Shown: piece by piece, positions 1 through 64,000 of the stretch
How positions within the stretch are numbered: position 1 is the stretch's first letter
Layout: every line of letters starts with the position of its first letter
The notes under the pieces: generated by a model
The model's database searches: none
The model's input: the letters and a program-made list of their open reading frames with translations, nothing else
Told to the model about the DNA's origin: nothing
Source of the DNA: Rhodothermales bacterium
Lineage (GTDB): Bacteria > Bacteroidota > Rhodothermia > Rhodothermales > JANQRZ01
Direction: 5' to 3'
NCBI GenBank assembly: GCA_039944855.1
Contig: JBDUXZ010000031.1
Coordinates: 62,001-126,000, forward strand
Length of the DNA: 64,000 nt
Program-made: the position numbers and the translations under genes

Positions 1-1
1 G

Positions 2-1432
2 CTGACGGCGGGGACGGCCTCCGTCATCGTCCTCCTCATGTTCATCGGGGCAACGGGCAAGAGCGCGCAGATCCCGCTCTTCGTGTGGCTCCCCGACGCC
101 ATGGCCGGCCCGACGCCGGTGTCGGCGCTGATCCACGCGGCGACGATGGTGACGAGCGGGCTCTACCTCCTGGCCCGCCTCAGCCCGGTCGTGCTCGAAG
201 CGCCCGGCGTGATGATCCTCATCGCTTTCGTCGGCGCGATCACGGCGATCATGGCGGCGACGATCGCGATCACGCAGAACGACATCAAGAAGGTCCTCGC
301 GTACTCGACCGTCTCGCAGCTCGGCTACATGTTCGTCGCGGCGGGCGTCGGCGCGTTCTTCGTCGCGATCTTCCACGTGATGACGCACGCCTTCTTCAAG
401 GCCTGTCTCTTCCTCGGCTCCGGCTCGGTGATCCACGCGATGCACCACGTCGAGCACGAACTCGAGCACAAGGGCGTGATCCCGAAGCACCACGGCGACC
501 ACGACACCCCGCTCGACTCGGAGAAGCACCAGGACCCGCTCCGCAACAACCCGCTGCCGTACGACGGGCCGTTCGACGCGCAGGACATGCGGACGATGGG
601 CGGCCTCCGCAAGCACATGCCGATCACGGCGATCACCTTCCTCATCTCTACCGCCGCCATTGCTGGTTTCCCTTTTCTCTCTGGGTTCTTCTCGAAGGAC
701 GAGATCCTGTTCAAGGCGTTCGAACTGGGCTACGACGGCGCGTTCTGGGCGTACATCGTATGGGGCATCGGGATCGTGACGGCGCTCCTGACGGCCGTGT
801 ACATGACGCGGGCGTACGTGCTTACGTTCGAGGGCCGCGAGCGCTGGCCCGACGCCGTGGACACGAAGCCGCACGAGAGCCCATGGACGATGACGGTCCC
901 GCTCGTCGTACTCGCTTTCTTCGCCGCGATCGCTGGGTTCTTTGGGCTGCCGGCCGTGCTCGGCGAGAGCTGGATCCACCACTACCTCGGCGCGGCGTAC
1001 GGCGGGCCGGTGGCCGAAGCGGAGACCGTGCACCACGTCTCGCACGCCATCGAGTGGGGGCTGCTCGGGCTCGGTGGCCTGATAGCCATCGTCGGCATGG
1101 GCTTCGCGTGGCTGAACTATAAAACGAGCGGGGTGCAGACGGACAACACGGTCCGCCGCAAGCTCGGCGCGGTCTACACCCTCCTCGCGAACAAGTACTA
1201 CGTCGACGAGGCCTACGACGCGACCATCGTCCGCCCGATCACCGAGGGCTCGCGCCGCGGCCTCGCCCCGTTCGATGCGAAGGTCGTGGACGGCGCGGTG
1301 AACGGCACCGCGAGCCTCGTCCGCCGCCTCAGCGGGTGGGGACGTGGGATGCAGACCGGCGTCGTGCAGAACTACGCCCTCGCCCTCGTGCTCGGCGTCG
1401 TCGTCGTCGTCGCCCTCATGATCTTCGTTTAG
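2..1432 (+). CDS. nuoL: NADH-quinone oxidoreductase subunit L (NuoL), 5' end outside window
   Basis: C-terminal 476 residues of the large antiporter-like subunit of respiratory Complex I, which carries protons across the inner membrane. Seen directly: the MrpA/NuoL core with KSAQIPLFVWLPDAMAGPTP and the following PVSALIHAATMV helix, then NDIKKVLAYSTVSQLGYMF and PFLSGFFSKDEIL. The frame is open to the first base, so the start lies upstream. An unusual His/Asp-rich insertion of about 45 residues (446-583), absent from typical NuoL, sits between SVIHAM and DMRTMGGL. nuoM follows 59 bp downstream, with one palindromic repeat between them. Confidence 0.96.
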   Translation: MTAGTASVIVLLMFIGATGKSAQIPLFVWLPDAMAGPTPVSALIHAATMVTSGLYLLARLSPVVLEAPGVMILIAFVGAITAIMAATIAITQNDIKKVLAYSTVSQLGYMFVAAGVGAFFVAIFHVMTHAFFKACLFLGSGSVIHAMHHVEHELEHKGVIPKHHGDHDTPLDSEKHQDPLRNNPLPYDGPFDAQDMRTMGGLRKHMPITAITFLISTAAIAGFPFLSGFFSKDEILFKAFELGYDGAFWAYIVWGIGIVTALLTAVYMTRAYVLTFEGRERWPDAVDTKPHESPWTMTVPLVVLAFFAAIAGFFGLPAVLGESWIHHYLGAAYGGPVAEAETVHHVSHAIEWGLLGLGGLIAIVGMGFAWLNYKTSGVQTDNTVRRKLGAVYTLLANKYYVDEAYDATIVRPITEGSRRGLAPFDAKVVDGAVNGTASLVRRLSGWGRGMQTGVVQNYALALVLGVVVVVALMIFV

Positions 1433-1451
1433 ACGCAGCGCCATTTTTGTA

Positions 1452-1479
1452 GTACGGGCGCAGCGTGCTGCGCCCCTAC
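1452..1479. repeat. 28-nt palindromic repeat, nuoL-nuoM junction
   Basis: Arms GTACGGGCGCAGC and GCTGCGCCCCTAC form a near-perfect hairpin with a two-base centre. It is one of about ten intergenic copies in the window with outer arms of the form GTANGGGC/GCCCNTAC and different inner arms. Confidence 0.75.
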
Positions 1480-1491
1480 CCACCGCCCAAC

Positions 1492-3099
1492 ATGGACCTT
1501 CTCGCTGGCCTCTCGCACCTCGTCTCGTGGGTGATCTTCCTGCCCGCGCTCGGCGCGCTCGTCACCCTTCTCATGCCGAGCGACGGGGCCGTGCGCTGGG
1601 CCGCGCTCGGCACGACGCTCGTGACGTTCGTCGTCTCGCTCGGGCTGTGGTTCGGGTTCGACCCGGCGGTCTCGACGGGAGAGGGGCCGCAGCTCGTCGA
1701 GCAGACGTTGAACTGGTTCCCCGGTGTCGATATCACCTACTTCGTCGGCGTGGACGGGCTGAACCTGCTGCTGTTGCTCCTGACGACACTGCTCGGGCCG
1801 ATCATCGTGCTCTCGTCGTGGACCTACATCGGCAAGCACGTCAAGGGGTACTTCGCGCTCCTGCTGATCCTCGAGACCGGCGTGCTCGGCGTGTTCGCCT
1901 CGTTCGACCTCTTCCTGTTCTACATCTTCTTCGAGCTGACGCTGATCCCGATGTACTTCATCATCGGCATCTGGGGTGGCGAGAACCGGGTCTACGCCGC
2001 CGTCAAGTTCGTGCTCTACACGCTCTTCGGCTCGCTCCTCATGCTCGTCGGCCTCCTGTGGATCGGGTTCGCGGCGGGCGACGCCGTCAACGGCGGCGTG
2101 TTCACGACGAACTGGTACAAGCTGCTCGCCTTCGGCGTCCCGCTCGGGTCGCAGACGTGGCTCTTCGTGCTCTTCGCGCTGGCGTTCTTCATCAAGGTCC
2201 CGCTCTTCCCGTTCCACACGTGGCTCCCCGACGCCCACGTGCAGGCGCCGACGGGCGGCTCCGTGGTCCTCGCCGGCGTGCTCCTGAAGATGGGGACGTA
2301 CGGGCTCGTCCGCTTCTGCCTCCCGTTCTTCCCCAACGCCGCGCAGCAGTTCGCCGTGCCAATCGCGATCCTCGCCCTCATTGGGATCATCTACGGCGCG
2401 CTCGTGGCGTACGCGCAGGAGGACGCGAAAAAGCTCGTGGCGTACTCGTCGGTGGCCCACCTCGGCTTCGTCGTCCTCGGCATCTTCGCGTTTACGCCGG
2501 AGGCGTTGCAGGGCGCGATGATCCAGATGGTCAACCACGGGATCTCGACGGGCGCGCTCTTCCTCCTCATCGGGATGCTCTACGAGCGGCGCCACACGCG
2601 GCTGATGGCCGACTACGGCGGGATCGCGAAGTCCGTCCCGATCCTGACCTTCTTCATGGTGTTCAGCGTGCTCGCCTCCGTCGGGCTGCCGGGGCTGAAC
2701 GGGTTCGTCGGCGAGTTCCTGATCCTGCTCGGGACGTTCAAGAGCACGGTCCTCGGCGCGTGGTGGATCACGACGATCGCGACGAGCGGGGTGATCTTCG
2801 CCGCCGTCTATCTCCTGACGATGCTCTACAAGACGTTCTACGGCCCGCTCGCCGCCGACTCGCCGAACGCGACGATGCCGGACCTCAACCTCCGCGAGAT
2901 CGGCCTCCTCGTCCCGCTCGTGGTGCTGATGTTCTGGCTCGGCTTCGGCCCGGCGCCGTTCCTCGCCAAGAGCGAGCCCGCCGTGCAGGCCCTGCTCGAA
3001 GTCATCGAGACGAAGCGGATCGCCGCACTCGACGCGGCCGGCGTGCCGGTCGAAGAGCTCACGCTGCCGGCCCCAGCTGTTCCGACCTCGGCACCGTAG
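1492..3099 (+). CDS. nuoM: NADH-quinone oxidoreductase subunit M (NuoM)
   Basis: Second antiporter-like membrane subunit of Complex I, 535 residues, about 14 hydrophobic segments. The conserved membrane glutamate is in FFELTLIPMYFIIGIWGG (E148) and the conserved lysine in FFIKVPLFPFHTWLPDAH (K235), both at the expected spacing; EDAKKLVAYSSVAHLGF follows. The ATG at 1492 is chosen because it gives the normal NuoM N-terminus (MDLLAGLSHLV); an in-frame GTG at 1465 would begin inside the palindromic repeat. It lies in a nuo cluster with nuoL before it and an NhaD-type antiporter after it. Confidence 0.96.
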   Translation: MDLLAGLSHLVSWVIFLPALGALVTLLMPSDGAVRWAALGTTLVTFVVSLGLWFGFDPAVSTGEGPQLVEQTLNWFPGVDITYFVGVDGLNLLLLLLTTLLGPIIVLSSWTYIGKHVKGYFALLLILETGVLGVFASFDLFLFYIFFELTLIPMYFIIGIWGGENRVYAAVKFVLYTLFGSLLMLVGLLWIGFAAGDAVNGGVFTTNWYKLLAFGVPLGSQTWLFVLFALAFFIKVPLFPFHTWLPDAHVQAPTGGSVVLAGVLLKMGTYGLVRFCLPFFPNAAQQFAVPIAILALIGIIYGALVAYAQEDAKKLVAYSSVAHLGFVVLGIFAFTPEALQGAMIQMVNHGISTGALFLLIGMLYERRHTRLMADYGGIAKSVPILTFFMVFSVLASVGLPGLNGFVGEFLILLGTFKSTVLGAWWITTIATSGVIFAAVYLLTMLYKTFYGPLAADSPNATMPDLNLREIGLLVPLVVLMFWLGFGPAPFLAKSEPAVQALLEVIETKRIAALDAAGVPVEELTLPAPAVPTSAP

Positions 3100-3116
3100 C
3101 GCCGCACGGTCGTCCC

Positions 3117-3144
3117 GTACAGGCGCGACCTGTCGCGTCTCTAC
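3117..3144. repeat. 28-nt palindromic repeat, nuoM-nhaD junction
   Basis: GTACAGGCGCGAC and GTCGCGTCTCTAC pair around a CT centre with one C-C mismatch and one G-T pair. Same length and outer GTA/TAC ends as the copy at 1452, but a different inner stem. Confidence 0.6.
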
Positions 3145-3168
3145 CTCCTCACCCAACTCGCCCGCCCG

Positions 3169-4767
3169 ATGCCTCCCGCCGCCACCCTGCTTCGCATCTT
3201 CCTCCTGACGGTGCTCGTCGGCGTCGTGGGGAACCCCGCGCTGGCGCAGGACGCTCCCGCTACGACCGAGCAGCACGGCGAGGCGCCGCTGACGGCCGAC
3301 ACCGAGCCGGACGATGTCACGGTCGCTGAAGGGGAGGGCGTCCACGGGGAGGACGAGAGTCACGGCCCCGCACCGCCGCTGTTCTTGGTGATTCCGTTCG
3401 TCGTGCTCCTGCTGATGATCGCGACGGGGCCGCTGTTCTACCCGCACCACTGGCACCACCACTACCCGAAGTACGCCGTCGCGCTCGGCACCATCGTCGC
3501 GGTCTACTACCTCGTCGTGCTCCACACGGGCACGCCGATCATGCACGCCGCTCAGGAATACCTCTCGTTCATCGCGCTCCTGGCGAGCCTCTTCGTCGCG
3601 AGCGGGTGCATCCTCATCAAGACCGACTACGCCGGGAGCCCGCGCGTTAACGCCGCGCTCCTGTTCATCGGGTCGGTGATCTCGAACTTCATCGGGACGA
3701 CGGGCGCGTCGATGCTGCTGATCCGGCCCTACATGCGGCTCAACGCCGGGCGGATCAAGCCGTACCACATCGTCTTTTTCATCTTCTGCGTCTCGAACGT
3801 CGGCGGCGCGCTCACGCCGATCGGTGACCCGCCGCTCTTCCTCGGCTTCCTCCGCGGCGTGCCGTTCTTCTGGACGCTCGTCCACGTCTGGTACATCTGG
3901 CTCCCGACGCTCCTCATCCTGATCGCTGTGTTCTGGGTGTTCGACGCGCGGAACAAGCTGGAGAGCAACCGCGAGCGGATGGAGGAATCGGGCATCGACG
4001 TCGACCCCGGTGAGGGCGAAGGCGCGGTCATGCCCGTCCCCGCCGACCACACGAAGAGCCACATCACGATCACGGGGAAGGCCGGCTTCGGCTGGCTCGC
4101 CGTCATCATCGCGAGCGTGTTCATCGACCCGAACATCTTCGCGTTCGTGCCCGACCTCCACGAGCTGATCCACGTGCCCTTCGGCATCCGCGAGATCATC
4201 ATGTTCGCGGTCTGCTTCCTCGCTTACAAGACGGCGAAGCCCGAGGTGCTCAAGGGCAACGACTTCAACTTCGAGCCGATCCGCGAGGTGGGCTGGCTCT
4301 TCGTCGGCATCTTCCTCACGATGCAGCCGGCGCTCACGCTCATCGGGCAGTTCGCCGCGCAGAACGCCGACACGCTCGGGGTCAACACGTTCTACTTCGG
4401 GACCGGCCTGCTCTCGGGCGTGCTCGACAACGCGCCGACCTACGTGTCCTTCCTCTCCGCCGCGATGGGCAAGTTCGGCCTCGACGTGAACATCCCCGCC
4501 GAGGTGCTCGACTTCGCGGCGCACCCCGGCGCGGCGACGGGCTTCTACCTCCAGGCGATCTCGGTGGCGGCCGTGTTCTTCGGCGCGCTGACCTACATCG
4601 GCAACGGCCCGAACTTCATGGTCAAGGCGATCGCGCAGTCGAGCGGCGTCGAGACGCCGAGCTTCGGCGGCTACATGTTCCGCTACTCGCTCCCGATCCT
4701 CCTCCCGATCTACGCCCTCGTCTGGCTCGTCTTCTTCAGCGGCTGGATCATCCCGATCGCAGGCTAA
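3169..4767 (+). CDS. nhaD: NhaD-family Na+/H+ antiporter
   Basis: Inner-membrane sodium:proton antiporter of the ion-transporter superfamily, 532 residues. An N-terminal signal-like helix (residues 1-26, ending LAQ) is followed by an acidic stretch and about a dozen hydrophobic segments. NhaD signatures are visible: SNFIGTTGASMLLIRPYMRL, NVGGALTPIGDPPLFLGFL and VLDNAPTYVSFLSAA. A His cluster (HHWHHHYPKY) follows the second helix. Its place between nuoM and nuoN suggests expression with Complex I, which would link respiratory proton pumping to sodium export; that is inference. The next gene begins 12 bp downstream. Confidence 0.9.
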   Translation: MPPAATLLRIFLLTVLVGVVGNPALAQDAPATTEQHGEAPLTADTEPDDVTVAEGEGVHGEDESHGPAPPLFLVIPFVVLLLMIATGPLFYPHHWHHHYPKYAVALGTIVAVYYLVVLHTGTPIMHAAQEYLSFIALLASLFVASGCILIKTDYAGSPRVNAALLFIGSVISNFIGTTGASMLLIRPYMRLNAGRIKPYHIVFFIFCVSNVGGALTPIGDPPLFLGFLRGVPFFWTLVHVWYIWLPTLLILIAVFWVFDARNKLESNRERMEESGIDVDPGEGEGAVMPVPADHTKSHITITGKAGFGWLAVIIASVFIDPNIFAFVPDLHELIHVPFGIREIIMFAVCFLAYKTAKPEVLKGNDFNFEPIREVGWLFVGIFLTMQPALTLIGQFAAQNADTLGVNTFYFGTGLLSGVLDNAPTYVSFLSAAMGKFGLDVNIPAEVLDFAAHPGAATGFYLQAISVAAVFFGALTYIGNGPNFMVKAIAQSSGVETPSFGGYMFRYSLPILLPIYALVWLVFFSGWIIPIAG

Positions 4768-4779
4768 CCTCTCCACCCG

Positions 4780-5070
4780 ATGGCCGCCCCGCTCTCCGAC
4801 GACCAGATCCGCTCCGCCCTCGGCGACTTGCCGGGCTGGACGCACGCCGACGACGCGCTCGCGAAGACGTTCACGCTCGGCGACTTCCGCGCGGCGATCG
4901 CGTTCATCGTCCGCATCGGGTTTGAGGCGGAAGAGCGGGACCATCACCCGAACCTCTCGAACGTCTACAACCGCGTCGAGATCGCCCTCACCACGCACGA
5001 TGCCGGCAACCGGGTCACGCAGAAGGATGTGGACCTCGCGCGGGCGATTGAGAGCCTGGTTAGTGGATAG
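4780..5070 (+). CDS. 4a-hydroxytetrahydrobiopterin dehydratase (pterin-4a-carbinolamine dehydratase)
   Basis: Ninety-six residues, the full usual length of the PCD/DCoH family, which dehydrates 4a-hydroxytetrahydropterin so that the cofactor of aromatic amino-acid hydroxylases can be recycled. The active-site motif is clear: ERDHHPNLSNVYNRVEI followed by LTTHDAGNRVTQKDVDLA. No phenylalanine hydroxylase is nearby, and the gene is wedged between nhaD (12 bp) and nuoN (72 bp), so it may simply ride in the nuo transcript or serve another pterin step. Confidence 0.9.
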   Translation: MAAPLSDDQIRSALGDLPGWTHADDALAKTFTLGDFRAAIAFIVRIGFEAEERDHHPNLSNVYNRVEIALTTHDAGNRVTQKDVDLARAIESLVSG

Positions 5071-5116
5071 TTGTTGGTGGTTTGTTGCATGATGCAACGG
5101 CAAGCCACTATCCACT
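5062..5116. repeat. Inverted repeat before nuoN
   Basis: AGTGGATAG (5062-5070) pairs with CTATCCACT (5108-5116), and GTTGCAT/ATGCAAC forms an inner stem, giving a branched or bulged hairpin. It overlaps the stop codon of the pterin dehydratase gene. Its role (processing site, attenuator or REP-like repeat) cannot be told from sequence. Confidence 0.5.
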
Positions 5117-5142
5117 GACTACTAACCACTAACCACCCCCCG

Positions 5143-6630
5143 ATGTACGCCTCCCTCTTCAGCGACCTCGCCGCCGCGTTCCCGACCGTGCTCGTCGCGC
5201 TCCTCGGGATCGTGATCGTGCTCTACGATTCGTTCCGCAACGACGCGCCGGAGATCCCGTGGATCACGGGGGCGGGGATCGCCGTCGCGCTCGGGATCGA
5301 GCTGTTCCGGATGGGCACGCCCGGCATCCCGATCTTCGCCGACCAGCTCTTCGCCGGCGGCTACGCGTCGTACGTCAACGCCGTGATCCTCCTCGGCGCG
5401 CTCGGCAGCGTGATCCTCTCGGTCCCGTACCTCCAGCGGATCGGGCACAACTACGGCGAGGTCCACGCGCTCATCCTCTTCGCCACGACGGGGATGATGG
5501 TGCTCGCCGCGTCGGCCAGCCTCGTCTCGATCTTCGTCGGGCTGGAGACGATGTCGATCTGCCTCTACGTGCTCACCGGGCTCGTCCGCTCGGGCACGCG
5601 CGCCAACGAGAGCGCGCTGAAGTACTTCCTCCTCGGCGCGTTCTCGACGGGGTTCTTCCTCTACGGCATCGCGCTGATCTACGGCGCGACGGGGACGATG
5701 GTGCTGGCTGAGATGCCGGCGGCGATCCTCGTGACCGGCCGCACGGGCTTCCTCTTCGCCGGCCTCGCGCTCCTCCTGATCGGGTTCTTCTTCAAGGTGT
5801 CCGCCGTCCCGTTCCACATGTGGACGCCCGACGTGTACCAGGGTGCGCCGACAACGATCACCGGGTTCATGTCGACGACGTCGAAGGCGGCGGCGTTCTC
5901 CGCGCTCATCCTCGTGCTGTCGGTCGGGATGGCAGAGGCGAGCCTCGCGGTGCGGTGGAGCCTCGTGATCGCGGCCGTGGCGGCGGTGACGATGGTGCTC
6001 GGGAATGTGCTCGCCCTCAGCCAGACGAACGTGAAGCGGATGCTGGCCTACTCGTCGATCGCGCACGCGGGCTACGTCCTGACCGGCATCGCGGCGGGCA
6101 GCGTCGAGGGATACAGCGGGGCGCTCTACTACCTCCTCGCCTACACCCTCATGAACCTCGGCGCCTTCGGCGTGATGGCCGCGCTCGAGTGGGACGCCGA
6201 GCAGGGGGCCGAGCAGACGCTCGATTCCCTCGCCGGTGCGGGCTACCGCAAGCCGATCCTCGGCGTGACGATGGGCGTGTTCATGTTCGCCCTCACCGGC
6301 TTCCCGCCGCTCGCCGGGTTCATCGGGAAGTACAAGGTGTTCGCCGCCGCCGTCGAGGCCGACATGACGTGGCTGGCGCTCGTCGGCGTGATCGCGAGCA
6401 TCGTGTCGGCGTTCTACTACCTCCGCGTGCTCGTGGCGTTCTGGATGAAGTCGCCCGAGGAGGGGCCGGTGAACGTGCAGGAAGCGTCGTTCCCCGTCTC
6501 GGCGCTGACGGCCGTCGTCCTCGTCGCATGCGCCGTAGGCCTGCTGTTCTTCGGCGTCCTCCCCGGCGGCGTGCTGGAGACGACACGGATGTTCTTCGTC
6601 GACGTAGCCGCCTTCGCCGCGCGGGGGTGA
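5143..6630 (+). CDS. nuoN: NADH-quinone oxidoreductase subunit N (NuoN)
   Basis: Third antiporter-like membrane subunit of Complex I, 495 residues. Family motifs: GLETMSICLYVLTG with the membrane glutamate, FFFKVSAVPFHMWTPDVYQG with the lysine, and QTNVKRMLAYSSIAHAGYVL. The start ATG gives the short hydrophobic N-terminus usual for NuoN. Unlike the usual L-M-N order, it is separated from nuoM by an antiporter and a pterin dehydratase. It appears to be the last nuo gene, since the next gene is not a Complex I subunit. Confidence 0.95.
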   Translation: MYASLFSDLAAAFPTVLVALLGIVIVLYDSFRNDAPEIPWITGAGIAVALGIELFRMGTPGIPIFADQLFAGGYASYVNAVILLGALGSVILSVPYLQRIGHNYGEVHALILFATTGMMVLAASASLVSIFVGLETMSICLYVLTGLVRSGTRANESALKYFLLGAFSTGFFLYGIALIYGATGTMVLAEMPAAILVTGRTGFLFAGLALLLIGFFFKVSAVPFHMWTPDVYQGAPTTITGFMSTTSKAAAFSALILVLSVGMAEASLAVRWSLVIAAVAAVTMVLGNVLALSQTNVKRMLAYSSIAHAGYVLTGIAAGSVEGYSGALYYLLAYTLMNLGAFGVMAALEWDAEQGAEQTLDSLAGAGYRKPILGVTMGVFMFALTGFPPLAGFIGKYKVFAAAVEADMTWLALVGVIASIVSAFYYLRVLVAFWMKSPEEGPVNVQEASFPVSALTAVVLVACAVGLLFFGVLPGGVLETTRMFFVDVAAFAARG

Positions 6631-6639
6631 GCGGTTACG

Positions 6640-6712
6640 GTATGGAGGTAGGGGGGTGTGGACGTATGGAAGTCCCTCTCGCCCACACTCTCACACGTCC
6701 ACCCTCCCATAC
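6640..6712. repeat. Imperfect inverted repeat after nuoN
   Basis: GTATGGAGG and GGTGTGGACGT on the left pair with ACGTCCACCC and CCTCCCATAC on the right, forming a long interrupted stem in the 86-bp gap after nuoN. It may act as a terminator, though no T run follows, or be a dispersed repeat. Confidence 0.4.
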
Positions 6713-6716
6713 CTAA

Positions 6717-7298
6717 ATGGAAGCGCTCCTCCGCGAATACCTCCCGCAGGCCCCACAGCACGGGCTCTACCGCGCGCCGTCGATCCCGGCCGACAAGCTC
6801 CAGGCGGCGCTCCGGGACTACGCGCCGGAGATCGCGCCCGGCGCGGTGCTCGCCCTCTACGACGCGACCCGCCTCGGCTCGGCCAAAGACGGCGCCGTCT
6901 TTCTCGCCGACCGTCTCGTCTACCAGAACAACGACCTCACGCCGGCGCAGACGATCCGCTACGAGGACATCGTCCGCGTCGATGAGAAGCGGCTGTTCCT
7001 CGGCGGGCGGAAGGTGGAGCTCGACGTGAACCAGGGCCGCGCCACGACGACGCACGCCCTCGACTTCTCCGCGCGGTCCGACGCTGCCGAGTACGTCGCC
7101 CGCTTCCTCCACGAGGCCATGCTCGCCTCGGCCCGCGCCGACGATGGGCGCCGCTGCGCCGCGTCGAGCGCTCTGGCGTCCGCCGCCACGGGCACGGACG
7201 TCACCGCCGTCGAACGCGCCCTCGCCGACCTCCGCGCCGCCGGCAAACTGGCTGACGCGGACTACCGCCGGTTGCTCGACGTGCTGCGCGAGGGATAG
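6717..7298 (+). CDS. Hypothetical protein with a possible SHOCT-like C-terminal helix pair
   Basis: I do not recognise this 193-residue protein with certainty. It has no signal peptide or membrane helix. The middle ([23 protein letters not shown]) alternates hydrophobic residues as in a PH-like beta-barrel. The last 30 residues ([25 protein letters not shown]) resemble the short SHOCT-type module that ends many bacterial PH-domain proteins. ATG at 6717 lies directly after the inverted repeat. The following gene encodes superoxide dismutase, after a 223-bp gap. Confidence 0.65.
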
Positions 7299-7321
7299 GC
7301 GTTGCGGTGGCCCGACGGTCG

Positions 7322-7345
7322 GGGGCAGACACGCAGGTCTGCCCC
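7322..7345. repeat. Palindromic repeat copy upstream of sodA (first of a pair)
   Basis: GGGGCAGAC and GTCTGCCCC form a perfect 9-bp stem around ACGCAG and are followed by TAC, the usual outer end of this repeat family. Confidence 0.65.
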
Positions 7346-7363
7346 TACGACGATTCGGCAAGC

Positions 7364-7390
7364 GTAGGGGCGAACCCACGTGTTCGCCCT
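7364..7390. repeat. Palindromic repeat copy upstream of sodA (second of a pair)
   Basis: GTAGGGGCGAAC and GTTCGCCC pair across a short centre. Two family members lie 19 bp apart in the spacer before the superoxide dismutase gene. Confidence 0.65.
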
Positions 7391-7521
7391 TCGGCGATGA
7401 GGCGCGGCGCGCCGCGGCGGGATTCGCGGTGCCGTTCGGGGGGCGGCGATGGAAACGCTCGGCCCGCATCCCCGTTGAACATCGACACCTCCGAGACTAC
7501 TCACCCAACCCCTCGCTCCTC

Positions 7522-8136
7522 ATGGCTCAGTTCACCCTGCCCGACCTCCCGTACGCCTACGACGCGCTCGAACCGCACATCGACGAGCAGACGATGCGCA
7601 TCCACCACGGCAAGCACCACGCGGGCTACACCAACAAGCTCAACGCCGCCCTCGAAGGGACGAAGTGGGCCGACCAGCCCATCGAGAAAACCCTCGCCAA
7701 TCTCGACGCCCTCCCCGAAGAGAAACGCACGGCCGTCCGCAACAACGGCGGCGGCTACCTCAACCACGGCATCTTCTGGACGACGATGTCGCCCAACGGC
7801 GGCGGCCAGCCCACCGGCGACCTCGCCGATGCCATCGACCGCGATTTCGGCTCGTTCGACGCCTTCAAGTCGACGTTCGAGAGCGCGGCGACGGGGCAGT
7901 TCGGCTCCGGCTGGGCGTGGCTCGAAGTGACCGACGGTGGGAAATTGCAGGTCCACGGGCACGCCAATCAGGACAACCCCGTGATGCACGGCGCCCACCC
8001 GATTCTCGGTATCGACGTGTGGGAGCATGCCTACTACCTCAAGTACCAGAACAAGCGGCCCGATTACGTGAGCGCGTGGTGGAACGTCGTCAACTGGGAC
8101 GAGGCGAACCGGCGCTATAAGAAGTACACGTCGTAG
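7522..8136 (+). CDS. sodA: Superoxide dismutase, Mn/Fe family (Mn-type)
   Basis: Cytoplasmic enzyme that dismutates superoxide to peroxide and oxygen; 204 residues, normal length, no signal peptide. The four metal ligands are in place: H28 ([10 protein letters not shown]), H82 (YLNHGIFW), D165 and H169 ([13 protein letters not shown]). NNGGGYLNH together with Q150 in HANQDNPVM favours manganese over iron by family rules; metal use is inference. An upstream in-frame extension exists, but the ATG at 7522 gives the canonical start [19 protein letters not shown] terminator-like hairpin follows. Confidence 0.96.
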
Positions 8137-8157
8137 CGCGAGCGCTTTCCGACATCG

Positions 8158-8191
8158 AGCGGGGCGGCGGGCCGAGGCCTGTCGCCCCGCT
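8158..8191 (+). terminator. Hairpin terminator after sodA
   Basis: AGCGGGGCG pairs with CGCCCCGCT 22 bp after the sodA stop codon. The following bases are only mildly T-rich. Confidence 0.5.
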
Positions 8192-8283
8192 TCGCATTAA
8201 GGTATAAATGTACGGGACACGTGCGACGCAGGGCTGTCACCCCCGGGCCGTAGCCTGGCGCATCACCCACCAACGCCCCGGTT

Positions 8284-8568
8284 ATGAGCTACCTCGTCGT
8301 TACTACCCTCGACTTCGCCGACACCGACCGCGCGCCCGTCGAGCGCGAACTGGCCGCCCTCGGCCTGCTCAGCTGCCTCGTCGATAGCCGCAACGAGTCG
8401 CACGTGTTGCCGCGCAACACCTACGCGGGCGTCTTCGAAGGGCCGACGGCCCATGCGCTCCACCGCCGTCTCGCGAGCGAGATCCGCGCCGCCGTCGGGC
8501 GGTCGCAGTCGGAGGCGCGCGTGTTCGTCTCCGTCGGTGGGGACTGGAGCTTGCGGCACGCGGCGTAG
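8284..8568 (+). CDS. Small hypothetical protein
   Basis: A 94-residue soluble protein that I cannot assign. It starts with a strand-like segment (YLVVTTLDF), has a helical middle with one Cys in LLSCLVDSRNESHVLPRN, and ends in a strand-like VFVSVGGDW. The alternation suggests a small ferredoxin-like alpha/beta fold. It precedes the phosphopantetheinyl transferase gene by 27 bp on the same strand, so the two are probably co-transcribed. Confidence 0.6.
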   Translation: MSYLVVTTLDFADTDRAPVERELAALGLLSCLVDSRNESHVLPRNTYAGVFEGPTAHALHRRLASEIRAAVGRSQSEARVFVSVGGDWSLRHAA

Positions 8569-8595
8569 CGGCGGTTCGGGCGGTATACTGCCTGC

Positions 8596-9222
8596 ATGAA
8601 TCTGCCGGACGACATTGCGCTCCGCCTTGCCGTGCACGAGGCGGCGGCTCCGCTCTCGCTCGACGCGCTGCCTCCGGGCGAGCGGGACCGGGTCGGGGGG
8701 TTCGGCAGCGAGAAGCGCCGCCGCGAGTTCGCGCTCGGCCGGACGACGGCGCGGGCGCTGCTAGCCGACCACCTCGCTGTTGCCGCCCCGGACGTACCGC
8801 TGCGCGTTGCGGCCGACGGCGCGCCGGAACTCGACGGCGGGCGCCTGCACGTCTCCATCGCACACGCCGCCACATCCGAGCGGACGCTCGCCGCCGCCGC
8901 CGTCTCGCCCCGCCCCGTTGGCGTCGACCTCGAAGTGATTCGGCCGCGTCGTGCCGACCTCTACCGGTTCATGCTTCACCCGGATGAGTACGGCCTGCTC
9001 GAAACGCTGCCGCACGACCACGACGCGGCGCAGATACTCGTATGGACGCTGAAGGAAGCCACGCTGAAAGCGATGCGGACCGGGTTCCGCGTCTCGCCGA
9101 AAAAGCTCCGGCTGTCCGTCGATCCTGAGCGGCAGGCGGCGACGGTCAGCGTCGAAGAGGGGGGAAGCTGGTCGCTCGTCTATGACCAGCGTGACGGTTG
9201 TTTCGTCGCCGTCGCTTTCTGA
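8596..9222 (+). CDS. 4'-phosphopantetheinyl transferase superfamily protein (Sfp-like)
   Basis: Transfers the phosphopantetheine arm of CoA to a carrier-protein serine. The 208-residue length matches the Sfp/AcpT group. Key motifs: SIAH at 87-90, the magnesium-binding GVDLE (D111, E113) and WTLKEATLKA (W150, K153, E154). No polyketide or peptide synthetase is in the window, so the carrier protein served is unknown. The 3' end meets the convergent lipoprotein gene with a one-base gap. Confidence 0.88.
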   Translation: MNLPDDIALRLAVHEAAAPLSLDALPPGERDRVGGFGSEKRRREFALGRTTARALLADHLAVAAPDVPLRVAADGAPELDGGRLHVSIAHAATSERTLAAAAVSPRPVGVDLEVIRPRRADLYRFMLHPDEYGLLETLPHDHDAAQILVWTLKEATLKAMRTGFRVSPKKLRLSVDPERQAATVSVEEGGSWSLVYDQRDGCFVAVAF

Positions 9223-9223
9223 G

Positions 9224-10111
9224 CTACATCGCCTCTTGCACGTCGGCCCCGGCTGGCATTGCGAAGAGGGAATCGGGCGCGTCGGGGACGAAGCGGGCGC
9301 CGGAGACGGTGCCCTGCGCGGCGGGCTCGCCGACGCCGTTGGCGGTCCACGCGAACGAACGGAAGCCTTCCTGTAGCGTGATGCCGCTCACCGTCTGCGC
9401 GCCGTCGTAGAGCATGAGCCGCTCCGGCGTGGTGCCACCCTCGGGGAAGAAGCCGGGGTACGAGACGACGTAGCGCACGCCACCGACGCGGTCGGTTTTG
9501 GGATCGAGCAGGAGGACGTAGTAGTCGTCGGGCGCGTCGCCTGTTCCGGCGTCGAAGGTGACGCGGACGAGGTCGTACGTCTCGCCTTCCGCGGTCATCT
9601 GCCCGTCGAGCGCGAGGTTCACGCCGGGGTCGGCGAGGACGAACGGCATCGCGACGAAGTAGTACGGCGTGAGCGACCAGAAGCGCGCGTTCGTCGAAAT
9701 GTCGGCTCCGGCGGGCTGAATCCAGGCCGTATCGCCCGTCCACCCGAACGACGCCGACGAGTCGGGCATGACGGTGTGCCGCGCCCGCGAACTCCACGTA
9801 TCCACCGTCTGCTCCGTGTCGATGGCGGGCTCGTCGCCGCCGCGTTCGTAGCGGTAGCGGAAGTGGAGCGGGCCGTTGCCGTACCAGCGCGCGAGGCCGC
9901 CGTGGGCTACGATCGAGGCCCACACGCGACGCCCCGCCTCGCTCTCCGCGAGCCGAGCTTGCGCCTCACCCACCCGCACTTCGACCTCGTTCGGTGAGGG
10001 CGCAGCGAGGGCTACCGTTTCAGCGGGGGTATCGGCGTCCGCCCGCGGAGCCGGATCGGAGGCGCAGCCGGCGACGAGGACGAGGGCGAGCAGGGCGGAG
10101 GCGGGGCGCAT
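9224..10111 (-). CDS. Secreted lipoprotein of unknown function
   Basis: 295 residues from the ATG at 10111, which gives a clean lipoprotein signal (MRPASALLALVLVAGCAS). The longer upstream reading frame lacks a sensible N-terminus. The mature part is rich in beta-strand patterns (HFRYRYERGGDEP, YDLVRVTFDAGTGDAPDDYYVLLLD, VGGVRYVVSYPGFFPEGG), as in DUF6503/LolA-like lipid-binding proteins of Bacteroidota; this family link is tentative. It follows the Old Yellow Enzyme gene by 16 bp on the same strand. Confidence 0.75.
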   Translation of the reverse strand: MRPASALLALVLVAGCASDPAPRADADTPAETVALAAPSPNEVEVRVGEAQARLAESEAGRRVWASIVAHGGLARWYGNGPLHFRYRYERGGDEPAIDTEQTVDTWSSRARHTVMPDSSASFGWTGDTAWIQPAGADISTNARFWSLTPYYFVAMPFVLADPGVNLALDGQMTAEGETYDLVRVTFDAGTGDAPDDYYVLLLDPKTDRVGGVRYVVSYPGFFPEGGTTPERLMLYDGAQTVSGITLQEGFRSFAWTANGVGEPAAQGTVSGARFVPDAPDSLFAMPAGADVQEAM

Positions 10112-10127
10112 CGGCAGGAGGGGTAGG

Positions 10128-11243
10128 TCAGGCGGGTTCGAGTTCGGTCTGCTCGGCGGGCCAGATCGGGTAGTCGGTGTAGCCTTCGGGGCCGCCACCA
10201 TAGAACGTGGCCTGGTTCGGCTCGTTCAGTGGGGCGTCGAGCCCGGCCGCCTGCGCGGCGAAGCGGATCGGGAGGTCGGGGTTGGCGAGGAAGGGGCGAC
10301 CGTAGGCGATGAGGTCGGCCCGGCCGTCGGCGACGGCTTGCTCGCCCTCGGCACGGTCGTAGCCTCCGTTCGCGATGAGCGTACCGTCATAATTATCGCG
10401 CACGATGCGGAGCACGTCGGGCGTGTCGCCGCCGGCCGTGCCCATCTGCGCGTTCGGGCGGACAGCGTGGATATAGGCGAGCCCTGCTTCGTCCATCGCG
10501 CGGGCAGCGAGCCCGAAGGTCTCCGTCGGGTTCGCGTCGGTGACGCCGTTCGATCCCTGCCCGAACGAGAACCGCACGCCGACGCGCTCGGTGGGCCACA
10601 CCTCCAGCACGGCCGCCGTCACCTCGCGCAGGAAGCGCACGCGGTTCTCGGCGGAGCCGCCATACGCATCCGTCCGCTGGTTCGACGAGGTCGAGAGGAA
10701 TTGCTCGATGAGGTAGCCGTTCGCGCCGTGGATCTCGACACCGTCGAACCCGGCCTCCTGGGCGAGCTCGGCGCCGTGGCGGAACTGCGCGACGACATCG
10801 GCGATCTCGTCGGTCGTGAGCGCATGCGGCGTCTCGAACTCCGTCATGCTGAAGTCCGGGAGCATCACCTTCCCTTGCGCCGGAATCGCCGACGGCGCGA
10901 CGGGGAGCGCGCCGCCGTGGTACGCCGAGTGCGAGACGCGGCCGACGTGCCAGAGCTGGAGGAAGATCCGACCGCCGACGGCGTGGACGAGGTCCGTCAC
11001 CTCGCGCCAGGCTTCGACCTGGGCTTCGGAATGGATGCCGGGCGTGTCGGGATAGCCCTGCCCGCGCGGGTCCACCTGCGTCGCCTCGGCGATGAGGAGG
11101 CCGGCCGAGGCACGCTGCGCGTAGTACGTCGGGGCGAGGTTGTTGGGGATGGCCTGCGGGTGGCGGCTGCGTGTGAGCGGGGCGAGCACGACGCGGTTGG
11201 GGAGGAGGAGCGGGCCGAGGGCGTGCGAAGAGAGGAGGTTCAT
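10128..11243 (-). CDS. Old Yellow Enzyme-family alkene reductase (NADH:flavin oxidoreductase)
   Basis: FMN-dependent TIM-barrel enzyme that reduces activated C=C bonds with NAD(P)H; 371 residues. Motifs: APLTRSR (T24, flavin contact), FLQLWHVGR (Q96) and the substrate-binding pair H172/N175 in HGANGYLIEQF, then NQRTDAYGGSAENR and LIAYGRPFLANPDLP near the phosphate site. ATG at 11243 gives the family start (MNLLSSHALG); the frame extends about 20 codons further upstream without homology. Probably co-transcribed with the lipoprotein gene 16 bp downstream. Confidence 0.93.
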   Translation of the reverse strand: MNLLSSHALGPLLLPNRVVLAPLTRSRHPQAIPNNLAPTYYAQRASAGLLIAEATQVDPRGQGYPDTPGIHSEAQVEAWREVTDLVHAVGGRIFLQLWHVGRVSHSAYHGGALPVAPSAIPAQGKVMLPDFSMTEFETPHALTTDEIADVVAQFRHGAELAQEAGFDGVEIHGANGYLIEQFLSTSSNQRTDAYGGSAENRVRFLREVTAAVLEVWPTERVGVRFSFGQGSNGVTDANPTETFGLAARAMDEAGLAYIHAVRPNAQMGTAGGDTPDVLRIVRDNYDGTLIANGGYDRAEGEQAVADGRADLIAYGRPFLANPDLPIRFAAQAAGLDAPLNEPNQATFYGGGPEGYTDYPIWPAEQTELEPA

Positions 11244-11351
11244 GCCGGTGTCATTTCCGTAGAAGAGAAGCGCGTTGGCATCTGCAAACGTCTGTTGCAA
11301 CAAATAAGTTCTAGGGCAATCGCCGAAGAGACCGCCGCCCCCACAACGGAA

Positions 11352-11384
11352 CCGGGGCCACCCTGCGCAAGAGGGCGGCCCCGG
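11352..11384 (-). terminator. Hairpin terminator after the T9SS cargo gene
   Basis: CCGGGGCCACCCT pairs with AGGGCGGCCCCGG (one mismatch) in the spacer downstream of the gene ending at 11418. It separates that gene from the alkene reductase gene on the same strand. Confidence 0.6.
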
Positions 11385-11417
11385 CCGAAACCATACGCCG
11401 ATTGCAGTGTCCTGCGG

Positions 11418-12869
11418 CTACCGGATGAGCGTCACGCGTCGCGTCGCGACGGCGCCGGCGCCGGCTTCGCCCTCGATCCGCACGAGGTACACCCCGCTCG
11501 GCAGCTCCGTCCCGTCGAGTTGGACCGCGTGGTCCCCGGCGTCGAACCGGCCGTCGGCGAGCACAGCGACCTCGCGGCCGAGCATGTCGTAGACGGCGAG
11601 ACGGGCGGTTCCGGGCGAGGGGAGGTGGAACGCGATCTCGGCCGAGCCGGAGAACGGGTTGGGATGGCCCGAGAGGCGCAGCCGTCGGTCCGGTGTCACC
11701 GGCGTGTCCTCGGAGGCGACCGGGTTCACTCCGTACACCGCCTCGCCCGTGTCGGCGAAGAGGAGGGTGTAGGTCCGTCCCGTGCCGTAGTTGGCGTTGA
11801 GGTTGTAGTAGTCGTAATCGTAATGGAGCAGGCCGAGCCCATGCGCGCTTTGGTAGGTGGTCGAGACCTGGTTGTCGTAGGCGTTGTACCGAGGCATGCT
11901 CTCGGAGAAGGACAGGGTCAAGAGGTCGTACGGGATGCCGGAGATATCGTAGGACTGGAGTGCGCTGGCTCCGATCAACCGGAAGCTCCACTTCGATTCC
12001 GGGAGGGGCGACGTGCCCAACACGCAGGCGGAAGAGCCGGAGAACCGGATGCGTCCGGCGGGGTCCATCCAGATCTGGCAGGAGTAGGTCGCCGTCACTT
12101 CCCCCTCGTCAGAGCGTGTCAGCGTCAGAGCGTAGCGGCCGGTGGTCTCATTGAACCCCGTGATCAGGTACTCATTGAGGTAGGAGGAGGAGGGCAACCC
12201 CGTGTCATATCGCGAAACCTCGTAAATCCATCGGTTGCCCACGTCCAGGGGCATGTATTGCATGGGGTCGTGCGATGCGAAGAAATCGTCCGGGTGGGTG
12301 CCGTACGTCGTCCCGTCCACCACGGCGTAGACGAGGCGTTCGGTGAGGTTGCGACCCCCGCCGAAAAGGGCGCTGCACGAGGACCGGCTGAACACGCCGA
12401 CGTTCTCGGCGACGCGCATGCAGTGAATCGGGGGGCCCTGCGGGCTCGACGCCGAGATCGACTGGAGGGTCAGCGTGTGGGGCTGACCCGTCACCCACAC
12501 GGCCCCAGGCGTGCCGGAGGCCGGGAGAAGGGGTTCCACCTCGAGGGCGAAGCAACTCGTTCCGGAGAGCAGCGTCACTTCGACGGAGTGGTTTCCTCCG
12601 CTTTCTACGATCCGCACGGCACACTCGCTCTCCGTGGGCGCGCCCCCGTCGAACCGCGCAAACGACACGCCGACGCGCCAGAACGCCTCGTCGCCTTCGC
12701 CCTCCCACCCGAGCACGGTCGTCGTGCGATGTCCGCCGGAGAGGCCGTAGACATCGTGGATCCACACATTTCCTTCGGCGAGGGGGAAGAACGGGTGGTC
12801 GGCGGGTTGCGCCCACGCGGGGAGAGAGAACGCGAGGGATGCAGCGAGTAAGATCCAACGAGAGCGCAT
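11418..12869 (-). CDS. Secreted protein with Por/T9SS type A C-terminal sorting domain
   Basis: 483 residues from the ATG at 12869: signal peptide MRSRWILLAASLAFSLPAWA, a large Cys-containing beta-rich body (repeated EVTATYSCQIW- and VWIHDVYGL-type segments), then a type A sorting domain of about 85 residues with the hallmarks GHPNPFSGSAEIAFHLP, VYDMLGREVAVL and LPSGVYLVRIEG. Such domains direct export across the outer membrane by the type IX system. The body matches no family I can name. It is flanked by a terminator on the 3' side and by a 223-bp divergent spacer to icmF on the 5' side. Confidence 0.85.
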   Translation of the reverse strand: MRSRWILLAASLAFSLPAWAQPADHPFFPLAEGNVWIHDVYGLSGGHRTTTVLGWEGEGDEAFWRVGVSFARFDGGAPTESECAVRIVESGGNHSVEVTLLSGTSCFALEVEPLLPASGTPGAVWVTGQPHTLTLQSISASSPQGPPIHCMRVAENVGVFSRSSCSALFGGGRNLTERLVYAVVDGTTYGTHPDDFFASHDPMQYMPLDVGNRWIYEVSRYDTGLPSSSYLNEYLITGFNETTGRYALTLTRSDEGEVTATYSCQIWMDPAGRIRFSGSSACVLGTSPLPESKWSFRLIGASALQSYDISGIPYDLLTLSFSESMPRYNAYDNQVSTTYQSAHGLGLLHYDYDYYNLNANYGTGRTYTLLFADTGEAVYGVNPVASEDTPVTPDRRLRLSGHPNPFSGSAEIAFHLPSPGTARLAVYDMLGREVAVLADGRFDAGDHAVQLDGTELPSGVYLVRIEGEAGAGAVATRRVTLIR

Positions 12870-13016
12870 GGTGTCGAAAGGTCTGGAGGGGGGAAGGAAT
12901 AGGCCGAGCAGCGGCACGCCGAGGGGCCGGGCGAAGTCGCGCTAGGTTACGCTAGTTAGAGTACATAACCGAATATAAAGCGGGTCGTCTCCCGTGCGAT
13001 TCGGGCGAATCCCCGA

Positions 13017-13043
13017 TTGCCTCCCGCGCGTTGTTTATTTTTG
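13017..13043 (+). promoter_or_regulatory. Candidate Bacteroidota-type promoter of icmF
   Basis: TATTTTTG (13036-13043) matches the TAnnTTTG -7 consensus exactly, with TTG at 13017-13019 and 16 bp between. This would start transcription near 13050, about 43 bp before the icmF ATG. The 223-bp spacer is locally AT-rich here. No B12-riboswitch box was recognised in it. Confidence 0.4.
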
Positions 13044-13092
13044 CCCATCACCGGAAGCGCTTTCTCCCGCCGCCATCCTCCCCGAGTCTCCG

Positions 13093-16000
13093 ATGGAACC
13101 CACGAGCTATTCCCCGAAGCACCCCGTCCGCTTCGTCACCGCCGCCAGCCTGTTCGACGGTCACGACGCCTCGATCAACATCATGCGGCGGATCCTGCAG
13201 GCTTCGGGCGCCGAGGTCATCCACCTCGGTCACGACCGCTCGGTCCTCGACGTGGTGAAGACGGCGATCGAGGAGGACGCGCAGGGGATCGCGATCTCGT
13301 CGTACCAAGGCGGCCACGTCGAGTACTTCAAATACATGGTGGACCTCCTGCGCGAGCACGACTGCGGCCACATCCGCGTCTACGGCGGCGGCGGCGGCGT
13401 GATCGTGCCCGAGGAGATCGCCGAGCTCGAAGCCTACGGCGTGGCGAAGATCTTCTCGCCCGAGGACGGGATGCGCCTCGGCCTCCAGGGGATGATCAAC
13501 TATATGCTCCGCGAGGCCGATTTCCAGACCGTCCACGTGCTCGACGGGAAGGTGCAGAACCTGATCGAAGACGACGAGCCGAGCCGTGAGCCCCGCGCTC
13601 TCGCGAAGCTGCTGACGGCCGTCGAAGGCAACCTCGTCGAAGATGTCGAGGAACTCTTCGACCCGGTCCATGCCGGGATGGGCGGCGACGGGGCGCCGGA
13701 GGTCTACGTCGAAGCGCCGGTCATTGGGATCACGGGGACGGGCGGTGCGGGCAAGAGCACGCTCACCGACGAACTCGTCCGCCGCTTCCTGCACGACTTC
13801 CCCGACCTCCACGTCGCCGTCCTCTCGGTCGACCCGACGCGGCGGAAGACGGGCGGTGCGCTCCTCGGCGACCGCATCCGGATGAACGCGATTTACGGTG
13901 AGTACGCCGACCGCGTCTACATGCGCTCGTTCGCGACCCGGCAGGCGCACCGCGCGACGAGCCAGGCCCTCGAAGAGTCGATCGGCGTGTGCCGGGCGGC
14001 GGGCTTCGACCTCATCCTCCTCGAAACGGCCGGCATCGGGCAGAGCGACACGGAGGTGGCCGAGCTCGTCGACGTCTCGCTCTACGTGATGACGCATGAC
14101 TTCGGCGCGCCGACGCAGCTCGAAAAGATCGGGATGCTCGACGTGGCCGACTTCGTCGCGCTCAACAAGTTCGAGCGGCGCGGGTCCGAAGACGCCCTCC
14201 GCGACATCAAAAAGCAGGTCCAGCGCAACCGCGCCGCCTTCGACCGCGGCCCCGAGTCGATGCCGGTCTACCCGACGATGGCCTCGCACTTCAACGACCC
14301 CGGCGTCTCGCGCCTCTACCTCGCCCTCCTCGACCGGCTCAACCGGAAGCACGAGTTCGGCCGCGAGAGCCGGATCTACGACGCCGCCACCCTCCCCGCC
14401 GTCGACCCGAACGAGCAGGCCATCATCCCGCCGAAGCGGCAGCGCTACCTCGCCGAGATCACCGACGCGTGCCGCGACTACCGCAGCTACGCCGAGGCCC
14501 AGGTCGCCCTCGCCCGGAAGTGGGGGCAGGCAGCGGGTGCGAAGGCGCAGGTCGCCGACTGGCAGCCCGAGGACCGCGAGGCGCTCGAATCCCGCCTCGG
14601 CGAGATGGCCGATTACTGGTGGGAGAAGCTCGACGGCCGCAGCCGCAGCATCCTCCGCAACTGGGACGATCTCGCCGCGCAGTACCGGCAGGACGAACTC
14701 GTCTACACCGTGCGCGGGCGCGAAATCCGCCAGCCGCTGACGCACGAGACGCTGAGCGGAACGAAGGTGCCGCGCGTCGCGCTCCCGCGCACCGAGGACC
14801 CCGGCGAGCGGCTCCGCTTCGCGCTCCTCGAAAACATCCCCGGCTACTTCCCCTTCACCGCCGGCGTCTTCCCGCTCAAGCGCACCGGCGAGGACCCGAC
14901 GCGGATGTTCGCCGGCGAGGGCACGCCGGAGCGGACGAACCGCCGGTTCCACCTCGTCAGCCTCGGCCTCCCGGCCAAGCGGCTTTCGACGGCCTTCGAC
15001 AGCGTCACGCTCTACGGGCGAGACCCCGACGAGCGGCCTGACATCTACGGCAAGGTCGGGAATGCGGGCGTAAGCATTTGCACGCTCGACGACATGAAGA
15101 AGCTCTACTCCGGCTTCGACCTCTGCGACCCGAAGACGAGCGTCTCGATGACGATCAACGGCCCCGCGCCGACGATCCTCGCCCTGTTCATGAACACGGC
15201 CGTCGATCAGCAAGTGGAGAAGCACCTGCGTGAAGAGGGCCGGTGGGACAAGGCCGACAAGGTCCTCGCGAAGAAGCTCGGCAAGAAACGGCCGGTCTAC
15301 ACGCCGTACGAGAGCGCTGGCTTGCCCGAGGGCCACGACGGCAGCGGGCTCGGCCTCCTCGGCTGCACGGGGCAGGACCTCGTCGACTGGGGCGTGCTCG
15401 ATCAGTCGACGTACGACGAGATCCGTGCGCGCGCTCTCGCGACCGTACGTGGGACCGTGCAGGCCGACATCCTCAAAGAGGACCAGGCGCAGAACACCTG
15501 CATCTTCTCGACCGAATTCTCGCTCCGCTGCATGGGCGACGTGCAGCAGTACTTCATCGACCACGACGTCCGCAACTACTACTCCGTCTCGATCTCCGGC
15601 TACCACATCGCCGAGGCCGGGGCGAACCCGATCACCCAACTCGCGCTCACGCTCTCGAATGGGTTCACGTATGTCGAGTACTACCTCAGCCGGGGGATGG
15701 ACATCGACAAGTTCGCCCCGAACCTCTCGTTCTTCTTCTCGAACGGGATGGACGCCGAGTACAGCGTGCTCGGCCGTGTGGCGCGGCGGATCTGGAGCGT
15801 GGCGATGCGCGACCGCTACGGCGCGAGCGAGCGGGCGCAGAAGCTGAAGTACCACATCCAGACTTCCGGCCGCAGCCTCCATGCCCAGGAGATCGCCTTC
15901 AACGACATCCGCACGACGTTGCAGGCGCTGATGGCGATCTACGACAACTGCAACAGCCTTCACACGAACGCCTACGACGAGGCCATCACGACGCCGACCG

Positions 16001-16551
16001 AGGAGAGCGTCCGCCGCGCGATGGCGATCCAACTCATCATCAACCGTGAACTCGGCCTCGCCAAGAACGAGAACCCGATCCAGGGCGCCTACATCATCGA
16101 CGAGCTGACCGACCTCGTCGAGGCCGCTGTCCTCGCCGAGTTCGAGCGGATCAACGACCGCGGCGGCGTGCTCGGCGCGATGGAGACGATGTACCAGCGC
16201 GGCAAAATCCAGGGCGAGTCGCTGTACTACGAGCACAAGAAGCACTCCGGGGACCTCCCGATCGTCGGGGTCAACACGTTCACTTCGGGCGATGGCGCGA
16301 TGGTAGAGCCGCAGACCGTCCCACTCATGCGCTCGACGGACGAGGAGAAGCAACGGCAGATCGCCAACCTCCGCGCGTTCCAGTCCCGCAACGCCGACCG
16401 CTCGGGCGAAGCCCTTGACCGGCTCCAGACCGTCGCCCGCGAGGGCGGCAACGTCTTCGCCGAGTTGATGGGCACGGCGCAGGTCTGCTCGCTCGGACAA
16501 GTCACGACGGCGCTCTTCGAGGTCGGCGGGCAGTACCGGCGCAACATGTAA
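13093..16551 (+). CDS. icmF: Fused isobutyryl-CoA mutase IcmF (B12-binding, G-protein chaperone and mutase domains)
   Basis: Adenosylcobalamin enzyme interconverting isobutyryl- and butyryl-CoA, or related acyl-CoAs, with its own MeaI-like GTPase. 1152 residues from the ATG at 13093, the full IcmF length. Order: B12-binding Rossmann domain (about 10-145; D22-G-H24 supplies the lower cobalt ligand, with [13 protein letters not shown]); G-protein domain with P-loop GTGGAGKS at 215-222 and LNKFE as guanine contact; then the mutase TIM barrel with [30 protein letters not shown] and [20 protein letters not shown]. The N-terminal B12 domain distinguishes it from ordinary methylmalonyl-CoA mutase. 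A 15-bp hairpin follows, and a decayed copy of its last ~110 bp lies at 17291-17403. Confidence 0.95.
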
Positions 16552-16572
16552 GAGCGGCTCCAGCCGAACGAA

Positions 16573-16608
16573 AGAGTGCCCCGCCTCAGGTCCGAGGCGG
16601 GGCACTCT
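16573..16608. terminator. Bidirectional terminator hairpin between icmF and a convergent lipoprotein gene
   Basis: AGAGTGCCCCGCCTC (16573-16587) and GAGGCGGGGCACTCT (16594-16608) form a perfect 15-bp stem with a 6-base loop, between two convergent genes. Confidence 0.75.
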
Positions 16609-16645
16609 GCATGCGCCGGTTGGTCTGGTGAGGCGATGCCTCGCG

Positions 16646-17173
16646 TTAATCGATGCCCAACGGGAGAGCCTCGAACGAAGCTTGCATTTCCGCTGTCGAC
16701 GAGTAGGTCGAGTCTGAAGTCGGACGGCCGACTACGGCCGAGATGGTACCGACGAGGCGCTCGTTGCTGGCCTCGGTGATGGTGATGGTGCCGCTCCGAG
16801 CGTAGAGGTCGCCTTCCGGGCGTTGATATTCCACGTACACCTCGGCCTCGCGGTCAATGGTAATGGTCCCCGTGCGAAGTGCCTCAGGGACGCTAATCGC
16901 TAGGTACTCGTCACCCAGGTCGCTGCTATCGTCGAAAGGGATGGTAAAGTCATAGGCAGCGATTAAGAGGTCAAAGCCCTCTCCTCCGTCATAGAAGGCT
17001 GCGCCGCCGTCGATGGAGGTGTTGACGTCGCCGGTGATGGTGACGGTGCCGTTGCCGAGCGTGGTGCCTGGCCCGTCTCCGTCGTCGGTGGACTCTGTCG
17101 TATCGCAGGCGGCGAGGGACAGAACGAGGCAGAGCCCGAGACCGAATCGTCCGAGTAGGTTCTGGTAAGACAT
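16646..17173 (-). CDS. Hypothetical lipoprotein
   Basis: 175 residues from the ATG at 17173, chosen because it gives a lipoprotein signal (GLGLCLVLSLAACDTTES) with the modified Cys after LAA. An Asp/Gly-rich linker is followed by strand-like segments (GTVTITGDVNTSIDGGAAFYD, GTITIDREAEVYVEY, SGTITITEASNERLVGTISAVV), compatible with a small beta-sandwich. No family recognised. It lies between icmF and the degenerate second copy of the icmF 3' end, so it may have arrived with that rearrangement. Confidence 0.7.
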   Translation of the reverse strand: MSYQNLLGRFGLGLCLVLSLAACDTTESTDDGDGPGTTLGNGTVTITGDVNTSIDGGAAFYDGGEGFDLLIAAYDFTIPFDDSSDLGDEYLAISVPEALRTGTITIDREAEVYVEYQRPEGDLYARSGTITITEASNERLVGTISAVVGRPTSDSTYSSTAEMQASFEALPLGID

Positions 17174-17270
17174 AGAAGGGCAGAGCGTAGGTGAGTGAAA
17201 GCGAACGAGAGAATATATCGGCGGCGGCTTGTTGGGTTGATGAGCGAGGGTGGAGGTGGTTGGAGAGGGC

Positions 17271-17300
17271 CGCCGAGGGCCGCCGAGGGCCGCCGAGGGC
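17271..17300. repeat. 10-bp tandem repeat, three copies
   Basis: CGCCGAGGGC repeats three times without interruption and runs into the icmF-like relic. The intact icmF gene has only one related unit at the matching place, so the repeat looks like a local expansion. Confidence 0.75.
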
Positions 17301-17403
17301 GGCAACGTCTTGCGGACTGATGGGGACGGCGCGGGTGTGCTCGCCCGACCAGATCACGACGGCGCTCTTCGAGGCCGGCGGTCGGGGCCGGCGCACCATG
17401 TGA
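17291..17403 (+). pseudogene. Relic duplicate of the icmF 3' end
   Basis: GAGGGCGGCAACGTCTT is identical to icmF at about 16441-16457; after a 2-base deletion the rest matches icmF 3' to its stop at roughly four bases in five. Translated after the shift it reads GLMGTARVCSPDQITTALFE then AGGRGRRTM-stop, against [20 protein letters not shown] then VGGQYRRNM-stop in IcmF. No start codon or upstream mutase sequence is present, so it is a non-functional fragment. The 416-bp gene-free stretch 17174-17590 otherwise holds the 10-bp tandem repeat and nothing else I recognise. Confidence 0.8.
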
Positions 17404-17590
17404 GGCGTTTGAAGCCGTATCGCTTCGGCGACGCGGTGAGACACGTCGGATTTCGGCAGGATTAGGGGACGCGGCTGAAAAGGCAGCGTAACAATGCGCC
17501 GGAAGCGCGCGGGAAGCAGCGCCGCCGCACGCAGTTTGTATCGGCGTCCTGTCGGACCTGTGATCTGCCACCTCCCACCGCCATCCCCCT

Positions 17591-18067
17591 ATGAATCCTC
17601 CCCGTCGAAAATCCTCCGCATACATCGAAGCGATCGTCCGTGAGGCCGTCGCCCGCGTGCTCCGATCCGTACGTCGCCCGCTCCGCGAGGCGGGGTACGA
17701 AGGGCCGCGTTCGACGCTCGTCCTCTCGGACATTCAGCACGACTTCCTCGCCGGTTACCTCTACGGGGCGCTCCAACGCCTGCTCGAACTCGGCGAACTG
17801 AACGAGGAAGAGGACATCGGCAAAGCGACGCACCGGCTTTACTGCGGTCTGTTTGGCTTTGAGGACAACGAGTACGGCCCGTGGCATGCGTGGGTCGTGC
17901 GCGAGGGGCTGCACCACCTCCAGCGCCCACACGTCTTCCTCGGCTATTGCACCGGCCGCAACGACGTCCTCGCCCAACTCCGCTTCGGCGGCACGTACAA
18001 CGCCCTCGCCGACGCGCTCCGCCACCTCAGCACGGACGGCACCGAGCCACTCTTCGGCGTCGGCTGA
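17591..18067 (+). CDS. Hypothetical protein
   Basis: 158 residues, soluble, no signal. A basic helical start (RRKSSAYIEAIVREAVARVLRS) leads into LSDIQHDFLAGYLYGALQRL and a Trp/His-rich centre (NEYGPWHAWVVREGLHHLQRPH). Not assigned to a family. It precedes the PabB-PabC fusion gene by 56 bp on the same strand. Confidence 0.6.
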   Translation: MNPPRRKSSAYIEAIVREAVARVLRSVRRPLREAGYEGPRSTLVLSDIQHDFLAGYLYGALQRLLELGELNEEEDIGKATHRLYCGLFGFEDNEYGPWHAWVVREGLHHLQRPHVFLGYCTGRNDVLAQLRFGGTYNALADALRHLSTDGTEPLFGVG

Positions 18068-18123
18068 GTGGATCACGGCGGCCGGTCGGGGCGTAGCGCC
18101 TGCTCGCTCTCTCGCCGCCCGCC

Positions 18124-19914
18124 GTGACCCTTCCGCCCGACTCCGTCCTGCTCGACACGGCCTGGCCCGACGCGGCCGGCACGGCGACGGGACCGCTGCT
18201 CTTCACCGACCCCGAGCGGGTCCTGACGGCGCACACGCTCAGCGAGGTGCCTCCGCTCCTCGCCGAGTTGGACCGAGCAACGGCGGCTGGCGAATGGGTT
18301 GCGGGATACCTCGCGTACGAAGCCGGATACGCCTTCGAGCGGGTCGCCGAAATCGCCTCGCAGCCCGGCCCGCTCGCGTGGTTCGGCGTGTACCGTGCGC
18401 CGCAACGGCTGGCCACGGCCGAAGTGGAAAGATTGCTCGATGGCGCGGGCACGTACAGCCTCACTGAGCCGCAGTTCGCGCTCGACCGGGCGGCGTACCG
18501 GGACCGCATCGCTCGCATCAAAGCGCACATCCGCGCAGGCGACGTCTACCAGATCAACTTCACCGCGCCGTTCCGCTTCGGGTTCGAGGGCGACCCGGTC
18601 GGGCTCTATCGCACGCTCCGGCAGCGGCAGCGCGTTGGGTACGGAGCGCTCGTTCGCACAGAGGAGACGTGGGTGCTCTCGCGTTCGCCGGAGCTGTTCT
18701 TCAGCCGAAACGGGCTCGACATCGCCGCCCGGCCGATGAAGGGGACAGCGCGGCGCGGCGCGACGGGCGAGGAGGACGCGGCGCAGGCGCGGTGGCTGAC
18801 GGACGATGCGAAGAACCGTGCCGAGAACCTGATGATCGTCGACCTCCTGCGCAACGACCTCTCCGTCGTTGCGGAGCCGGGGTCGGTGCGGGTGCCGGCG
18901 CTCTTCACCGCCGAGCGCTACGACACGCTCTGGCAAATGACCTCGACCGTCGAGGCGCGGCTGCGGCCGGGCGTCGGATTGGCCGAGATCGTCCGGGCGC
19001 TGTTCCCGTGTGGCTCGGTCACGGGCGCGCCGAAGATCCGCGCGATGCAGCTCATCGACGAGCTAGAGGGCGAGCTGCGGGGCGTGTACTGCGGCGCCGT
19101 CGGGTTCGCAGGGCCGAACAGCCGGGCCGTGTTCAACGTGCCGATCCGCACCGTCGTCCTGCGCGATGGCGAGGGGCGGATGGGGAGCGGCAGCGGTGTC
19201 GTGTGGGACTCCGACGCCGACGCGGAGTACGACGAGTGCGTGCTGAAAGCGCGGTTTCTCACAGCCCCGCCCCTCCCGGACTTCGCCCTGCTCGAAACGA
19301 TGCGGTGGGACGGCGGCTGCGCCCTCCTCGATCGCCACCTCGACCGGCTGCGCCGCAGCGCGGCCTACTTCGGATTCCCCTTCGATGAGTCGCTGATCCG
19401 CGAGAGACTGACGGCTGACACCGCCGATCTCCGCCCCGACATCGCGTACCGGCTGCGGCTCACGTTTGACCAAAGCGGCCGTGTGAATATCGAAGCTGCG
19501 CACCTCGCCGCGGCCCCGCTCCCACTCCGCAATGCCGTCGTCTTCGCCGAGTCCGTCGACGCCGCCGACCCGTTCCTCCGCCACAAGACGACGCACCGGC
19601 CGCTCTATGACCGTGCCTTCGCGTGGGCGCAGGAACGAGGCTTCGACGAAGCGCTCCTGCTGAACGAATGCGGCGAGGTCACCGAGGGCACGCGGACGAA
19701 CGTGTTCGTCCGGCGCGGCGGCCGGCTGCTCACGCCCCCGCTCGCGTCCGGCGGGCTCGACGGCGTCTTCCGGGCGCACGTGCTGGCGACGCGGCCCGGT
19801 GCCACCGAGCATAAGCTCCACGCGGCGGACCTCTTCGATGCCGATGCCGTTTACCTCTGCAACGCGCTGCGTGGCTGGCACGAGGTGACCGTCGCGGCGG
19901 TGCCCGAGCCGTGA
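18124..19914 (+). CDS. pabB: Bifunctional aminodeoxychorismate synthase component I / aminodeoxychorismate lyase
   Basis: Makes 4-aminobenzoate for folate. Residues 1 to about 370 are the chorismate-binding PabB domain: GDVYQINFTAPFRFGF, RPMKGTARRGATGEEDAAQA, NRAENLMIVDLLRNDLSVV and GSVTGAPKIRAMQLIDELE. From about 380 a class IV aminotransferase-fold lyase (PabC) follows: PDFALLETMRWDGG, HKTTHRPLYD with the likely pyridoxal-phosphate lysine, and NECGEVTEGTRTNVFVR. The 596-residue fusion is a known arrangement. The start is GTG at 18124. The glutamine amidotransferase partner is not adjacent; TrpG at 54032-54619 could serve both. Confidence 0.9.
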   Translation: MTLPPDSVLLDTAWPDAAGTATGPLLFTDPERVLTAHTLSEVPPLLAELDRATAAGEWVAGYLAYEAGYAFERVAEIASQPGPLAWFGVYRAPQRLATAEVERLLDGAGTYSLTEPQFALDRAAYRDRIARIKAHIRAGDVYQINFTAPFRFGFEGDPVGLYRTLRQRQRVGYGALVRTEETWVLSRSPELFFSRNGLDIAARPMKGTARRGATGEEDAAQARWLTDDAKNRAENLMIVDLLRNDLSVVAEPGSVRVPALFTAERYDTLWQMTSTVEARLRPGVGLAEIVRALFPCGSVTGAPKIRAMQLIDELEGELRGVYCGAVGFAGPNSRAVFNVPIRTVVLRDGEGRMGSGSGVVWDSDADAEYDECVLKARFLTAPPLPDFALLETMRWDGGCALLDRHLDRLRRSAAYFGFPFDESLIRERLTADTADLRPDIAYRLRLTFDQSGRVNIEAAHLAAAPLPLRNAVVFAESVDAADPFLRHKTTHRPLYDRAFAWAQERGFDEALLLNECGEVTEGTRTNVFVRRGGRLLTPPLASGGLDGVFRAHVLATRPGATEHKLHAADLFDADAVYLCNALRGWHEVTVAAVPEP

Positions 19915-19948
19915 CCGTGTCCCTCCTTCCCCAACTCCCCTCTCCGAT

Positions 19949-20581
19949 ATGGCAGGCATCCTCGACATGCTCGGCCCCGCGCTCAGCGGCGGCACCCTCC
20001 AGAACCTCAGCCGCACCGTCGGCACCGACGAGCAGACGACGCAGCGCGCGATGATGGCGGCGCTCCCGCTCATCCTCGGCGCGATGAACCGGAACACGAA
20101 CGACCCGAGCGGCGCGCAGTCCCTCGCCACGGCGCTCGAAAAGGACCACGACGGGAGCCTGCTCGACAACCTCGGTGGGTTCATCGGCAACCTCACCGGG
20201 GCGGGATCGGCGGCCTCCGCGGCCGGGGTTAGCCCTCGCGCTGCGGACGGGACCGGGATCCTCGGCCACATCTTCGGGAAGCAACTGCCGCAGGTGCAGC
20301 AGGGCGTCGGGAAAGCGACGGGGCTCGACAGCGGGCAGGTCACGCGGATGCTCATCACGCTTGCCCCCCTCGTGATGGCGTACCTCGGCCGGCAGAAGCG
20401 CCAGCAAAATCTCGACGCCGGCGGCCTCTCCGACCTCATCGGCCGCGAGGCCTCGCGCTCGCGCGAAGCCGCACCGAACGATCTGCTCGGCACGATCGGC
20501 AACTTCCTCGATCGCGACGGCGACGGGAACCCGCTCGACGACGTGGCCGGGATGCTCGGCGGATTTCTGGGCAAACGGTAA
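19949..20581 (+). CDS. DUF937 domain-containing protein
   Basis: 210 residues. The N-terminal half carries the DUF937 pattern (LDMLGPALSGGTLQNLSRTV, TTQRAMMAALPLILGAMNRN), which forms a helical, YidB-like fold of unknown activity. A second helical part (RMLITLAPLVMAYLGRQKRQ) is followed by a C-terminal FLDRDGDGNPLDDVAGMLGG segment rich in Asp/Gly. It begins 34 bp after the PabB-PabC gene and ends before a strong terminator. Confidence 0.82.
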   Translation: MAGILDMLGPALSGGTLQNLSRTVGTDEQTTQRAMMAALPLILGAMNRNTNDPSGAQSLATALEKDHDGSLLDNLGGFIGNLTGAGSAASAAGVSPRAADGTGILGHIFGKQLPQVQQGVGKATGLDSGQVTRMLITLAPLVMAYLGRQKRQQNLDAGGLSDLIGREASRSREAAPNDLLGTIGNFLDRDGDGNPLDDVAGMLGGFLGKR

Positions 20582-20602
20582 TAGAGCATAGCCCTAGATT
20601 CA

Positions 20603-20640
20603 GGGGCGGGACGTCGCCGGCGTCCCGCCCCTCGTCTTTT
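20603..20640 (+). terminator. Rho-independent terminator after the DUF937 gene
   Basis: GGGGCGGGACG (20603-20613) pairs perfectly with CGTCCCGCCCC (20621-20631), and TCGTCTTTT follows. It ends 18 bp before the PPK2 start. Confidence 0.85.
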
Positions 20641-20658
20641 CACCTCGCCCCCTCTCCG

Positions 20659-21489
20659 ATGCGCATCGATCTCAGCCGGTACCTCGTCTCCCCCGGTCAG
20701 CCTCCCCGCCTCGCCGAGCGCGACCCGGCCGACACGCAGGGACTCGTGGAAGACCGCGATGAGGACCGGGTCGACGAGCAGGTGGAGGACAACCTCGACC
20801 GGCTGGACGACCTGCAGGAACGGCTCTACGCCGAGCGCAAGCAGTCGCTCCTCGTCATTCTGCAGGCGATGGACGGCGCGGGCAAAGACTCCACCATCGA
20901 GCACGTCCTCGGGGGCCTCAACCCGCAGGGCGTCCGCGTCTGGAACTTCGGCAAGCCGACGGAGAAAGAGCTCGCGCACGACTTCCTGTGGCGCATCCAC
21001 AGACGAACGCCCGGTGCCGGATACATCGGCGTGTTCAACCGCTCGCACTACGAAGACGTGCTGATCGTCCGCGTCCACGGCTGGGCCGCGCCGGACGTGA
21101 TCGAGCGCCGCTACGAGCACATCAACCACTTCGAGTCGCTCCTCGCCGACGGGGGCACGCGGGTCCTAAAGCTGATGATCAACGTCTCGAAGGACTACCA
21201 GCTCGAACGAATGCGGCGGCGGCTGGAGAAGCCGGACAAGCACTGGAAGTTCAACCCCGCCGACCTCAAGGAGCGTGCGCGCTGGGACGAGTACATGGAC
21301 GCCTTCGAGATCGCCCTCACCCGGTGTTCGACGGAAACCGCGCCGTGGTACGTCATTCCCGGCGAAGAACGGTGGTTCCGGGACCTCGTCGTCAGCCAGC
21401 TCCTGCTAGAGACGTTGGAAGCGATGGACCCGCAGTATCCAGAGCCGACGTTCGACCCCGCCGAGTACCCGCCGGACTCCATCGAGTGA
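20659..21489 (+). CDS. ppk2: Polyphosphate kinase 2 family protein
   Basis: Transfers phosphate between polyphosphate and nucleotides (AMP/ADP/GDP, depending on class). 276 residues, a single-domain PPK2. Walker A AMDGAGKDST at 70-79; VWNFGKPTEKELAHDFLWR, GYIGVFNRSHYEDVLIVRV and a lid with RRRLEKPDKHWKFNPAD, then WYVIPGEERWFRDLVVSQLL. The one-domain form with this spacing resembles class I or III enzymes; nucleotide preference cannot be read from sequence alone. It stands alone after a terminator. Confidence 0.92.
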   Translation: MRIDLSRYLVSPGQPPRLAERDPADTQGLVEDRDEDRVDEQVEDNLDRLDDLQERLYAERKQSLLVILQAMDGAGKDSTIEHVLGGLNPQGVRVWNFGKPTEKELAHDFLWRIHRRTPGAGYIGVFNRSHYEDVLIVRVHGWAAPDVIERRYEHINHFESLLADGGTRVLKLMINVSKDYQLERMRRRLEKPDKHWKFNPADLKERARWDEYMDAFEIALTRCSTETAPWYVIPGEERWFRDLVVSQLLLETLEAMDPQYPEPTFDPAEYPPDSIE

Positions 21490-21526
21490 TCCCGTCGGGT
21501 GGCGGTTTCGGCGGGGAAGGGAAGCC

Positions 21527-23587
21527 CTACCCGTCGGCGGGGAGGAGCCGGATGCTCGGCTCCGGGGTCAGCGCTGGATCGACACGGTACGGCTCGATGG
21601 GATCGGTAAGGCGGCGGGTCCGCGACGTGCTCTCGTACGGGTTGCGGTGGCGGATCCAGATCGGGCTCCAGCCGGGAGCACTACTGCTCGCCGCCCACGC
21701 GGCCGTCGACCGCGCGCTCGGGAAGAGGAGCGAGGGGCCCCATGCGAGCGCCGTCGGGTGTCCGCCGTCGGGCCGGAGGGTGGGCGCGAAGCGCTGCCGT
21801 CCGGTCTTTGTGGTGTCGCGCGTGAAGAGTGGATAGTAGCGTGTGGCACGTTGCACGTTTTGCCAGCGCCACGCTGCTCCCACCGGCCCGTACTCCTGCT
21901 CCAACGCTGACAGGGCACGGCGGAACGATGCCTTCAGCGCCGCGATGACGGGGGGGACGGGCACGAAGCCGGTCGAGTCCGGCGGGGGAGGTGGAGCGGT
22001 GACCACGGCGAGGTCGGGCAGTGCTCCGGTGGTCTCGCGGTAGTCCTCCATCCAGGTCTCGAAGATGGAGGCGGCAATCGAGGCGGGCTCGTAGCGGAAC
22101 TCCCACCCGCGGAGGTAAGCCGAGGCATCGCGAATGTCGTCATCGACGGTACCTGGCTCGCCGAGGACGGCGATGATAGCCGGGGCGAGCTCGGCCGCCC
22201 ACGTGCTGTAAGCGTCCGTCAACAGCGTTGTGGGGTCGAGGGCCACACTGTCGGCGCTCAGCAGCGTGAGCCGTTCGGCGACGTATTCCGCCCACGGATG
22301 GTTGCCTGCAAAAACGCCGCCCGGCAGGGTGCGGGTGACGGCCGGACTGCCGAGCACGCGCCCCTCGCCGCCTTCGACGACGAGTCCTGCTCCGGGAAAC
22401 AGGCCAAACGTGGGTAACTCCCCACGGAGGAGCGCTCGCCACGCACTCAGGTCGGTGCCCGAGTTGAACCCGCCCCACCGGAGCCGCCATGAGGCGGGCT
22501 GCGCAGGTGCACGTAGCGTGTCGACGGCGCGGCCCGTCGTGTCGCGCACGATCGTGGGGGGTGGCGGGGCGACGGGCAGGGCATTGGGGTCGTGGAGGAG
22601 CAACGTGCTCCCGTCGCGGTAAATCGTCACGAGCGACTCGCTCCCGCTGCGGGTGGTGACGCGTGCGTACGACGGATCGGGCGCGAGAGAATCGGCCACG
22701 GGAGCGAGGGTGGTTGTACCGTTTAGGAAAATGCTCCACGCGGTGTCGCCGTCGTAGCCGGAGGGCACCATGAGCGTGCCGGGGATCGAGGCTACGAGCG
22801 TACTCCGGCCTCCCTGCCGGAGCACGACCTCTTGGAACAGAGGGAGCGCGGAGCTCCCGTAGACCTGCCGCTGCACGAGCGAGGTCCCGGCGTCGTCGTG
22901 CACGGTGAACGCGAGCGCGTGCTCGAGCCCGCCGAGGTAGAGCGTGCTGCGGAAGACGGAGTCGGCCACGACGAACCGGCGCAGCGGTGGGCTCGCGCGG
23001 TATGCAGCCGGCGCGGTCGAGTCGGGGAGGGCGGAGGCGGGGATGGCGAGGTAGGCCACGAGCCGCTCGATGGCGAGCGCGTCCCACGGCTGCCACGGCT
23101 CGGCCCGCACGTCGAAGAGCACGAACTCGTCGCCCTCATTGAGCCGGGCGCGGGTGAAGGCGCGGTTGACGCCGCGGGCGTAGGCTTCGAGCACGGCGCG
23201 GTCGTCGTCGGGGAGCGCGTCGTAGGTCTGGCGGGCGAAGGCGCCGAAGCCGAGCGCGAGGGCGTGGCGGTCGAGCGTGAGCGCGGTCGAGTCCTGGAAC
23301 CATGTGCTGAGCGAGCCGGTCGCGGCCTGCCGCCAGAGTACCATCGGCCACGCGCTCTGCAACGCATGGGCGTACCCGAGCCCGGCGTAGAGGTCGGCCT
23401 CGCTTTGGGCCTCGATAATCGGGATGTCGGACTCGGTGTAGGCGATCGTCACCGGCGCGGTGAGGCCGGGCACGCGGGCCTCGCCGCTGAATCCGGGGCC
23501 GGTCCCGTAGGCGAGGTACCACAGGAGCACACCGAGCCCGAGCGCGGCGAGCAGGAGGACGAGCAGGACCGTAAAGATGCGAGCCAC
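21527..23587 (-). CDS. Penicillin-acylase (Ntn-hydrolase) homologue, probably lacking the nucleophile
   Basis: 686 residues with an N-terminal membrane anchor (residues 5-27), then the alpha-part signature VTIAYTESDIPIIEAQSEAD, LYAGLGYAHALQSAWPMVLW and LEAYARGVNRAF. In active relatives the beta chain starts at an autocatalytic Ser in G-S-N-x-W-A/V. Aligning through the later conserved stretch IPGTLMVPSGYDGDTAWSI (the IPG...IGHN..IAWG region), the matching site reads GG-LEH-ALAF (L221-E222), with no serine. The family also usually runs 750-850 residues. It is therefore likely a pseudoenzyme or has a changed mechanism; the alignment was made by eye. Confidence 0.75.
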   Translation of the reverse strand: MARIFTVLLVLLLAALGLGVLLWYLAYGTGPGFSGEARVPGLTAPVTIAYTESDIPIIEAQSEADLYAGLGYAHALQSAWPMVLWRQAATGSLSTWFQDSTALTLDRHALALGFGAFARQTYDALPDDDRAVLEAYARGVNRAFTRARLNEGDEFVLFDVRAEPWQPWDALAIERLVAYLAIPASALPDSTAPAAYRASPPLRRFVVADSVFRSTLYLGGLEHALAFTVHDDAGTSLVQRQVYGSSALPLFQEVVLRQGGRSTLVASIPGTLMVPSGYDGDTAWSIFLNGTTTLAPVADSLAPDPSYARVTTRSGSESLVTIYRDGSTLLLHDPNALPVAPPPPTIVRDTTGRAVDTLRAPAQPASWRLRWGGFNSGTDLSAWRALLRGELPTFGLFPGAGLVVEGGEGRVLGSPAVTRTLPGGVFAGNHPWAEYVAERLTLLSADSVALDPTTLLTDAYSTWAAELAPAIIAVLGEPGTVDDDIRDASAYLRGWEFRYEPASIAASIFETWMEDYRETTGALPDLAVVTAPPPPPDSTGFVPVPPVIAALKASFRRALSALEQEYGPVGAAWRWQNVQRATRYYPLFTRDTTKTGRQRFAPTLRPDGGHPTALAWGPSLLFPSARSTAAWAASSSAPGWSPIWIRHRNPYESTSRTRRLTDPIEPYRVDPALTPEPSIRLLPADG

Positions 23588-23671
23588 GGAGGGGTGGGGA
23601 GTTGGGGGACCGGAGAGGAGTCGGGAAAGGTACGGCAGGCGCCGCTCGGCGCGGCCTCGCCACGATCCGCG

Positions 23672-25366
23672 TTACGCGCTCGCCGTGGCAGCGGAGCGCG
23701 CCGCCAGCCACACGGCGAAGCCGTCAATCGACTTCACGTTGAGGCACTGCGCGGGCGTCAGCCACCCTTTCCGCGCGACGGCCACGCCCCACTGCACATC
23801 TTTCAGCCCATCGACGGCGTGGGCGTCGGGGTTGATCGCGATCATCACGCCCTGCGCCGTGGCCTCGCGGACGTAGCGCCAGTCGATGTCGAGGCGGTAC
23901 GGGTTCGCGTTGACTTCGATGGCGACGCCGTGTGCGGCGCAGGCGGCGATGACCCGGCTGTGGTCCACCGGATAGCCCTCGCGCGAGAGGAGGAGGCGGC
24001 CGGTGAGGTGGCCGAGGATCGAGACGTGCGGGTGCTCGGCGGCCCTCGTCAGCCGCTCTGTCGCTTCGTCCTCCGTCATGTTGAAGTGCGAGTGGATGCT
24101 GGCGACGACGAAGTCGAGCTCGGCGAGCACGTCGTCGGGGTAGTCGAGCGAGCCGTCGCGGAGGATGTCGCACTCGGAGCCGTGGAAGATGCGGAACGGC
24201 GGGCCAGCGTCGGCGGCGAAGGCAGCGTTGAGTTGGCGGACTTCGTCGGCCTGCTCGCGCAGCCGCTCGACCGAGAGGCCGTTGGCAATCTGGAGCGACC
24301 GGCTGTGGTCGCAGACGCCAAAGTATTCGAGCCCCATCGCGCGGGCGGCCTCGGCCATTTGCTTCAGCGTGTGCGCGCCGTCGCTGTACGTCGAGTGGTT
24401 GTGGAGCGTCCCGCGCAGGTCGCCGACGGTGATGAGGTGGGGCAGCGCATCGTCCGCCGCCGCGTCGAGTTCGCCGTCCCCTTCGCGTAGCTCGGGCTCG
24501 ACGAACGCGAGGCCGTGCCGCTCGTAGATCGCGGCCTCGTCCGCCGCCGCTTCGGGCTCGCCGAACCGCTCGGTGAATGCGGCGACGTGCTTGGCCGAGC
24601 CGGTGCGCTGCCACCACGCGCGGGCGAAGTCGTCGGCCTCGGCGTGGAAGACCCGGATGCTGAGTCCGTCAGGGAGCGTGCCGGCGAAGAACGCGCCGTC
24701 GGTCGGATCGGTGGCGGCGGCGTGATGCGCGAGGACGACGCGGAGCGCGTCGGCGTCGCCCACCACGACGAGATCCGCCGTGGCGACGGTTTCGAGCCGG
24801 CGCCGGATGTCGCCCGCTAGCTCGGCGCGCTCGACGGCGGGGTTCGTGCGGAGCGCTTGCATGAGCGGAGCGACGGCGCCGAGCGCGTCGAAATAGCGGC
24901 GACGCGCGCGGTAGCGCTTGAGCTGATGGACGTTGTCGAGGATCGTGTCCTGCGACTTCTTCCCGAACCCGTCGAGCTCGGCGATGCGGCCCGTCGTCGC
25001 CATCTCTTCGAGGTCGTCGAGCGTGGTCACGCCGAGGCCGGTCCAGAGCGCGCGGGCCTTTTTCGGGCCGAGCCCCTTGACGCGGAGCACGTCGAGCAGG
25101 CCCGGCGGGAGGGTCTCGACGAGTTCGTCGAGCGTCTCGAACGAGCCCGTCGTCACGAGCGCGGTGATGTCGGCGGCGATGCCTTTGCCGATGCCCTGCA
25201 CGTCCGTCATCTCGTCGCGCTCGACGAGTTGGAGGACGGCCTCGTCCATCCGGTCCACGGTGCGGGCCGCGCTGCCGTAGGCGCGGGCGCGGAAGGCGTT
25301 CCCCCCGGTCAGTTCGATGAGGTCGGCGGTCAGTTTGAGGCGGCGGGCGATGCCTTTGTTGGTCAT
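23672..25366 (-). CDS. polX: PolX-type protein: Pol beta-like module with C-terminal PHP nuclease
   Basis: 564 residues from ATG 25366 (MTNKGIARRLKLTADLIELT). Helix-hairpin-helix/8-kDa region with GNAFRARAYGSAARTVDRM and LRVKGLGPKKARALW, then the polymerase palm, then a PHP domain. The PHP metal motifs are intact: HNHSTYSDG, CDHSRSL, SIHSHFNM and NPDAHAV. The palm motif, normally G-S..RRR.ETVGDxD, reads GDIRRRLETVATADLVVV, and the later D-L-R reads S-I-R, so two of three catalytic Asp residues appear replaced. Role inferred: nuclease in base-excision repair without polymerisation. It is divergent from the glycosyltransferase gene by 72 bp. Confidence 0.88.
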   Translation of the reverse strand: MTNKGIARRLKLTADLIELTGGNAFRARAYGSAARTVDRMDEAVLQLVERDEMTDVQGIGKGIAADITALVTTGSFETLDELVETLPPGLLDVLRVKGLGPKKARALWTGLGVTTLDDLEEMATTGRIAELDGFGKKSQDTILDNVHQLKRYRARRRYFDALGAVAPLMQALRTNPAVERAELAGDIRRRLETVATADLVVVGDADALRVVLAHHAAATDPTDGAFFAGTLPDGLSIRVFHAEADDFARAWWQRTGSAKHVAAFTERFGEPEAAADEAAIYERHGLAFVEPELREGDGELDAAADDALPHLITVGDLRGTLHNHSTYSDGAHTLKQMAEAARAMGLEYFGVCDHSRSLQIANGLSVERLREQADEVRQLNAAFAADAGPPFRIFHGSECDILRDGSLDYPDDVLAELDFVVASIHSHFNMTEDEATERLTRAAEHPHVSILGHLTGRLLLSREGYPVDHSRVIAACAAHGVAIEVNANPYRLDIDWRYVREATAQGVMIAINPDAHAVDGLKDVQWGVAVARKGWLTPAQCLNVKSIDGFAVWLAARSAATASA

Positions 25367-25438
25367 GGAGACGGGAGAAAGCGAAAGGGGAGGGGGAAGC
25401 AGTTGCACCGACGCATCGGCGGTGCCGACCTTCGGGGC

Positions 25439-26248
25439 ATGAGGCCTACAGAAACCCACCCCGCTACGGCCGAGGTTCCGCCCGACGCGCCGCGAAGCGT
25501 ACCCGCGACGGCGCGCGTGAGCGTCATCATCCCGACGCTCAACGAGGTGAAGCGGCTCGGGTCCCTGTTGGAGACGTTCACGCCCGAGCGCCGCCGCCGC
25601 TTCGGCCTTGACCTCGTCGTGACCGACGGCGGCTCGACCGACGGCACGCTCGCCGTCGCCGAGCGCCTCGCCGACCGCGTCGTCGTGCACGCCGGGCCGG
25701 AGCGGCAGACGATCTCGGCCGGGCGCAACGCCGGAGCCGCCGCCGCCACGGGCGACGTGCTCCTCTTCTTCAACGCCGACGTCCGCTTCCCCGACGACGC
25801 CGACGCCTTCCTCGCCGACCTCATCGCCGCGGCCGAGTCCGGGGCCGCGACGTGCCGCGTCGGCGTCCACCCGACGGAGGCGACGTGGGCGGACCGCGTC
25901 GTGCTCGGGACGTGCAACGTGCTGTTTTACGGGCTGAACCTCGTCGGCGGCGGGATGGGGCGCGGCGAGTGCCACGCCGTCCGCCGCGACGTGTTCGAGG
26001 CCGTCGGCGGCTACAACGAGGCGTACGCGGCGGGCGAGGACTTCGACCTCTTCAACCGGATCGCGCAGCGGGCGAAGCGGCGCGGCGAGGATCGCATCCG
26101 GTTCTTGTGGCGGTGGGTGCTCTACGAGGATCCCCGGCGCTACCGGCAGGCGGGGTACGTGCGGACGATGTGGGAGTGGTTGCGGAACTCGGCAAGCATC
26201 ACGTTCTTCGGCCGCGCCTACTCCGAATCGTGGGAGCCGGTGCGATGA
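25439..26248 (+). CDS. Family 2 glycosyltransferase
   Basis: 269 residues from ATG 25439. GT-A nucleotide-sugar fold: ARVSVIIPTLNEVKRLGSLL at residues ~27-46, VVTDGGSTDGTLAVAERLA, AGRNAGAAAATGDVLLFFNAD with the metal-binding N-A-D in place of DxD, and GGYNEAYAAGEDFDLFNRI. No membrane anchor before the catalytic domain; a short hydrophobic stretch (VLFYGLNLVGGGMG) could touch the membrane. Donor and acceptor are unknown, and no cell-envelope cluster surrounds it. Confidence 0.85.
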   Translation: MRPTETHPATAEVPPDAPRSVPATARVSVIIPTLNEVKRLGSLLETFTPERRRRFGLDLVVTDGGSTDGTLAVAERLADRVVVHAGPERQTISAGRNAGAAAATGDVLLFFNADVRFPDDADAFLADLIAAAESGAATCRVGVHPTEATWADRVVLGTCNVLFYGLNLVGGGMGRGECHAVRRDVFEAVGGYNEAYAAGEDFDLFNRIAQRAKRRGEDRIRFLWRWVLYEDPRRYRQAGYVRTMWEWLRNSASITFFGRAYSESWEPVR

Positions 26249-26559
26249 TGCCGAATTCGGTAGCATGACGGCAGAATGAGCGCCCCGTCCGGTGGACACC
26301 GTGTCCACCGAAGTCCGTCGCCGGATGCTTCATCGAGGCCGGTAACCGTCCGCGCCCTGCGCACGGAGATGCCTCGGCGGGCCGCGAACACAATTCCGGG
26401 TTGGCTCTCCCGTTCTACCCCCGTGTGCCCCCGCCCGGCGTCATATTTGCAGTGATCTGCATCGTGTGCCGTCGCACACAGAACCCCCGCGCGTTCCATG
26501 TCTTAAATGGGAACGCCGCGCCCTTCTCTGGCGCCCTCACCCTCAATCTGACCGACTCG
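26249..26559. other. 311-bp gene-free stretch before the S41 protease
   Basis: No coding pattern is seen. It holds a palindrome at 26290-26310 (CGGTGGACAC then CGTGTCCACCG), which could be an operator or the terminator of the glycosyltransferase gene, and a GTGTGC/GCACAC stem at about 26464-26480. CATATTTGCAG near 26451 is a loose match to a -7 element. Confidence 0.45.
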
Positions 26560-28290
26560 ATGAAGCTCAGAACTCCCCTCCTTATCGTATTTGTCGGCGT
26601 GCTCGGCCTCGTGATCGGCATGCAGACGCAGGACGCGGCCTCTAGCGACCCCGGCACCGACAACCTCCGGAAGATCGAGGAGGCGTTCAGCTTCATCAAC
26701 CGGAACTACGTCGAGCGCGTGGACTCCGCGAAGCTCTCCGCCGACGCTATCGAAGGCATGCTCAAAGGGCTCGACCCGCACTCGATCTACATCGACGCCG
26801 AGAGCATGCGGCGCGTCCGGGAGAACTTCGAGGCCTCGTTCGAGGGCATCGGGATCTACTACGAATTCCTCGAAGGCCCCGACGAGCGCGACACGCTCGC
26901 CGTGCTGATGCCGATCGCGGGCGGCCCGAGCGAAGAGGCCGGGCTCCTCGCCGGCGACCGCATCATCAACGTGAGTGACACGACGGCGATCGGGTGGGAG
27001 ACGGCCGACGTCGAGAAGTATCTCAAGGGCCCGAAGGGGACGAAGGTGGACGTGACGGTGAAGCGGCAAGGCTTCGAGCGCCCGCTGACGTTCACGATTA
27101 CCCGCGACGAGATCCCGCTCAACACCGTCATCGCCTCCCACATGATCGACGAGACGACGGGCTACATCAAGCTCCAGCGCTTCGCGCGGACGAGCTACGA
27201 CGAGTTCATGACGGCGCTCCGCAGCCTCGAAGCGCAGGGCATGGAACGCCTCGTCTTCGACCTCCGCGACAACGCCGGCGGGCTCATGGAGATGGCGATC
27301 CGTATCTCCGACGAGTTCCTCCCGGCCGACGACATGATCGTCTACACCCGCAGCCGCCGCGGCGACTTCAACCGCGAGTACCGCGCCCGCGCGGGCGGCT
27401 CGTTCGAGGACAAGCCGGTGATCGTGCTCGTCAACGAGAACTCCGCGAGCGCGAGCGAGATCGTCGCCGGCGCGCTCCAGGACCACGACCGCGCGCTCGT
27501 CGTCGGCCGTCGGACGTTCGGCAAGGGCCTCGTCCAGCAGCAGTTCCAACTCGACGACGGCAGCGTGCTACAGATGACGATCTCGCGGTACTACACCCCC
27601 GCCGGCCGCCTCATCCAGACGCCGTATGCGAAGGGCGAGGATGAGGACGAGTACTACGCCTCGAAGGTCGAGCTAGCGAAAGCGGACCGCGACCACCTCC
27701 GCGAGCTTATCGAGCAGCCGGGCGGGCTCAGCGGCGCCATCGACGCGACGGCCCTCGCCGAAGAGGTGCCGGACTCGCTCCGCTTCCAGACCGACGGCGG
27801 GCGCACCGTCTACGGCGGCGGCGGCATCCTCCCCGACTACCTCGTGCCCGCCGACACGATCTCGGCCGCGCTCCGAACGGTGATCGCCCGCAGCCTCGAC
27901 AGCGAGTTCTCTCGTGCCTACCTCGACGGCGAGGGGAGCGCCCTGCGTGACGAGTGGCGCAGCCGGGAGAACGAGTTCGTCCGCACCTTCGAGCCCGACG
28001 ACGCCCTCTTCCAGTCCTTCATCGCGTACGCGGAGGACCACGGTGTCGAGATCGTCGAGCGCGCCCCGGCCGACGACGACGAGGCGCGTGACAGCGTGAT
28101 CGCGCGCTCCGAGCTCCGCGAGGCCCGTCCGCTGATCGAGGCACGGGTCAAGGCCTACCTCGCCCGCCGCCTCTTCGGCATCGAGTCGTTCTATCCCGTG
28201 GTGCAGACGATCGACCCCATCTTTATGGAAGCGATGGAGCTGTGGCCGCAGGCGTCGGACCTCGCGGTCGTGACCGAGCGCCGTCGGTAG
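26560..28290 (+). CDS. S41-family C-terminal processing protease
   Basis: Serine protease that trims envelope or secreted proteins from the C-terminus. 576 residues from ATG 26560; one N-terminal signal/anchor helix (LLIVFVGVLGLVIGM). A PDZ domain follows (AVLMPIAGGPSEEAGLLAGDRIINV), then the S41 core with the catalytic Ser in NENSASASEIVAGAL and Lys in RTFGKGLVQQQFQLDDGS. A C-terminal extension of about 170 residues contains GGGILPDYLVP. The protein probably faces the periplasm. A strong hairpin follows its stop codon. Confidence 0.92.
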   Translation: MKLRTPLLIVFVGVLGLVIGMQTQDAASSDPGTDNLRKIEEAFSFINRNYVERVDSAKLSADAIEGMLKGLDPHSIYIDAESMRRVRENFEASFEGIGIYYEFLEGPDERDTLAVLMPIAGGPSEEAGLLAGDRIINVSDTTAIGWETADVEKYLKGPKGTKVDVTVKRQGFERPLTFTITRDEIPLNTVIASHMIDETTGYIKLQRFARTSYDEFMTALRSLEAQGMERLVFDLRDNAGGLMEMAIRISDEFLPADDMIVYTRSRRGDFNREYRARAGGSFEDKPVIVLVNENSASASEIVAGALQDHDRALVVGRRTFGKGLVQQQFQLDDGSVLQMTISRYYTPAGRLIQTPYAKGEDEDEYYASKVELAKADRDHLRELIEQPGGLSGAIDATALAEEVPDSLRFQTDGGRTVYGGGGILPDYLVPADTISAALRTVIARSLDSEFSRAYLDGEGSALRDEWRSRENEFVRTFEPDDALFQSFIAYAEDHGVEIVERAPADDDEARDSVIARSELREARPLIEARVKAYLARRLFGIESFYPVVQTIDPIFMEAMELWPQASDLAVVTERRR

Positions 28291-28313
28291 CGGCAGGCGA
28301 AGAGCTTTTTTTG

Positions 28314-28352
28314 CAGCGGGCGCGGCGGGGAGCAACTCCGCCGCGCCCGCTG
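28314..28352 (+). terminator. Hairpin after the S41 protease gene
   Basis: CAGCGGGCGCGGCGG pairs perfectly with CCGCCGCGCCCGCTG around a 9-base loop. The T7 run lies before rather than after the stem, so termination is likely but not canonical. Confidence 0.6.
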
Positions 28353-28426
28353 TGTCTGAGGGGGGACGCACCGTCACGCTCGGAAGATTTCGCGGCCCGA
28401 TGTGGGCCCATGCCCGTCAAGTTGCG

Positions 28427-28455
28427 TTGACAATCCCGAAGAGATTGGGGATATT
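28427..28455 (+). promoter_or_regulatory. Candidate sigma70-like promoter of the exbB operon
   Basis: TTGACA (28427-28432), 17 bp, then GATATT (28450-28455). Predicted start about 28462, roughly 100 bp before the exbB ATG. Confidence 0.4.
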
Positions 28456-28551
28456 GAGGGCCGCTCTGTGCCGCCCCACCCTCATCTGCCGGGCGTACCT
28501 GCCCAAGCGCGGCTCGGTTCTATCCTATCGTTGCTCACCCGCATTGCCCCC

Positions 28552-28557
28552 GGAGGT
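28552..28557 (+). promoter_or_regulatory. Strong Shine-Dalgarno of exbB
   Basis: GGAGGT sits 5 bases before the ATG at 28563. This is notable because most starts in this window lack a clear Shine-Dalgarno sequence. It fixes the exbB start. Confidence 0.7.
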
Positions 28558-28562
28558 AATCT

Positions 28563-29324
28563 ATGAAGCTCTACTCGCTGGTCCTGTTGCTCCAAGACGT
28601 AGCGACGGAGACCTCGTTCACGAACGAGCTCGTCCGACGCTTTAACGAAGGCGGCGGGTTCATGTGGCCCGTGCTGATCTGCCTCGTCATTGGCCTGGCC
28701 ATCGGCATCGAGCGCATCATCACGCTCAACATGGCCGACACGAACACGCGCAAGTTCCTCGCCCGCGTCAAGACGGCGCTCGACGAGGGGGGCATCAGCC
28801 GCGCCCTCGAAGTCTGCGAGAACACCCGCGGTCCCGTCGCCAGCGTGTTCCACGCCGGCCTCCTCCGCGCCGACGAGGGCATCAACGCCGTCGAGAAAGC
28901 GGTGGTCTCGTATGGCTCGATCGAGATGAGCTTCCTCGAGCGCGGCCTCGTATGGTTGAGCCTCTTCATCGCGGCGGCCCCGATGCTCGGCTTCCTCGGA
29001 ACGGTCGTCGGCATGGTCGAGGCGTTCGACGCCATCGAGTCGGCCGGGGACATCTCGCCGAGCCTCGTGGCCGGGGGTATCAAAGTGGCCCTCCTCACGA
29101 CGGTCGGTGGCCTCATCGTCGCGCTCATCCTGCAGTTCTTCTACAACTACGCGATCTCCAAGATCGACCGCATCGTGGTCGAGATGGAAGAGGCCTCGGT
29201 GGAGCTCATCGACTCGCTCGTGCTGATGGAGGGGAGCCGCCCGCTCGCCGAGCCCGTCGCGGCCAAGAGCATCCCGCGCAAGGCCCCCGACGCCGGCGAC
29301 GACCTCACCGGCACGCGCGTCTGA
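28563..29324 (+). CDS. exbB: MotA/TolQ/ExbB proton-channel protein
   Basis: 253 residues with three membrane helices: GGFMWPVLICLVIGLAIGIERI, LVWLSLFIAAAPMLGFLGTV and VALLTTVGGLIVALILQFF. The second and third carry the TolQ/ExbB pattern P-M-L-G-F-L-G-T-V-x-G and T-T-x-G-L. With ExbD it forms a proton-driven motor that powers a TonB- or TolA-like protein across the periplasm. It heads a run with a 3-TM protein and two exbD genes, and has a candidate promoter and strong ribosome-binding site. No tonB gene is in the window. Confidence 0.93.
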   Translation: MKLYSLVLLLQDVATETSFTNELVRRFNEGGGFMWPVLICLVIGLAIGIERIITLNMADTNTRKFLARVKTALDEGGISRALEVCENTRGPVASVFHAGLLRADEGINAVEKAVVSYGSIEMSFLERGLVWLSLFIAAAPMLGFLGTVVGMVEAFDAIESAGDISPSLVAGGIKVALLTTVGGLIVALILQFFYNYAISKIDRIVVEMEEASVELIDSLVLMEGSRPLAEPVAAKSIPRKAPDAGDDLTGTRV

Positions 29325-29351
29325 GGCCCTGTCGTCGCGTTGCACGCCGTA

Positions 29352-29379
29352 GTAGGGGCGACCATCCGGTCGCCCCTAC
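29352..29379. repeat. 28-nt palindromic repeat, exbB downstream spacer
   Basis: GTAGGGGCGACC and GGTCGCCCCTAC form a perfect 12-bp stem around ATCC. This is the cleanest member of the dispersed family. Confidence 0.85.
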
Positions 29380-29405
29380 ATACACCTTAGACCGGACAAA
29401 ACACT

Positions 29406-29693
29406 ATGGAAGGGCTCGTTCCTATCGCTATCTGGCTGTCGCTCGCGATGGTCGCCATCGGCCTCCTGGTCATCGTCGTCTTCGGCATCAAGGGGCTGGC
29501 TTCCGGCAAGCACCGGATCTGGACCATCGGTGCGATGGTGCTGCCGCTCGTCGTCTTCGGGATCTGCTACGCCATCACGTCGGGCGGCCCGGACCCGGCC
29601 ATCACGGCGGTCATCCTGACGGCGCTCGTGCTCCTCGTCGCCGGGATTGTCGCCATCCTCGTGACCGGGCTCAAGGGCGTAATCGGCTTCTGA
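29406..29693 (+). CDS. Small three-helix membrane protein of the exbB cluster
   Basis: 95 residues that are almost wholly membrane helix: IAIWLSLAMVAIGLLVIVVFG, IWTIGAMVLPLVVFGICYAI and ITAVILTALVLLVAGIVAIL, joined by short basic or Gly-rich loops. Not recognised as a named family. Its place between exbB (82 bp upstream) and two exbD genes suggests a small partner or stabiliser of the motor; this is inference from position only. A hairpin terminator-like structure follows. Confidence 0.7.
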   Translation: MEGLVPIAIWLSLAMVAIGLLVIVVFGIKGLASGKHRIWTIGAMVLPLVVFGICYAITSGGPDPAITAVILTALVLLVAGIVAILVTGLKGVIGF

Positions 29694-29701
29694 GTCGTGC
29701 G

Positions 29702-29738
29702 CGCCGGGCAGGCCGGGATACGAACCGGCCGCCCGGCG
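29702..29738 (+). terminator. Hairpin between the small membrane gene and exbD1
   Basis: CGCCGGGC plus GGCCGG pair with CCGGCC plus GCCCGGCG, a 14-bp stem with one bulged A. No T run follows directly, so it may attenuate rather than stop transcription. Confidence 0.5.
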
Positions 29739-29790
29739 TCGTTCTAACGTCACCACGGGCAGCTTTTTTGACCTATAACCCCACCGCGTC

Positions 29791-30372
29791 ATGGGCTTGC
29801 TAAAGCGTCGCACCAGTCGGGAGGCCGAGATTCCGACCTCCTCAATGGCGGACATCGCGTTCCTCCTGCTGATCTTCTTCCTCGTCACGACCACGATCGA
29901 CGTGGATACGGGGATCTACATGGAATTGCCGCCGCCGCTCGAAGAGGACACGCCGCCGCCGGAGATCCCGGACCGGAACATCCTCACGATCCTCGTGAAC
30001 TCCCAGGGCGATGTGCTGCTCGAGAAGGAGTTCGTGCAGATCAGCGACATCCGCCCCACCGTCAAGCGCTTCGTCACGAATCGCGGCGCGGATCCGGCGT
30101 TCTCGGACAGCCCAGACAAGGCCATCGTCTCGTTCAAGACGGAGCGGCAGTCGAAGTACGAGCAGTACATCACCGTGCTCGACGAGATCAAGATGGGCTT
30201 CAATGAGCTCCGCAACGATGAGGCGCGCGCGCGCGGCTTCCGCGACTACGCCGACTACCGGAACCGGCTGCCCGAAGGGGCCGAGGACGAGATCTCGGGC
30301 GAGTATCCCTACCGCATCTCGATTGCCGAGCCCGACGCCACGAACCCGTCCTCCGAAGGGACTGGGGCCTGA
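29791..30372 (+). CDS. ExbD/TolR family protein (first copy)
   Basis: 193 residues. One N-terminal membrane helix (ADIAFLLLIFFLVTTTI) carries the conserved proton-relay Asp in SSMADIAF; the rest is the periplasmic domain. A longer C-terminal tail than usual (FRDYADYRNRLPEGAEDEIS...) ends in low-complexity residues. Partner of the ExbB protein upstream. The second exbD lies 39 bp downstream. Confidence 0.92.
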   Translation: MGLLKRRTSREAEIPTSSMADIAFLLLIFFLVTTTIDVDTGIYMELPPPLEEDTPPPEIPDRNILTILVNSQGDVLLEKEFVQISDIRPTVKRFVTNRGADPAFSDSPDKAIVSFKTERQSKYEQYITVLDEIKMGFNELRNDEARARGFRDYADYRNRLPEGAEDEISGEYPYRISIAEPDATNPSSEGTGA

Positions 30373-30411
30373 ACGCCCGCACCGCCCTCCACCTGACCGC
30401 TAACGACGCCC

Positions 30412-30864
30412 ATGTCGGTTCACTTCCATAAGAAATCCCGCGCCAAGCAGGAGATTCCGACGGCCTCACTGCCGGACATCATCTTCATGCTGCTCATCTT
30501 CTTCATGGTTTCGACCGTGCTCCGCGAGGTGGACCTGAAGGTGCGCGTGCAGCTCCCCGACGCCGAGGCCATTCAGAAGATCGAGCAGAAGCGGCTCGTC
30601 TCGTACGTCTACATCGGACCCGAGAAGCTGGAAGGCAACCAGATCGGCGACAACCGCGTGCAGATCGACGACGCGCTCGTTCCCGAGATCACCGACATCC
30701 GGCAGCTTATGTTCAGGCGGCTGCAGGACGAGCCCCGGACGATCATCTCGCTCCGCGTGGACGAGGAGTCGGAGACGGGCATCCTCTACGACGTGCAGCA
30801 AGAGCTTCGCGAGGCCGGGACGCTGCGTATCAATTATTCGACAAAGCGGCTGACGCCCTCGTAA
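30412..30864 (+). CDS. ExbD/TolR family protein (second copy)
   Basis: 150 residues. The membrane helix LPDIIFMLLIFFMVSTVL contains the conserved Asp; the periplasmic part includes KRLVSYVYIGPEKLEGNQIG. Two different ExbD proteins per ExbB are common in Bacteroidota and may form a mixed dimer inside the ExbB pentamer (family knowledge). A short basic N-terminus (HFHKKSRAKQEIPTAS) fits a cytoplasmic tail. An intrinsic terminator follows. Confidence 0.92.
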   Translation: MSVHFHKKSRAKQEIPTASLPDIIFMLLIFFMVSTVLREVDLKVRVQLPDAEAIQKIEQKRLVSYVYIGPEKLEGNQIGDNRVQIDDALVPEITDIRQLMFRRLQDEPRTIISLRVDEESETGILYDVQQELREAGTLRINYSTKRLTPS

Positions 30865-30895
30865 GCCCCCCGCCCCGGTCCTATCTTCTCTCCAG

Positions 30896-30928
30896 CGAAA
30901 GAGCCCTGCCGAGCGTAGGGCTTTTTCG
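30896..30928 (+). terminator. Rho-independent terminator of the exb operon
   Basis: CGAAAGAGCCCT pairs with AGGGCTTTTTCG (one G-T pair), giving a GC stem followed by a T5 run and TCGTTT. It sits 32 bp after exbD2. Confidence 0.8.
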
Positions 30929-30959
30929 TTTCCCCCGCCCGTCTATCCCCTCCTGTTTC

Positions 30960-31979
30960 ATGGCCTACACCATCACCCTGTTGCCCGGCGACGGCATCGG
31001 CCCGGAAGTCACCGACGCTACCCTCCGTGTCCTCGAAGCCACCGGGCTCGAGTTCGATTGGGACGAGCAGACCGCCGGGATGGCGGCGTACGAGACCGGC
31101 GGCGACCCGCTCCCCGAGGCCGTCGTCGAGTCGATCCGGCGCAACAAGATCGCGCTTAAGGGACCGCTCACGACGCCCGTCGGCACCGGCTTCCGGAGCG
31201 CGAACGTCAAGCTCCGGCAGGTGCTGGACCTCTTTGCGAACGTCCGCCCCTGCGTCTCGCTGCCCAACACGCGGGCGCGCTACGAGAACATCGACCTCAT
31301 CATCTTCCGCGAGAACACCGAAGGGCTCTACGCGGGGATCGAGTACTTCGACGAGCGGAACCAGATCGCCGACTCGATCGCGCGCGTGACGCGGCGGGGG
31401 TCGGAGAAGATCATCCGCTTCGCCTTCGAGCAGGCCAAGAAGATGGACCGCCAGCGGCTCACGCTCGTCCACAAGGCGAACATCCTGAAGATGGCCGGCG
31501 GGATGTTCCTCGAGATCGGGCGCGATACGTCGCGCGGCTACCCCGAGATCGAGTTCGACGACCGGATCGTGGACAACATGGCGATGCAACTCGTGGTCTA
31601 CCCCGAGCGCTACGACTGCATCGTGACGACGAACCTCTTCGGCGACATCCTGAGCGACCTCGCGGCCGGGCTCGTCGGTGGCTTGGGCGTGACGGGCGGG
31701 GCGAACATCGGTGAGGAGCATGCCGTCTTCGAAGCTGTCCACGGCTCGGCCCCCGACATCGCGGGGCAGGGCAAGGCGAACCCGACGGCGATGATCCGCT
31801 CGGCCGAGATGATGCTGCGCTACCTCGGGGAGAAGGACGCGGCGAACGCCGTCCGCGCCGCGATCTTCGAGGTCTACTCCGAAGGGACGCACCTCACCTC
31901 CGACCTCGGCGGCTCGGCCTCGACGAGCGCCTTCGCCGAGCGACTCGCGGAGAGCGTGGCGGCTCACGTCGCTTCCTGA
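30960..31979 (+). CDS. icd: Isocitrate dehydrogenase, NAD-dependent type
   Basis: Oxidative decarboxylase of the isocitrate/isopropylmalate dehydrogenase family; 339 residues, the short NAD-type length. GDGIGPEV start motif; substrate loop GPLTTPVGTGFRSANVKLRQ with the LDLFANVRPC pattern typical of NAD-IDH; catalytic Tyr region IIFRENTEGLYAG; lysine in LVHKANILKM; metal Asp in TNLFGDILSDLAAGL; cofactor region VFEAVHGSAPDIAGQGKANP. Homoisocitrate or isopropylmalate dehydrogenase is less likely from these motifs but not excluded. It stands alone after a terminator. Confidence 0.88.
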   Translation: MAYTITLLPGDGIGPEVTDATLRVLEATGLEFDWDEQTAGMAAYETGGDPLPEAVVESIRRNKIALKGPLTTPVGTGFRSANVKLRQVLDLFANVRPCVSLPNTRARYENIDLIIFRENTEGLYAGIEYFDERNQIADSIARVTRRGSEKIIRFAFEQAKKMDRQRLTLVHKANILKMAGGMFLEIGRDTSRGYPEIEFDDRIVDNMAMQLVVYPERYDCIVTTNLFGDILSDLAAGLVGGLGVTGGANIGEEHAVFEAVHGSAPDIAGQGKANPTAMIRSAEMMLRYLGEKDAANAVRAAIFEVYSEGTHLTSDLGGSASTSAFAERLAESVAAHVAS

Positions 31980-32002
31980 ACCGTATCCCGTACCACCGTT
32001 CC

Positions 32003-32030
32003 GTAGGGGTTTGATGCATCAAATCCCTGC
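32003..32030. repeat. 28-nt palindromic repeat after icd
   Basis: GTAGGGG...TCCCTGC outer arms enclose TTTGATGCATCAAA, an AT-rich perfect inner palindrome unlike the GC-rich cores of other copies. Confidence 0.7.
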
Positions 32031-32045
32031 CGTATTTCTGGACCG

Positions 32046-32471
32046 ATGATCCAACGTTTGCAGTCCCTGTACCTCCTGTTCGCCGCGGCCTTCCTCGTGC
32101 TGTTCCTCGTCTTCGGCGGGGTGTGGCAGGGCGTGGTCGCCGTCGCCTATCCGTGGATCACGCCGGTCGCCTTCGTGCTGGGCGGACTGGCTGCGCTCGT
32201 CTCCCTCGTCGCCGTGTTTCTCTACCGGGACCGTGCGAAGCAGCGGAAGGTGGTGCTCGCCGCTCAGTGGCTCGACGTTCTCCTCGTGCTGGTCATCGCT
32301 GGCGGGCTCGTCGCGCTCACATTCGGCGATGCGGGGAGCCTCGGCGTCGGGGCTACGTCGTTCTATCTCACACTCCTCCTGCCGATCGTCGCGTACGTCT
32401 TCCTCCGGCTCGCGCGGCGCGGCGTCGAGAAGGACATCGCGCTCGTCCGCTCAATGGACCGGCTGCGCTAG
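32046..32471 (+). CDS. DUF4293 family membrane protein
   Basis: 141 residues with four membrane helices. The N-terminal MIQRLQSLYLLFAAAFLVLF is the hallmark of DUF4293, a Bacteroidota-specific family of unknown function. The second helix is followed by a basic loop (YRDRAKQRKVVLA), and the C-terminus is cytoplasmic and charged. It lies 21 bp ahead of the DMT-permease gene on the same strand. Confidence 0.85.
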   Translation: MIQRLQSLYLLFAAAFLVLFLVFGGVWQGVVAVAYPWITPVAFVLGGLAALVSLVAVFLYRDRAKQRKVVLAAQWLDVLLVLVIAGGLVALTFGDAGSLGVGATSFYLTLLLPIVAYVFLRLARRGVEKDIALVRSMDRLR

Positions 32472-32492
32472 CGTCTCCCGCTCCCGCCCGCT

Positions 32493-33416
32493 ATGGCTGC
32501 CGTTCCGCCCCCGCTTGAGGAATCGCAGACGCCACGGCGGGCCGCGTTCGCCCTCGTCGCGGGGCTGATCTCGCTCGGGCTGAGCGCGATCCTCATCCGG
32601 TACGGGACCTCGGCACCGGGCATCGCCCTCGCCGTCTGGCGCACCGTCTTCGCGACGATCCTGCTGGCCCCGTTCGCCCTCCCGAAAATCGGGCCGGAGG
32701 TGCGGCGATTCACGGGCCGCGACTGGCGGCTGATCGGGACGGCGGGCGTCGTCCTCGGCCTCCACTTCATCGTGTGGATCGAGTCGCTCTACCACACGAG
32801 CGTGGCGAGCGCGTCGGTCCTCGTGACGACGAGCCCCCTCTTCATCGCCGTCCTCGGGTTCGTTTTCCTGCGCGAGCGGCTGGCGCGGCGGACCGTCATC
32901 GCGATCATCGTCGCCGTCGCGGGGGCGGGGCTGATCGGGCTCGGTGACGCCTCGGAAGGGGCGTTCCCGAATGCGGTCTTCGGCAACGGGCTTGCGCTCT
33001 CGGCCTCCCTCCTGATGGCGGTGTATCTGCTGATCGGCCGCGCCGTACGGCAGCACACGTCGTTCCTCGCGTACCTCTTCCCGCTCTACGCGACGGCGTC
33101 GGTGACGACGCTCGTGGCGGCGCTCGTGCGCGGGACCGACCTGCTCCAGCCGTGGCCGATCCTCGCGCTCTGCCTCGCGATGGCCGTCTTCCCCCAACTC
33201 GTCGGGCACGGCTCGTTCAACTACGCGGTGAAGTATTTCCCGGCGGCGCTGCTCGGCCTGCTCTCACTATCGGAGCCGATCGTGTCGTCGGCCCTCGCGC
33301 TCGTGCTCTTCAGCGAGGTGCCGGGGCCGCTCGCACTCGTCGGGATGGCCGTCGTGCTGGCCTCGATCGCCGTCGTGTTCGCGCCGCGCCTGCGGAAAGC
33401 GAAGAACGCCGCGTAG
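32493..33416 (+). CDS. EamA/DMT superfamily transporter
   Basis: 307 residues, ten predicted membrane helices in two EamA repeats: FALVAGLISLGLSAILIRYG with TIALAVWR-like SAPGIALAVWRTVFATILL, and VASASVLVTTSPLFIAVLGF; second repeat ALLGLLSLSEPIVSSALALVLF. An inner-membrane metabolite exporter or importer. Substrate cannot be predicted from the sequence, and the neighbours give no hint. Confidence 0.88.
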   Translation: MAAVPPPLEESQTPRRAAFALVAGLISLGLSAILIRYGTSAPGIALAVWRTVFATILLAPFALPKIGPEVRRFTGRDWRLIGTAGVVLGLHFIVWIESLYHTSVASASVLVTTSPLFIAVLGFVFLRERLARRTVIAIIVAVAGAGLIGLGDASEGAFPNAVFGNGLALSASLLMAVYLLIGRAVRQHTSFLAYLFPLYATASVTTLVAALVRGTDLLQPWPILALCLAMAVFPQLVGHGSFNYAVKYFPAALLGLLSLSEPIVSSALALVLFSEVPGPLALVGMAVVLASIAVVFAPRLRKAKNAA

Positions 33417-33430
33417 CCACGCAGGGTCGT

Positions 33431-34459
33431 CTACGGCAACGAGCGGAAGCGCTCCGTCGGCAGGTCGGCGAACGTCTTGTGCCTACCGATGAAGTAGTCC
33501 CGGACGATGCTGGAGTCGTATGGAGGGAGCACAAGCGGTATGTCGTCCGGCGGCGGCGTGTAGTGCTTCCGCAGCGTTCGAAAGTCGAAATGCGCACGGC
33601 GAATCGCGTCGACTTCCGCGAGGTTGCCGGCAACAAGGGCGCGCACGGCGGCGAGCGTGTCGAGGGCGTAGCGCCCGGCGACGACGCGGCGGAAGTGGCG
33701 GCGCGGGAGGTGCTTCCACAGGAGGAGGAAGCTGTTGCGGAAGTTGTAGTACGTCTTGCGCGGATTCCCCTGCGGCAGCGACCCGCCGCCGATGTGGTAG
33801 ACCTCGCTCGCGGGCTCGACGCGGACGCGCCACCCCGCCCGCCACAACCGCCAGCATAGGTCGATCTCTTCCATGTGCATCACGAACCGCTCGTCCAACA
33901 GCCCGACTTCGTCGAGCGCGGAACGCCGGAGGAGGAGGGCGGCGCCCGTCGCCCAAAACACATCGCGGGCGTTGTCGTACTGCCCGTCGTCGCGCTCGAC
34001 GGTGTCAAAGATCCGGCCGCGCGTGAACGGGTAGGCGTAGCGGTCGAGGAAGCCGCCGCTCGCCCCGGCGTACTCGAACCGGCCGCGGTCGTCATACTGC
34101 AACAGCTTCGGCTGCACGGCGGCTACGTCCGGCTGCGCTTCCATCGCCTCGACGAGCGGCATCAGCCAGCCCGGCGGCACTTCGACGTCGTTGTTGAGCA
34201 GGCAGACGTAGGCGCCCGTCGTGTGCGGGATCGCCTCGTTGTTGCCCCGGCAGAACAGCCAGTTTTCCGGATGCCGGACGACGACGACAGACGGGAACGT
34301 CGCCTCGACCCACTCGGCCGAGCCGTCGGTCGAGGCGTTGTCCGCGAGGACGATTTCGAGGTCGGGGTAGTCCGTGGCGACGACGGACGGGAGGCACTGC
34401 TGCAGGAGCGGCAGCGCGTTCCAGCTCACGATGACGACGGAGACGCGGGGGAGAGGCAT
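33431..34459 (-). CDS. Family 2 glycosyltransferase (rhamnosyltransferase-like)
   Basis: 342 residues, soluble GT-A enzyme: RVSVVIVSWNALPLLQQCLP, LADNASTDGSAEWV, the acceptor loop CLLNNDVEVPPGWLMPLVEA with NND in place of DxD, and MHMEEIDLCWRLWRAGWRV with the catalytic-base region. The pattern resembles WbbL-type rhamnosyltransferases. The C-terminal part is basic and aromatic (TYYNFRNSFLLLWKHLPRRHF), as in membrane-associated members. Convergent with the DMT permease gene. Confidence 0.88.
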   Translation of the reverse strand: MPLPRVSVVIVSWNALPLLQQCLPSVVATDYPDLEIVLADNASTDGSAEWVEATFPSVVVVRHPENWLFCRGNNEAIPHTTGAYVCLLNNDVEVPPGWLMPLVEAMEAQPDVAAVQPKLLQYDDRGRFEYAGASGGFLDRYAYPFTRGRIFDTVERDDGQYDNARDVFWATGAALLLRRSALDEVGLLDERFVMHMEEIDLCWRLWRAGWRVRVEPASEVYHIGGGSLPQGNPRKTYYNFRNSFLLLWKHLPRRHFRRVVAGRYALDTLAAVRALVAGNLAEVDAIRRAHFDFRTLRKHYTPPPDDIPLVLPPYDSSIVRDYFIGRHKTFADLPTERFRSLP

Positions 34460-34473
34460 GGGGCAGACGCAGC

Positions 34474-34506
34474 GGGGGCCGGGAATCTACGTGATCCCCG
34501 GCCCCC
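34474..34506 (-). terminator. Hairpin terminator after the lipoprotein gene
   Basis: GGGGGCCGGG pairs perfectly with CCCGGCCCCC, 24 bp below the stop of the gene at 34531 and just before the glycosyltransferase start. Confidence 0.65.
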
Positions 34507-34530
34507 GTGCCTGTTGGTAAAGCGTGCGGC

Positions 34531-35133
34531 CTACAGGTCGAGGTCGAACGTCGCGCGCTCAATGTCGAGCGTGCCCTGGCAGTCGCCGGGGTTGTCCACG
34601 ACGACGCCGGCGCTGAAGCCACCGCTGTTGATGGCCGACTCGACCGCGCCGCGGATCTGCGCTTCCGTGAGGCCCTCGCTGACGGGGCACACCTCGGCGT
34701 CGATCGCTTCGCAGAGCCGCGCGCGGTCGTAGGCGGGGCTCGCGTAGCCGACGGCGACGGCCGATACCACGTCGTCGACGATCTCGACGGTGCCGGTCAC
34801 GGCGGGCATATTGTCGATGAGCAGGGTCGCGGAGAGCATGCACGTGCCGGCCGCGCCGTTCGCACCGCGTGCCTCGATGGGCGTGAAGGAGACGTCCTCG
34901 CGGTCGATCATGATGTTCTCGACGCCGGGCGAGCCGGGGATGTCCTGGCCGATGTCCACCATGCCTGCTTGATAGACGAGCGCGTTGGGCGCGACGGGGA
35001 TGTTATCGCCGGCGCTGCCGAGCGGGACGTTGATGTCGTCGAGGCCGGCGACGTTCTCGAGGGCGTCGCAGCCGACGAGGGCGAGGGGGGCGATCAGGAG
35101 GGCGAGCGAGAGGACGCGGGTTGCTGGGCGCAT
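34531..35133 (-). CDS. Hypothetical lipoprotein
   Basis: 200 residues with a lipoprotein signal (VLSLALLIAPLALVGCDALE). The mature part contains strand-like segments (ENIMIDREDVSFTPIEARGA, GTVEIVDDVVSAVAVGYASP) and three further Cys residues that may form disulfides. No family recognised. A TATTTTTG element on this strand at 35230-35223 could be its promoter. Confidence 0.65.
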   Translation of the reverse strand: MRPATRVLSLALLIAPLALVGCDALENVAGLDDINVPLGSAGDNIPVAPNALVYQAGMVDIGQDIPGSPGVENIMIDREDVSFTPIEARGANGAAGTCMLSATLLIDNMPAVTGTVEIVDDVVSAVAVGYASPAYDRARLCEAIDAEVCPVSEGLTEAQIRGAVESAINSGGFSAGVVVDNPGDCQGTLDIERATFDLDL

Positions 35134-35222
35134 AACGTGCTGGGGGAACGTGGGGAATGGGCTAGGGGAGGCGGCGAGCGACGAGTCGGGCCGCGCATGC
35201 CCGGAGTATCAGCACGTAGCGC

Positions 35223-35230
35223 CAAAAATA
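35223..35230 (-). promoter_or_regulatory. Candidate -7 element for the lipoprotein gene
   Basis: The minus strand reads TATTTTTG, an exact TAnnTTTG match and the same octamer as before icmF. It lies 90 bp upstream of the ATG at 35133; a TTTC sits 16 bp upstream of it. Confidence 0.35.
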
Positions 35231-35232
35231 AA

Positions 35233-35306
35233 GGCCGGCGCACCTTGAAAGTCCCCCACCAGGAACTCCGGATGCGCCGGCCGCCCCCACCATTATTTCT
35301 GGGGGC
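35233..35306. other. Two adjacent inverted repeats in the lipoprotein-recQ divergent spacer
   Basis: GGCCGGCGCA (35233-35242) pairs with TGCGCCGGCC (35273-35282) over a 30-base loop. Directly after it GCCCCC (35283-35288) pairs with GGGGGC (35301-35306). They lie in a 265-bp spacer that otherwise holds no recognised gene. A structured leader, small RNA or regulatory hairpin is possible. Confidence 0.45.
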
Positions 35307-35398
35307 TCCTATGATTATCCTGCCCCATTAGACACACGTGCGCCCTCGACGTAACCTCAGCGCGATATTTTTCTAGCTCGCTCGCCCTGACTCAACCG

Positions 35399-37375
35399 AT
35401 GACACCTGCCGCCTCTCCCGCTTCCCCGACGTCGCCCGGTCCGTCGCGGCGTGATGCGACGGCGGCACTCCGGCGGCACTGGGGGCACGAGGACTTCCGG
35501 CCGGGCCAGTGGTCTGCTATCGAAGCCGTCCTCGGCGGGAGCGACGTGCTCGCCGTGCTGCCGACGGGCGGCGGGAAGTCGGTGTGCTACCAGGTACCGG
35601 CCGTGTTGCAGGGCGGGCTCGTCGTCGTCGTCTCGCCGCTCGTGGCGCTCATGCGCGATCAGGTGAGCGGGCTCACGGCGCGTGGCGTCCCAGCCACGTT
35701 CATCGATAGCTCGCTGCCATATCACGAGTCCGAGCAGCGCTGGACCGACGCCGAGTTCGGCCGCTACCGCCTGCTCTACCTCTCGCCCGAGCGGCTGGAG
35801 TCGGAGACGTTCGAGGCCCGCGCCGGCCGCCTCCCGACGACGCTGCTCGCCGTGGACGAGGCGCACTGCATCTCGGAATGGGGCCACGACTTCCGCCCGG
35901 CCTACCTCCGCATCGCCGATGGCGCGGCGCTCCTCGGACACCCGCCCGTCATCGCCGTCACGGCGACGGCGACGCCGGACGTCCGCCGCGACATCGTCGA
36001 GCGCCTCGGGCTCCGCGAGCCGCGCGTGATCGTCCACGGCTTCGACCGGCCGAACGTCGTCCCGAGCGTCTTCCGCACCGACGACAAGAAAGAGAAGGCG
36101 CTGGAGATCCTGCGCAGCGTGCCCGGCAGCGGGATCGTGTACGCCTCAACGCGGCGCGGGACAGAGACGTGGGCCGAGACGCTGCGGCGGGCGGGCTTTG
36201 CCGCCGAGGCTTATCACGCCGGGCTCGCGACCGACACCCGCACCGCCGTCCAACAGCGCTGGCAGCGCGGCGAGACGCGCGTGATCGCGGCGACGAGCGC
36301 CTTCGGCATGGGCATCGACAAGCCCGACGTGCGCTTCGTGCTCCACGTCGATCTGCCGCGCACGGTGGAGGCCTACTATCAGGAGGCGGGCCGTGCCGGG
36401 CGCGACGGCGAGCGGGCGTTCGCCGTGCTGCTCTTCGCCGAGCGCGACGCCGCCGCGGCGCAGTCGTTCACCGAGGAGGGGCATCCCGAGGCGGCGGTCG
36501 TGCAGACGGTGTACGAGGCGGCGTGCAGCCTCGCCCAGCTCCCGATCGGCTCGGAGCCGGACGGGCCGATGGCGGTGGACGTGGAGACGATCGCGGCCAC
36601 GAAGGGGCTCTCGCCGATGGCGGTGCGGTCCGCCGTCGCCGCGCTCGCCCGCGCCGGGGCGTGGGAAGTACGGTCCCCGAGCGCGCACCGCGGGCTCCTC
36701 CGCTTCCGACAGCCTGCCGAGACCGTGCGTGCGTATGCCGATGGGCTGGGCAATGCCGCGCTCGCCGGCTTCGTCCGTGAGTTGCTGCGGGGCGTCCACG
36801 CCGAAGCGTTCTCCGGCTGGTCGGACCTCGACCTGCGGGCGCTCGAACGCCGCACGAATCTCCCGCGTGCCCGCTTGCTGCGCGGCCTCGACTTCCTCGC
36901 TCAGCACGACCTCCTGGTCTACCTCCCACCCGGCGACGACCTCCGCGTCGCGTTCGACGGACCCCGTTCGGATCGTGCTCTGCTCGACGCGAACGCGCTC
37001 CGCGCCTCGCGCCGCCGCGCCATCGCCCGGCTCGACGAGATGCTGCGCTACGTCCGCTCGATCACGTGCCGCCGCCACTTTCTGCTGAGCTACTTCGGCG
37101 AGGCCAGCCCCGAGCGGTGCGGCACCTGCGATGTCTGTCTCGGCCGTCACCGGCCCGCCGTCGTCACGCCGGAGGACGAGCCTGCGCTCCGCCGGCTCCT
37201 CACCCACGCCGCGCGCGGCGACGACCGGGCGGCGTGGCTTGCAGGCGAAGCCCTCCCCGATCACCGCGTCGACGGCCTCGCTGACTGGCTCGTGCACGAA
37301 GGCTACCTCCGCGTCGCCGACCCGCTCGCCGGGACGCTCGCGCTCACCCCCAAGGGCGAGCGGTTCGTCGCCTGA
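35399..37375 (+). CDS. recQ: RecQ-family ATP-dependent DNA helicase
   Basis: 3'-5' DNA helicase for recombination and fork repair; 658 residues. Walker A LPTGGGKSVCYQVPA, DEAHCISEWGHDFRPAY, motif IV GIVYASTRRGTETWAE, motif V SAFGMGIDKPDVRFVLH and motif VI YYQEAGRAGRDG. The RQC zinc site is present (CRRHFLLSYFGEASPERCGTCDVC), followed by a shortened C-terminal wing with no clear HRDC domain. ATG 35399 is followed by a short Pro/Ser-rich lead. The gene ends two bases from the convergent anchor-B gene. Confidence 0.93.
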   Translation: MTPAASPASPTSPGPSRRDATAALRRHWGHEDFRPGQWSAIEAVLGGSDVLAVLPTGGGKSVCYQVPAVLQGGLVVVVSPLVALMRDQVSGLTARGVPATFIDSSLPYHESEQRWTDAEFGRYRLLYLSPERLESETFEARAGRLPTTLLAVDEAHCISEWGHDFRPAYLRIADGAALLGHPPVIAVTATATPDVRRDIVERLGLREPRVIVHGFDRPNVVPSVFRTDDKKEKALEILRSVPGSGIVYASTRRGTETWAETLRRAGFAAEAYHAGLATDTRTAVQQRWQRGETRVIAATSAFGMGIDKPDVRFVLHVDLPRTVEAYYQEAGRAGRDGERAFAVLLFAERDAAAAQSFTEEGHPEAAVVQTVYEAACSLAQLPIGSEPDGPMAVDVETIAATKGLSPMAVRSAVAALARAGAWEVRSPSAHRGLLRFRQPAETVRAYADGLGNAALAGFVRELLRGVHAEAFSGWSDLDLRALERRTNLPRARLLRGLDFLAQHDLLVYLPPGDDLRVAFDGPRSDRALLDANALRASRRRAIARLDEMLRYVRSITCRRHFLLSYFGEASPERCGTCDVCLGRHRPAVVTPEDEPALRRLLTHAARGDDRAAWLAGEALPDHRVDGLADWLVHEGYLRVADPLAGTLALTPKGERFVA

Positions 37376-37377
37376 GG

Positions 37378-38847
37378 CTATCGCACGAGCGTGATTGCCC
37401 GCGACGTCTCGAACGTCTCGCCCGTGACGCGGACGATGTACGCCCCAGTGGGGAGCCCCGCGCCGTCGAGCGTCAGCGCATGCTCCTCGCCCGCGCCGAG
37501 CAGGCCGTCGTGGAGCACGGCTACTTCGCGGCCGAGCACGTCGTAGACCGCCACCCGGAGGTGCTGCACGGCCGCGATGTCGAGCGTCACCGTGGCGTGG
37601 GCTGCGAACGGATTGGGGTAGACGGCGAGGGAGACACCCTCGTCCGGCACGGCTTCGGCCTCCGTCGTGGTGCCAAGCCGGGGCTGCAGCACGAAGAGCC
37701 CCCGCGCCAGATCGGAGACGACCACGATGCCACTCTCGAAGAACGGATACACGCCCCACGCCCCGCTGAGGATGGCCCCATCTTCCTCGGGGTACGTGTC
37801 GAAGAACGCCGCTTCGGTGAGCACGCCGCTGTCGATCTCGGTGAGGTCGAGCATCCGGAAGCCGGCGGTGTAGTTGGCCTGGTAGGCGTAATCCCCTTTG
37901 ACGAAGAGGTTGTGGTCGGACGCGGCGGTCTCGGCGACGTACTCGAAGGCGAACTCCGGCTCGTCGAGGTCCGAGACGTCGAAGACGACGGTGCGTGTGT
38001 TGATCTCCAAGTTCATTTCGTCGAGCTCGTCATCGAGCAGGAAGTAACGACTGTCCTCGGTCAGCCAGCCTTGGTGCGTATAGGCAGCGTTCGGGTACGG
38101 CGCTTCGGAGATCAGGACCGGGTTGGACTTGTCCGTCACGTCGACGATGGCGAGCACGCGGTTGAGTCCGGCCGAGCCGAAGCAGAGCTCGCGGCCGGTA
38201 TAGTCGGCGTCAGGGCCGTCGTACGTGATGCAGTGCGCGTCGTGGAAGTGGTCGAACGTCGGGGAATCGAAGCAGCCGGCGTATCGCGGGCTGCGCAGGT
38301 TGCGCAGATCGACGATGTGGAGTTCCCCTGCGCAGAGGTCGCTATCGACGGTGAGGACGGGATAGGCGAAGCCGCTCTCTGGGTCGAGCGAGAGGTTGTG
38401 CGCGCCCTGGATGCCGGTGTAAGTGGTGTTGGCGCTGAGGGTGACGGGCGGGTTCTCGACATCCCGGAGGCGTTTAAGGTCGAAGACCACCATGCCCTGG
38501 CCTCCATCACCCACGAAGAACAGGTGGTCAGCGTAGACCCGGGCGTCCTGTCCGCCTCCCTCCAAGCGCGCTACTTCGAACGGCGCCGCCGGGTCGCTAA
38601 GGTCGAAGATGTGGGGCCCCAGACCGTAGAAAACGATGGCGTACTCCACGCCCGTCACGGGATCGGTCCAGCCCCAGATGTCCGTGGCGCCCTCGTCGGA
38701 CGGCTGCGAGAGGAGGTCGACGTTCGAGCAGGCGTAGGGACCTGCGAAGCCATCCACGCACGGCACCGGCTGCGCAGCGGCGGCGAGCGGGAGGAGCAGG
38801 ACGATGAGGGGGAGCAGCAGGACCAGGATGGTGTAGCGAGGATTCAT
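37378..38847 (-). CDS. Choice-of-anchor B secreted protein, T9SS cargo (paralogue 1)
   Basis: 489 residues. Signal peptide ends at AAAAQ; then Cys-rich start VPCVDGFAGPYACSNVDLLSQ and repeated LVIVD-like beta-propeller blades (DIWGWTDPVTGVEYAIVF, HIFDLSDPAAPFEVARL, HDAHCITYDGPDADYTGREL, WLTEDSRYFLLDDELDE, GAWGVYPFFESGIVVVSD). The C-terminus is a type A sorting domain (VYPNPFAAHATVTLDI, VYDVLGREVAVL, LPTGAYIVRVTGE). Likely displayed on or released from the cell surface; ligand unknown. Last gene of a five-copy tandem array. Confidence 0.9.
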   Translation of the reverse strand: MNPRYTILVLLLPLIVLLLPLAAAAQPVPCVDGFAGPYACSNVDLLSQPSDEGATDIWGWTDPVTGVEYAIVFYGLGPHIFDLSDPAAPFEVARLEGGGQDARVYADHLFFVGDGGQGMVVFDLKRLRDVENPPVTLSANTTYTGIQGAHNLSLDPESGFAYPVLTVDSDLCAGELHIVDLRNLRSPRYAGCFDSPTFDHFHDAHCITYDGPDADYTGRELCFGSAGLNRVLAIVDVTDKSNPVLISEAPYPNAAYTHQGWLTEDSRYFLLDDELDEMNLEINTRTVVFDVSDLDEPEFAFEYVAETAASDHNLFVKGDYAYQANYTAGFRMLDLTEIDSGVLTEAAFFDTYPEEDGAILSGAWGVYPFFESGIVVVSDLARGLFVLQPRLGTTTEAEAVPDEGVSLAVYPNPFAAHATVTLDIAAVQHLRVAVYDVLGREVAVLHDGLLGAGEEHALTLDGAGLPTGAYIVRVTGETFETSRAITLVR

Positions 38848-38946
38848 GGGCTAACCAGTCGAAGAGGCAAGAAAGACTAGCTGCATGAAACGAAGGCAGA
38901 GGGGCAAATACAAGTCCACGCCGCCGTGCCCTTTCGGAGTGCCATG

Positions 38947-40407
38947 CTAGCGCACGAGCGAGGCCGAGCGAGAGACCTCGAACGTCTCTCCGACGGCACG
39001 GACGACGTACGACCCGGCAGGGAGCCCCGCGCCATTGAGCGTGAGTGTGCGCTCCTCGCCTGCGCCGAGCAAGTCGTCGTGGAGCAGAGCCACCTCGCGG
39101 CCGAGCACGTCGTAGACGGCGACGTGGACCCGTTGCGTCGTCTCCACCGAGAGCGCAACCGTAGCGTGACCGGCGAAGGGGTTGGGATACGCCGTCAGCG
39201 CTAGGTGCTCGCTGGGCTCCGCAACCGGTTCGGCGTCGGTCGTGGGATCGAGCCGGGGCTGAAGAACGAAGAGGCCTCGCGCCATATCCGATACGATGAC
39301 GATCCCGCTCTCGAAGAACGGGTACACGCCCCACGCGCCGCTGAACCCGTCCACGTCGGGCCTCGTGTCGAAGAAAGCGGCTTCCGTGAGCACGCCGCCG
39401 TCGATCCCGTTGAGGTCGAGGATGCGGAGGCCGGCCCCGTAGTTGGCCTGGTAGACGTAGTCGCCGCGGACGAAGAGGTTGTGGTCCGTCGCCATCGTCT
39501 CGGCGAAGTGCTCGAAGACGAACTCTGGCTCGTCGAGGTCCGAGACGTCGAAGACGACGGTGCGAGTGTTGATCCCGAAGCTGCCCTCGTCGAACTCGTC
39601 GTTGAGGAGGAAGTAGCGGCCGTCCTCCGTGAGCCAGCCCTGGTGCGCAAAGGCGGCATTCGGATACGGCGCTTCGGAGATCAGGGCAGGCCGGGACTTG
39701 TTCGTCACGTCCACCACCGCGAGTACGCCATCGCTCCCGGCGGAGCCGAAACAAAGCTCGCGGCCGGTGTAGTCGGCGTCGGGGCCATCGTACGTGATGC
39801 AGTGCGCGTCGTGGAAGCTCATGACCGAGGCCGTGCCGGTGAAGCAGCCGGCGAACGCGGGGTTCAGCGGATCGCGCACGTCGACGATGTGAAGGGCGCC
39901 GGCGCAATTCCGGCCTCGGCTGGTGAAAGAAACGGGGTAGGCGAAGCCGCTCGTCGGGTCCAGCGAGAGGTTGTGCGCGCGCTCAATCCCGGTGTACACC
40001 GCGTCGTGCTCGAAGGTGGCGGGGGGCGTCTCGACGCCGCGGAGCCGGGTGAGGTCGAAGACGAGCATCCCTGGCAGGCCGCTGTCGTCCACGACGAAGA
40101 GGTGGTCGGCATAGACGCGCGCATCTTTCCCGGCGGTAGCTGCTAGCCGACCGACGAGGACAGGCGCGGTCGGGTCGCTGAGGTCGTAGAACGTGGTCCG
40201 TCCTCCGGTGAAGAAGATGGCGTACTCGGTGCCCGTTTGCGGATCGGTCCAGCCCCAGATGTCCGACGCGCCCACCTCGGTGGGCTGGGAGAGGAGGTCC
40301 ACGTTCGAGCAGGGATAGGGGCCTGCGAAACCGTTCTCGCACGGCACCGGCTGCGCGACGGCGACGAAGGGGAGGAGCAGGGCGCAGAGGGCGAAGCCGT
40401 ATCTCAT
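38947..40407 (-). CDS. Choice-of-anchor B secreted protein, T9SS cargo (paralogue 2)
   Basis: 486 residues, closest by eye to paralogue 1. Signal peptide MRYGFALCALLLPFVAVAQ; same blades (DIWGWTDPQTGTEYAIFF, TFYDLSDPTAPVLVGRL, HDAHCITYDGPDADYTGRE, WLTEDGRYFLLNDEFDE, GAWGVYPFFESGIVIVSD). C-terminal sorting domain with AYPNPFAGHATVALSV, VYDVLGREVALLHD and LPAGSYVVRAVGE. A 99-bp spacer separates it from paralogue 1. Confidence 0.9.
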   Translation of the reverse strand: MRYGFALCALLLPFVAVAQPVPCENGFAGPYPCSNVDLLSQPTEVGASDIWGWTDPQTGTEYAIFFTGGRTTFYDLSDPTAPVLVGRLAATAGKDARVYADHLFVVDDSGLPGMLVFDLTRLRGVETPPATFEHDAVYTGIERAHNLSLDPTSGFAYPVSFTSRGRNCAGALHIVDVRDPLNPAFAGCFTGTASVMSFHDAHCITYDGPDADYTGRELCFGSAGSDGVLAVVDVTNKSRPALISEAPYPNAAFAHQGWLTEDGRYFLLNDEFDEGSFGINTRTVVFDVSDLDEPEFVFEHFAETMATDHNLFVRGDYVYQANYGAGLRILDLNGIDGGVLTEAAFFDTRPDVDGFSGAWGVYPFFESGIVIVSDMARGLFVLQPRLDPTTDAEPVAEPSEHLALTAYPNPFAGHATVALSVETTQRVHVAVYDVLGREVALLHDDLLGAGEERTLTLNGAGLPAGSYVVRAVGETFEVSRSASLVR

Positions 40408-40497
40408 GGGAGCGCAGGACAGAGGAGGAGGAACCCCATGAAACGACAGCCGGCGTCGGTAAACAACTCGGGGCTCTCCATCCTCCGCCCGCGACGG

Positions 40498-41988
40498 CTA
40501 GCGCATGAGCGTGACCGATTGCGAGGCCTCGAACGTCTCGCCCGTGACGCGGACGACGTACGAGCCAACCGGCAGCACGGCGGCGTCGAACGCGAGGCGG
40601 TGCGCTGTGCCGGCCGAGACCGACCCCTCGTATACCTCGACCACGCGCCGGCCGAGCACATCGAACACGGCGACGGCGACGGACTGCGCCGTCGGAACGG
40701 TGAGTTCCACCGTCGCGCGCGGGCCGAGCGGGTTGGGGTAGACCGCGAGCGAGGCGCCGTCGCCCGGCGTGGTGCCGGACCCGATTCCGGTCGCCGTGCC
40801 GAGGCGGGGCTGCAGCACGAACAGGCCGCGCCGCATGTCGGAGACGACGACGATCCCGCTCTCGAAGAACGGGTATACCCCGAACGCGCCGTCGAACCCC
40901 GTCTCGTCGTTCTCGGGGAGCGTGTCGAAGAAGGCCGCCTCGGTGAGCGCGCCGCCATCGATCTCCGCGAGGTCGAGGATGCGGAGGCCGGCGGTGTAAT
41001 TGGCCTGATACACGTAGCCGTCGTGGACGAAGAGGTTGTGGTCCGTCGACGTCGTTGGGGCGACGTACTCGAAGAAGAAGGCGGGCTCGTCGAGGTCCGA
41101 GACGTCGAAGACGACGGTGCGGGTGTTGATCCCGAAGCTGCCCTCGTCGAACTCGTCGTTGAGGAGGAAGTAGCGGCCGTCCTCGGTCAACCAGCCCTGG
41201 TGCGTGTAGGCGGCGTTCGGGTACGGCGTTTCAGAGACCAGAACAGGGTCTGCCTTATCGGTTACGTCCACGATGGTGAGGACGCCGCCGGAGCCGGCGG
41301 GGCCGAAGCACATCTCGCGGCCGCTGTAATCGGCGTCGGGCCCGTCGTAATTCACGCACTGCGCGTCGTGGAACTCGGCCGTAGGGTAGGTGAAGCAGCC
41401 GGCGAAGGTCGGGCTGAGCGGATCGCGGACGTCCACGAAGTGGAAGCCAGCATCGCAGATGCCGGAGCCTGTCAGGACGAAGTAGGCGAAGCCGGAGTCC
41501 TCGTTGATCGCGATGTTGTGGGGGTCCGTGCCGTCGGTATAGAGCACGTCGGCGGTGAACGTCTCGGGCGGATCGGTGACATCGCGCAGCCGGGTGAGGT
41601 CGAACACCTGCACGGGCGCGAGGCCGGAGTCCGTCGAGAGGAAGACGTGGTCGGCGTACACCTTCGCGTCGCGGGCGACGGCCTGCGACGGCGCGTCGAG
41701 CGTGCCGACGACGACCGGCTCGGTCGGGTCGCTCAGGTCCACGAACGCGGTGTAGTTGTACTGGTTGATGATGGCGTATTCCGTCCCGGTCACCGGATCG
41801 GTCCAGCCCCAGATGTCGCTCGACGACTGGCTGAACTCGGGCGTGGCGTTGAGGGGGAGCCGGGCGAGGAGGTCCACGTCGCGGCACGCGAACTCACCCG
41901 CGAAGCCGCCCACGCAGGGAACAGGCTGCGCCGAGGCGAGGACCGGCAGCAGAATGAGGGCGAGCAGCGTGGAGCGGAGGCAGCGCAT
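40498..41988 (-). CDS. Choice-of-anchor B secreted protein, T9SS cargo (paralogue 3)
   Basis: 496 residues. Signal peptide MRCLRSTLLALILLPVLASAQ; the N-terminal Cys block is VPCVGGFAGEFACRDVDLLA. Blades include DIWGWTDPVTGTEYAIINQY, AFVDLSDPTEPVVVGTL and HDAQCVNYDGPDADYSGREM. It differs from paralogues 1 and 2 in loop lengths and in a DNETGFDGAFGVYPFFESG insert. Type A sorting domain at the end (VYPNPLGPRATVELTV, VFDVLGRRVVEVYEG, LPVGSYVVRVTGE). Confidence 0.9.
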   Translation of the reverse strand: MRCLRSTLLALILLPVLASAQPVPCVGGFAGEFACRDVDLLARLPLNATPEFSQSSSDIWGWTDPVTGTEYAIINQYNYTAFVDLSDPTEPVVVGTLDAPSQAVARDAKVYADHVFLSTDSGLAPVQVFDLTRLRDVTDPPETFTADVLYTDGTDPHNIAINEDSGFAYFVLTGSGICDAGFHFVDVRDPLSPTFAGCFTYPTAEFHDAQCVNYDGPDADYSGREMCFGPAGSGGVLTIVDVTDKADPVLVSETPYPNAAYTHQGWLTEDGRYFLLNDEFDEGSFGINTRTVVFDVSDLDEPAFFFEYVAPTTSTDHNLFVHDGYVYQANYTAGLRILDLAEIDGGALTEAAFFDTLPENDETGFDGAFGVYPFFESGIVVVSDMRRGLFVLQPRLGTATGIGSGTTPGDGASLAVYPNPLGPRATVELTVPTAQSVAVAVFDVLGRRVVEVYEGSVSAGTAHRLAFDAAVLPVGSYVVRVTGETFEASQSVTLMR

Positions 41989-42010
41989 AGGGCATTCCAG
42001 TTAAACAAGA

Positions 42011-42043
42011 CGCGGCGGCCCGGCAAAAGGCCGAACCGCCGCG
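42011..42043 (-). terminator. Terminator hairpin between paralogues 4 and 3
   Basis: CGCGGCGG/CCGCCGCG outer and CGGC/GCCG inner stems with an AAAAG loop. On the minus strand the stem is followed by TCTTGTTTAA. Confidence 0.65.
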
Positions 42044-42065
42044 CGTACGTCGGAGGCCGCGAGGT

Positions 42066-43583
42066 TTACTCGCCCGCCACGTCCGTGGATTCCATCGCGG
42101 GTTCGGCGGCCATGCCCAGCGACGCCGACACGGGCTCGCTGAAGACGGTGAATCCGTCCGTGTCGAGGGCGCGGATGCGGAAGGTGTGCTCACCGCCTGC
42201 GAGGCCGCTGGCGCGGAAGCGGTAGAGCATCCGGTCGGCGCTGGCCGTCACGGTGCCCACCGTCGCCCACGTCCCGTTCTGGTCGCGCTCGACGACGAAC
42301 CGCGACGCCTCGACCTCTGGCTCCAGTCGCCAGCTCAGATCGACGCCGCCGTCCCACGGGAACGCGGAGAACGAGGCCAGCGCGAGCGGCTCGGCCCGCT
42401 CGGGGCGGACCATGAACAGGCCGCGCTGCATGTCGCTGATCAGCACCGTCCCACTCGCGAAGTAGGGGTACGTGCTCCACGCGCCGCCGAACTGGTTCGC
42501 GTTGTCGACGGGGAACGTGTCGAAGTACGCCACTTCGGTCAGCTCGCCGTCGGCGACGTTCGAGGCGTCGAGGATGCGGAGGCCGATGCGGTAGTTGGCG
42601 GCGTACACGGCGTCGCCGCGCACGTAGAGGTTATGGTCGATGGAGGGGTAGTCGCTGAGGTAGACGTCGACGAACTCCGGCGAGTCGAGGTCCGACACGT
42701 CGAAGATGAGCGTCCGCGTGTTGTGGCTGTAGCGCTGCTCGTCGAGCTCGTCGTTGGCGATGAAGTAGCGGTGGTCCTCGGTGAGCCAGCCCTGGTGCGT
42801 GTACGCCGGGTTCGGGTAGACCGCCTGTGAGATCTCGACCGTGTTCTCGCGGTCCGTCACGTCGACGATGGTGACGGTGTCCTCGTTCGAGGCGATGCAG
42901 ATCTCGCGGCCGGTGTAGTCGGCGTCGGGGCCGTCGTAGACCACGCACTGCACGTCGTGGGTGTAGCCGTCGTCGTCGAAGCAGCCGGCGAACGTCGGGT
43001 TCAGCGGCGTCGTCACGTCGACGAGGTGGAGCCCGCCGGCGCAGCCCTCGGACTCGCGGTTGCCGACGATGATGGCGAGGCCGGTCTCCTCGTTGAGCGC
43101 CACGTTGTGCGACTGCCCGACGCGGTCGTAGTGCGCATCCGCGGTGAACTCGACCGGCCCCTGCGTCGGGGCGATGTCGCGGAGGCGGGCGAGGTCGAAG
43201 ACCTGCATGCCGTGGCCGTCGGCCTCGCTCACGATGAAGGCGTAGTCGCCGTAGACCTTCACGTCGCGCCAGATTGTCGCGGAGGTGTGGGTCGGGAGCT
43301 TGCCGAGGTAGACGGGCGTCGTCGGGTCGCTGACGTCGACGAACGCGGTGCCGTCGGCGAGGCCCATGAGGGCGTACTCCTTGCCGGTGACGGAGTCGGT
43401 CCAGCCCCACACGTCGTTCCCGGCCTGGGTGTTCATCGTGGGCAGGCCGATGTGGGAGAGGAGGGTCACGTTGCCGCAGGGGTACTCCCCGGCCATGCCG
43501 GCATCGTCACAGGGGACGGACTGCGCGGCGGCGGGCAGCGCCGTCAGGCAGAAGAGGGCGAGGAGGAGCGGGAAGAAGCGCAT
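42066..43583 (-). CDS. Choice-of-anchor B protein with FN3-like C-terminus, no T9SS sorting domain (paralogue 4)
   Basis: 505 residues. Signal MRFFPLLLALFCLTALPAAAQ; blades as in paralogue 5 (DVWGWTDSVTGKEYALMG, TAFVDVSDPTTPVYLGKLP, MQVFDLARLRDI, HDVQCVVYDGPDADYTGREI). After the last blade (MQRGLFMVRPERAEP) there is no PNPF/VYDVLGR sorting domain. Instead, an FN3-like stretch follows (FSAFPWDGGVDLSWRLEPEV, ASRFVVERDQNGTWATVG, GEHTFRIRALDTDGFTVFSE) and the protein stops 17 residues later. Export route therefore uncertain: periplasmic, or secreted otherwise. Confidence 0.88.
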   Translation of the reverse strand: MRFFPLLLALFCLTALPAAAQSVPCDDAGMAGEYPCGNVTLLSHIGLPTMNTQAGNDVWGWTDSVTGKEYALMGLADGTAFVDVSDPTTPVYLGKLPTHTSATIWRDVKVYGDYAFIVSEADGHGMQVFDLARLRDIAPTQGPVEFTADAHYDRVGQSHNVALNEETGLAIIVGNRESEGCAGGLHLVDVTTPLNPTFAGCFDDDGYTHDVQCVVYDGPDADYTGREICIASNEDTVTIVDVTDRENTVEISQAVYPNPAYTHQGWLTEDHRYFIANDELDEQRYSHNTRTLIFDVSDLDSPEFVDVYLSDYPSIDHNLYVRGDAVYAANYRIGLRILDASNVADGELTEVAYFDTFPVDNANQFGGAWSTYPYFASGTVLISDMQRGLFMVRPERAEPLALASFSAFPWDGGVDLSWRLEPEVEASRFVVERDQNGTWATVGTVTASADRMLYRFRASGLAGGEHTFRIRALDTDGFTVFSEPVSASLGMAAEPAMESTDVAGE

Positions 43584-43639
43584 AGGAGAGATCGGTAGGG
43601 GCGGAGCGGGCAGGTCGTCGGTCGACGGAGGGCGAACAT

Positions 43640-43703
43640 GAAACGTACGCGCGCCGACCGTCGGAGGATCGGCACGCGTACGCGTACGGCAGACTGACGT
43701 TTC
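43640..43703. terminator. Long inverted repeat between paralogues 5 and 4
   Basis: Outer arms GAAACGT/ACGTTTC and inner GCCGA.../...TCGGC with ACGCG-type stems. It may terminate the upstream gene; no T run is present. Confidence 0.5.
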
Positions 43704-43715
43704 AGGGCGGCCCTG

Positions 43716-45218
43716 TTAGCGAGTGAGCGCGACCTGCCGCGTCTCGGCGAAGTCTTCGCCGGTGACGCGGACGAAGTAGAGCCCCGCGGGAAGCGCCGTG
43801 CCGTCGAAGACGAACGTGCGCTGCTCGTTTGCGCCGAGCGTCCCGCGGAAGAGGTCGACCACGCGGCGGCCGAGCACGTCGTACACGGCGACGTCGATCT
43901 CCTGCGTGTCGCCGAGGGTGAGCTCGAACTGCGTGCGGTCGGCGAAGGGGTTGGGGTACGCCGCCGAGAGGGCGACCGAGCCCGGCGTGGCGTCACTTTC
44001 GTTCGCGACGGGGTTCTGACCCGCAAGCTGCGGCTCGACGACGAAGAGGCCGCCTCCCTGGTCGCTCACGATCACGATCCCGCTTTCGAAATACGGGTAG
44101 TTGCTCCACGAGCCGCCGCCGAAGCCGACGTTGTCGTTCTGCGTGAACGTATCGAAGAAGGCGACCTCCCTCACCGGGCCACCCGTCGAGAGCAGGCGGT
44201 CGAGGTCGACAATGCGGAGCCCGGACGTGTAGTTGGACTGGTACGCATAGCGCCCCTTGACGTAGGAGTTGTGATCGGTGGACGCCGTGGGGTGGTTGTA
44301 CTGCCGCGCGAACTCCGGCGAGTCGAGGTCCGACACGTCGAAGATGAGCGTCCGCGTGTTGAAGCTGAAGTTGCTCTCGTCGAGCTCGTCGTTGGCGATG
44401 AAGTACTTGTGATCCTCGGTGAGCCAGCCCTGGTGGGTGTAGGCGTCGTTGGGGTAGACCGCCTGCGAGATCTCGACCGGGCTCGCCTTGTCCGTGACAT
44501 CGACGATGGTGACGGTGTCCTCGTTCGAGGCGAAGCAGATCTCCGCGCCGGTGTAGTCGGTGTCGGGGCCGTCGTAGACCACGCACTGCACGTCGTGGGT
44601 GTAGCCGTCGTCGTCGAAGCACCCGGCGAACGTCGGGTTCAGCGGGTCCTGGATGTCGACCATGTGGAGGCCGCCGGCGCAACCCGCGCCACCGCCGGCA
44701 CCGACGATGTACGCATAGCCCGTGTCCTCATTGATGGCGATGTTGTGCACACGGCCGACCGTATTGTAGTGCGCCGTCTCGGCGAACGTCGTCGGGCCCG
44801 TCCGGCCGCGGAGCTGGGTGAGGTCGAAGACCTGCATGCCGTGGCCGCTGGCCTCGCTCACGACGAAGGCGTGGTCGGCGTAGACCTTCATGTCGCGCCA
44901 CGTGGACGCGCTGCCCCGACCGGGCAATTTGCCGAGGAAGACGGGGTCGGTCGGGTTCGAGACGTCGACGAACGAGGTCCCGTCGGAGAGGCCGACGATG
45001 GCGTACTCCTTCCCGGTCATGTCGTCGGTCCAGCCCCAGATGTCGTTGGCGTACGAGCCGTTCATTTCAGCGAGCGAGACCTGGCTGAGCAGGTTGACGG
45101 AGGCGCAGGGGAACGAAGCAGCGAAGCCGTCGACGCACGCTGCCTCCTGGCTGAAGGCGCCGGGGGAGGCGGCGAAGAACATCGCGAGGAGCGTGCAGAA
45201 CGAAGCAAAACGAGTCAT
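43716..45218 (-). CDS. Choice-of-anchor B secreted protein, T9SS cargo (paralogue 5)
   Basis: 500 residues, first gene of the array. Signal MTRFASFCTLLAMFFAASPGAFSQ; N-terminal ACVDGFAASFPCASVNLLSQ. Blades match paralogue 4 best (DIWGWTDDMTGKEYAIVG, TSFVDVSNPTDPVFLGKLP, HDVQCVVYDGPDTDYTGAEI, WLTEDHKYFIANDELDE). Unlike paralogue 4 it keeps the sorting domain (AYPNPFADRTQFELTL, VYDVLGRRVVDLF, LPAGLYFVRVTGED). A 106-bp spacer with a CTCGGC/GCCGAG stem (about 45274-45299) separates it from the asparaginase-like gene. Confidence 0.9.
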   Translation of the reverse strand: MTRFASFCTLLAMFFAASPGAFSQEAACVDGFAASFPCASVNLLSQVSLAEMNGSYANDIWGWTDDMTGKEYAIVGLSDGTSFVDVSNPTDPVFLGKLPGRGSASTWRDMKVYADHAFVVSEASGHGMQVFDLTQLRGRTGPTTFAETAHYNTVGRVHNIAINEDTGYAYIVGAGGGAGCAGGLHMVDIQDPLNPTFAGCFDDDGYTHDVQCVVYDGPDTDYTGAEICFASNEDTVTIVDVTDKASPVEISQAVYPNDAYTHQGWLTEDHKYFIANDELDESNFSFNTRTLIFDVSDLDSPEFARQYNHPTASTDHNSYVKGRYAYQSNYTSGLRIVDLDRLLSTGGPVREVAFFDTFTQNDNVGFGGGSWSNYPYFESGIVIVSDQGGGLFVVEPQLAGQNPVANESDATPGSVALSAAYPNPFADRTQFELTLGDTQEIDVAVYDVLGRRVVDLFRGTLGANEQRTFVFDGTALPAGLYFVRVTGEDFAETRQVALTR

Positions 45219-45324
45219 CCAGGTAGAGGCTAGGAGGTTGAGGAACGGGTCCTACGGGAGCAGGGGCCACTCGGCAGTCCGGCGATCTATCGCCGAGCGG
45301 GGGACGCAGGGTATCGGGACGGGG

Positions 45325-45831
45325 TCACGAAGCGTTAAGAGGTTGATACGGCTCGCCTTCGAAACGGTTCGCCGGGCGGTTTTTTGTGACCGCATCGGCG
45401 CGGAAGATATGGCCGTTCATGGCGACGTAGACGCCGGGCGGAAGAAGCTGCACCGCCGCGAGGGCAAACCCGATGTTGAACTCGGCGTCGGACCCCTTGA
45501 AGCGCGCCGGGCTGAGCGAGCCGACGAACACGACGACTTTGCGCCCGGTGTCGCCGAGCGCCTTCGCCGTCTCGACCATCGTGTCGGTGCCGTGCGTGAT
45601 GAGGATGCGGTCGCAGGCGTCGCCGCGCACGTGCTCGGCGATGAGCGCGCGGTCGGCGTCGGTGAGTTCGAGGCTGTCCTTCCGCATCAGCGTCTCGACC
45701 TCGACCTCGACCGTCACGCCGACGTCATCGAGGATGCCGCGGACCTGCGGGTCGCCGACCTCGTAGTCGCTGCGGGCGTCGAAGTAGACCTTGTCGATCG
45801 TGCCGCCGGTGGTGAAGACTTTGATGGGCAC
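45325..45831 (-). CDS. Single-domain asparaginase-like protein
   Basis: 168 residues, only the N-terminal catalytic lobe of the L-asparaginase family, which usually has 320-340 residues and two domains. Both threonine motifs are seen: FTTGGTIDKVYF near the start and ILITHGTDTMVETAKAL. The ending AMNGHIFRADAVTKNRPANR-FE is typical of the short form, which is a known separate group of unproven activity. Start is GTG at 45831, giving PIKVFTTGGTID directly; a longer frame has no homology. It may be the last gene of the trp-his transcript, 61 bp after the DUF4296 gene. Confidence 0.8.
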   Translation of the reverse strand: MPIKVFTTGGTIDKVYFDARSDYEVGDPQVRGILDDVGVTVEVEVETLMRKDSLELTDADRALIAEHVRGDACDRILITHGTDTMVETAKALGDTGRKVVVFVGSLSPARFKGSDAEFNIGFALAAVQLLPPGVYVAMNGHIFRADAVTKNRPANRFEGEPYQPLNAS

Positions 45832-45892
45832 ACGGGTCGGGGCTAGGGAGCGGGAGAGCGGGGCGGAGGCAGGGGCTACAACGTGGGGGCCG

Positions 45893-46219
45893 TCACCATT
45901 CGGATTCGGGGGGCGGCGCCGCGCCGCGCTGCTCGTTGAGGAGCCGGTCGAGCGCGCGCTCGTAGAGCGGCTGGTAGGCTTCGGGATGGCGGGCGTAGTA
46001 GTCGAGCGCGTCGTTAAAGGCGACGGTGTCTGTGTCGAACGCTGCGAGGGCAGCGGCGCGGAGGCTGTCGCGTGGCTCGCCCGTGTGCGACGCCCGCGCA
46101 TCCGCGAGGTGGATCTCCACGAGCACGTCGACCATCAAGCTGTCCGTGAGGTCCGGCGCGGAAGGGCTCTCCGATCCGCAGCCGGCGACGAGCACAGCGA
46201 CGAGCGCGAGCCTACGCAT
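45893..46219 (-). CDS. DUF4296 domain lipoprotein
   Basis: 108 residues. Lipoprotein signal MRRLALVAVLVAGCGSESP; then the DUF4296 helix pattern (LMVDVLVEIHLADARA, FNDALDYYARHPEAYQPLYERALDRL), a small Bacteroidota family of unknown function. Its start overlaps the end of the AtuA-like gene by 8 bp, so translation is probably coupled. Confidence 0.82.
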   Translation of the reverse strand: MRRLALVAVLVAGCGSESPSAPDLTDSLMVDVLVEIHLADARASHTGEPRDSLRAAALAAFDTDTVAFNDALDYYARHPEAYQPLYERALDRLLNEQRGAAPPPESEW

Positions 46220-46619
46220 CCGCCGGGGCGAGGAGGTCGTCGGGCACGTCCACTTCCATCCGAAGCAGGTGGGCGGCGTACGTCTTGCCCTGTGCGTCGA
46301 GCTTGAGCGAGACCGTGCCGCCGCCGCCGAGTGCCTCGTGCAGCAGGAAGTTCAGCGCGCCGAGGTTCTCCAGTTCGAACCGCTCCACGTCGCCCGCGCA
46401 CCGGGGGCCGAAATGCGCCTTGACGCGCTCGGCCGTGACGTGCTCTTTGAGGAACGGGTACGCCTTCGGGTCGCGGGCGATGAGGCCGACGTTGACGGCG
46501 TCGCCCTTGTCGCCGCTGCGGGCGTGGGCGATGGCGAGGAGGTTTGTTTTCAAGGGGCTTCGGATAGGCTTGGGAATAGCGGCGGCCGAAAGATAGGCGA
46601 CGGCGGGCGGAGACGCCAT
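46212..46619 (-). CDS. AtuA C-terminal (ferredoxin-fold) domain protein
   Basis: 135 residues. The core LLAIAHARSGDKGDAVNVGLIARDPKAYPFL with a later ENLGALNFLLHEALGGGGT is the small domain found at the C-terminus of AtuA-type acyclic-terpene proteins and as a free protein beside acyl-CoA genes. The domain begins about residue 25; the first 24 residues from ATG 46619 have no homology, and a nearer non-ATG start is possible. It follows hisG by 38 bp and overlaps the DUF4296 gene. Substrate unknown. Confidence 0.78.
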   Translation of the reverse strand: MASPPAVAYLSAAAIPKPIRSPLKTNLLAIAHARSGDKGDAVNVGLIARDPKAYPFLKEHVTAERVKAHFGPRCAGDVERFELENLGALNFLLHEALGGGGTVSLKLDAQGKTYAAHLLRMEVDVPDDLLAPADA

Positions 46620-46657
46620 CGCGCACGCTCCGCCCGCTACGTCATACGGCCGGTCTG

Positions 46658-47581
46658 CTACGGGATGATCTTGTCGATGGGGTATTCGAGGATGCCCTCG
46701 GCGCCGGCGCGCTTCAACTCAGGGATGAGGCGGCGCACCTGCCGCTCCTCGATCACCGTCTCGATCGCGAGCCAGCCGTCCGAGAACAGCGGCGAGACCG
46801 TTGGGTTGCGAAGCGCGGGGAGGAGTTCGACGATCTTGTTTACATCCTCTTTCCGGGCGTTCATCTTGAGCCCGACACGGCCCTCTGCGCGGATCGCACC
46901 CTCCATCAGCATCGCGATGTTCTCGATCTTCTCCCGCTTCCACGGGTCCTCCCACGCCGCCTTGTTGGCGATGAGCTGCGTGTTTGACTTCAGCAGCACC
47001 TCGACGATGCGGAGGTTGTTGGCGCGGAGCGAGTTGCCCGTCTCCGTCACCTCGACGATGGCGTCGACGAGGTCCGGGGCCTTCACTTCGGTCGCGCCCC
47101 ACGAGAACTCGACGTCGGCCGTGACGCCGTTGTCGGCCAGCCAGCGCTTCGTGAGGTTCACGACTTCCGTGGCGATCCGCTTGCCTTCGAGGTCGTGGAC
47201 GCTCTGGATGTCGGAGTCCTCGGGCACGGCGAGCACCCAGCGCACGGGCCGCATCGACGCCTTCGAGTAGACGAGGTCGGCGACGACGTGGACGTCGGCG
47301 CTCGTCTCGGCGATCCAGTCGAGCCCGGTGATCCCGGCGTCGAACACGCCGTCCTCGACGTAGCGCGCCATCTCCTGCGCGCGGACGAGCATCGCCGTCA
47401 GCTCGTCGTCGTCGATCGAGGGGAAGTAGGAGCGGCTGGAGACGGAGAAGTTGAAGCCGGCTTTGGCGAGGAGGTCGAACGTGGAGTCCTGGAGGCTCCC
47501 TTTGGGGAGGCCGAGGCGGAGCACGTTCGTCTCGGCGGTGCCGTTGGAGGAGGTCGCGGTGGGGGCGGTTTCGGTAGACAT
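46658..47581 (-). CDS. hisG: ATP phosphoribosyltransferase, long form (HisG)
   Basis: First step of histidine synthesis (PRPP + ATP to phosphoribosyl-ATP). 307 residues from ATG 47581: about 20 low-complexity residues, then [23 protein letters not shown], the domain with [17 protein letters not shown] and [14 protein letters not shown], and a C-terminal ACT-like regulatory domain ([20 protein letters not shown]) that binds histidine in long-form enzymes. No other his gene is present; it lies downstream of the trp genes, which consume the same PRPP pool. A palindromic repeat fills the spacer before it. Confidence 0.92.
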
Positions 47582-47601
47582 GAAAAGGCGTTGGGTGAGA
47601 A

Positions 47602-47629
47602 GCAGAGACGCAGCATGCCGCGCCTCTGC
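47602..47629. repeat. 28-nt palindromic repeat before hisG
   Basis: GCAGAGACGCAGC and the arm ending GCGCCTCTGC pair with a few mismatches. The outer arm differs (GCAGAG) from the main consensus, but length and centre match the copy at 51278. Confidence 0.55.
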
Positions 47630-47636
47630 GGTTGGA

Positions 47637-48794
47637 TTATTCGGAAGTGGCGGGCGGGCCGGAGCCGGCGATGACTTCGGCGCCGACATCGTCGGTGCGG
47701 AAGGTGTACGCGATGGCCTCCATCTGGCGGAGGAATTCGCGCTTCTGCTCGCTCGTGTAGCGCGGGCCGTAGATCATCCCGTCGATGAGGTAGAACCGGC
47801 CGGTGTCCTCGTCGAAGAAGGCGTAGCTCACGAACGGGCCGCCCATCGCGTCGCCCGTCATCCGCCACGTCCCGCGCGTCTCGAGCGCGAAGCGGCCGGC
47901 GAGGCTGACGGTGTCGGTCTCGATGGGTCTGCGGACGAGGTCGCGGTCCTCGATGGCGATGTAGCTCTCGTCGAAGCTCCCGCGCACGAACTGCTCAGTG
48001 AGCCGGTTGCGGAGGGCGCGGACGGAGTCGGGGTGGAGCCGCTCCAGCCTCGGGTCCTCCTCGTAGTAGACGAAGAAGTCGCGCCACGAGTCCTGCCCGG
48101 CGAGGCGGCGGAAGCGGAGGAACGTGCCGCGCTCGCCGCGCTCGGTGAGGAACGTGGTGTCAGCGGCGACGACGTAGTCGTGCTGGATGTTGACGGTGAA
48201 GCCGTGCTCGTCGAGCAGGCGCTGCTCGACCTCGGTCTGCTGGCCTTTGTCGAACATGTCGGTGGTCAGCCGCTCACGGGCGAGGCGGGCGAACGAAGCG
48301 CGGAGGCGGTCGCCATTCGCGCGGATCTGCGCGGCGAGGACATCCTCGCTCGGGGCCGTGGCGTAGACGACGAGTTGGTCGCGCATCCACAGGTCGTCGC
48401 GCTCGATCACGCCCTGTCCGCCGCGGTCGAGCGCGGCGACGCCGGCCGAGTCGAGGCGGGCGCGGAGGAAGCGGGCCGTCGCCGTGGTGTCGGTGTAGGG
48501 CGCGGCGAAGACGACGCTATGCTGGCGCTGGATGCCATCGAGGGCGTAGTCGGAGAGCGACTGGCGCGAGAGCGTGAAGGCCGGCGTCGGCTGCGGGAAC
48601 GTCAGCGCCTCGCGGCCGAGCGTCGCGCGGAGCGCCTCGCCGACGGGCCCGTTCCACGTCGCGGAATCGGTGACGACCATGACGTCGCCCTCGGCGCCGA
48701 CGGCGAGCGGCTTGTAGTTCGTGATCTCGCGGCACCCTCCGAGGAGCACGACGAGGCTGAGGGCCGAAGCGAGGAGGAGCGGGAGTCGGTTCAT
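47637..48794 (-). CDS. DUF4837 family lipoprotein
   Basis: 385 residues from ATG 48794: lipoprotein signal [20 protein letters not shown], then the DUF4837 pattern ([67 protein letters not shown]). Bacteroidota family of unknown function, probably outer-membrane associated. Its ATG overlaps the trpA stop (ATGA), so it is translationally coupled to trpA. Confidence 0.85.
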
Positions 48795-49615
48795 GCGTGC
48801 GAGACGGTGGGTCCGAATTTCAGTTCGTGCGCCCATGCGTGGATGCGGTCCAGCCGCTCGGGCTCGGTCAGCGCCGGGTCGTCCCAGAGCGCTTCGGCCG
48901 TGCGGATGAGCGCGCTGCCGACGATGAAGCCGTCGGTGTGGGCGCTGAGGCGGCGGGCGTCCGCGTGCGTCTGTATCCCAAACCCGACGAGGAGCGGATT
49001 GTTGTCGACGAGGGCGCGGGTGCGGGCCAAATACGCGGAGACTTGATCTAACCCCCCGATTTGCTGGCCTGTGAGCCCGGCCACGGAGACGGCGTAGACG
49101 AACGCCGTCGCCCGCTGGTCCACGAGCCGAACGCGCTCGGCCGCCGTGTTGGGCGCGACGAGGAACACGAGCCCGAGGCCGGCTTCGGCGGCGGCGTCTT
49201 CGATCACGTCGGCCTCTTCGGGAGGAAGGTCGGGGAGGATGAGCCCATCTACGCCCGAAGACCGCGCGGCGCGGCAGAAGTTGCTCACGCCGTAGCGGAG
49301 GACGGGGTTGACGTAGCCCATCAGGAGCAGCGGCGTCTCGCTGTGGGCGCGGAACGCCTCGGCCGTGCGGAAGGCATCGTCCATCGTTACGCCGTGACTG
49401 AGGGCACGCTCGGACGCGTGTTGGATCGGGAGTCCCTCGGCGAGCGGGTCGGAGAACGGCATCCCGAGCTCGATGAAGTCGGCCCCGGCCTCGTCCACGG
49501 CGCGGAGGATGGGGAGCGTGGCGTCGGGGTGCGGGAAGCCGTTCGTGAGGAACAGCCCCATCGCCTTTTCGCCGCGCGCGCGGCAGGCCTCGATCGTCGT
49601 CTGGAGCCGGGTCAT
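48791..49615 (-). CDS. trpA: Tryptophan synthase alpha chain
   Basis: Cleaves indole-3-glycerol phosphate to indole, which passes to TrpB. 274 residues from ATG 49615. Catalytic Glu49 is in [12 protein letters not shown] at the standard number, but the second catalytic acid, Asp60 in the usual FSDPLADGP, is Glu60 here (FSDPLAEGL). The phosphate loop [13 protein letters not shown] and GFIVGSALI are normal. Its start overlaps the GNAT gene (ATGA) and its stop overlaps the DUF4837 start. Confidence 0.93.
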
Positions 49616-50058
49616 CGCTGGTAAAGGGTGGGGCGGTCGATGACCATGAAGCGTTCGGGGAAGGGGGCGCGGACGAAGCCGACTTTTTCGTAGACGCCGT
49701 GCGCGTCCTGCGTCGTGAGGAGCCACCGGCGGAGGCCCTGCAGGTCGGGGTGATCGAGCACGCACGCGGTCAGCCAGACGCCGAGCCCCCGGCCGCGGTA
49801 GGCTTCGAGCACGTACACGTCGCAGAGGTACGCGAACGTCGCGCGGTCCGTGACGACGCGGGCGAAGCCGACTTGGGCGTCGCCGTCGTACAGCCCGACG
49901 CAGAGCGAGCCCCGGAGCGAGCGCTCGACGATGGCACGCGGAATCCCCTTCGCCCAGTACGAGCGTGTGAGATAGGCGTGGATCGCCGCCACGTCGAGCC
50001 GGGCCGGGTCGTCGGAGAGGGTGAGGCCGTCGCGGGTGCGGGTGAACACGTCCGTCAC
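49612..50058 (-). CDS. GNAT-family N-acetyltransferase inserted between trpB and trpA
   Basis: 148 residues, a single GNAT domain: [40 protein letters not shown] with the acetyl-CoA pyrophosphate loop YRGRGLG, and a C-terminal [16 protein letters not shown]. Start GTG 50058 overlaps the trpB stop by 4 bp (GTGA) and its stop overlaps the trpA start by 4 bp (ATGA). This tight coupling implies production in step with tryptophan synthase. Substrate unknown; an amine, amino acid or protein are all possible. Confidence 0.87.
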
Positions 50059-51266
50059 AGGTTCGCGGCGATCGTCGCCATGTCTTTGTCGCCGCGGCCG
50101 GAGACGTTGACGACGACGATTTCGTCGGCGCGCATCTCGGCGCAGAGCGTGGGGAGCACGGCAATCGCATGCGCCGTTTCGAGCGCGGGGATGATGCCCT
50201 CCGTCCGCGCGAGCAGCTTTACGCCGTCGAGCGCGTCGGCATCGGAGACGGCGCGGTACTGGACGCGGCCGGTGTCTTTGAGGTGGCTGTGCTCCGGCCC
50301 GACGCCGGGGTAGTCGAGCCCGGCCGAGATCGAGTGGGCGATTTCGACCTGCCCGGCCGCGTCCTGCAGCAGGTAGCTCATCGCGCCGTGGAGCACGCCC
50401 GGCTGCCCGAGCGTGAGCGTCGCCGCGTGCCGCTGCCCGGCCGCCACGTCGAGCCCCTCGCCCGCCGCCTCGACGCCGACGAGCCGCACGCCCTCGTCGT
50501 CGAGGAACGGGAAGAAGATGCCGAGCGCGTTCGAGCCGCCGCCGACGCACGCCACGACGACGTCGGGCGTCTCGCGGCCCTCTTCGTGGAGCAACTGCCG
50601 CCGCGTCTCCTCGCCGATCACGCGGTGGAAGTCGCGCACCATCATCGGGTACGGGTGCGGCCCGACGACCGAGCCGATGATGTAAAACGTGTCGTCAGGG
50701 TTCGAGACCCAGTCGCGGATGGCCTCGTTCGTGGCGTCCTTCAGCGTCCGGCTCCCGCTCGTCGCGGGGCGGACTTCGGCGCCGAGGAGTTGCATCCGCT
50801 GAACGTTGAGGTGCTGCCGCTCGATGTCCTCGGACCCCATGTAGACGATGCAGTCGAGCCCGAACTTCGCGCAGACCGTCGCGGTGGCAACGCCGTGCTG
50901 CCCGGCGCCGGTCTCGGCGATGATCCGCCGCTTGCCCATCCGCCGGGCGAGGAGGACTTGACCAATCGTGTTGTTGATCTTGTGCGCGCCCGTGTGGCAG
51001 AGGTCCTCGCGCTTGAGGTAGATCTTCGGCCCCCCGAGCTTCGCCGTCAACCGGTCCGCGAACGATAGGGGCGTCGGGCGGCCGACGTAGTCGCGCAGCA
51101 GGTCCGCCACGTCGCGCTGGAAGCCAGGATCGTCTTTCGCCTCGGCGTACGCCGCTTTCAGCTCCGCCAAGACGGGGATGAGGATTTCGGGCACGAACGC
51201 GCCGCCGTAGGCGCCGAAGCGCCCGCGCTCGTCGGGGGCGGCGTATTGAGTTGTCGTCGTCTGCAT
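50055..51266 (-). CDS. trpB: Tryptophan synthase beta chain
   Basis: Pyridoxal-phosphate enzyme that condenses indole and serine to tryptophan. 403 residues from ATG 51266 ([22 protein letters not shown]), the TrpB1 type. [19 protein letters not shown] carries the PLP lysine; [20 protein letters not shown] and [19 protein letters not shown] follow, with [12 protein letters not shown] near the end. Downstream gene overlaps by 4 bp. A 64-bp spacer with a palindromic repeat separates it from trpF. Confidence 0.96.
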
Positions 51267-51277
51267 CAGATCGGGAG

Positions 51278-51305
51278 GTAGAGACGCAGCATGCTGCGTC
51301 TGTAC
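51278..51305. repeat. 28-nt palindromic repeat between trpF and trpB
   Basis: GTAGAGACGCAGC and GCTGCGTCTGTAC pair over an AT centre. It lies inside the trp operon, so it could shape mRNA stability rather than stop transcription. Confidence 0.7.
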
Positions 51306-51330
51306 GGGGCGGCGCACGATGATAGGTTGG

Positions 51331-51975
51331 TCACTCGGCCTCGACGGCGGCACGGTAGGCCTCGAAGAAGTCGTAGAGCTTGTCGAAGTCCTTCACGCCG
51401 GGCGCGGACTCGACGGACGACGAGAGGTCGACGGCGAACGGCCGCATCGTGTCGATGGCCTCCTGCACGTTCGCGGCGTCGATGCCGCCGGCGAGGAAGA
51501 GGGGGAACTCCCCGGCGAGGTCGCGCGCGAGCCGCCAGTTGAAGCTCTCGCCCGTGCCGCCCCAGAGGCTCGTCTTGTGCGTGTCGAGCAGGAAGAAGTC
51601 GGCGATGCCCGCGTACGGCAGCATCAGCGCGCGGAGTTGCTCGGACGACGCATCGTGCTGGACCCGGAACGACTTGATCGTCGGAACCTCGACGGCGGCA
51701 ACTGTCTCCGGCGTCTCGTGCCCGTGGAGTTGGGCAAGCGTGAACCCGACCTCGGCGCAGCGCGCGTTGATCGTCTCGGCGTTCTCGTTCACGAACACGC
51801 CGACGGACTCGATGCCGTCGAGCCAGCCGATGATCTCCTTCGCGGCTTTCGGCTCGACCCAGCGCGGGCTGTCGGGGTACTGGATGAAGCCGAGGTAGTC
51901 GGCCCCGGCGCCGGCGCAGTAGCGCGCGTCGGCGAGTTGGGTGATGCCGCAGATTTTGACTTTCGTTCGGGACAT
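51331..51975 (-). CDS. trpF: Phosphoribosylanthranilate isomerase
   Basis: 214 residues, TIM barrel, third step of the pathway after anthranilate phosphoribosylation. [27 protein letters not shown] carries the catalytic Cys; [18 protein letters not shown] carries the catalytic Asp; [16 protein letters not shown] is the phosphate loop, followed by [15 protein letters not shown]. Its ATG follows the trpC stop directly, with no gap. Confidence 0.95.
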
Positions 51976-52803
51976 TTAGCTGGCGAGCCGGAGGGCGGGG
52001 TTGAGGAGGTCAGCGGTGTCGCGGCGGAGCTGGCGGAGCGCGTCGCCGGGCTGCCGGCTCCGCATGAACGTCTCGCCGATGAGGACGGCGTCGATCCCCC
52101 GGCGGCGGAGCATGGCGAGGTCGGCGGCGTCTCGGAGCCCGCTCTCGGCCACGCGCACGATGTGGGCGGGCACATCCGCGAGCAGGCGCGGCGCGCGCTC
52201 CACGTCCACGTCGAAGGTCTTGAGGTCGCGGTTGTTGACGCCGAGGATCTGAACCCGGTCGAGGTCGAGCGCAGCGAGTTCGTCCGCGTCGTGAACCTCG
52301 ACCAGACATTCGAGCCCGAGGTCGGTGGCGGCGGCGTGGAGGTCACGAAGCTCGGCCGGGTCGAGCGCGGCGGCGATGAGGAGCACGGCGTCGGCGCCGT
52401 ACGCGCGAGCCTCGACGAGCTGGTACGTGTCGACGACGAAGTCCTTCCGCAGGAGCGGGAGGTCGGCGGCGAGGCGGACCTTCGCGAGCACGTCGAGCGA
52501 GCCCTGGAAGTGCGTCGGCTCAGTGAGGACGGAGATCGCGGCGGCGCCGGCCCGCTTGTACGCCCGCGCGGTGTCGACGGGGTGGAAGTCTTCGGCGATC
52601 ACGCCCTGCGACGGCGAGGCCTTTTTGATCTCGGCGATGATGGCGGGCGGCTGCGCGGAGCCGGAGCGGCGGAGGGCCTCGGCGAGCGAGAGGGTCGGCG
52701 CGCGGAACGCCGGGCGTGCTTCGAGCGCAGCGACGGGCACCTCCGATTTGCGGCGGAGCACGAGGGCGCGGGTATCGGCGAGGATCTGGTCGAGAATCGT
52801 CAT
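51976..52803 (-). CDS. trpC: Indole-3-glycerol-phosphate synthase
   Basis: 275 residues from ATG 52803 (MTILDQILADTRALV). Catalytic lysine and substrate loop IIAEIKKASPSQGVIAEDF, then SVLTEPTHFQGS, LPLLRKDFVVDTYQL, ILGVNNRDLKTFDVD and ESGLRDAADLAML with the phosphate site. Stand-alone TrpC, not fused to TrpF as in enterobacteria, though the two genes abut. A 115-bp spacer lies upstream. Confidence 0.95.
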   Translation of the reverse strand: MTILDQILADTRALVLRRKSEVPVAALEARPAFRAPTLSLAEALRRSGSAQPPAIIAEIKKASPSQGVIAEDFHPVDTARAYKRAGAAAISVLTEPTHFQGSLDVLAKVRLAADLPLLRKDFVVDTYQLVEARAYGADAVLLIAAALDPAELRDLHAAATDLGLECLVEVHDADELAALDLDRVQILGVNNRDLKTFDVDVERAPRLLADVPAHIVRVAESGLRDAADLAMLRRRGIDAVLIGETFMRSRQPGDALRQLRRDTADLLNPALRLAS

Positions 52804-52918
52804 GGCAGGAGCAGCGAGAGCGAGCGGAGAGAAGGAGCAGAGCACGTCAGGCGAGGCGCACGGGGCGCCATCGCTCGTTCGTAAATCGCTCGCTGTGGAT
52901 CTGCTCTCGGGGCATGGG

Positions 52919-53962
52919 TCAGGCCGCGGCCGTCGCGTAGTCGTTGGAAGACGCGACGAGCGCGTCGAGCTTGGCGAGGGCGGCGCCGGAGTCGATGCTC
53001 TCGCGGGCGGCGTCGAGGCAGGCGCCGAGCCAGCCGTGGCTGCCGCTCGCGAGGAGGGCGTAGGCGGCGTTGAGGAGGACGATGTCGCGTTGCGGCCCGG
53101 CCTCGCCCTTCAAAATGGAGCGGACGATCTCGGCGTTCTCCTCCGCCGTCCCGCCCGAAAGATCGTCGGCGCGGACCCGGCTCAGTCCGTAGTGCTCGGG
53201 CGTGACGACCTGCTGCATCAGCGTCTGCGCGCCGAAGGGGTCGAGTTCGCTGCCCGTCTGGTAGACCGTCGTCGGGCTTGTGGTGCTCAGCTCGTCGAGG
53301 CCGTCGTGGGCGTAGATGCAGACGACGTGCTCGGAGCCGAGGCGGACGAGGATCTGCGCCATCATCTTCGCCGTGGCGTCGCTGAACGCGCCGACGAGCT
53401 GGCGCTTGACGCCGGCCGGGTTACAGAGCGGGCCGAGGATGTTGAAGAACGTCCGCACGCCGAGCGCGCGCCGCACCGGCATCACGTGCTTGAGCGCGGG
53501 GTGGTAGAGCGGGGCGAAGAGGAACGCGATCCCGGCCTCGCGCAGGCACGCCTCGACGCCGTCTTTCCCGAGCGACGTATCGACACCGAGCGCGGCCAAT
53601 ACGTCCGCCGAGCCGGCGTTCGACGACACCGCCCGGTTGCCGTGCTTCGCCACGACGACGCCCGCGCCGGCCGCGACGAACGACGCGCTCGTCGAGATGT
53701 TGAACGAGCCGGCGTGGTCGCCGCCCGTCCCGCACAGGTCGATGGCCCCCTCGGGCGCCTCGACCGTCACGGCGTACTCGCGCATCACACGCGTGAAGCC
53801 GGTCAGCTCGTCGAGCGTCTCGCCCCGGCTGCGGAGACCGAGCAGGAGCGCGGCGATCTCTTCGGAGGAGGCGTTGCCCTTGAGCAGCAGGTGCATCACG
53901 GCCTCGGCCTGCGACTCGGTGAGGGTGTCGCCTTCGGCGATGATCTGGAGGTATTCGCGCAA
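52919..53962 (-). CDS. trpD: Anthranilate phosphoribosyltransferase
   Basis: 347 residues. Glycine-rich PRPP loop DLCGTGGDHAGSFNISTSASFV, AKHGNRAVSSNAGSADVLAALG, a later FAPLYHPALKHVMPVRRALG and TFFNILGPLCNPAGVKRQ. The start is a TTG at 53962, giving the normal N-terminus (REYLQIIAEGDTLT); no ATG or GTG fits nearby. Stand-alone enzyme, not fused to TrpG. Two hairpin repeats occupy the 69-bp spacer to trpG. Confidence 0.94.
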   Translation of the reverse strand: MREYLQIIAEGDTLTESQAEAVMHLLLKGNASSEEIAALLLGLRSRGETLDELTGFTRVMREYAVTVEAPEGAIDLCGTGGDHAGSFNISTSASFVAAGAGVVVAKHGNRAVSSNAGSADVLAALGVDTSLGKDGVEACLREAGIAFLFAPLYHPALKHVMPVRRALGVRTFFNILGPLCNPAGVKRQLVGAFSDATAKMMAQILVRLGSEHVVCIYAHDGLDELSTTSPTTVYQTGSELDPFGAQTLMQQVVTPEHYGLSRVRADDLSGGTAEENAEIVRSILKGEAGPQRDIVLLNAAYALLASGSHGWLGACLDAARESIDSGAALAKLDALVASSNDYATAAA

Positions 53963-53980
53963 AACGGTGGGGAGGTTGAG

Positions 53981-54010
53981 GTACGGGCGACCGGCCGGTC
54001 GCCCTGTTAC
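53981..54010. repeat. Palindromic repeat between trpG and trpD (first of a pair)
   Basis: GTACGGGCGACCGG and CCGGTCGCCC pair perfectly in the core, ending GTTAC. It overlaps the next copy by five bases. Confidence 0.7.
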
Positions 54011-54034
54011 GGGCAGGCAGGAGACCCGCCCCTA
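54006..54034. repeat. Palindromic repeat between trpG and trpD (second of a pair)
   Basis: GTTACGGGCAGG... with ...CCCGCCCCTAC. The stem is weaker than in other copies but the outer arms fit the family. Confidence 0.5.
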
Positions 54035-54619
54035 CGGAATGGGGGCGAAGGCGTCGACGCGCTGAAGCCAGTTGGCGATGAGCTTCGGGCCCTCGACGGT
54101 CAGCACGCTCTCGGGGTGAAACTGGATGCCTTCGATGGGGAAGGCGCGGTGCCGGAGGCCCATGATGACGCCGTCGTCGGTCTCGGCCGAGACTTCGAGT
54201 TCATCGGGCAGCGTGGTGCGTTCGACGGCGAGCGAGTGGTAGCGCGTGGCGATGAAGTCCTGCGGCACGTCCTCAAACACCGTCTGCCCGTCGTGGTGAA
54301 TCTGGCTCGTCTTGCCGTGCATCAGCGTCGGCGCGTGGACGACGCGCCCGCCGAACACTTCGCCAATCGCCTGGTGTCCGAGGCACACGCCGAGGATGGG
54401 CGTCGTCTCGCCGAACGTGCGGATCAGGTCTTCGGAGATGCCCGCGTCGGCCGGGCGGCCGGGGCCGGGCGAGATGAGGATCGCCCGCGGCGCGAGGTCG
54501 CGCACGTCGTCCACCGTGAGGGCATCGTTACGGACCACGCGGTAGTCGTCCGTCCCCGCACCGACGAGGTGGACGAGGTTATACGTAAACGAGTCGTAGT
54601 TGTCGACGATGAGGATCAC
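54032..54619 (-). CDS. trpG: Anthranilate synthase component II (glutamine amidotransferase)
   Basis: 195 residues, class I amidotransferase supplying ammonia to TrpE. Cys79 in ILGVCLGHQAIGEVFGG is the nucleophile; GIQFHPESVLTVEGP holds the His-x-Glu pair; ILISPGPGRPADAG is the oxyanion region. Start GTG 54619. It may also serve PabB (18124-19914), which lacks its own partner here. It follows trpS after a 151-bp spacer full of repeats. Confidence 0.94.
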   Translation of the reverse strand: MILIVDNYDSFTYNLVHLVGAGTDDYRVVRNDALTVDDVRDLAPRAILISPGPGRPADAGISEDLIRTFGETTPILGVCLGHQAIGEVFGGRVVHAPTLMHGKTSQIHHDGQTVFEDVPQDFIATRYHSLAVERTTLPDELEVSAETDDGVIMGLRHRAFPIEGIQFHPESVLTVEGPKLIANWLQRVDAFAPIP

Positions 54620-54653
54620 AGGCGGTTCAGTCGAGAGCGCTTCAATTCAGATT

Positions 54654-54691
54654 GTCATTGCGAGGAGGCCGCAGGCCGACGCGGCAATCTC
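54654..54691 (+). repeat. REP-like element of the CATTGCGAGGAGG type (direct copy)
   Basis: GTCATTGCGAGGAGG ... GACGCGGCAATCTC, a repeat type known from many bacterial genomes. A second copy lies inverted at 54715-54766. Confidence 0.75.
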
Positions 54692-54714
54692 CCGATTTAG
54701 GCAATCGGTCTGCT

Positions 54715-54766
54715 GAAGCGAGGAGGTTGCCACGTCACTCGGCTACGCCTCGCTCCTCGCAACGAC
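54715..54766 (-). repeat. REP-like element of the GTTGCGAGGAGC type (inverted copy)
   Basis: The minus strand reads GTCGTTGCGAGGAGCG ... GACGTGGCAACCTCCTCGC. It ends 4 bp from the trpS stop codon and faces the copy at 54654. Confidence 0.75.
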
Positions 54767-54770
54767 AGGT

Positions 54771-55991
54771 TTATTGGTCGTCTTGCCATGTAGGTTGCTT
54801 CTCTTCCTCTCGGTCAACGGGCCCAGCAGTGTCCATCGGCTTAGCGGAGTCATCAAAAGACTCTTCCAACACACTCTCTCTGGAAGCTTCTTGGTCCGAA
54901 TGATCTGCTGGAGCACGCTCTGTAGCGTATTCAGAATCTTGGCGCTCAGCTGGGGCAGAGGTCGGTGCAAGCGTCGTGACGAGACCGACGCGCTCGCGGA
55001 CGCGCTCCATCACGTCAGTCGCGCGGGCCTGGGCGCGGAGGGCGCCGTCGCGGAGCACGTCGCGGACGTAGTCACGGCGCTGGTCCAACTCTTTCCGCCG
55101 CTCGCGAGCTTCGGCGAAGTAGGCCGTGATGAGGCCGAGGAGTTCTTTTTTGGCGTGGCCGTAGCCGTAGCCGCCGGCGCGGTACGCCGCCGCGATCTCC
55201 TCGCGCTTCGCGTCATCGGCGAAGAGCTTGAGGAGGGCGAAGACGTTGTCGGCGTCGGGGTCCTTCGGCTCTTCGAGCGGCGTCGAGTCGGTGACGATCG
55301 CCATCACCTTCTTCTTCAGCGCCTTGCCCTCGTCGAAGATGCCGATCGTGTTGCCGTACGACTTCGACATCTTCTGCCCGTCGAGGCCGGGGACGACGGC
55401 AACGTCGTCGAGAATCAGCGGGTCGGGGACGGGGAAGAGCGGGGTGTCCCCGCAGAACTCGGCGTTGAACTTCTGCGCGAGGTCGCGGCTGATCTCGATG
55501 TTCTGCTTCTGGTCCTGCCCGACAGGCACGAGCAGAGGCCGGTCCGGCTGTCCGTAGATCAGGATGTCGGCCGCTTGCAGCACGGGGTACGTGAAGAGCC
55601 CGCCGTTCGCTGTGATGCCCTGCGCGACCTTGTCCTTGTACGACACGCCCTTTTCGAGTTGGCTGACGGGCGTGAGGCAGAGGAGGATCCACGCGAGCTC
55701 TGTCACCTGCGGCACGTCGCTCTGGAGGAAGAGCGCCGCCGCGTCGGGGTCGAACCCGAGCGCGAGGTAGTCGAGCGCTACGTCGAGGCTGTACCGCTCC
55801 AGCGCCGCCGCGTCCCGCACCGTCGTGAGGGCGTGGTAGTTGACGATGAAGTAGAACGCCTCGTGCCGCCGCGCCGGGTCGTTCCCGATCGCGATGTGCT
55901 GGCGGAGCGCGCCGAAGTAGTTGCCGAGGTGGAGTGTCCCCGACGGCTGGATGCCGGAGACGACGACGGCGTCGGAAGGAGAAGCGGGCAT
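54771..55991 (-). CDS. trpS: Tryptophanyl-tRNA synthetase with acidic C-terminal extension
   Basis: Charges tRNA-Trp. 406 residues: class I HIGH-type motif QPSGTLHLGNYFGAL at the N-terminus, QKQNIEISRDLAQKFN and KMSKSYGNTIGIF; the normal enzyme ends near LRAQARATDVMERVRERVGL, about residue 340. A further 65 residues (342-406) are acidic and low in complexity (ESVLEESFDDSAKP, DREEEKQPTWQDDQ) and are encoded by AT-richer DNA ending next to REP elements. Its ATG overlaps the stop of the preceding four-helix gene (ATGA), placing trpS in the trp operon. Confidence 0.94.
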   Translation of the reverse strand: MPASPSDAVVVSGIQPSGTLHLGNYFGALRQHIAIGNDPARRHEAFYFIVNYHALTTVRDAAALERYSLDVALDYLALGFDPDAAALFLQSDVPQVTELAWILLCLTPVSQLEKGVSYKDKVAQGITANGGLFTYPVLQAADILIYGQPDRPLLVPVGQDQKQNIEISRDLAQKFNAEFCGDTPLFPVPDPLILDDVAVVPGLDGQKMSKSYGNTIGIFDEGKALKKKVMAIVTDSTPLEEPKDPDADNVFALLKLFADDAKREEIAAAYRAGGYGYGHAKKELLGLITAYFAEARERRKELDQRRDYVRDVLRDGALRAQARATDVMERVRERVGLVTTLAPTSAPAERQDSEYATERAPADHSDQEASRESVLEESFDDSAKPMDTAGPVDREEEKQPTWQDDQ

Positions 55992-56590
55992 CAGCGCGGC
56001 GGGATATCGATGGCGGGCTGCTTCATCGCGCCGGCGTGGTGCTCGTCGTGCGCGAGGTCGACGGGCGTTTCGGTAGCATCGTCTACCGGCACGGAGGTGG
56101 CGCGCGTCGAGCGGGAGTCGGGCCGGCGCATCCTCGTCACGATGGGGTGGAGCACGCCGAGGCGGGCCTCGCTGCCGGTGACGTTGTTCTCCAGAATCGC
56201 CGTCGTGCGGAGCTGGTGGTGGGCGAGGCCGAGCGTATCGTTGAGCGCGTTGCGGTAGGCCCGCTCCGCGTCGTCGAGCGCGTGGATGATCTCGGCATCG
56301 GTGCCGCCGAGGCGGACGTCGGGGTCGAGGTCGGTGCCGTTGGGCGGCGTGCCGGCGAGGGAGAAAATCGTCTCCTTCAGCTTGGCGAGCTCGGTCCGCG
56401 CGCGGTTCATCACGTCATTGAGACGGTCAGCGAGGCTGCGGTCGCCGAGGTGACGGATGGCGGCATCGTAGGCGTGGAGGAGGTCGTGGTGCCGCCGCAC
56501 GAGCGGCATGAGGGCGTCGACGCTCTCTTCGCGCGTCATCGAGCGGCCGGCGCCGCCGCGGAACATCACGGACTTGACGAGGGGATACAT
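55991..56590 (-). CDS. Hypothetical four-helix protein between trpE and trpS
   Basis: 199 residues from ATG 56590 (MYPLVKSVMFRGGAGRSMTR). Amphipathic helices dominate (ALMPLVRRHHDLLHAYDAAI, LADRLNDVMNRARTELAKLK, IIHALDDAERAYRNALNDTL), as in ferritin-like DUF2383-type bundles; the family link is tentative. The C-terminal 40 residues are charged and probably disordered, ending HDEHHAGAMKQPAID. It sits 22 bp after trpE and overlaps trpS by 4 bp, so it is firmly in the trp operon. Function unknown. Confidence 0.75.
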   Translation of the reverse strand: MYPLVKSVMFRGGAGRSMTREESVDALMPLVRRHHDLLHAYDAAIRHLGDRSLADRLNDVMNRARTELAKLKETIFSLAGTPPNGTDLDPDVRLGGTDAEIIHALDDAERAYRNALNDTLGLAHHQLRTTAILENNVTGSEARLGVLHPIVTRMRRPDSRSTRATSVPVDDATETPVDLAHDEHHAGAMKQPAIDIPPR

Positions 56591-56612
56591 GGCGATGGGG
56601 GTTGGGGGGAGG

Positions 56613-58163
56613 TCAGAGGAGGCCGTCGGCGGCGACGCGCATGGCGTCGAGGAGGGCGCGGGCTTTGGTACGGGTTTCTTCGTATTCGAGGCCGGGGTCG
56701 CTGTCGGCGACGATGCCGGCACCGGCCTGGATGTAGGCGGTCTGCCCACGGATCAGCATCGTGCGAATCGCGATGCACGTGTCCATGTTTCCCGAGAAAT
56801 CGGCGTAGCCGACGGCGCCGGCGTAGACGCCGCGCTTGCCGGTCTCGAGCTCATCGATCAGCTCCATCGCGCGGACCTTCGGCGCGCCCGAAACGGTCCC
56901 GGCGGGGAAGCACGCCGCGAGCACGTCGAAGGTCCGCTGCTCGTCGGCGACTTCGCCGCTCACCGACGAGACGAGGTGCATCACGCGGGCGTAGCGCTCG
57001 ACCGTCGCGTAGCGCTCGACCTCGACGGTCCCGACGCGGCAGGCGCGGCCGAGGTCGTTCCGCCCGAGGTCGACGAGCATGAGGTGCTCGGCCCGTTCTT
57101 TCGGGTCGGCGACGAGTTCGGCTTCGAGCGCCGCATCTTCTTCCGGCGTATCGCCGCGCCGCCGCGTCCCGGCGATGGGGAGGACTTCGGCGCGGCGCGA
57201 TCCTTCGGGTGTTCCCTCGACGCGGACGAGCACTTCGGGCGACGAGCCCGCGAGCTGGAAGCCGTCGAAGTCGAGGAAGAAGAGGTACGGCGAGGGGTTC
57301 ACCTGCCGGAGCGCGCGGTAGAGGTTGAACGGGTCGCCGGCGAACGGGAGCGCGAACCGCTGCGAGAGGACGACCTGGAAGATGTCGCCCTCGACGATGT
57401 GCGTCTTCGCCCGCCGCACCGACGCCTCGAACTCGGCCCGCGTGACGTTCGACTGCGGGTCGCGGTCGCGGAGGGCGACGGGCTCGGGGAGCATGATCGG
57501 CCCCGTCGTGAGCCCGGCTTCGAGGAGGTCGAGCCGGTCGCGGGCGTCGTCCCACGCATACGCGAGGTCGGTGTCGTCGTCGACGAAGACCGTCGCCATG
57601 AGGACGAGCTGGCGGGCGACGTGGTCGAAGGCGGCGACGGTGTCGTAGAACGCCCACAGCGCGTCGGGCACGTCGTCGCCGGGGATCGTGTCGGGCGGCG
57701 CGTTGCCGAGGCGTTCGAGCGAGCGCACCGTGTCGTACCCCATGAACCCGACGGCACCGCCGGTGAAGCGCGGCAGCCCGGGCTGCTTGACCTCTTCATA
57801 GGCGTCGACGAGCCGCGCCATCACCTCGTACACGGTGCCTTTTTCGGGGCGAGGCGGGGCACCGTCGCCCAGCGAGAGGTCGCCGCCACGGCGGACCCAG
57901 ACATCGTCTCCGCGCGCTTCGACGATCTGATACGGCCGCGTGCCGAGGAACGAGTACCGCCCGAGCCGCTCGCCGCCCTCGACGCTTTCGAGCAGGAAGC
58001 TGAACGCGCCGGGCTCGCGGAGCGCGAGGAACGCCGCGACCGGCGTGAGCAGGTCGGCGCTGCGGCGCCGGCAGACGGGCACGGCGAGGAGGCGAGCCTC
58101 GGAGCGGCGCGCGCCGGAGCGGCGGCGATCGGCGATGAGGGAGCGGAAGGTCGGGAAGTCCAT
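56613..58163 (-). CDS. trpE: Anthranilate synthase component I
   Basis: First committed step of tryptophan synthesis (chorismate to anthranilate). 516 residues. The feedback-inhibition motif LLES (57-60) in FSFLLESVEGGERLGRYSFLG marks a Trp-binding site. Chorismate domain: VEGDIFQVVLSQRFALPF, PSPYLFFLDFDGFQLAGSSPE, PIAGTRRRGDTPEEDAALEA, ERAEHLMLVDLGRNDLGRAC and GTVSGAPKVRAMELIDELE. The ATG directly follows the T7 run of a terminator hairpin, and no Shine-Dalgarno is visible between them. Head of the operon, under the attenuator described upstream. Confidence 0.95.
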   Translation of the reverse strand: MDFPTFRSLIADRRRSGARRSEARLLAVPVCRRRSADLLTPVAAFLALREPGAFSFLLESVEGGERLGRYSFLGTRPYQIVEARGDDVWVRRGGDLSLGDGAPPRPEKGTVYEVMARLVDAYEEVKQPGLPRFTGGAVGFMGYDTVRSLERLGNAPPDTIPGDDVPDALWAFYDTVAAFDHVARQLVLMATVFVDDDTDLAYAWDDARDRLDLLEAGLTTGPIMLPEPVALRDRDPQSNVTRAEFEASVRRAKTHIVEGDIFQVVLSQRFALPFAGDPFNLYRALRQVNPSPYLFFLDFDGFQLAGSSPEVLVRVEGTPEGSRRAEVLPIAGTRRRGDTPEEDAALEAELVADPKERAEHLMLVDLGRNDLGRACRVGTVEVERYATVERYARVMHLVSSVSGEVADEQRTFDVLAACFPAGTVSGAPKVRAMELIDELETGKRGVYAGAVGYADFSGNMDTCIAIRTMLIRGQTAYIQAGAGIVADSDPGLEYEETRTKARALLDAMRVAADGLL

Positions 58164-58196
58164 AAAAAAAGCCCACTGCTTGGGAGGGCAGCGGGC
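58164..58196 (-). terminator. Attenuator terminator of the trp operon
   Basis: On the minus strand GCCCGCTGC (58196-58188) pairs with GCAGTGGGC (58179-58171), 9 bp with one G-U pair and an 8-base loop, followed by seven T residues that touch the trpE ATG. This is a textbook intrinsic terminator placed before, not after, a gene. Confidence 0.85.
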
Positions 58197-58221
58197 GGCG
58201 AAGTCGTCGTGCTCGAAAGCG

Positions 58222-58308
58222 TTACGCGACGGCGCACGGGCAGCCCACGGTCCGGGGGGAGATCCACCAGAGCCAGGAATGGGCGGTATGGGCGTGCAGG
58301 CGCGTCAC
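58222..58308 (-). CDS. trpL: Candidate trp leader peptide (TrpL), 28 residues
   Basis: A short frame from GTG 58308 to TAA 58224-58222, directly after an in-frame TGA. Codons 12-15 read Trp-Leu-Trp-Trp (TGG CTC TGG TGG), three Trp in four codons. The stop lies 26 bases before the attenuator stem. GTGGGC (58248-58243), just after the Trp codons, can pair either with GCCCAT upstream (58293-58288 or 58284-58279) or with GCCCGC of the terminator stem, as a classic 1:2 versus 2:3 switch requires. Start codon choice and lack of a good Shine-Dalgarno are the weak points. Confidence 0.75.
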   Translation of the reverse strand: MTRLHAHTAHSWLWWISPRTVGCPCAVA

Positions 58309-58315
58309 GGCTCAA

Positions 58316-58345
58316 AGGATACGCCCGAACGAAGCCGTGATGCAA
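58316..58345 (-). promoter_or_regulatory. Candidate promoter of the trp operon
   Basis: Minus strand: TTGCAT (58345-58340), 18 bp, TATCCT (58321-58316). The start point would be near 58309, almost at the leader GTG, so the leader would be translated from a very short or leaderless 5' end. The whole 241-bp divergent spacer 58164-58404 is taken up by this promoter, leader and attenuator. Confidence 0.35.
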
Positions 58346-58404
58346 CCGCATCTTTTCGCGAGCGGCTCCGAAAGAGGAGGCACCTTCCACCAGCCGCCCG
58401 ACCG

Positions 58405-59712
58405 ATGCATCGTTTGTTTCCTCTCGCGTTGTCGTTGCTCCTCGCCGTGCCCGCCACCGCCCAGACGTCGGAGGACTACGTCCGTGTCCCCTTCAACGTC
58501 TCGCTCTGGCGCGGGGTCAGCCTCGGCGATGCCGTCGCGGGCGATACGAGCCGGCGTGTGCTGCACCACGTCTCGCTAAATCTCCCGCTCGGACAGGCCG
58601 ACCGGCTCGAAGGCGTCGCCGTCGGTGTGTTCGGGACGGTGTACGAGGAGTCGGCGTACGGGCTGCAAGTTGCCGGACTGGGGAACGTGGCGGGGGAGGA
58701 GGCGGAGGCGATTCAGGTCGCCGGGTTGGCGAACGTCGTCGGCAAGCACATGCGCGGGGTGCAGGCGTCGGGCCTCGCGAACGTCGTCGGCGAGCGCATG
58801 AGCGGGGTGCAGGTGTCGGGCTTGGCGAACGTGGTCGGCGAGCGTGGCGGGTTCGTGCAGGCGGCGGGGTTGGCAAACGTCGCGGGAGAGCGGTTCGGAG
58901 GCGTGCAGGCGGCCGGGCTGGCGAACATCACGGGCGACGCGTTCTGGGGCGTGCAAGCGTCGGGGCTGGCGAACATCGCGGGCGAGGAGGCCGTCGGCAT
59001 CCAATCGGCCGGGCTCGCGAACATCGTGGGCGACGAGATGCGCGGGGTGCAGTCGGCGGGCCTCGCGAACGTCACGGGCGATGACATGGTCGGGATTCAG
59101 GGGGCCGTGTTCAACGTCGTCGGCGGGACGCTGCGCGGGGTGCAGGCGGGCGTCGTCAACGTCGCGGCGGAGTCGGCGGGGCTGCAACTCGGTATCGTGA
59201 ACGTGGCGGGCGAGCAGCGCGGGATCCCAGTCGGGCTCTACTCGAGGACGGACGGCGTGCCGGTCCGGCTCGACGTGTGGACGGACGAGACGGCGGCGCT
59301 CCACGTCGGCATCCGGTCGGGAAGCGCGACGGTGGCGAACTACGTCGGCGTCAGCGCGCGACCGTTCAGCGGGGCGGCGTATCGGTGGAGCGTCTTCGCC
59401 GGGCTCGGGGTGGAACGGTCGCTCGGCCCGCGCACGGCGTGGGGGGGCGACGCCTTCGTGCACGGCCTCTTCGCCGAGGACTTCGGCGACGTCGGCGGCG
59501 CGCTCGTCCGCCTCCGCGCGACGCTGACGCAGGCCCTCAGCGACCGCGTCGCCGTCTTCGGCGGCCCCGCCCTCAGCCTCCTCCTCTCCGACGACTTCGA
59601 CGGCGACGGCCTCGCCCCGTTCTCCGTCTACGACGACGTCACCGACGACGGGTTCGTCCGCCTCTGGCCCGGCCTCGAAGCCGGCCTCCGCCTCCGCATC
59701 ACCGACGGCTAA
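58405..59712 (+). CDS. Surface-repeat protein of the LA_2272 type
   Basis: 435 residues. Signal peptide MHRLFPLALSLLLAVPATAQ. From residue 88 a 16-residue unit of the form QxxGLANVxGExxxGV occurs nine times in near-perfect register (88-231), then three shortened copies (15, 14 and 14 residues). The regular G-L-A-N-V rungs suggest a beta-helix or beta-solenoid. A C-terminal domain of about 150 residues (SVFAGLGVERSLGPRTAWGG, FGGPALSLLLSDDFDGDG) looks like a small outer-membrane barrel and ends in a strand-like LRLRI. Divergent from trpE. Confidence 0.8.
   Translation: MHRLFPLALSLLLAVPATAQTSEDYVRVPFNVSLWRGVSLGDAVAGDTSRRVLHHVSLNLPLGQADRLEGVAVGVFGTVYEESAYGLQVAGLGNVAGEEAEAIQVAGLANVVGKHMRGVQASGLANVVGERMSGVQVSGLANVVGERGGFVQAAGLANVAGERFGGVQAAGLANITGDAFWGVQASGLANIAGEEAVGIQSAGLANIVGDEMRGVQSAGLANVTGDDMVGIQGAVFNVVGGTLRGVQAGVVNVAAESAGLQLGIVNVAGEQRGIPVGLYSRTDGVPVRLDVWTDETAALHVGIRSGSATVANYVGVSARPFSGAAYRWSVFAGLGVERSLGPRTAWGGDAFVHGLFAEDFGDVGGALVRLRATLTQALSDRVAVFGGPALSLLLSDDFDGDGLAPFSVYDDVTDDGFVRLWPGLEAGLRLRITDG
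58666..59226 (+). repeat. 48-nt tandem coding repeats
   Basis: Twelve in-frame units encode QxxGLANVxGExxxGV; the first nine are 48 nt each, the last three slightly shorter. They are diverged at the DNA level but in frame, so selected as protein. Confidence 0.85.
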
Positions 59713-59758
59713 TGCCGCTCCCGCCAGCGTTTCTTCTTCGAGCCCAACCCACAAAACA

Positions 59759-59830
59759 AGTCATCCCCGCGCAGGCGGGGACCCAGCGCCGAAGCTAGCC
59801 GGTGGGTCCCCGATCAAGTCGGGGATGACT
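59759..59830. repeat. Cruciform-like repeat of the GTCATCCCCGC type
   Basis: AGTCATCCCC at the left pairs with GGGGATGACT at the right; inside are CCCGC/GCGGG and GGGACCCA/TGGGTCCC stems. It is a dispersed repeat type known from many bacteria and here lies between convergent genes, where it could act as a terminator. Confidence 0.75.
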
Positions 59831-59847
59831 CGCTTATACGGCTGGCC

Positions 59848-60450
59848 TTACAGCGCAGCCTCGCCCTCTGAGAAGGCTGTTGCCACGCCGGGGTTCTGTT
59901 CGACAAACGCTCTAAGCGCATCTGAGGCCTCACTACGCTGAGACTGGCGCATCGTGCGAAAGTCGTTCGTTAGCGCTTGAATCGTCCGGATCGGCCCCCA
60001 AGGAATAGCCCACCATCCGAGCAGTGCTGTCATCAGCGCCGCACGCTTCGCCTGTGCCGCGAGACAAGCAGGGCAAGCAACGACGGTGCGCTTGTCGAGC
60101 GACGTAACCAGCACAAAGCTCTTAGCATCTGCGACCACGCCACCGTTGAGTGGGTGGTCGCTCTTGCCACACGCCGGACATCGTTGCTTCCGAACGGCCT
60201 CTACTAGGAGATCTAGATCGCGTCGTGAGAGCGAGCGGGTTTGCGCTTCTACTGCTCGCCCAACGGCGGAATTAATTCCGCGTGCGGTGAGCTCACTATT
60301 GAGTACCCGAAGTGCTTCTGGTGTGAGGTCGGCAGCTTCATGCAACGCAATTTGAAGCAGCCGCTCGTCTGGCATTCGGCGATAGTGCTCGGCGAGTTGC
60401 TCAGACACGGCTCCTTGAATGTCTAGATCAGAAAAAGCGAGGCCTTGCAT
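59848..60450 (-). CDS. Hypothetical zinc-ribbon membrane protein, AT-richer than its neighbours
   Basis: 200 residues, no signal. N-terminal helices (VSEQLAEHYRRMPDERLLQI, LTPEALRVLNSELTARGI) precede a zinc ribbon CPACG ... CPAC (four Cys, 36 residues between pairs), then one membrane helix (ALMTALLGWWAIPWGP). No named family recognised. Codon use and base composition are clearly less GC-rich than the genes on either side, and a repeat cluster lies at its 3' end, so recent acquisition is possible. Confidence 0.65.
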   Translation of the reverse strand: MQGLAFSDLDIQGAVSEQLAEHYRRMPDERLLQIALHEAADLTPEALRVLNSELTARGINSAVGRAVEAQTRSLSRRDLDLLVEAVRKQRCPACGKSDHPLNGGVVADAKSFVLVTSLDKRTVVACPACLAAQAKRAALMTALLGWWAIPWGPIRTIQALTNDFRTMRQSQRSEASDALRAFVEQNPGVATAFSEGEAAL

Positions 60451-60469
60451 TGCTACCGAGTTTAGCCTC

Positions 60470-61402
60470 TCACGAATCCTGCTTCGCCTCCTGAATGAGG
60501 GCGTCGAACGCTTCGAGCGGCTGGGCGCCGTTGACGAAGCGGCCGTTGACGAAGAAGCCCGGCGTGCCGGTCACGCCTAGCTCCTCGCCGAGCGCCATGC
60601 CTTCGGTGAGCGCGGCGACGGCCTGCTGGTGCGACGCGGCGGTCTGGTCCTCGGTGCACGTCGCCCACGCCTCCATGTCGAGGTCGGAGCCGGCGAGGTA
60701 GGCCCGGCTCTGCGCGATGACGTTGCCGGGGTTGAGCGTGCGCTGGTTGGCGAAGTAGTTGTCGTGGAGCGTCCAGAACGCGTCGCCGTCCTGCTGCGCG
60801 GCGCAGAGCGCGGCGATCGAGGCGGGCCGCGCCCACGGGTGGTTGCCGAGGGGGAACTGCACGTACACGAAGCGCACGTCCTCGGGATACTTCTCGATCA
60901 CCTGCTCGACCGTGCCGGCCGCGCGCGAGCAGTACGGGCACTGGAAGTCGGAGAACTCGACGATCGTCACCGGCGCGTCGGGGTTGCCGCGCACGGGGAG
61001 ATCCGACGTGGCGGCGACGAGCCGTTCGCCGCGCTCCTTCGCTTCGGTGAGGGCGGCCTGCTCGCGCTCCATGCGGGCGGCGGCGAGGTCGTCCGCCGAG
61101 CGGCTCACATCGACGGGGTCGGCCGAGACCATGTAGAGCTGCGTGTCGTCGTCGGTGACGAGGAAGAGCTGCGTCTGCTGGCCGTTGATCGTGAACGAGC
61201 CCTTGCTCAGCCCCTCGACCTCCGTCGGCTCGATGTCGCCGAGGTCGACGCGGTACTGCTGGAGTTGGGGGAACTCGTAGACGAGGTTGGCGAGGATACG
61301 CGCTTTGCGTTCGGCGGGCGTGGGCTCGCTCGCGGCCTGGCCGCAGGCGGTCTGCCCGAAGGCGAGGGCGACGAAGGTGAGGAGGAGGAACAGTCGGGTC
61401 AT
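60470..61402 (-). CDS. DsbA-family thioredoxin-fold protein, exported
   Basis: 310 residues from ATG 61402. Signal sequence LFLLLTFVALAFGQTACG; cleavage could be by either signal peptidase. Residues 25-130 form an unassigned N-terminal domain. The thioredoxin domain starts near 140 (VTIVEFSDFQCPYCSRAAG, active-site C155-P-Y-C158) and has the cis-Pro loop GVTGTPGFFVNGRF. The order of domains resembles periplasmic thiol oxidoreductases such as DsbC/BdbD. Expected to oxidise or isomerise disulfides of secreted proteins, of which this window encodes several Cys-rich examples. Confidence 0.88.
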   Translation of the reverse strand: MTRLFLLLTFVALAFGQTACGQAASEPTPAERKARILANLVYEFPQLQQYRVDLGDIEPTEVEGLSKGSFTINGQQTQLFLVTDDDTQLYMVSADPVDVSRSADDLAAARMEREQAALTEAKERGERLVAATSDLPVRGNPDAPVTIVEFSDFQCPYCSRAAGTVEQVIEKYPEDVRFVYVQFPLGNHPWARPASIAALCAAQQDGDAFWTLHDNYFANQRTLNPGNVIAQSRAYLAGSDLDMEAWATCTEDQTAASHQQAVAALTEGMALGEELGVTGTPGFFVNGRFVNGAQPLEAFDALIQEAKQDS

Positions 61403-61529
61403 CGGATCGGGCACGAGAGTGGGGAGGTCGGGGTGGGCAGAACGGGCGGGGGGCGCGTGGGAGTACGCGGCGGGGACCGCTCGGCGAGAAGGTACGGGTA
61501 AGAACAAGCGGAGCCGAAACGGCCCGCCG

Positions 61530-62171
61530 TTACGAGGCGCGCTCGGCGACGGCGATCATCGACTTGGCGAGCACCGGCACGCGGCCGACGCGCTCGAACG
61601 AGATCGCGCCGAAGCCCGACTGCCGCAGCAGCCGGCCGAGCGTCTCGACGGAGAAGAACTTGATGTGGCCGTGCTTCCACAGCGCGTTGAAATGGGTTTC
61701 CATCTTGCCCGTCAGCGCGAGCGCGAGGTTCTTGAGGTAGCCGTGGTACGGCGTCGAAACCACCGCGATGCCGCCGGGCGCAACGAGGTCGAAGAGCCGG
61801 TGCCCGAACACGTGGGGGTCGTAGAGGTGCTCGACGACTTCGAGCGAGAGCACGACGGGGAACGTGCCGTACGCGGCGGCGAGGTCGTCGTACGCCGAGC
61901 CGACATGGAGGGCGACCTCGGGGTAGGCCTGCCGGCCGCGCGCGATGCCATCCTCCGAGGGGTCCACGCCGGTCACGTCATATCCCTGCGCGGCGAAGTG
62001 CGCCGCGACGGACCCGTTCCCGCAGCCGAGGTCGAGCAGGCGGCATGCGGAGAGCCCGCGCCGCGCGAGGATGCGCTCGACGGCGGGCAGCAGGTAGGCG
62101 TGGTGGAAGCCGAGGTCGGCGGTTCCGTAGCCGTACGTGCCGGCGCTGAGATCCGGGGGGACGGACGTCAT
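61530..62171 (-). CDS. Class I SAM-dependent methyltransferase
   Basis: 213 residues from ATG 62171. Rossmann motif I RLLDLGCGNGSVAAHFAAQG, acidic motif II VTGVDPSEDGI, post-I FPVVLSLEVVEHLYDPHVFG and LVAPGGIAVVSTPY, the UbiG/Methyltransf_11 pattern. Near the C-terminus HGHIKFFSVETLGRLLRQSG is typical of methyltransferases acting on glycans or lipids. Its start overlaps the DinB gene end by 4 bp. Substrate unknown. Confidence 0.88.
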   Translation of the reverse strand: MTSVPPDLSAGTYGYGTADLGFHHAYLLPAVERILARRGLSACRLLDLGCGNGSVAAHFAAQGYDVTGVDPSEDGIARGRQAYPEVALHVGSAYDDLAAAYGTFPVVLSLEVVEHLYDPHVFGHRLFDLVAPGGIAVVSTPYHGYLKNLALALTGKMETHFNALWKHGHIKFFSVETLGRLLRQSGFGAISFERVGRVPVLAKSMIAVAERAS

Positions 62172-62662
62172 GAGAGCGCGTCGGCGGGGAGGATCTGGCC
62201 GAGGTGGTGGCGGAGGTGGGCGCCGTAGTCCCGCATCAGGTCGTCGAGCGTGGCGGGCACGCCGGCGGGGAACGGCTGCCACGCGATCTCGTCGAGGTTG
62301 TGGCGCTCGTACTCCCGGAACCGAACGGCGGCGGGCACGGCGTCCATCACGCGGACGAGGTGCGTGTTGTACATCCACCACAGCGTGACGAGCGACGGCC
62401 AGTCGGCCTCGCGGTAGCGCTGCGTCTGGACCCATGCGTCCTGCTCGTAGCCGGGGAAGACGAGGTCGTCCTGCTCCTGCGCGCGGACGAACCGCTGGTG
62501 GTTGTTCGCCGCCGAGTCGATGAGGTGGCCGAGGGTCTCCTTCGGCGACCAGCGGTTCGGGCTCGGGCGCTGCGTCACGTCATCGTCGGCGAGGCGGAGG
62601 AGGGCGGGGGCGGCCCGCTCCACGAGGTCGTGGAGGCGAGCGATGAAATCGTCGTCGGGCAT
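62168..62662 (-). CDS. DinB/YfiT-family protein
   Basis: 164 residues from ATG 62662, one base after the L,D-transpeptidase stop. Four-helix DinB bundle with His residues that bind a metal: HLIDSAANNHQRFVRAQ and YGAHLRHHLGQIL. Members are thiol-dependent metalloenzymes or of unknown role (family knowledge). An ATG at 62716 would add 18 residues overlapping the upstream gene and seems less likely. Translation is coupled to the methyltransferase gene. Confidence 0.85.
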   Translation of the reverse strand: MPDDDFIARLHDLVERAAPALLRLADDDVTQRPSPNRWSPKETLGHLIDSAANNHQRFVRAQEQDDLVFPGYEQDAWVQTQRYREADWPSLVTLWWMYNTHLVRVMDAVPAAVRFREYERHNLDEIAWQPFPAGVPATLDDLMRDYGAHLRHHLGQILPADALS

Positions 62663-62663
62663 A

Positions 62664-64000
62664 TCAATGGGCGGCGTCGAGTCCCAGCGCGTCAGCGAGT
62701 GCATCGTCGTGGTCATAGATGTCTTCGTGGAAGGCGAGGCCGGCGTCGCCGTCGGCCGTCGCGGTGAAATAGACGAGGTGGACGGGGAGCGGCTCGGGCA
62801 GGGCGACGGGCTGCGTGGCGTGGCCGTCGAGCGCGGCGTCCACCTTCTCCGGCGTCCACCCGTGCCAGCCGAGGAGCTGGCGGGCGAGCTCGCGGGGCTC
62901 GGCGGCGCGGATGCAGCCGTGCGAGTAGGCCCGGCTGGGGCGCGAGAAGAGGCGCTTCTGGTTCGTGTCGTGGATATAGATGTCGTCCGCGTTGGGGAAG
63001 GCGAACTTCACCTCGCCGAGCGGATTCGCCGGGCCGGCCGACTGCACGAAGCGGTACGTCCCTGCACCCGCCGTCTCCCAGTCCACCGTCGCCGGGTCCA
63101 CGCGGGCGCCGCCGCTGTAGACGTTGTAGCCCCGGCTCGTGAGGTACTCGGCCCCGTTGCGCCGCGCCAGCGGGATCGTCTCGACCGACGCGATCGACGG
63201 CGGCACGCCCCACGTCGGGTTGAAGATGACGGCCGTCATCGTGTCGCTGAAGACGGGCGTCTGCCAGCTCTTGAGCCCGATCACGACGTTCATCGCGAGC
63301 ACGTCCGCCCCGCCTTCGACGACGTGGAGGCGGAACGCGGGGAGGTTGACGAGGACGTGCCGCGCGCCGAGGTCGTCGGGCAGCCAGCGCCAGCGTTCGA
63401 GGTTGAGCACGATCGCGCGGGCCCAGTGTTCGGGCGAGCGGTTGAGCGCGTGCCGCGTCGCCGGGTCGAGGTCGCCCGTCGCGTCGAGTCCGTGTTGCTG
63501 CTGGAAGCGGCGGACGGCGTCGGCGACGTCACCGGAATAGGCGAAGGCGAGGCTGTCGGGCACGTCGGCGCTGTCGAGCGCGCCGAAGAGGGCGAGGCGC
63601 TGGCGGACGAGCGGGACGCGCACGCTCTCGTCGCCGAGCGTGAGGGTGCTGGCGGGGAGGATGATCGGGAGGTCGACATCCGCGGCGGCGCGGGAGCGGG
63701 CGAGCGCCGAGCGGAGGTGGTCGTATGCCGCGTGCGGAGGCCGCAGCCCGTCGAGTGCGCCGCCGAGGTCGCCCGATTCGAGCGCGGCGGAGAGGACGGT
63801 GGCGAGGTCGCGGTCGCGCCGCGTCGGGTACCACTTCTCGTAGAGCGTCGCCGGGTCGACACGCCCGCGCAGGAGGTGCTCGCCGAGGCGGAGGAAGGCG
63901 TCGGTGAGGAGGAGGTCGCGGTCGGCGACGGCCTCGGGCGAAGCTTCGGCCGAGGCGAACGCCGTGCGGAGTTGGGCGAGGCGGTACGCCTCGGGGTCGA
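62664..64000 (-). CDS. L,D-transpeptidase (YcbB-like), 5' end outside window
   Basis: Forms 3-3 peptidoglycan crosslinks or anchors proteins to the wall. The frame is open to the window edge, so the N-terminus is missing; 445 codons are present including the stop. Order: scaffold region (DRDLLLTDAFLRLGEHLLRG at the 5' edge), peptidoglycan-binding helix (AVRRFQQQHGLDATGDLDPA), then the YkuD catalytic domain with VVIGLKSWQTPVFSD, NPTWGVPPSIA and the nucleophile Cys in YSHGCIRAAEP at about 62917-62935. Periplasmic by family. The DinB gene begins one base after its stop. Confidence 0.93.
   Translation of the reverse strand, partial: DPEAYRLAQLRTAFASAEASPEAVADRDLLLTDAFLRLGEHLLRGRVDPATLYEKWYPTRRDRDLATVLSAALESGDLGGALDGLRPPHAAYDHLRSALARSRAAADVDLPIILPASTLTLGDESVRVPLVRQRLALFGALDSADVPDSLAFAYSGDVADAVRRFQQQHGLDATGDLDPATRHALNRSPEHWARAIVLNLERWRWLPDDLGARHVLVNLPAFRLHVVEGGADVLAMNVVIGLKSWQTPVFSDTMTAVIFNPTWGVPPSIASVETIPLARRNGAEYLTSRGYNVYSGGARVDPATVDWETAGAGTYRFVQSAGPANPLGEVKFAFPNADDIYIHDTNQKRLFSRPSRAYSHGCIRAAEPRELARQLLGWHGWTPEKVDAALDGHATQPVALPEPLPVHLVYFTATADGDAGLAFHEDIYDHDDALADALGLDAAH

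Follow-up and report, generated by a model that had tools for sequence, protein, structure and literature searches.

Upstream of trpE in this Rhodothermales genome, a short frame with three closely spaced Trp codons is followed by a hairpin and a run of seven T residues. Is this an attenuator, in which a ribosome on the leader reports the supply of charged tRNA-Trp to RNA polymerase, or do an accidental frame and an unrelated hairpin stand side by side? A complete trp attenuator had been proposed here in an earlier, sequence-only reading of the window (the whole stretch of 64,000 nucleotides that was analysed). On the strength of its anatomy, its conservation and the covariation observed in two competing helices (2:3 and 3:4), we consider it highly probable that the element acts as a ribosome-mediated transcription attenuator, responding to charged tRNA-Trp and governing the trpE operon. 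The features discussed below are collected in Table 1.

Table 1 Predicted elements of the trpE leader and neighbouring genes, in window coordinates.
Feature	Position	Strand	Remarks
Divergent upstream gene	58405–59712	+	signal-peptide-like start; tandem repeat GLANVxGxxxxGVQxA
−35-like TTGCAT	58340–58345	−	33 of 35 order relatives have TTG here
−10-like TATCCT	58316–58321	−	18-nt spacer to the −35; 7 nt separate it from the leader start codon
Leader peptide frame, GTG...TAA	58222–58308	−	28 sense codons, VTRLHAHTAHSWLWWISPRTVGCPCAVA; leaderless translation predicted
Region 1, copy a, GCCCAT	58288–58293	−	codons 6–7; complementary to region 2
Region 1, copy b, GCCCAT	58279–58284	−	codons 9–10; complementary to region 2
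Trp codons 12, 14 and 15 (TGG CTC TGG TGG; W-L-W-W)	58264–58275	−	presumed stalling site; single codons 58275–58273, 58269–58267, 58266–58264
Region 2, GTGGGC	58243–58248	−	antiterminator 5′ arm; 2:3 covariation in order
Region 3, GCCCGCTGC	58188–58196	−	common to antiterminator and terminator
Region 4, GCAGTGGGC	58171–58179	−	terminator 3′ arm; 3:4 covariation
T7 run of terminator	58164–58170	−	adjoins trpE ATG
trpE, anthranilate synthase component I	56613–58163	−	Pfam Anth_synt_I_N and Chorismate_bind
Frame between trpE and trpS	55991–56749	−	no Pfam match
trpS	54771–55991	−	ORF and Pfam
trpG-type GATase	54032–54619	−	ORF and Pfam
trpD	52919–53962	−	ORF and Pfam
trpC	51976–52845	−	ORF and Pfam
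trpF	51331–51975	−	ORF and Pfam
trpB	50055–51353	−	ORF and Pfam
GNAT acetyltransferase	about 49612–50085	−	ORF and Pfam
trpA	about 48791–49630	−	ORF and Pfam

Leader frame and competing helices

The leader frame was found as the sequence-only reading had described it, with 28 codons and a Trp-Leu-Trp-Trp cluster; it begins with GTG (58308) rather than ATG and ends in TAA, 25 nt before the terminator hairpin. The intrinsic terminator, whose T run had been said to touch the trpE start codon, is likewise present as a 9-bp hairpin (one G-U pair, 8-nt loop, −17.0 kcal/mol) from which seven T residues lead directly to the ATG at 58163. It is the top-ranking terminator-like site within 45000–64000, and the fold of the 185-nt region beats 199 of 200 shuffles (z −2.8). 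When the upstream stretch of the window was shuffled with dinucleotides preserved, a Trp-cluster frame with a terminator arose in 2 of 3000 sequences, and none of the 3000 contained a Trp-cluster frame anchored to a promoter. On such rates, a chance frame beside a chance hairpin was rejected.

The sequence-only reading had further proposed that GTGGGC, just after the Trp codons, can pair either with an upstream GCCCAT (1:2) or with GCCCGC of the terminator arm (2:3). In the window, the 2:3 helix consists of six pairs (GTGGGC:GCCCGC, −12.4 to −12.6 kcal/mol) and, taken alone, is no better than shuffles (z −1.3, p 0.12). Covariation was assessed in an alignment of 24 order leaders (A1), built by sequence and not fitted to structure. 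In A1, which omits the six-member family f13 and a few other leaders with a weaker 2:3 helix, 93.8% of cells are paired in the 3:4 terminator helix, with 20 double-change cells, and 85.7% in the 2:3 antiterminator helix, with 11. For both helices the paired percentage and the double-change count were each reached in 0 of 500 shuffles, and sliding the partners by 1–3 columns destroys both signals. Taken one by one, 20 of 36 sequences pair more strongly in 2:3 than their shuffles do (p ≤ 0.05), and in several relatives the helix extends to 9–10 perfect pairs at −20 to −25 kcal/mol. The 1:2 helix is complementary in the window and has 72% of its cells paired, above the slid controls, but exhibits no covariation beyond shuffles in A1. 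Of the two proposed pairings, 2:3 is supported by covariation; 1:2 is present as complementary sequence. The leader residues Val-Gly, encoded by GUGGGC, look fixed by RNA pairing and not by peptide function.

Conservation in the order, class and phylum

For comparison, the sequence upstream of trpE was collected within the order, in the remainder of the class and in further classes of the phylum. A Trp-cluster leader, together with either a terminator or the promoter geometry described below, precedes trpE at 43 of 61 order loci, at 32 of 33 loci in the rest of the class and at 9 of 20 chosen loci in other classes, these being counts of related genomes rather than of independent events, with a phylum sample picked for close trpE and not as a survey. 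The shuffle background of the scan is 0–0.3% per criterion. An outside control comprised 76 trpE loci whose labels name other groups; a promoter-anchored Trp leader was found at one of them (a Spirochaetales MAG), and at three of four loci labelled Bacteroidota or Balneola. Loss of the Trp codons or of the hairpin in relatives had been fixed beforehand as the outcome that would speak against attenuation; both are conserved in the order and the class, and the 2:3 and 3:4 helices covary in the order. Judged from these comparisons, the predicted attenuator is conserved across the class and in part of the phylum.

The leader scan fails at 18 of 61 order loci. At several of them (L023, L025, L030, L036, L039 and L048) another gene lies directly upstream of trpE, and three failing loci of one family (L043, L045 and L047) have a T-run hairpin before trpE. 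In L045 and L047 (family f4) the leader before trpE is reduced to a short frame with one Trp codon (MVKHYISSVVNWQSLLTT in L045), a kind of frame that the scan cannot count; it is possible that they represent an intermediate in the loss of attenuation. In G002, a genome of the same family as the window genome, the window-type trpE is absent. A WWW leader with a T-run hairpin and the promoter geometry described below (G002:C8, L134:503–712; TTGACA, 17 nt, TAGCTT, 7 nt, ATG) stands in that genome before a DAHP-synthase-like gene, which is followed by trpE- and trpG-like frames.

Could the hairpin instead be a constitutive terminator, or the terminator of an upstream transcript, with a Trp-rich frame beside it by chance? 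Terminator-like sites in the region are no commoner than in shuffles, so that one site alone means little, and the T run lies right at trpE. However, the upstream gene is divergent, with its signal-peptide-like start at 58405, and because it points away no upstream gene needs the hairpin as its terminator; moreover, the Trp frame and the hairpin recur as a pair in the class, and covariation links the hairpin to the antiterminator arm. With these observations in hand, this explanation is hardly credible. It is also very improbable that the leader RNA senses tryptophan as a T-box, through TRAP or as a Trp-binding riboswitch, with the frame incidental. Such routes do regulate trp in other bacteria, but no T-box or other convincing Rfam match was found in the window, neither mtrB (TRAP, PF02081) nor trpR (PF01371) has a match in the genome (98% complete), and conservation in the leader is highest at the Trp codons, with TGGTG invariant in the 24 leaders of A1. 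Control by T-box, TRAP or TrpR was rejected for lack of matches. A match to the gyrA RNA family on the opposite strand, at 13.7 bits against a cut-off of 45, is noise.

Promoter geometry and translation starts

The outer edge of the interval reported in the sequence-only reading (58345) is the first base of the −35-like TTGCAT, and the promoter was missed there. A sigma-70 scan of the E. coli type found no promoter, and the signal emerges only from an alignment of relatives anchored at the leader start. When the window was scanned for the same promoter just before ordinary genes, none was found. Of the 35 order relatives, 34 have TAnnnT (mostly TATCTT) at 6–11 nt upstream of the start codon of the leader, and the spacer between TTG and TAnnnT is 17–18 nt in 32 of the 33 that bear the TTG.

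Transcription usually starts about 7 nt downstream of a −10 element. With 6–10 nt between the −10 and the start codon, the 5′ end of the RNA would fall on the start codon or no more than about 3 nt from it. The geometry in the order suggests that the leader peptide is probably translated from leaderless RNA, starting at or near its first base. Attenuation could also be real without being leaderless, if the start site lay further upstream and the ribosome entered through a short 5′ UTR without a Shine-Dalgarno sequence. The gaps of 8–10 nt in several relatives (families f3 and f13) allow a 5′ UTR of a few bases, the promoter-to-start gap looks longer in members of RNA family RF01692 (see below), and the empty E. 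coli-type scan points the same way. Yet the full arrangement of TTG, 17–18 nt, TAnnnT and a start codon 6–10 nt later is present at 31 of 35 order loci, and promoter-anchored Trp frames occur at 37 of 61 order and 30 of 33 class loci compared with 0.05–0.25% in shuffles. We consider the upstream start site unlikely, and retain leaderless translation as the probable mode. Mapping has shown trp leaders to be leaderless in Sinorhizobium meliloti and Streptomyces lividans, so that a leaderless start would be new only for this phylum.

At trpE itself there is indeed no Shine-Dalgarno sequence, as the sequence-only reading had pointed out, but this is not odd, because Bacteroidetes, including Rhodothermus and Salinibacter, generally show none in their start-region logos (PMC3155529). 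A gap of 7 nt separates the hairpin from the trpE ATG, a spacing peculiar to the window genome (mostly 14–116 nt in other relatives), and in read-through RNAs the formed hairpin may hinder trpE translation too.

Proposed switch and known trp attenuators

The start site, ribosome stalling and response to tryptophan are predicted as follows. From its geometry, TTGCAT-18-TATCCT would start transcription at or a few bases from the GTG, and a ribosome would load on the leaderless RNA. With ample Trp-tRNA, the ribosome would reach the stop codon, with region 2 either covered or base-paired to region 1; the 3:4 hairpin would then form and RNA polymerase would halt in the T7 run just before trpE. With scarce Trp-tRNA, the ribosome would stall on codons 12–15 and mask region 1, and region 2 would pair with region 3 as soon as the latter is made, blocking the terminator.

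Folding under leader-stalled and leader-translated constraints, suggested in the sequence-only reading as a check, agrees with this scheme in part. With the ribosome on W12, P(2:3) is 0.97–0.98 before region 4 is made, and the same range is obtained for W12, W14 or W15 when all RNA up to and under the ribosome is blocked; a ribosome placed at the stop codon leaves 2:3 absent or in the minority, and 3:4 forms. When W14 or W15 is in the A site and pairing of the RNA upstream of the ribosome is permitted, region 2 goes back to pairing with the first GCCCAT copy. Once region 4 exists, however, the terminator is favoured at equilibrium in every state (P > 0.98), and antitermination must thus be kinetic. 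Kinetic switching is usual for attenuators.

The gene for tRNA-Trp synthetase, trpS, sits inside the trp cluster behind the attenuator. The enzyme that charges the sensed tRNA may therefore share the same control, and trpS is probably regulated by the attenuator as well.

Similar arrangements have been described elsewhere. Proteobacterial trpL (Escherichia coli, Sinorhizobium meliloti; RF00513) has the same Trp-rich leader, competing 2:3 and 3:4 helices and terminator before trpE, and in S. meliloti the trpL RNA begins at the trpL ATG (PMC7298713). The leader described here is longer (28 versus 14 codons), and its terminator touches trpE. The RF00513 model (Trp_leader, cut-off 41 bits) has no match in the window and only sub-threshold matches in order relatives. 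In Streptomyces lividans, trpL1 lies before trpE and combines a leaderless Trp-rich leader peptide (MFAHSTRNWWWTAHPAAH), as proposed here, with hairpins and a U-rich stretch (PMC8079986); it differs in belonging to the Actinobacteria, in its shorter leader and in preceding a monocistronic trpE. Since trp attenuation with a Trp-rich, even leaderless, leader is already known in Streptomyces and Sinorhizobium, the window element comes as no surprise.

Within the same phylum, Bacteroid-trp (RF01692) appeared in a 2010 list as a Bacteroidetes RNA with a probable cis-regulatory role (Weinberg et al. 2010, PMC2864571). All ten members inspected (L120–L129) carry a WWW leader peptide of the NNTWWWxNLR type with a T-run hairpin after it, so that RF01692 seems to be a trp attenuator of this type too. 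Its hairpin sequence differs (GGCTTGTC... versus GCCCRCTGC), and its model (cut-off 49 bits) has no match in the window, in the window's own genome or in the listed order genomes; of the 148 phylum genomes sampled, it passes in 11, which all belong to a single family (f31). The novelty was overstated in the sequence-only reading, as Bacteroid-trp, with its WWW-leader members, has been in Rfam since 2010. A literature search on trp attenuation in Salinibacter, Rhodothermus and Bacteroidetes, covering few of the subscription journals, returned nothing specific beyond Bacteroid-trp.

Leaderless leader-peptide attenuation might be the ancestral, phylum-wide trp control in Bacteroidota, with the promoter-to-start geometry kept across classes and Bacteroid-trp as one branch. 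Set beside ordinary Bacteroidota genes, which start translation without a Shine-Dalgarno sequence, this is a tentative reading that we are slightly more inclined to doubt than to accept. As far as can be told from sequence, the window element is ordinary in kind, real and conserved, works most likely by ribosome stalling and is little described in its lineage. A trp attenuator is thus documented across a class for which no study was found in the literature searched, and the results suggest that Bacteroid-trp is one member of a wider group of such attenuators within the phylum.
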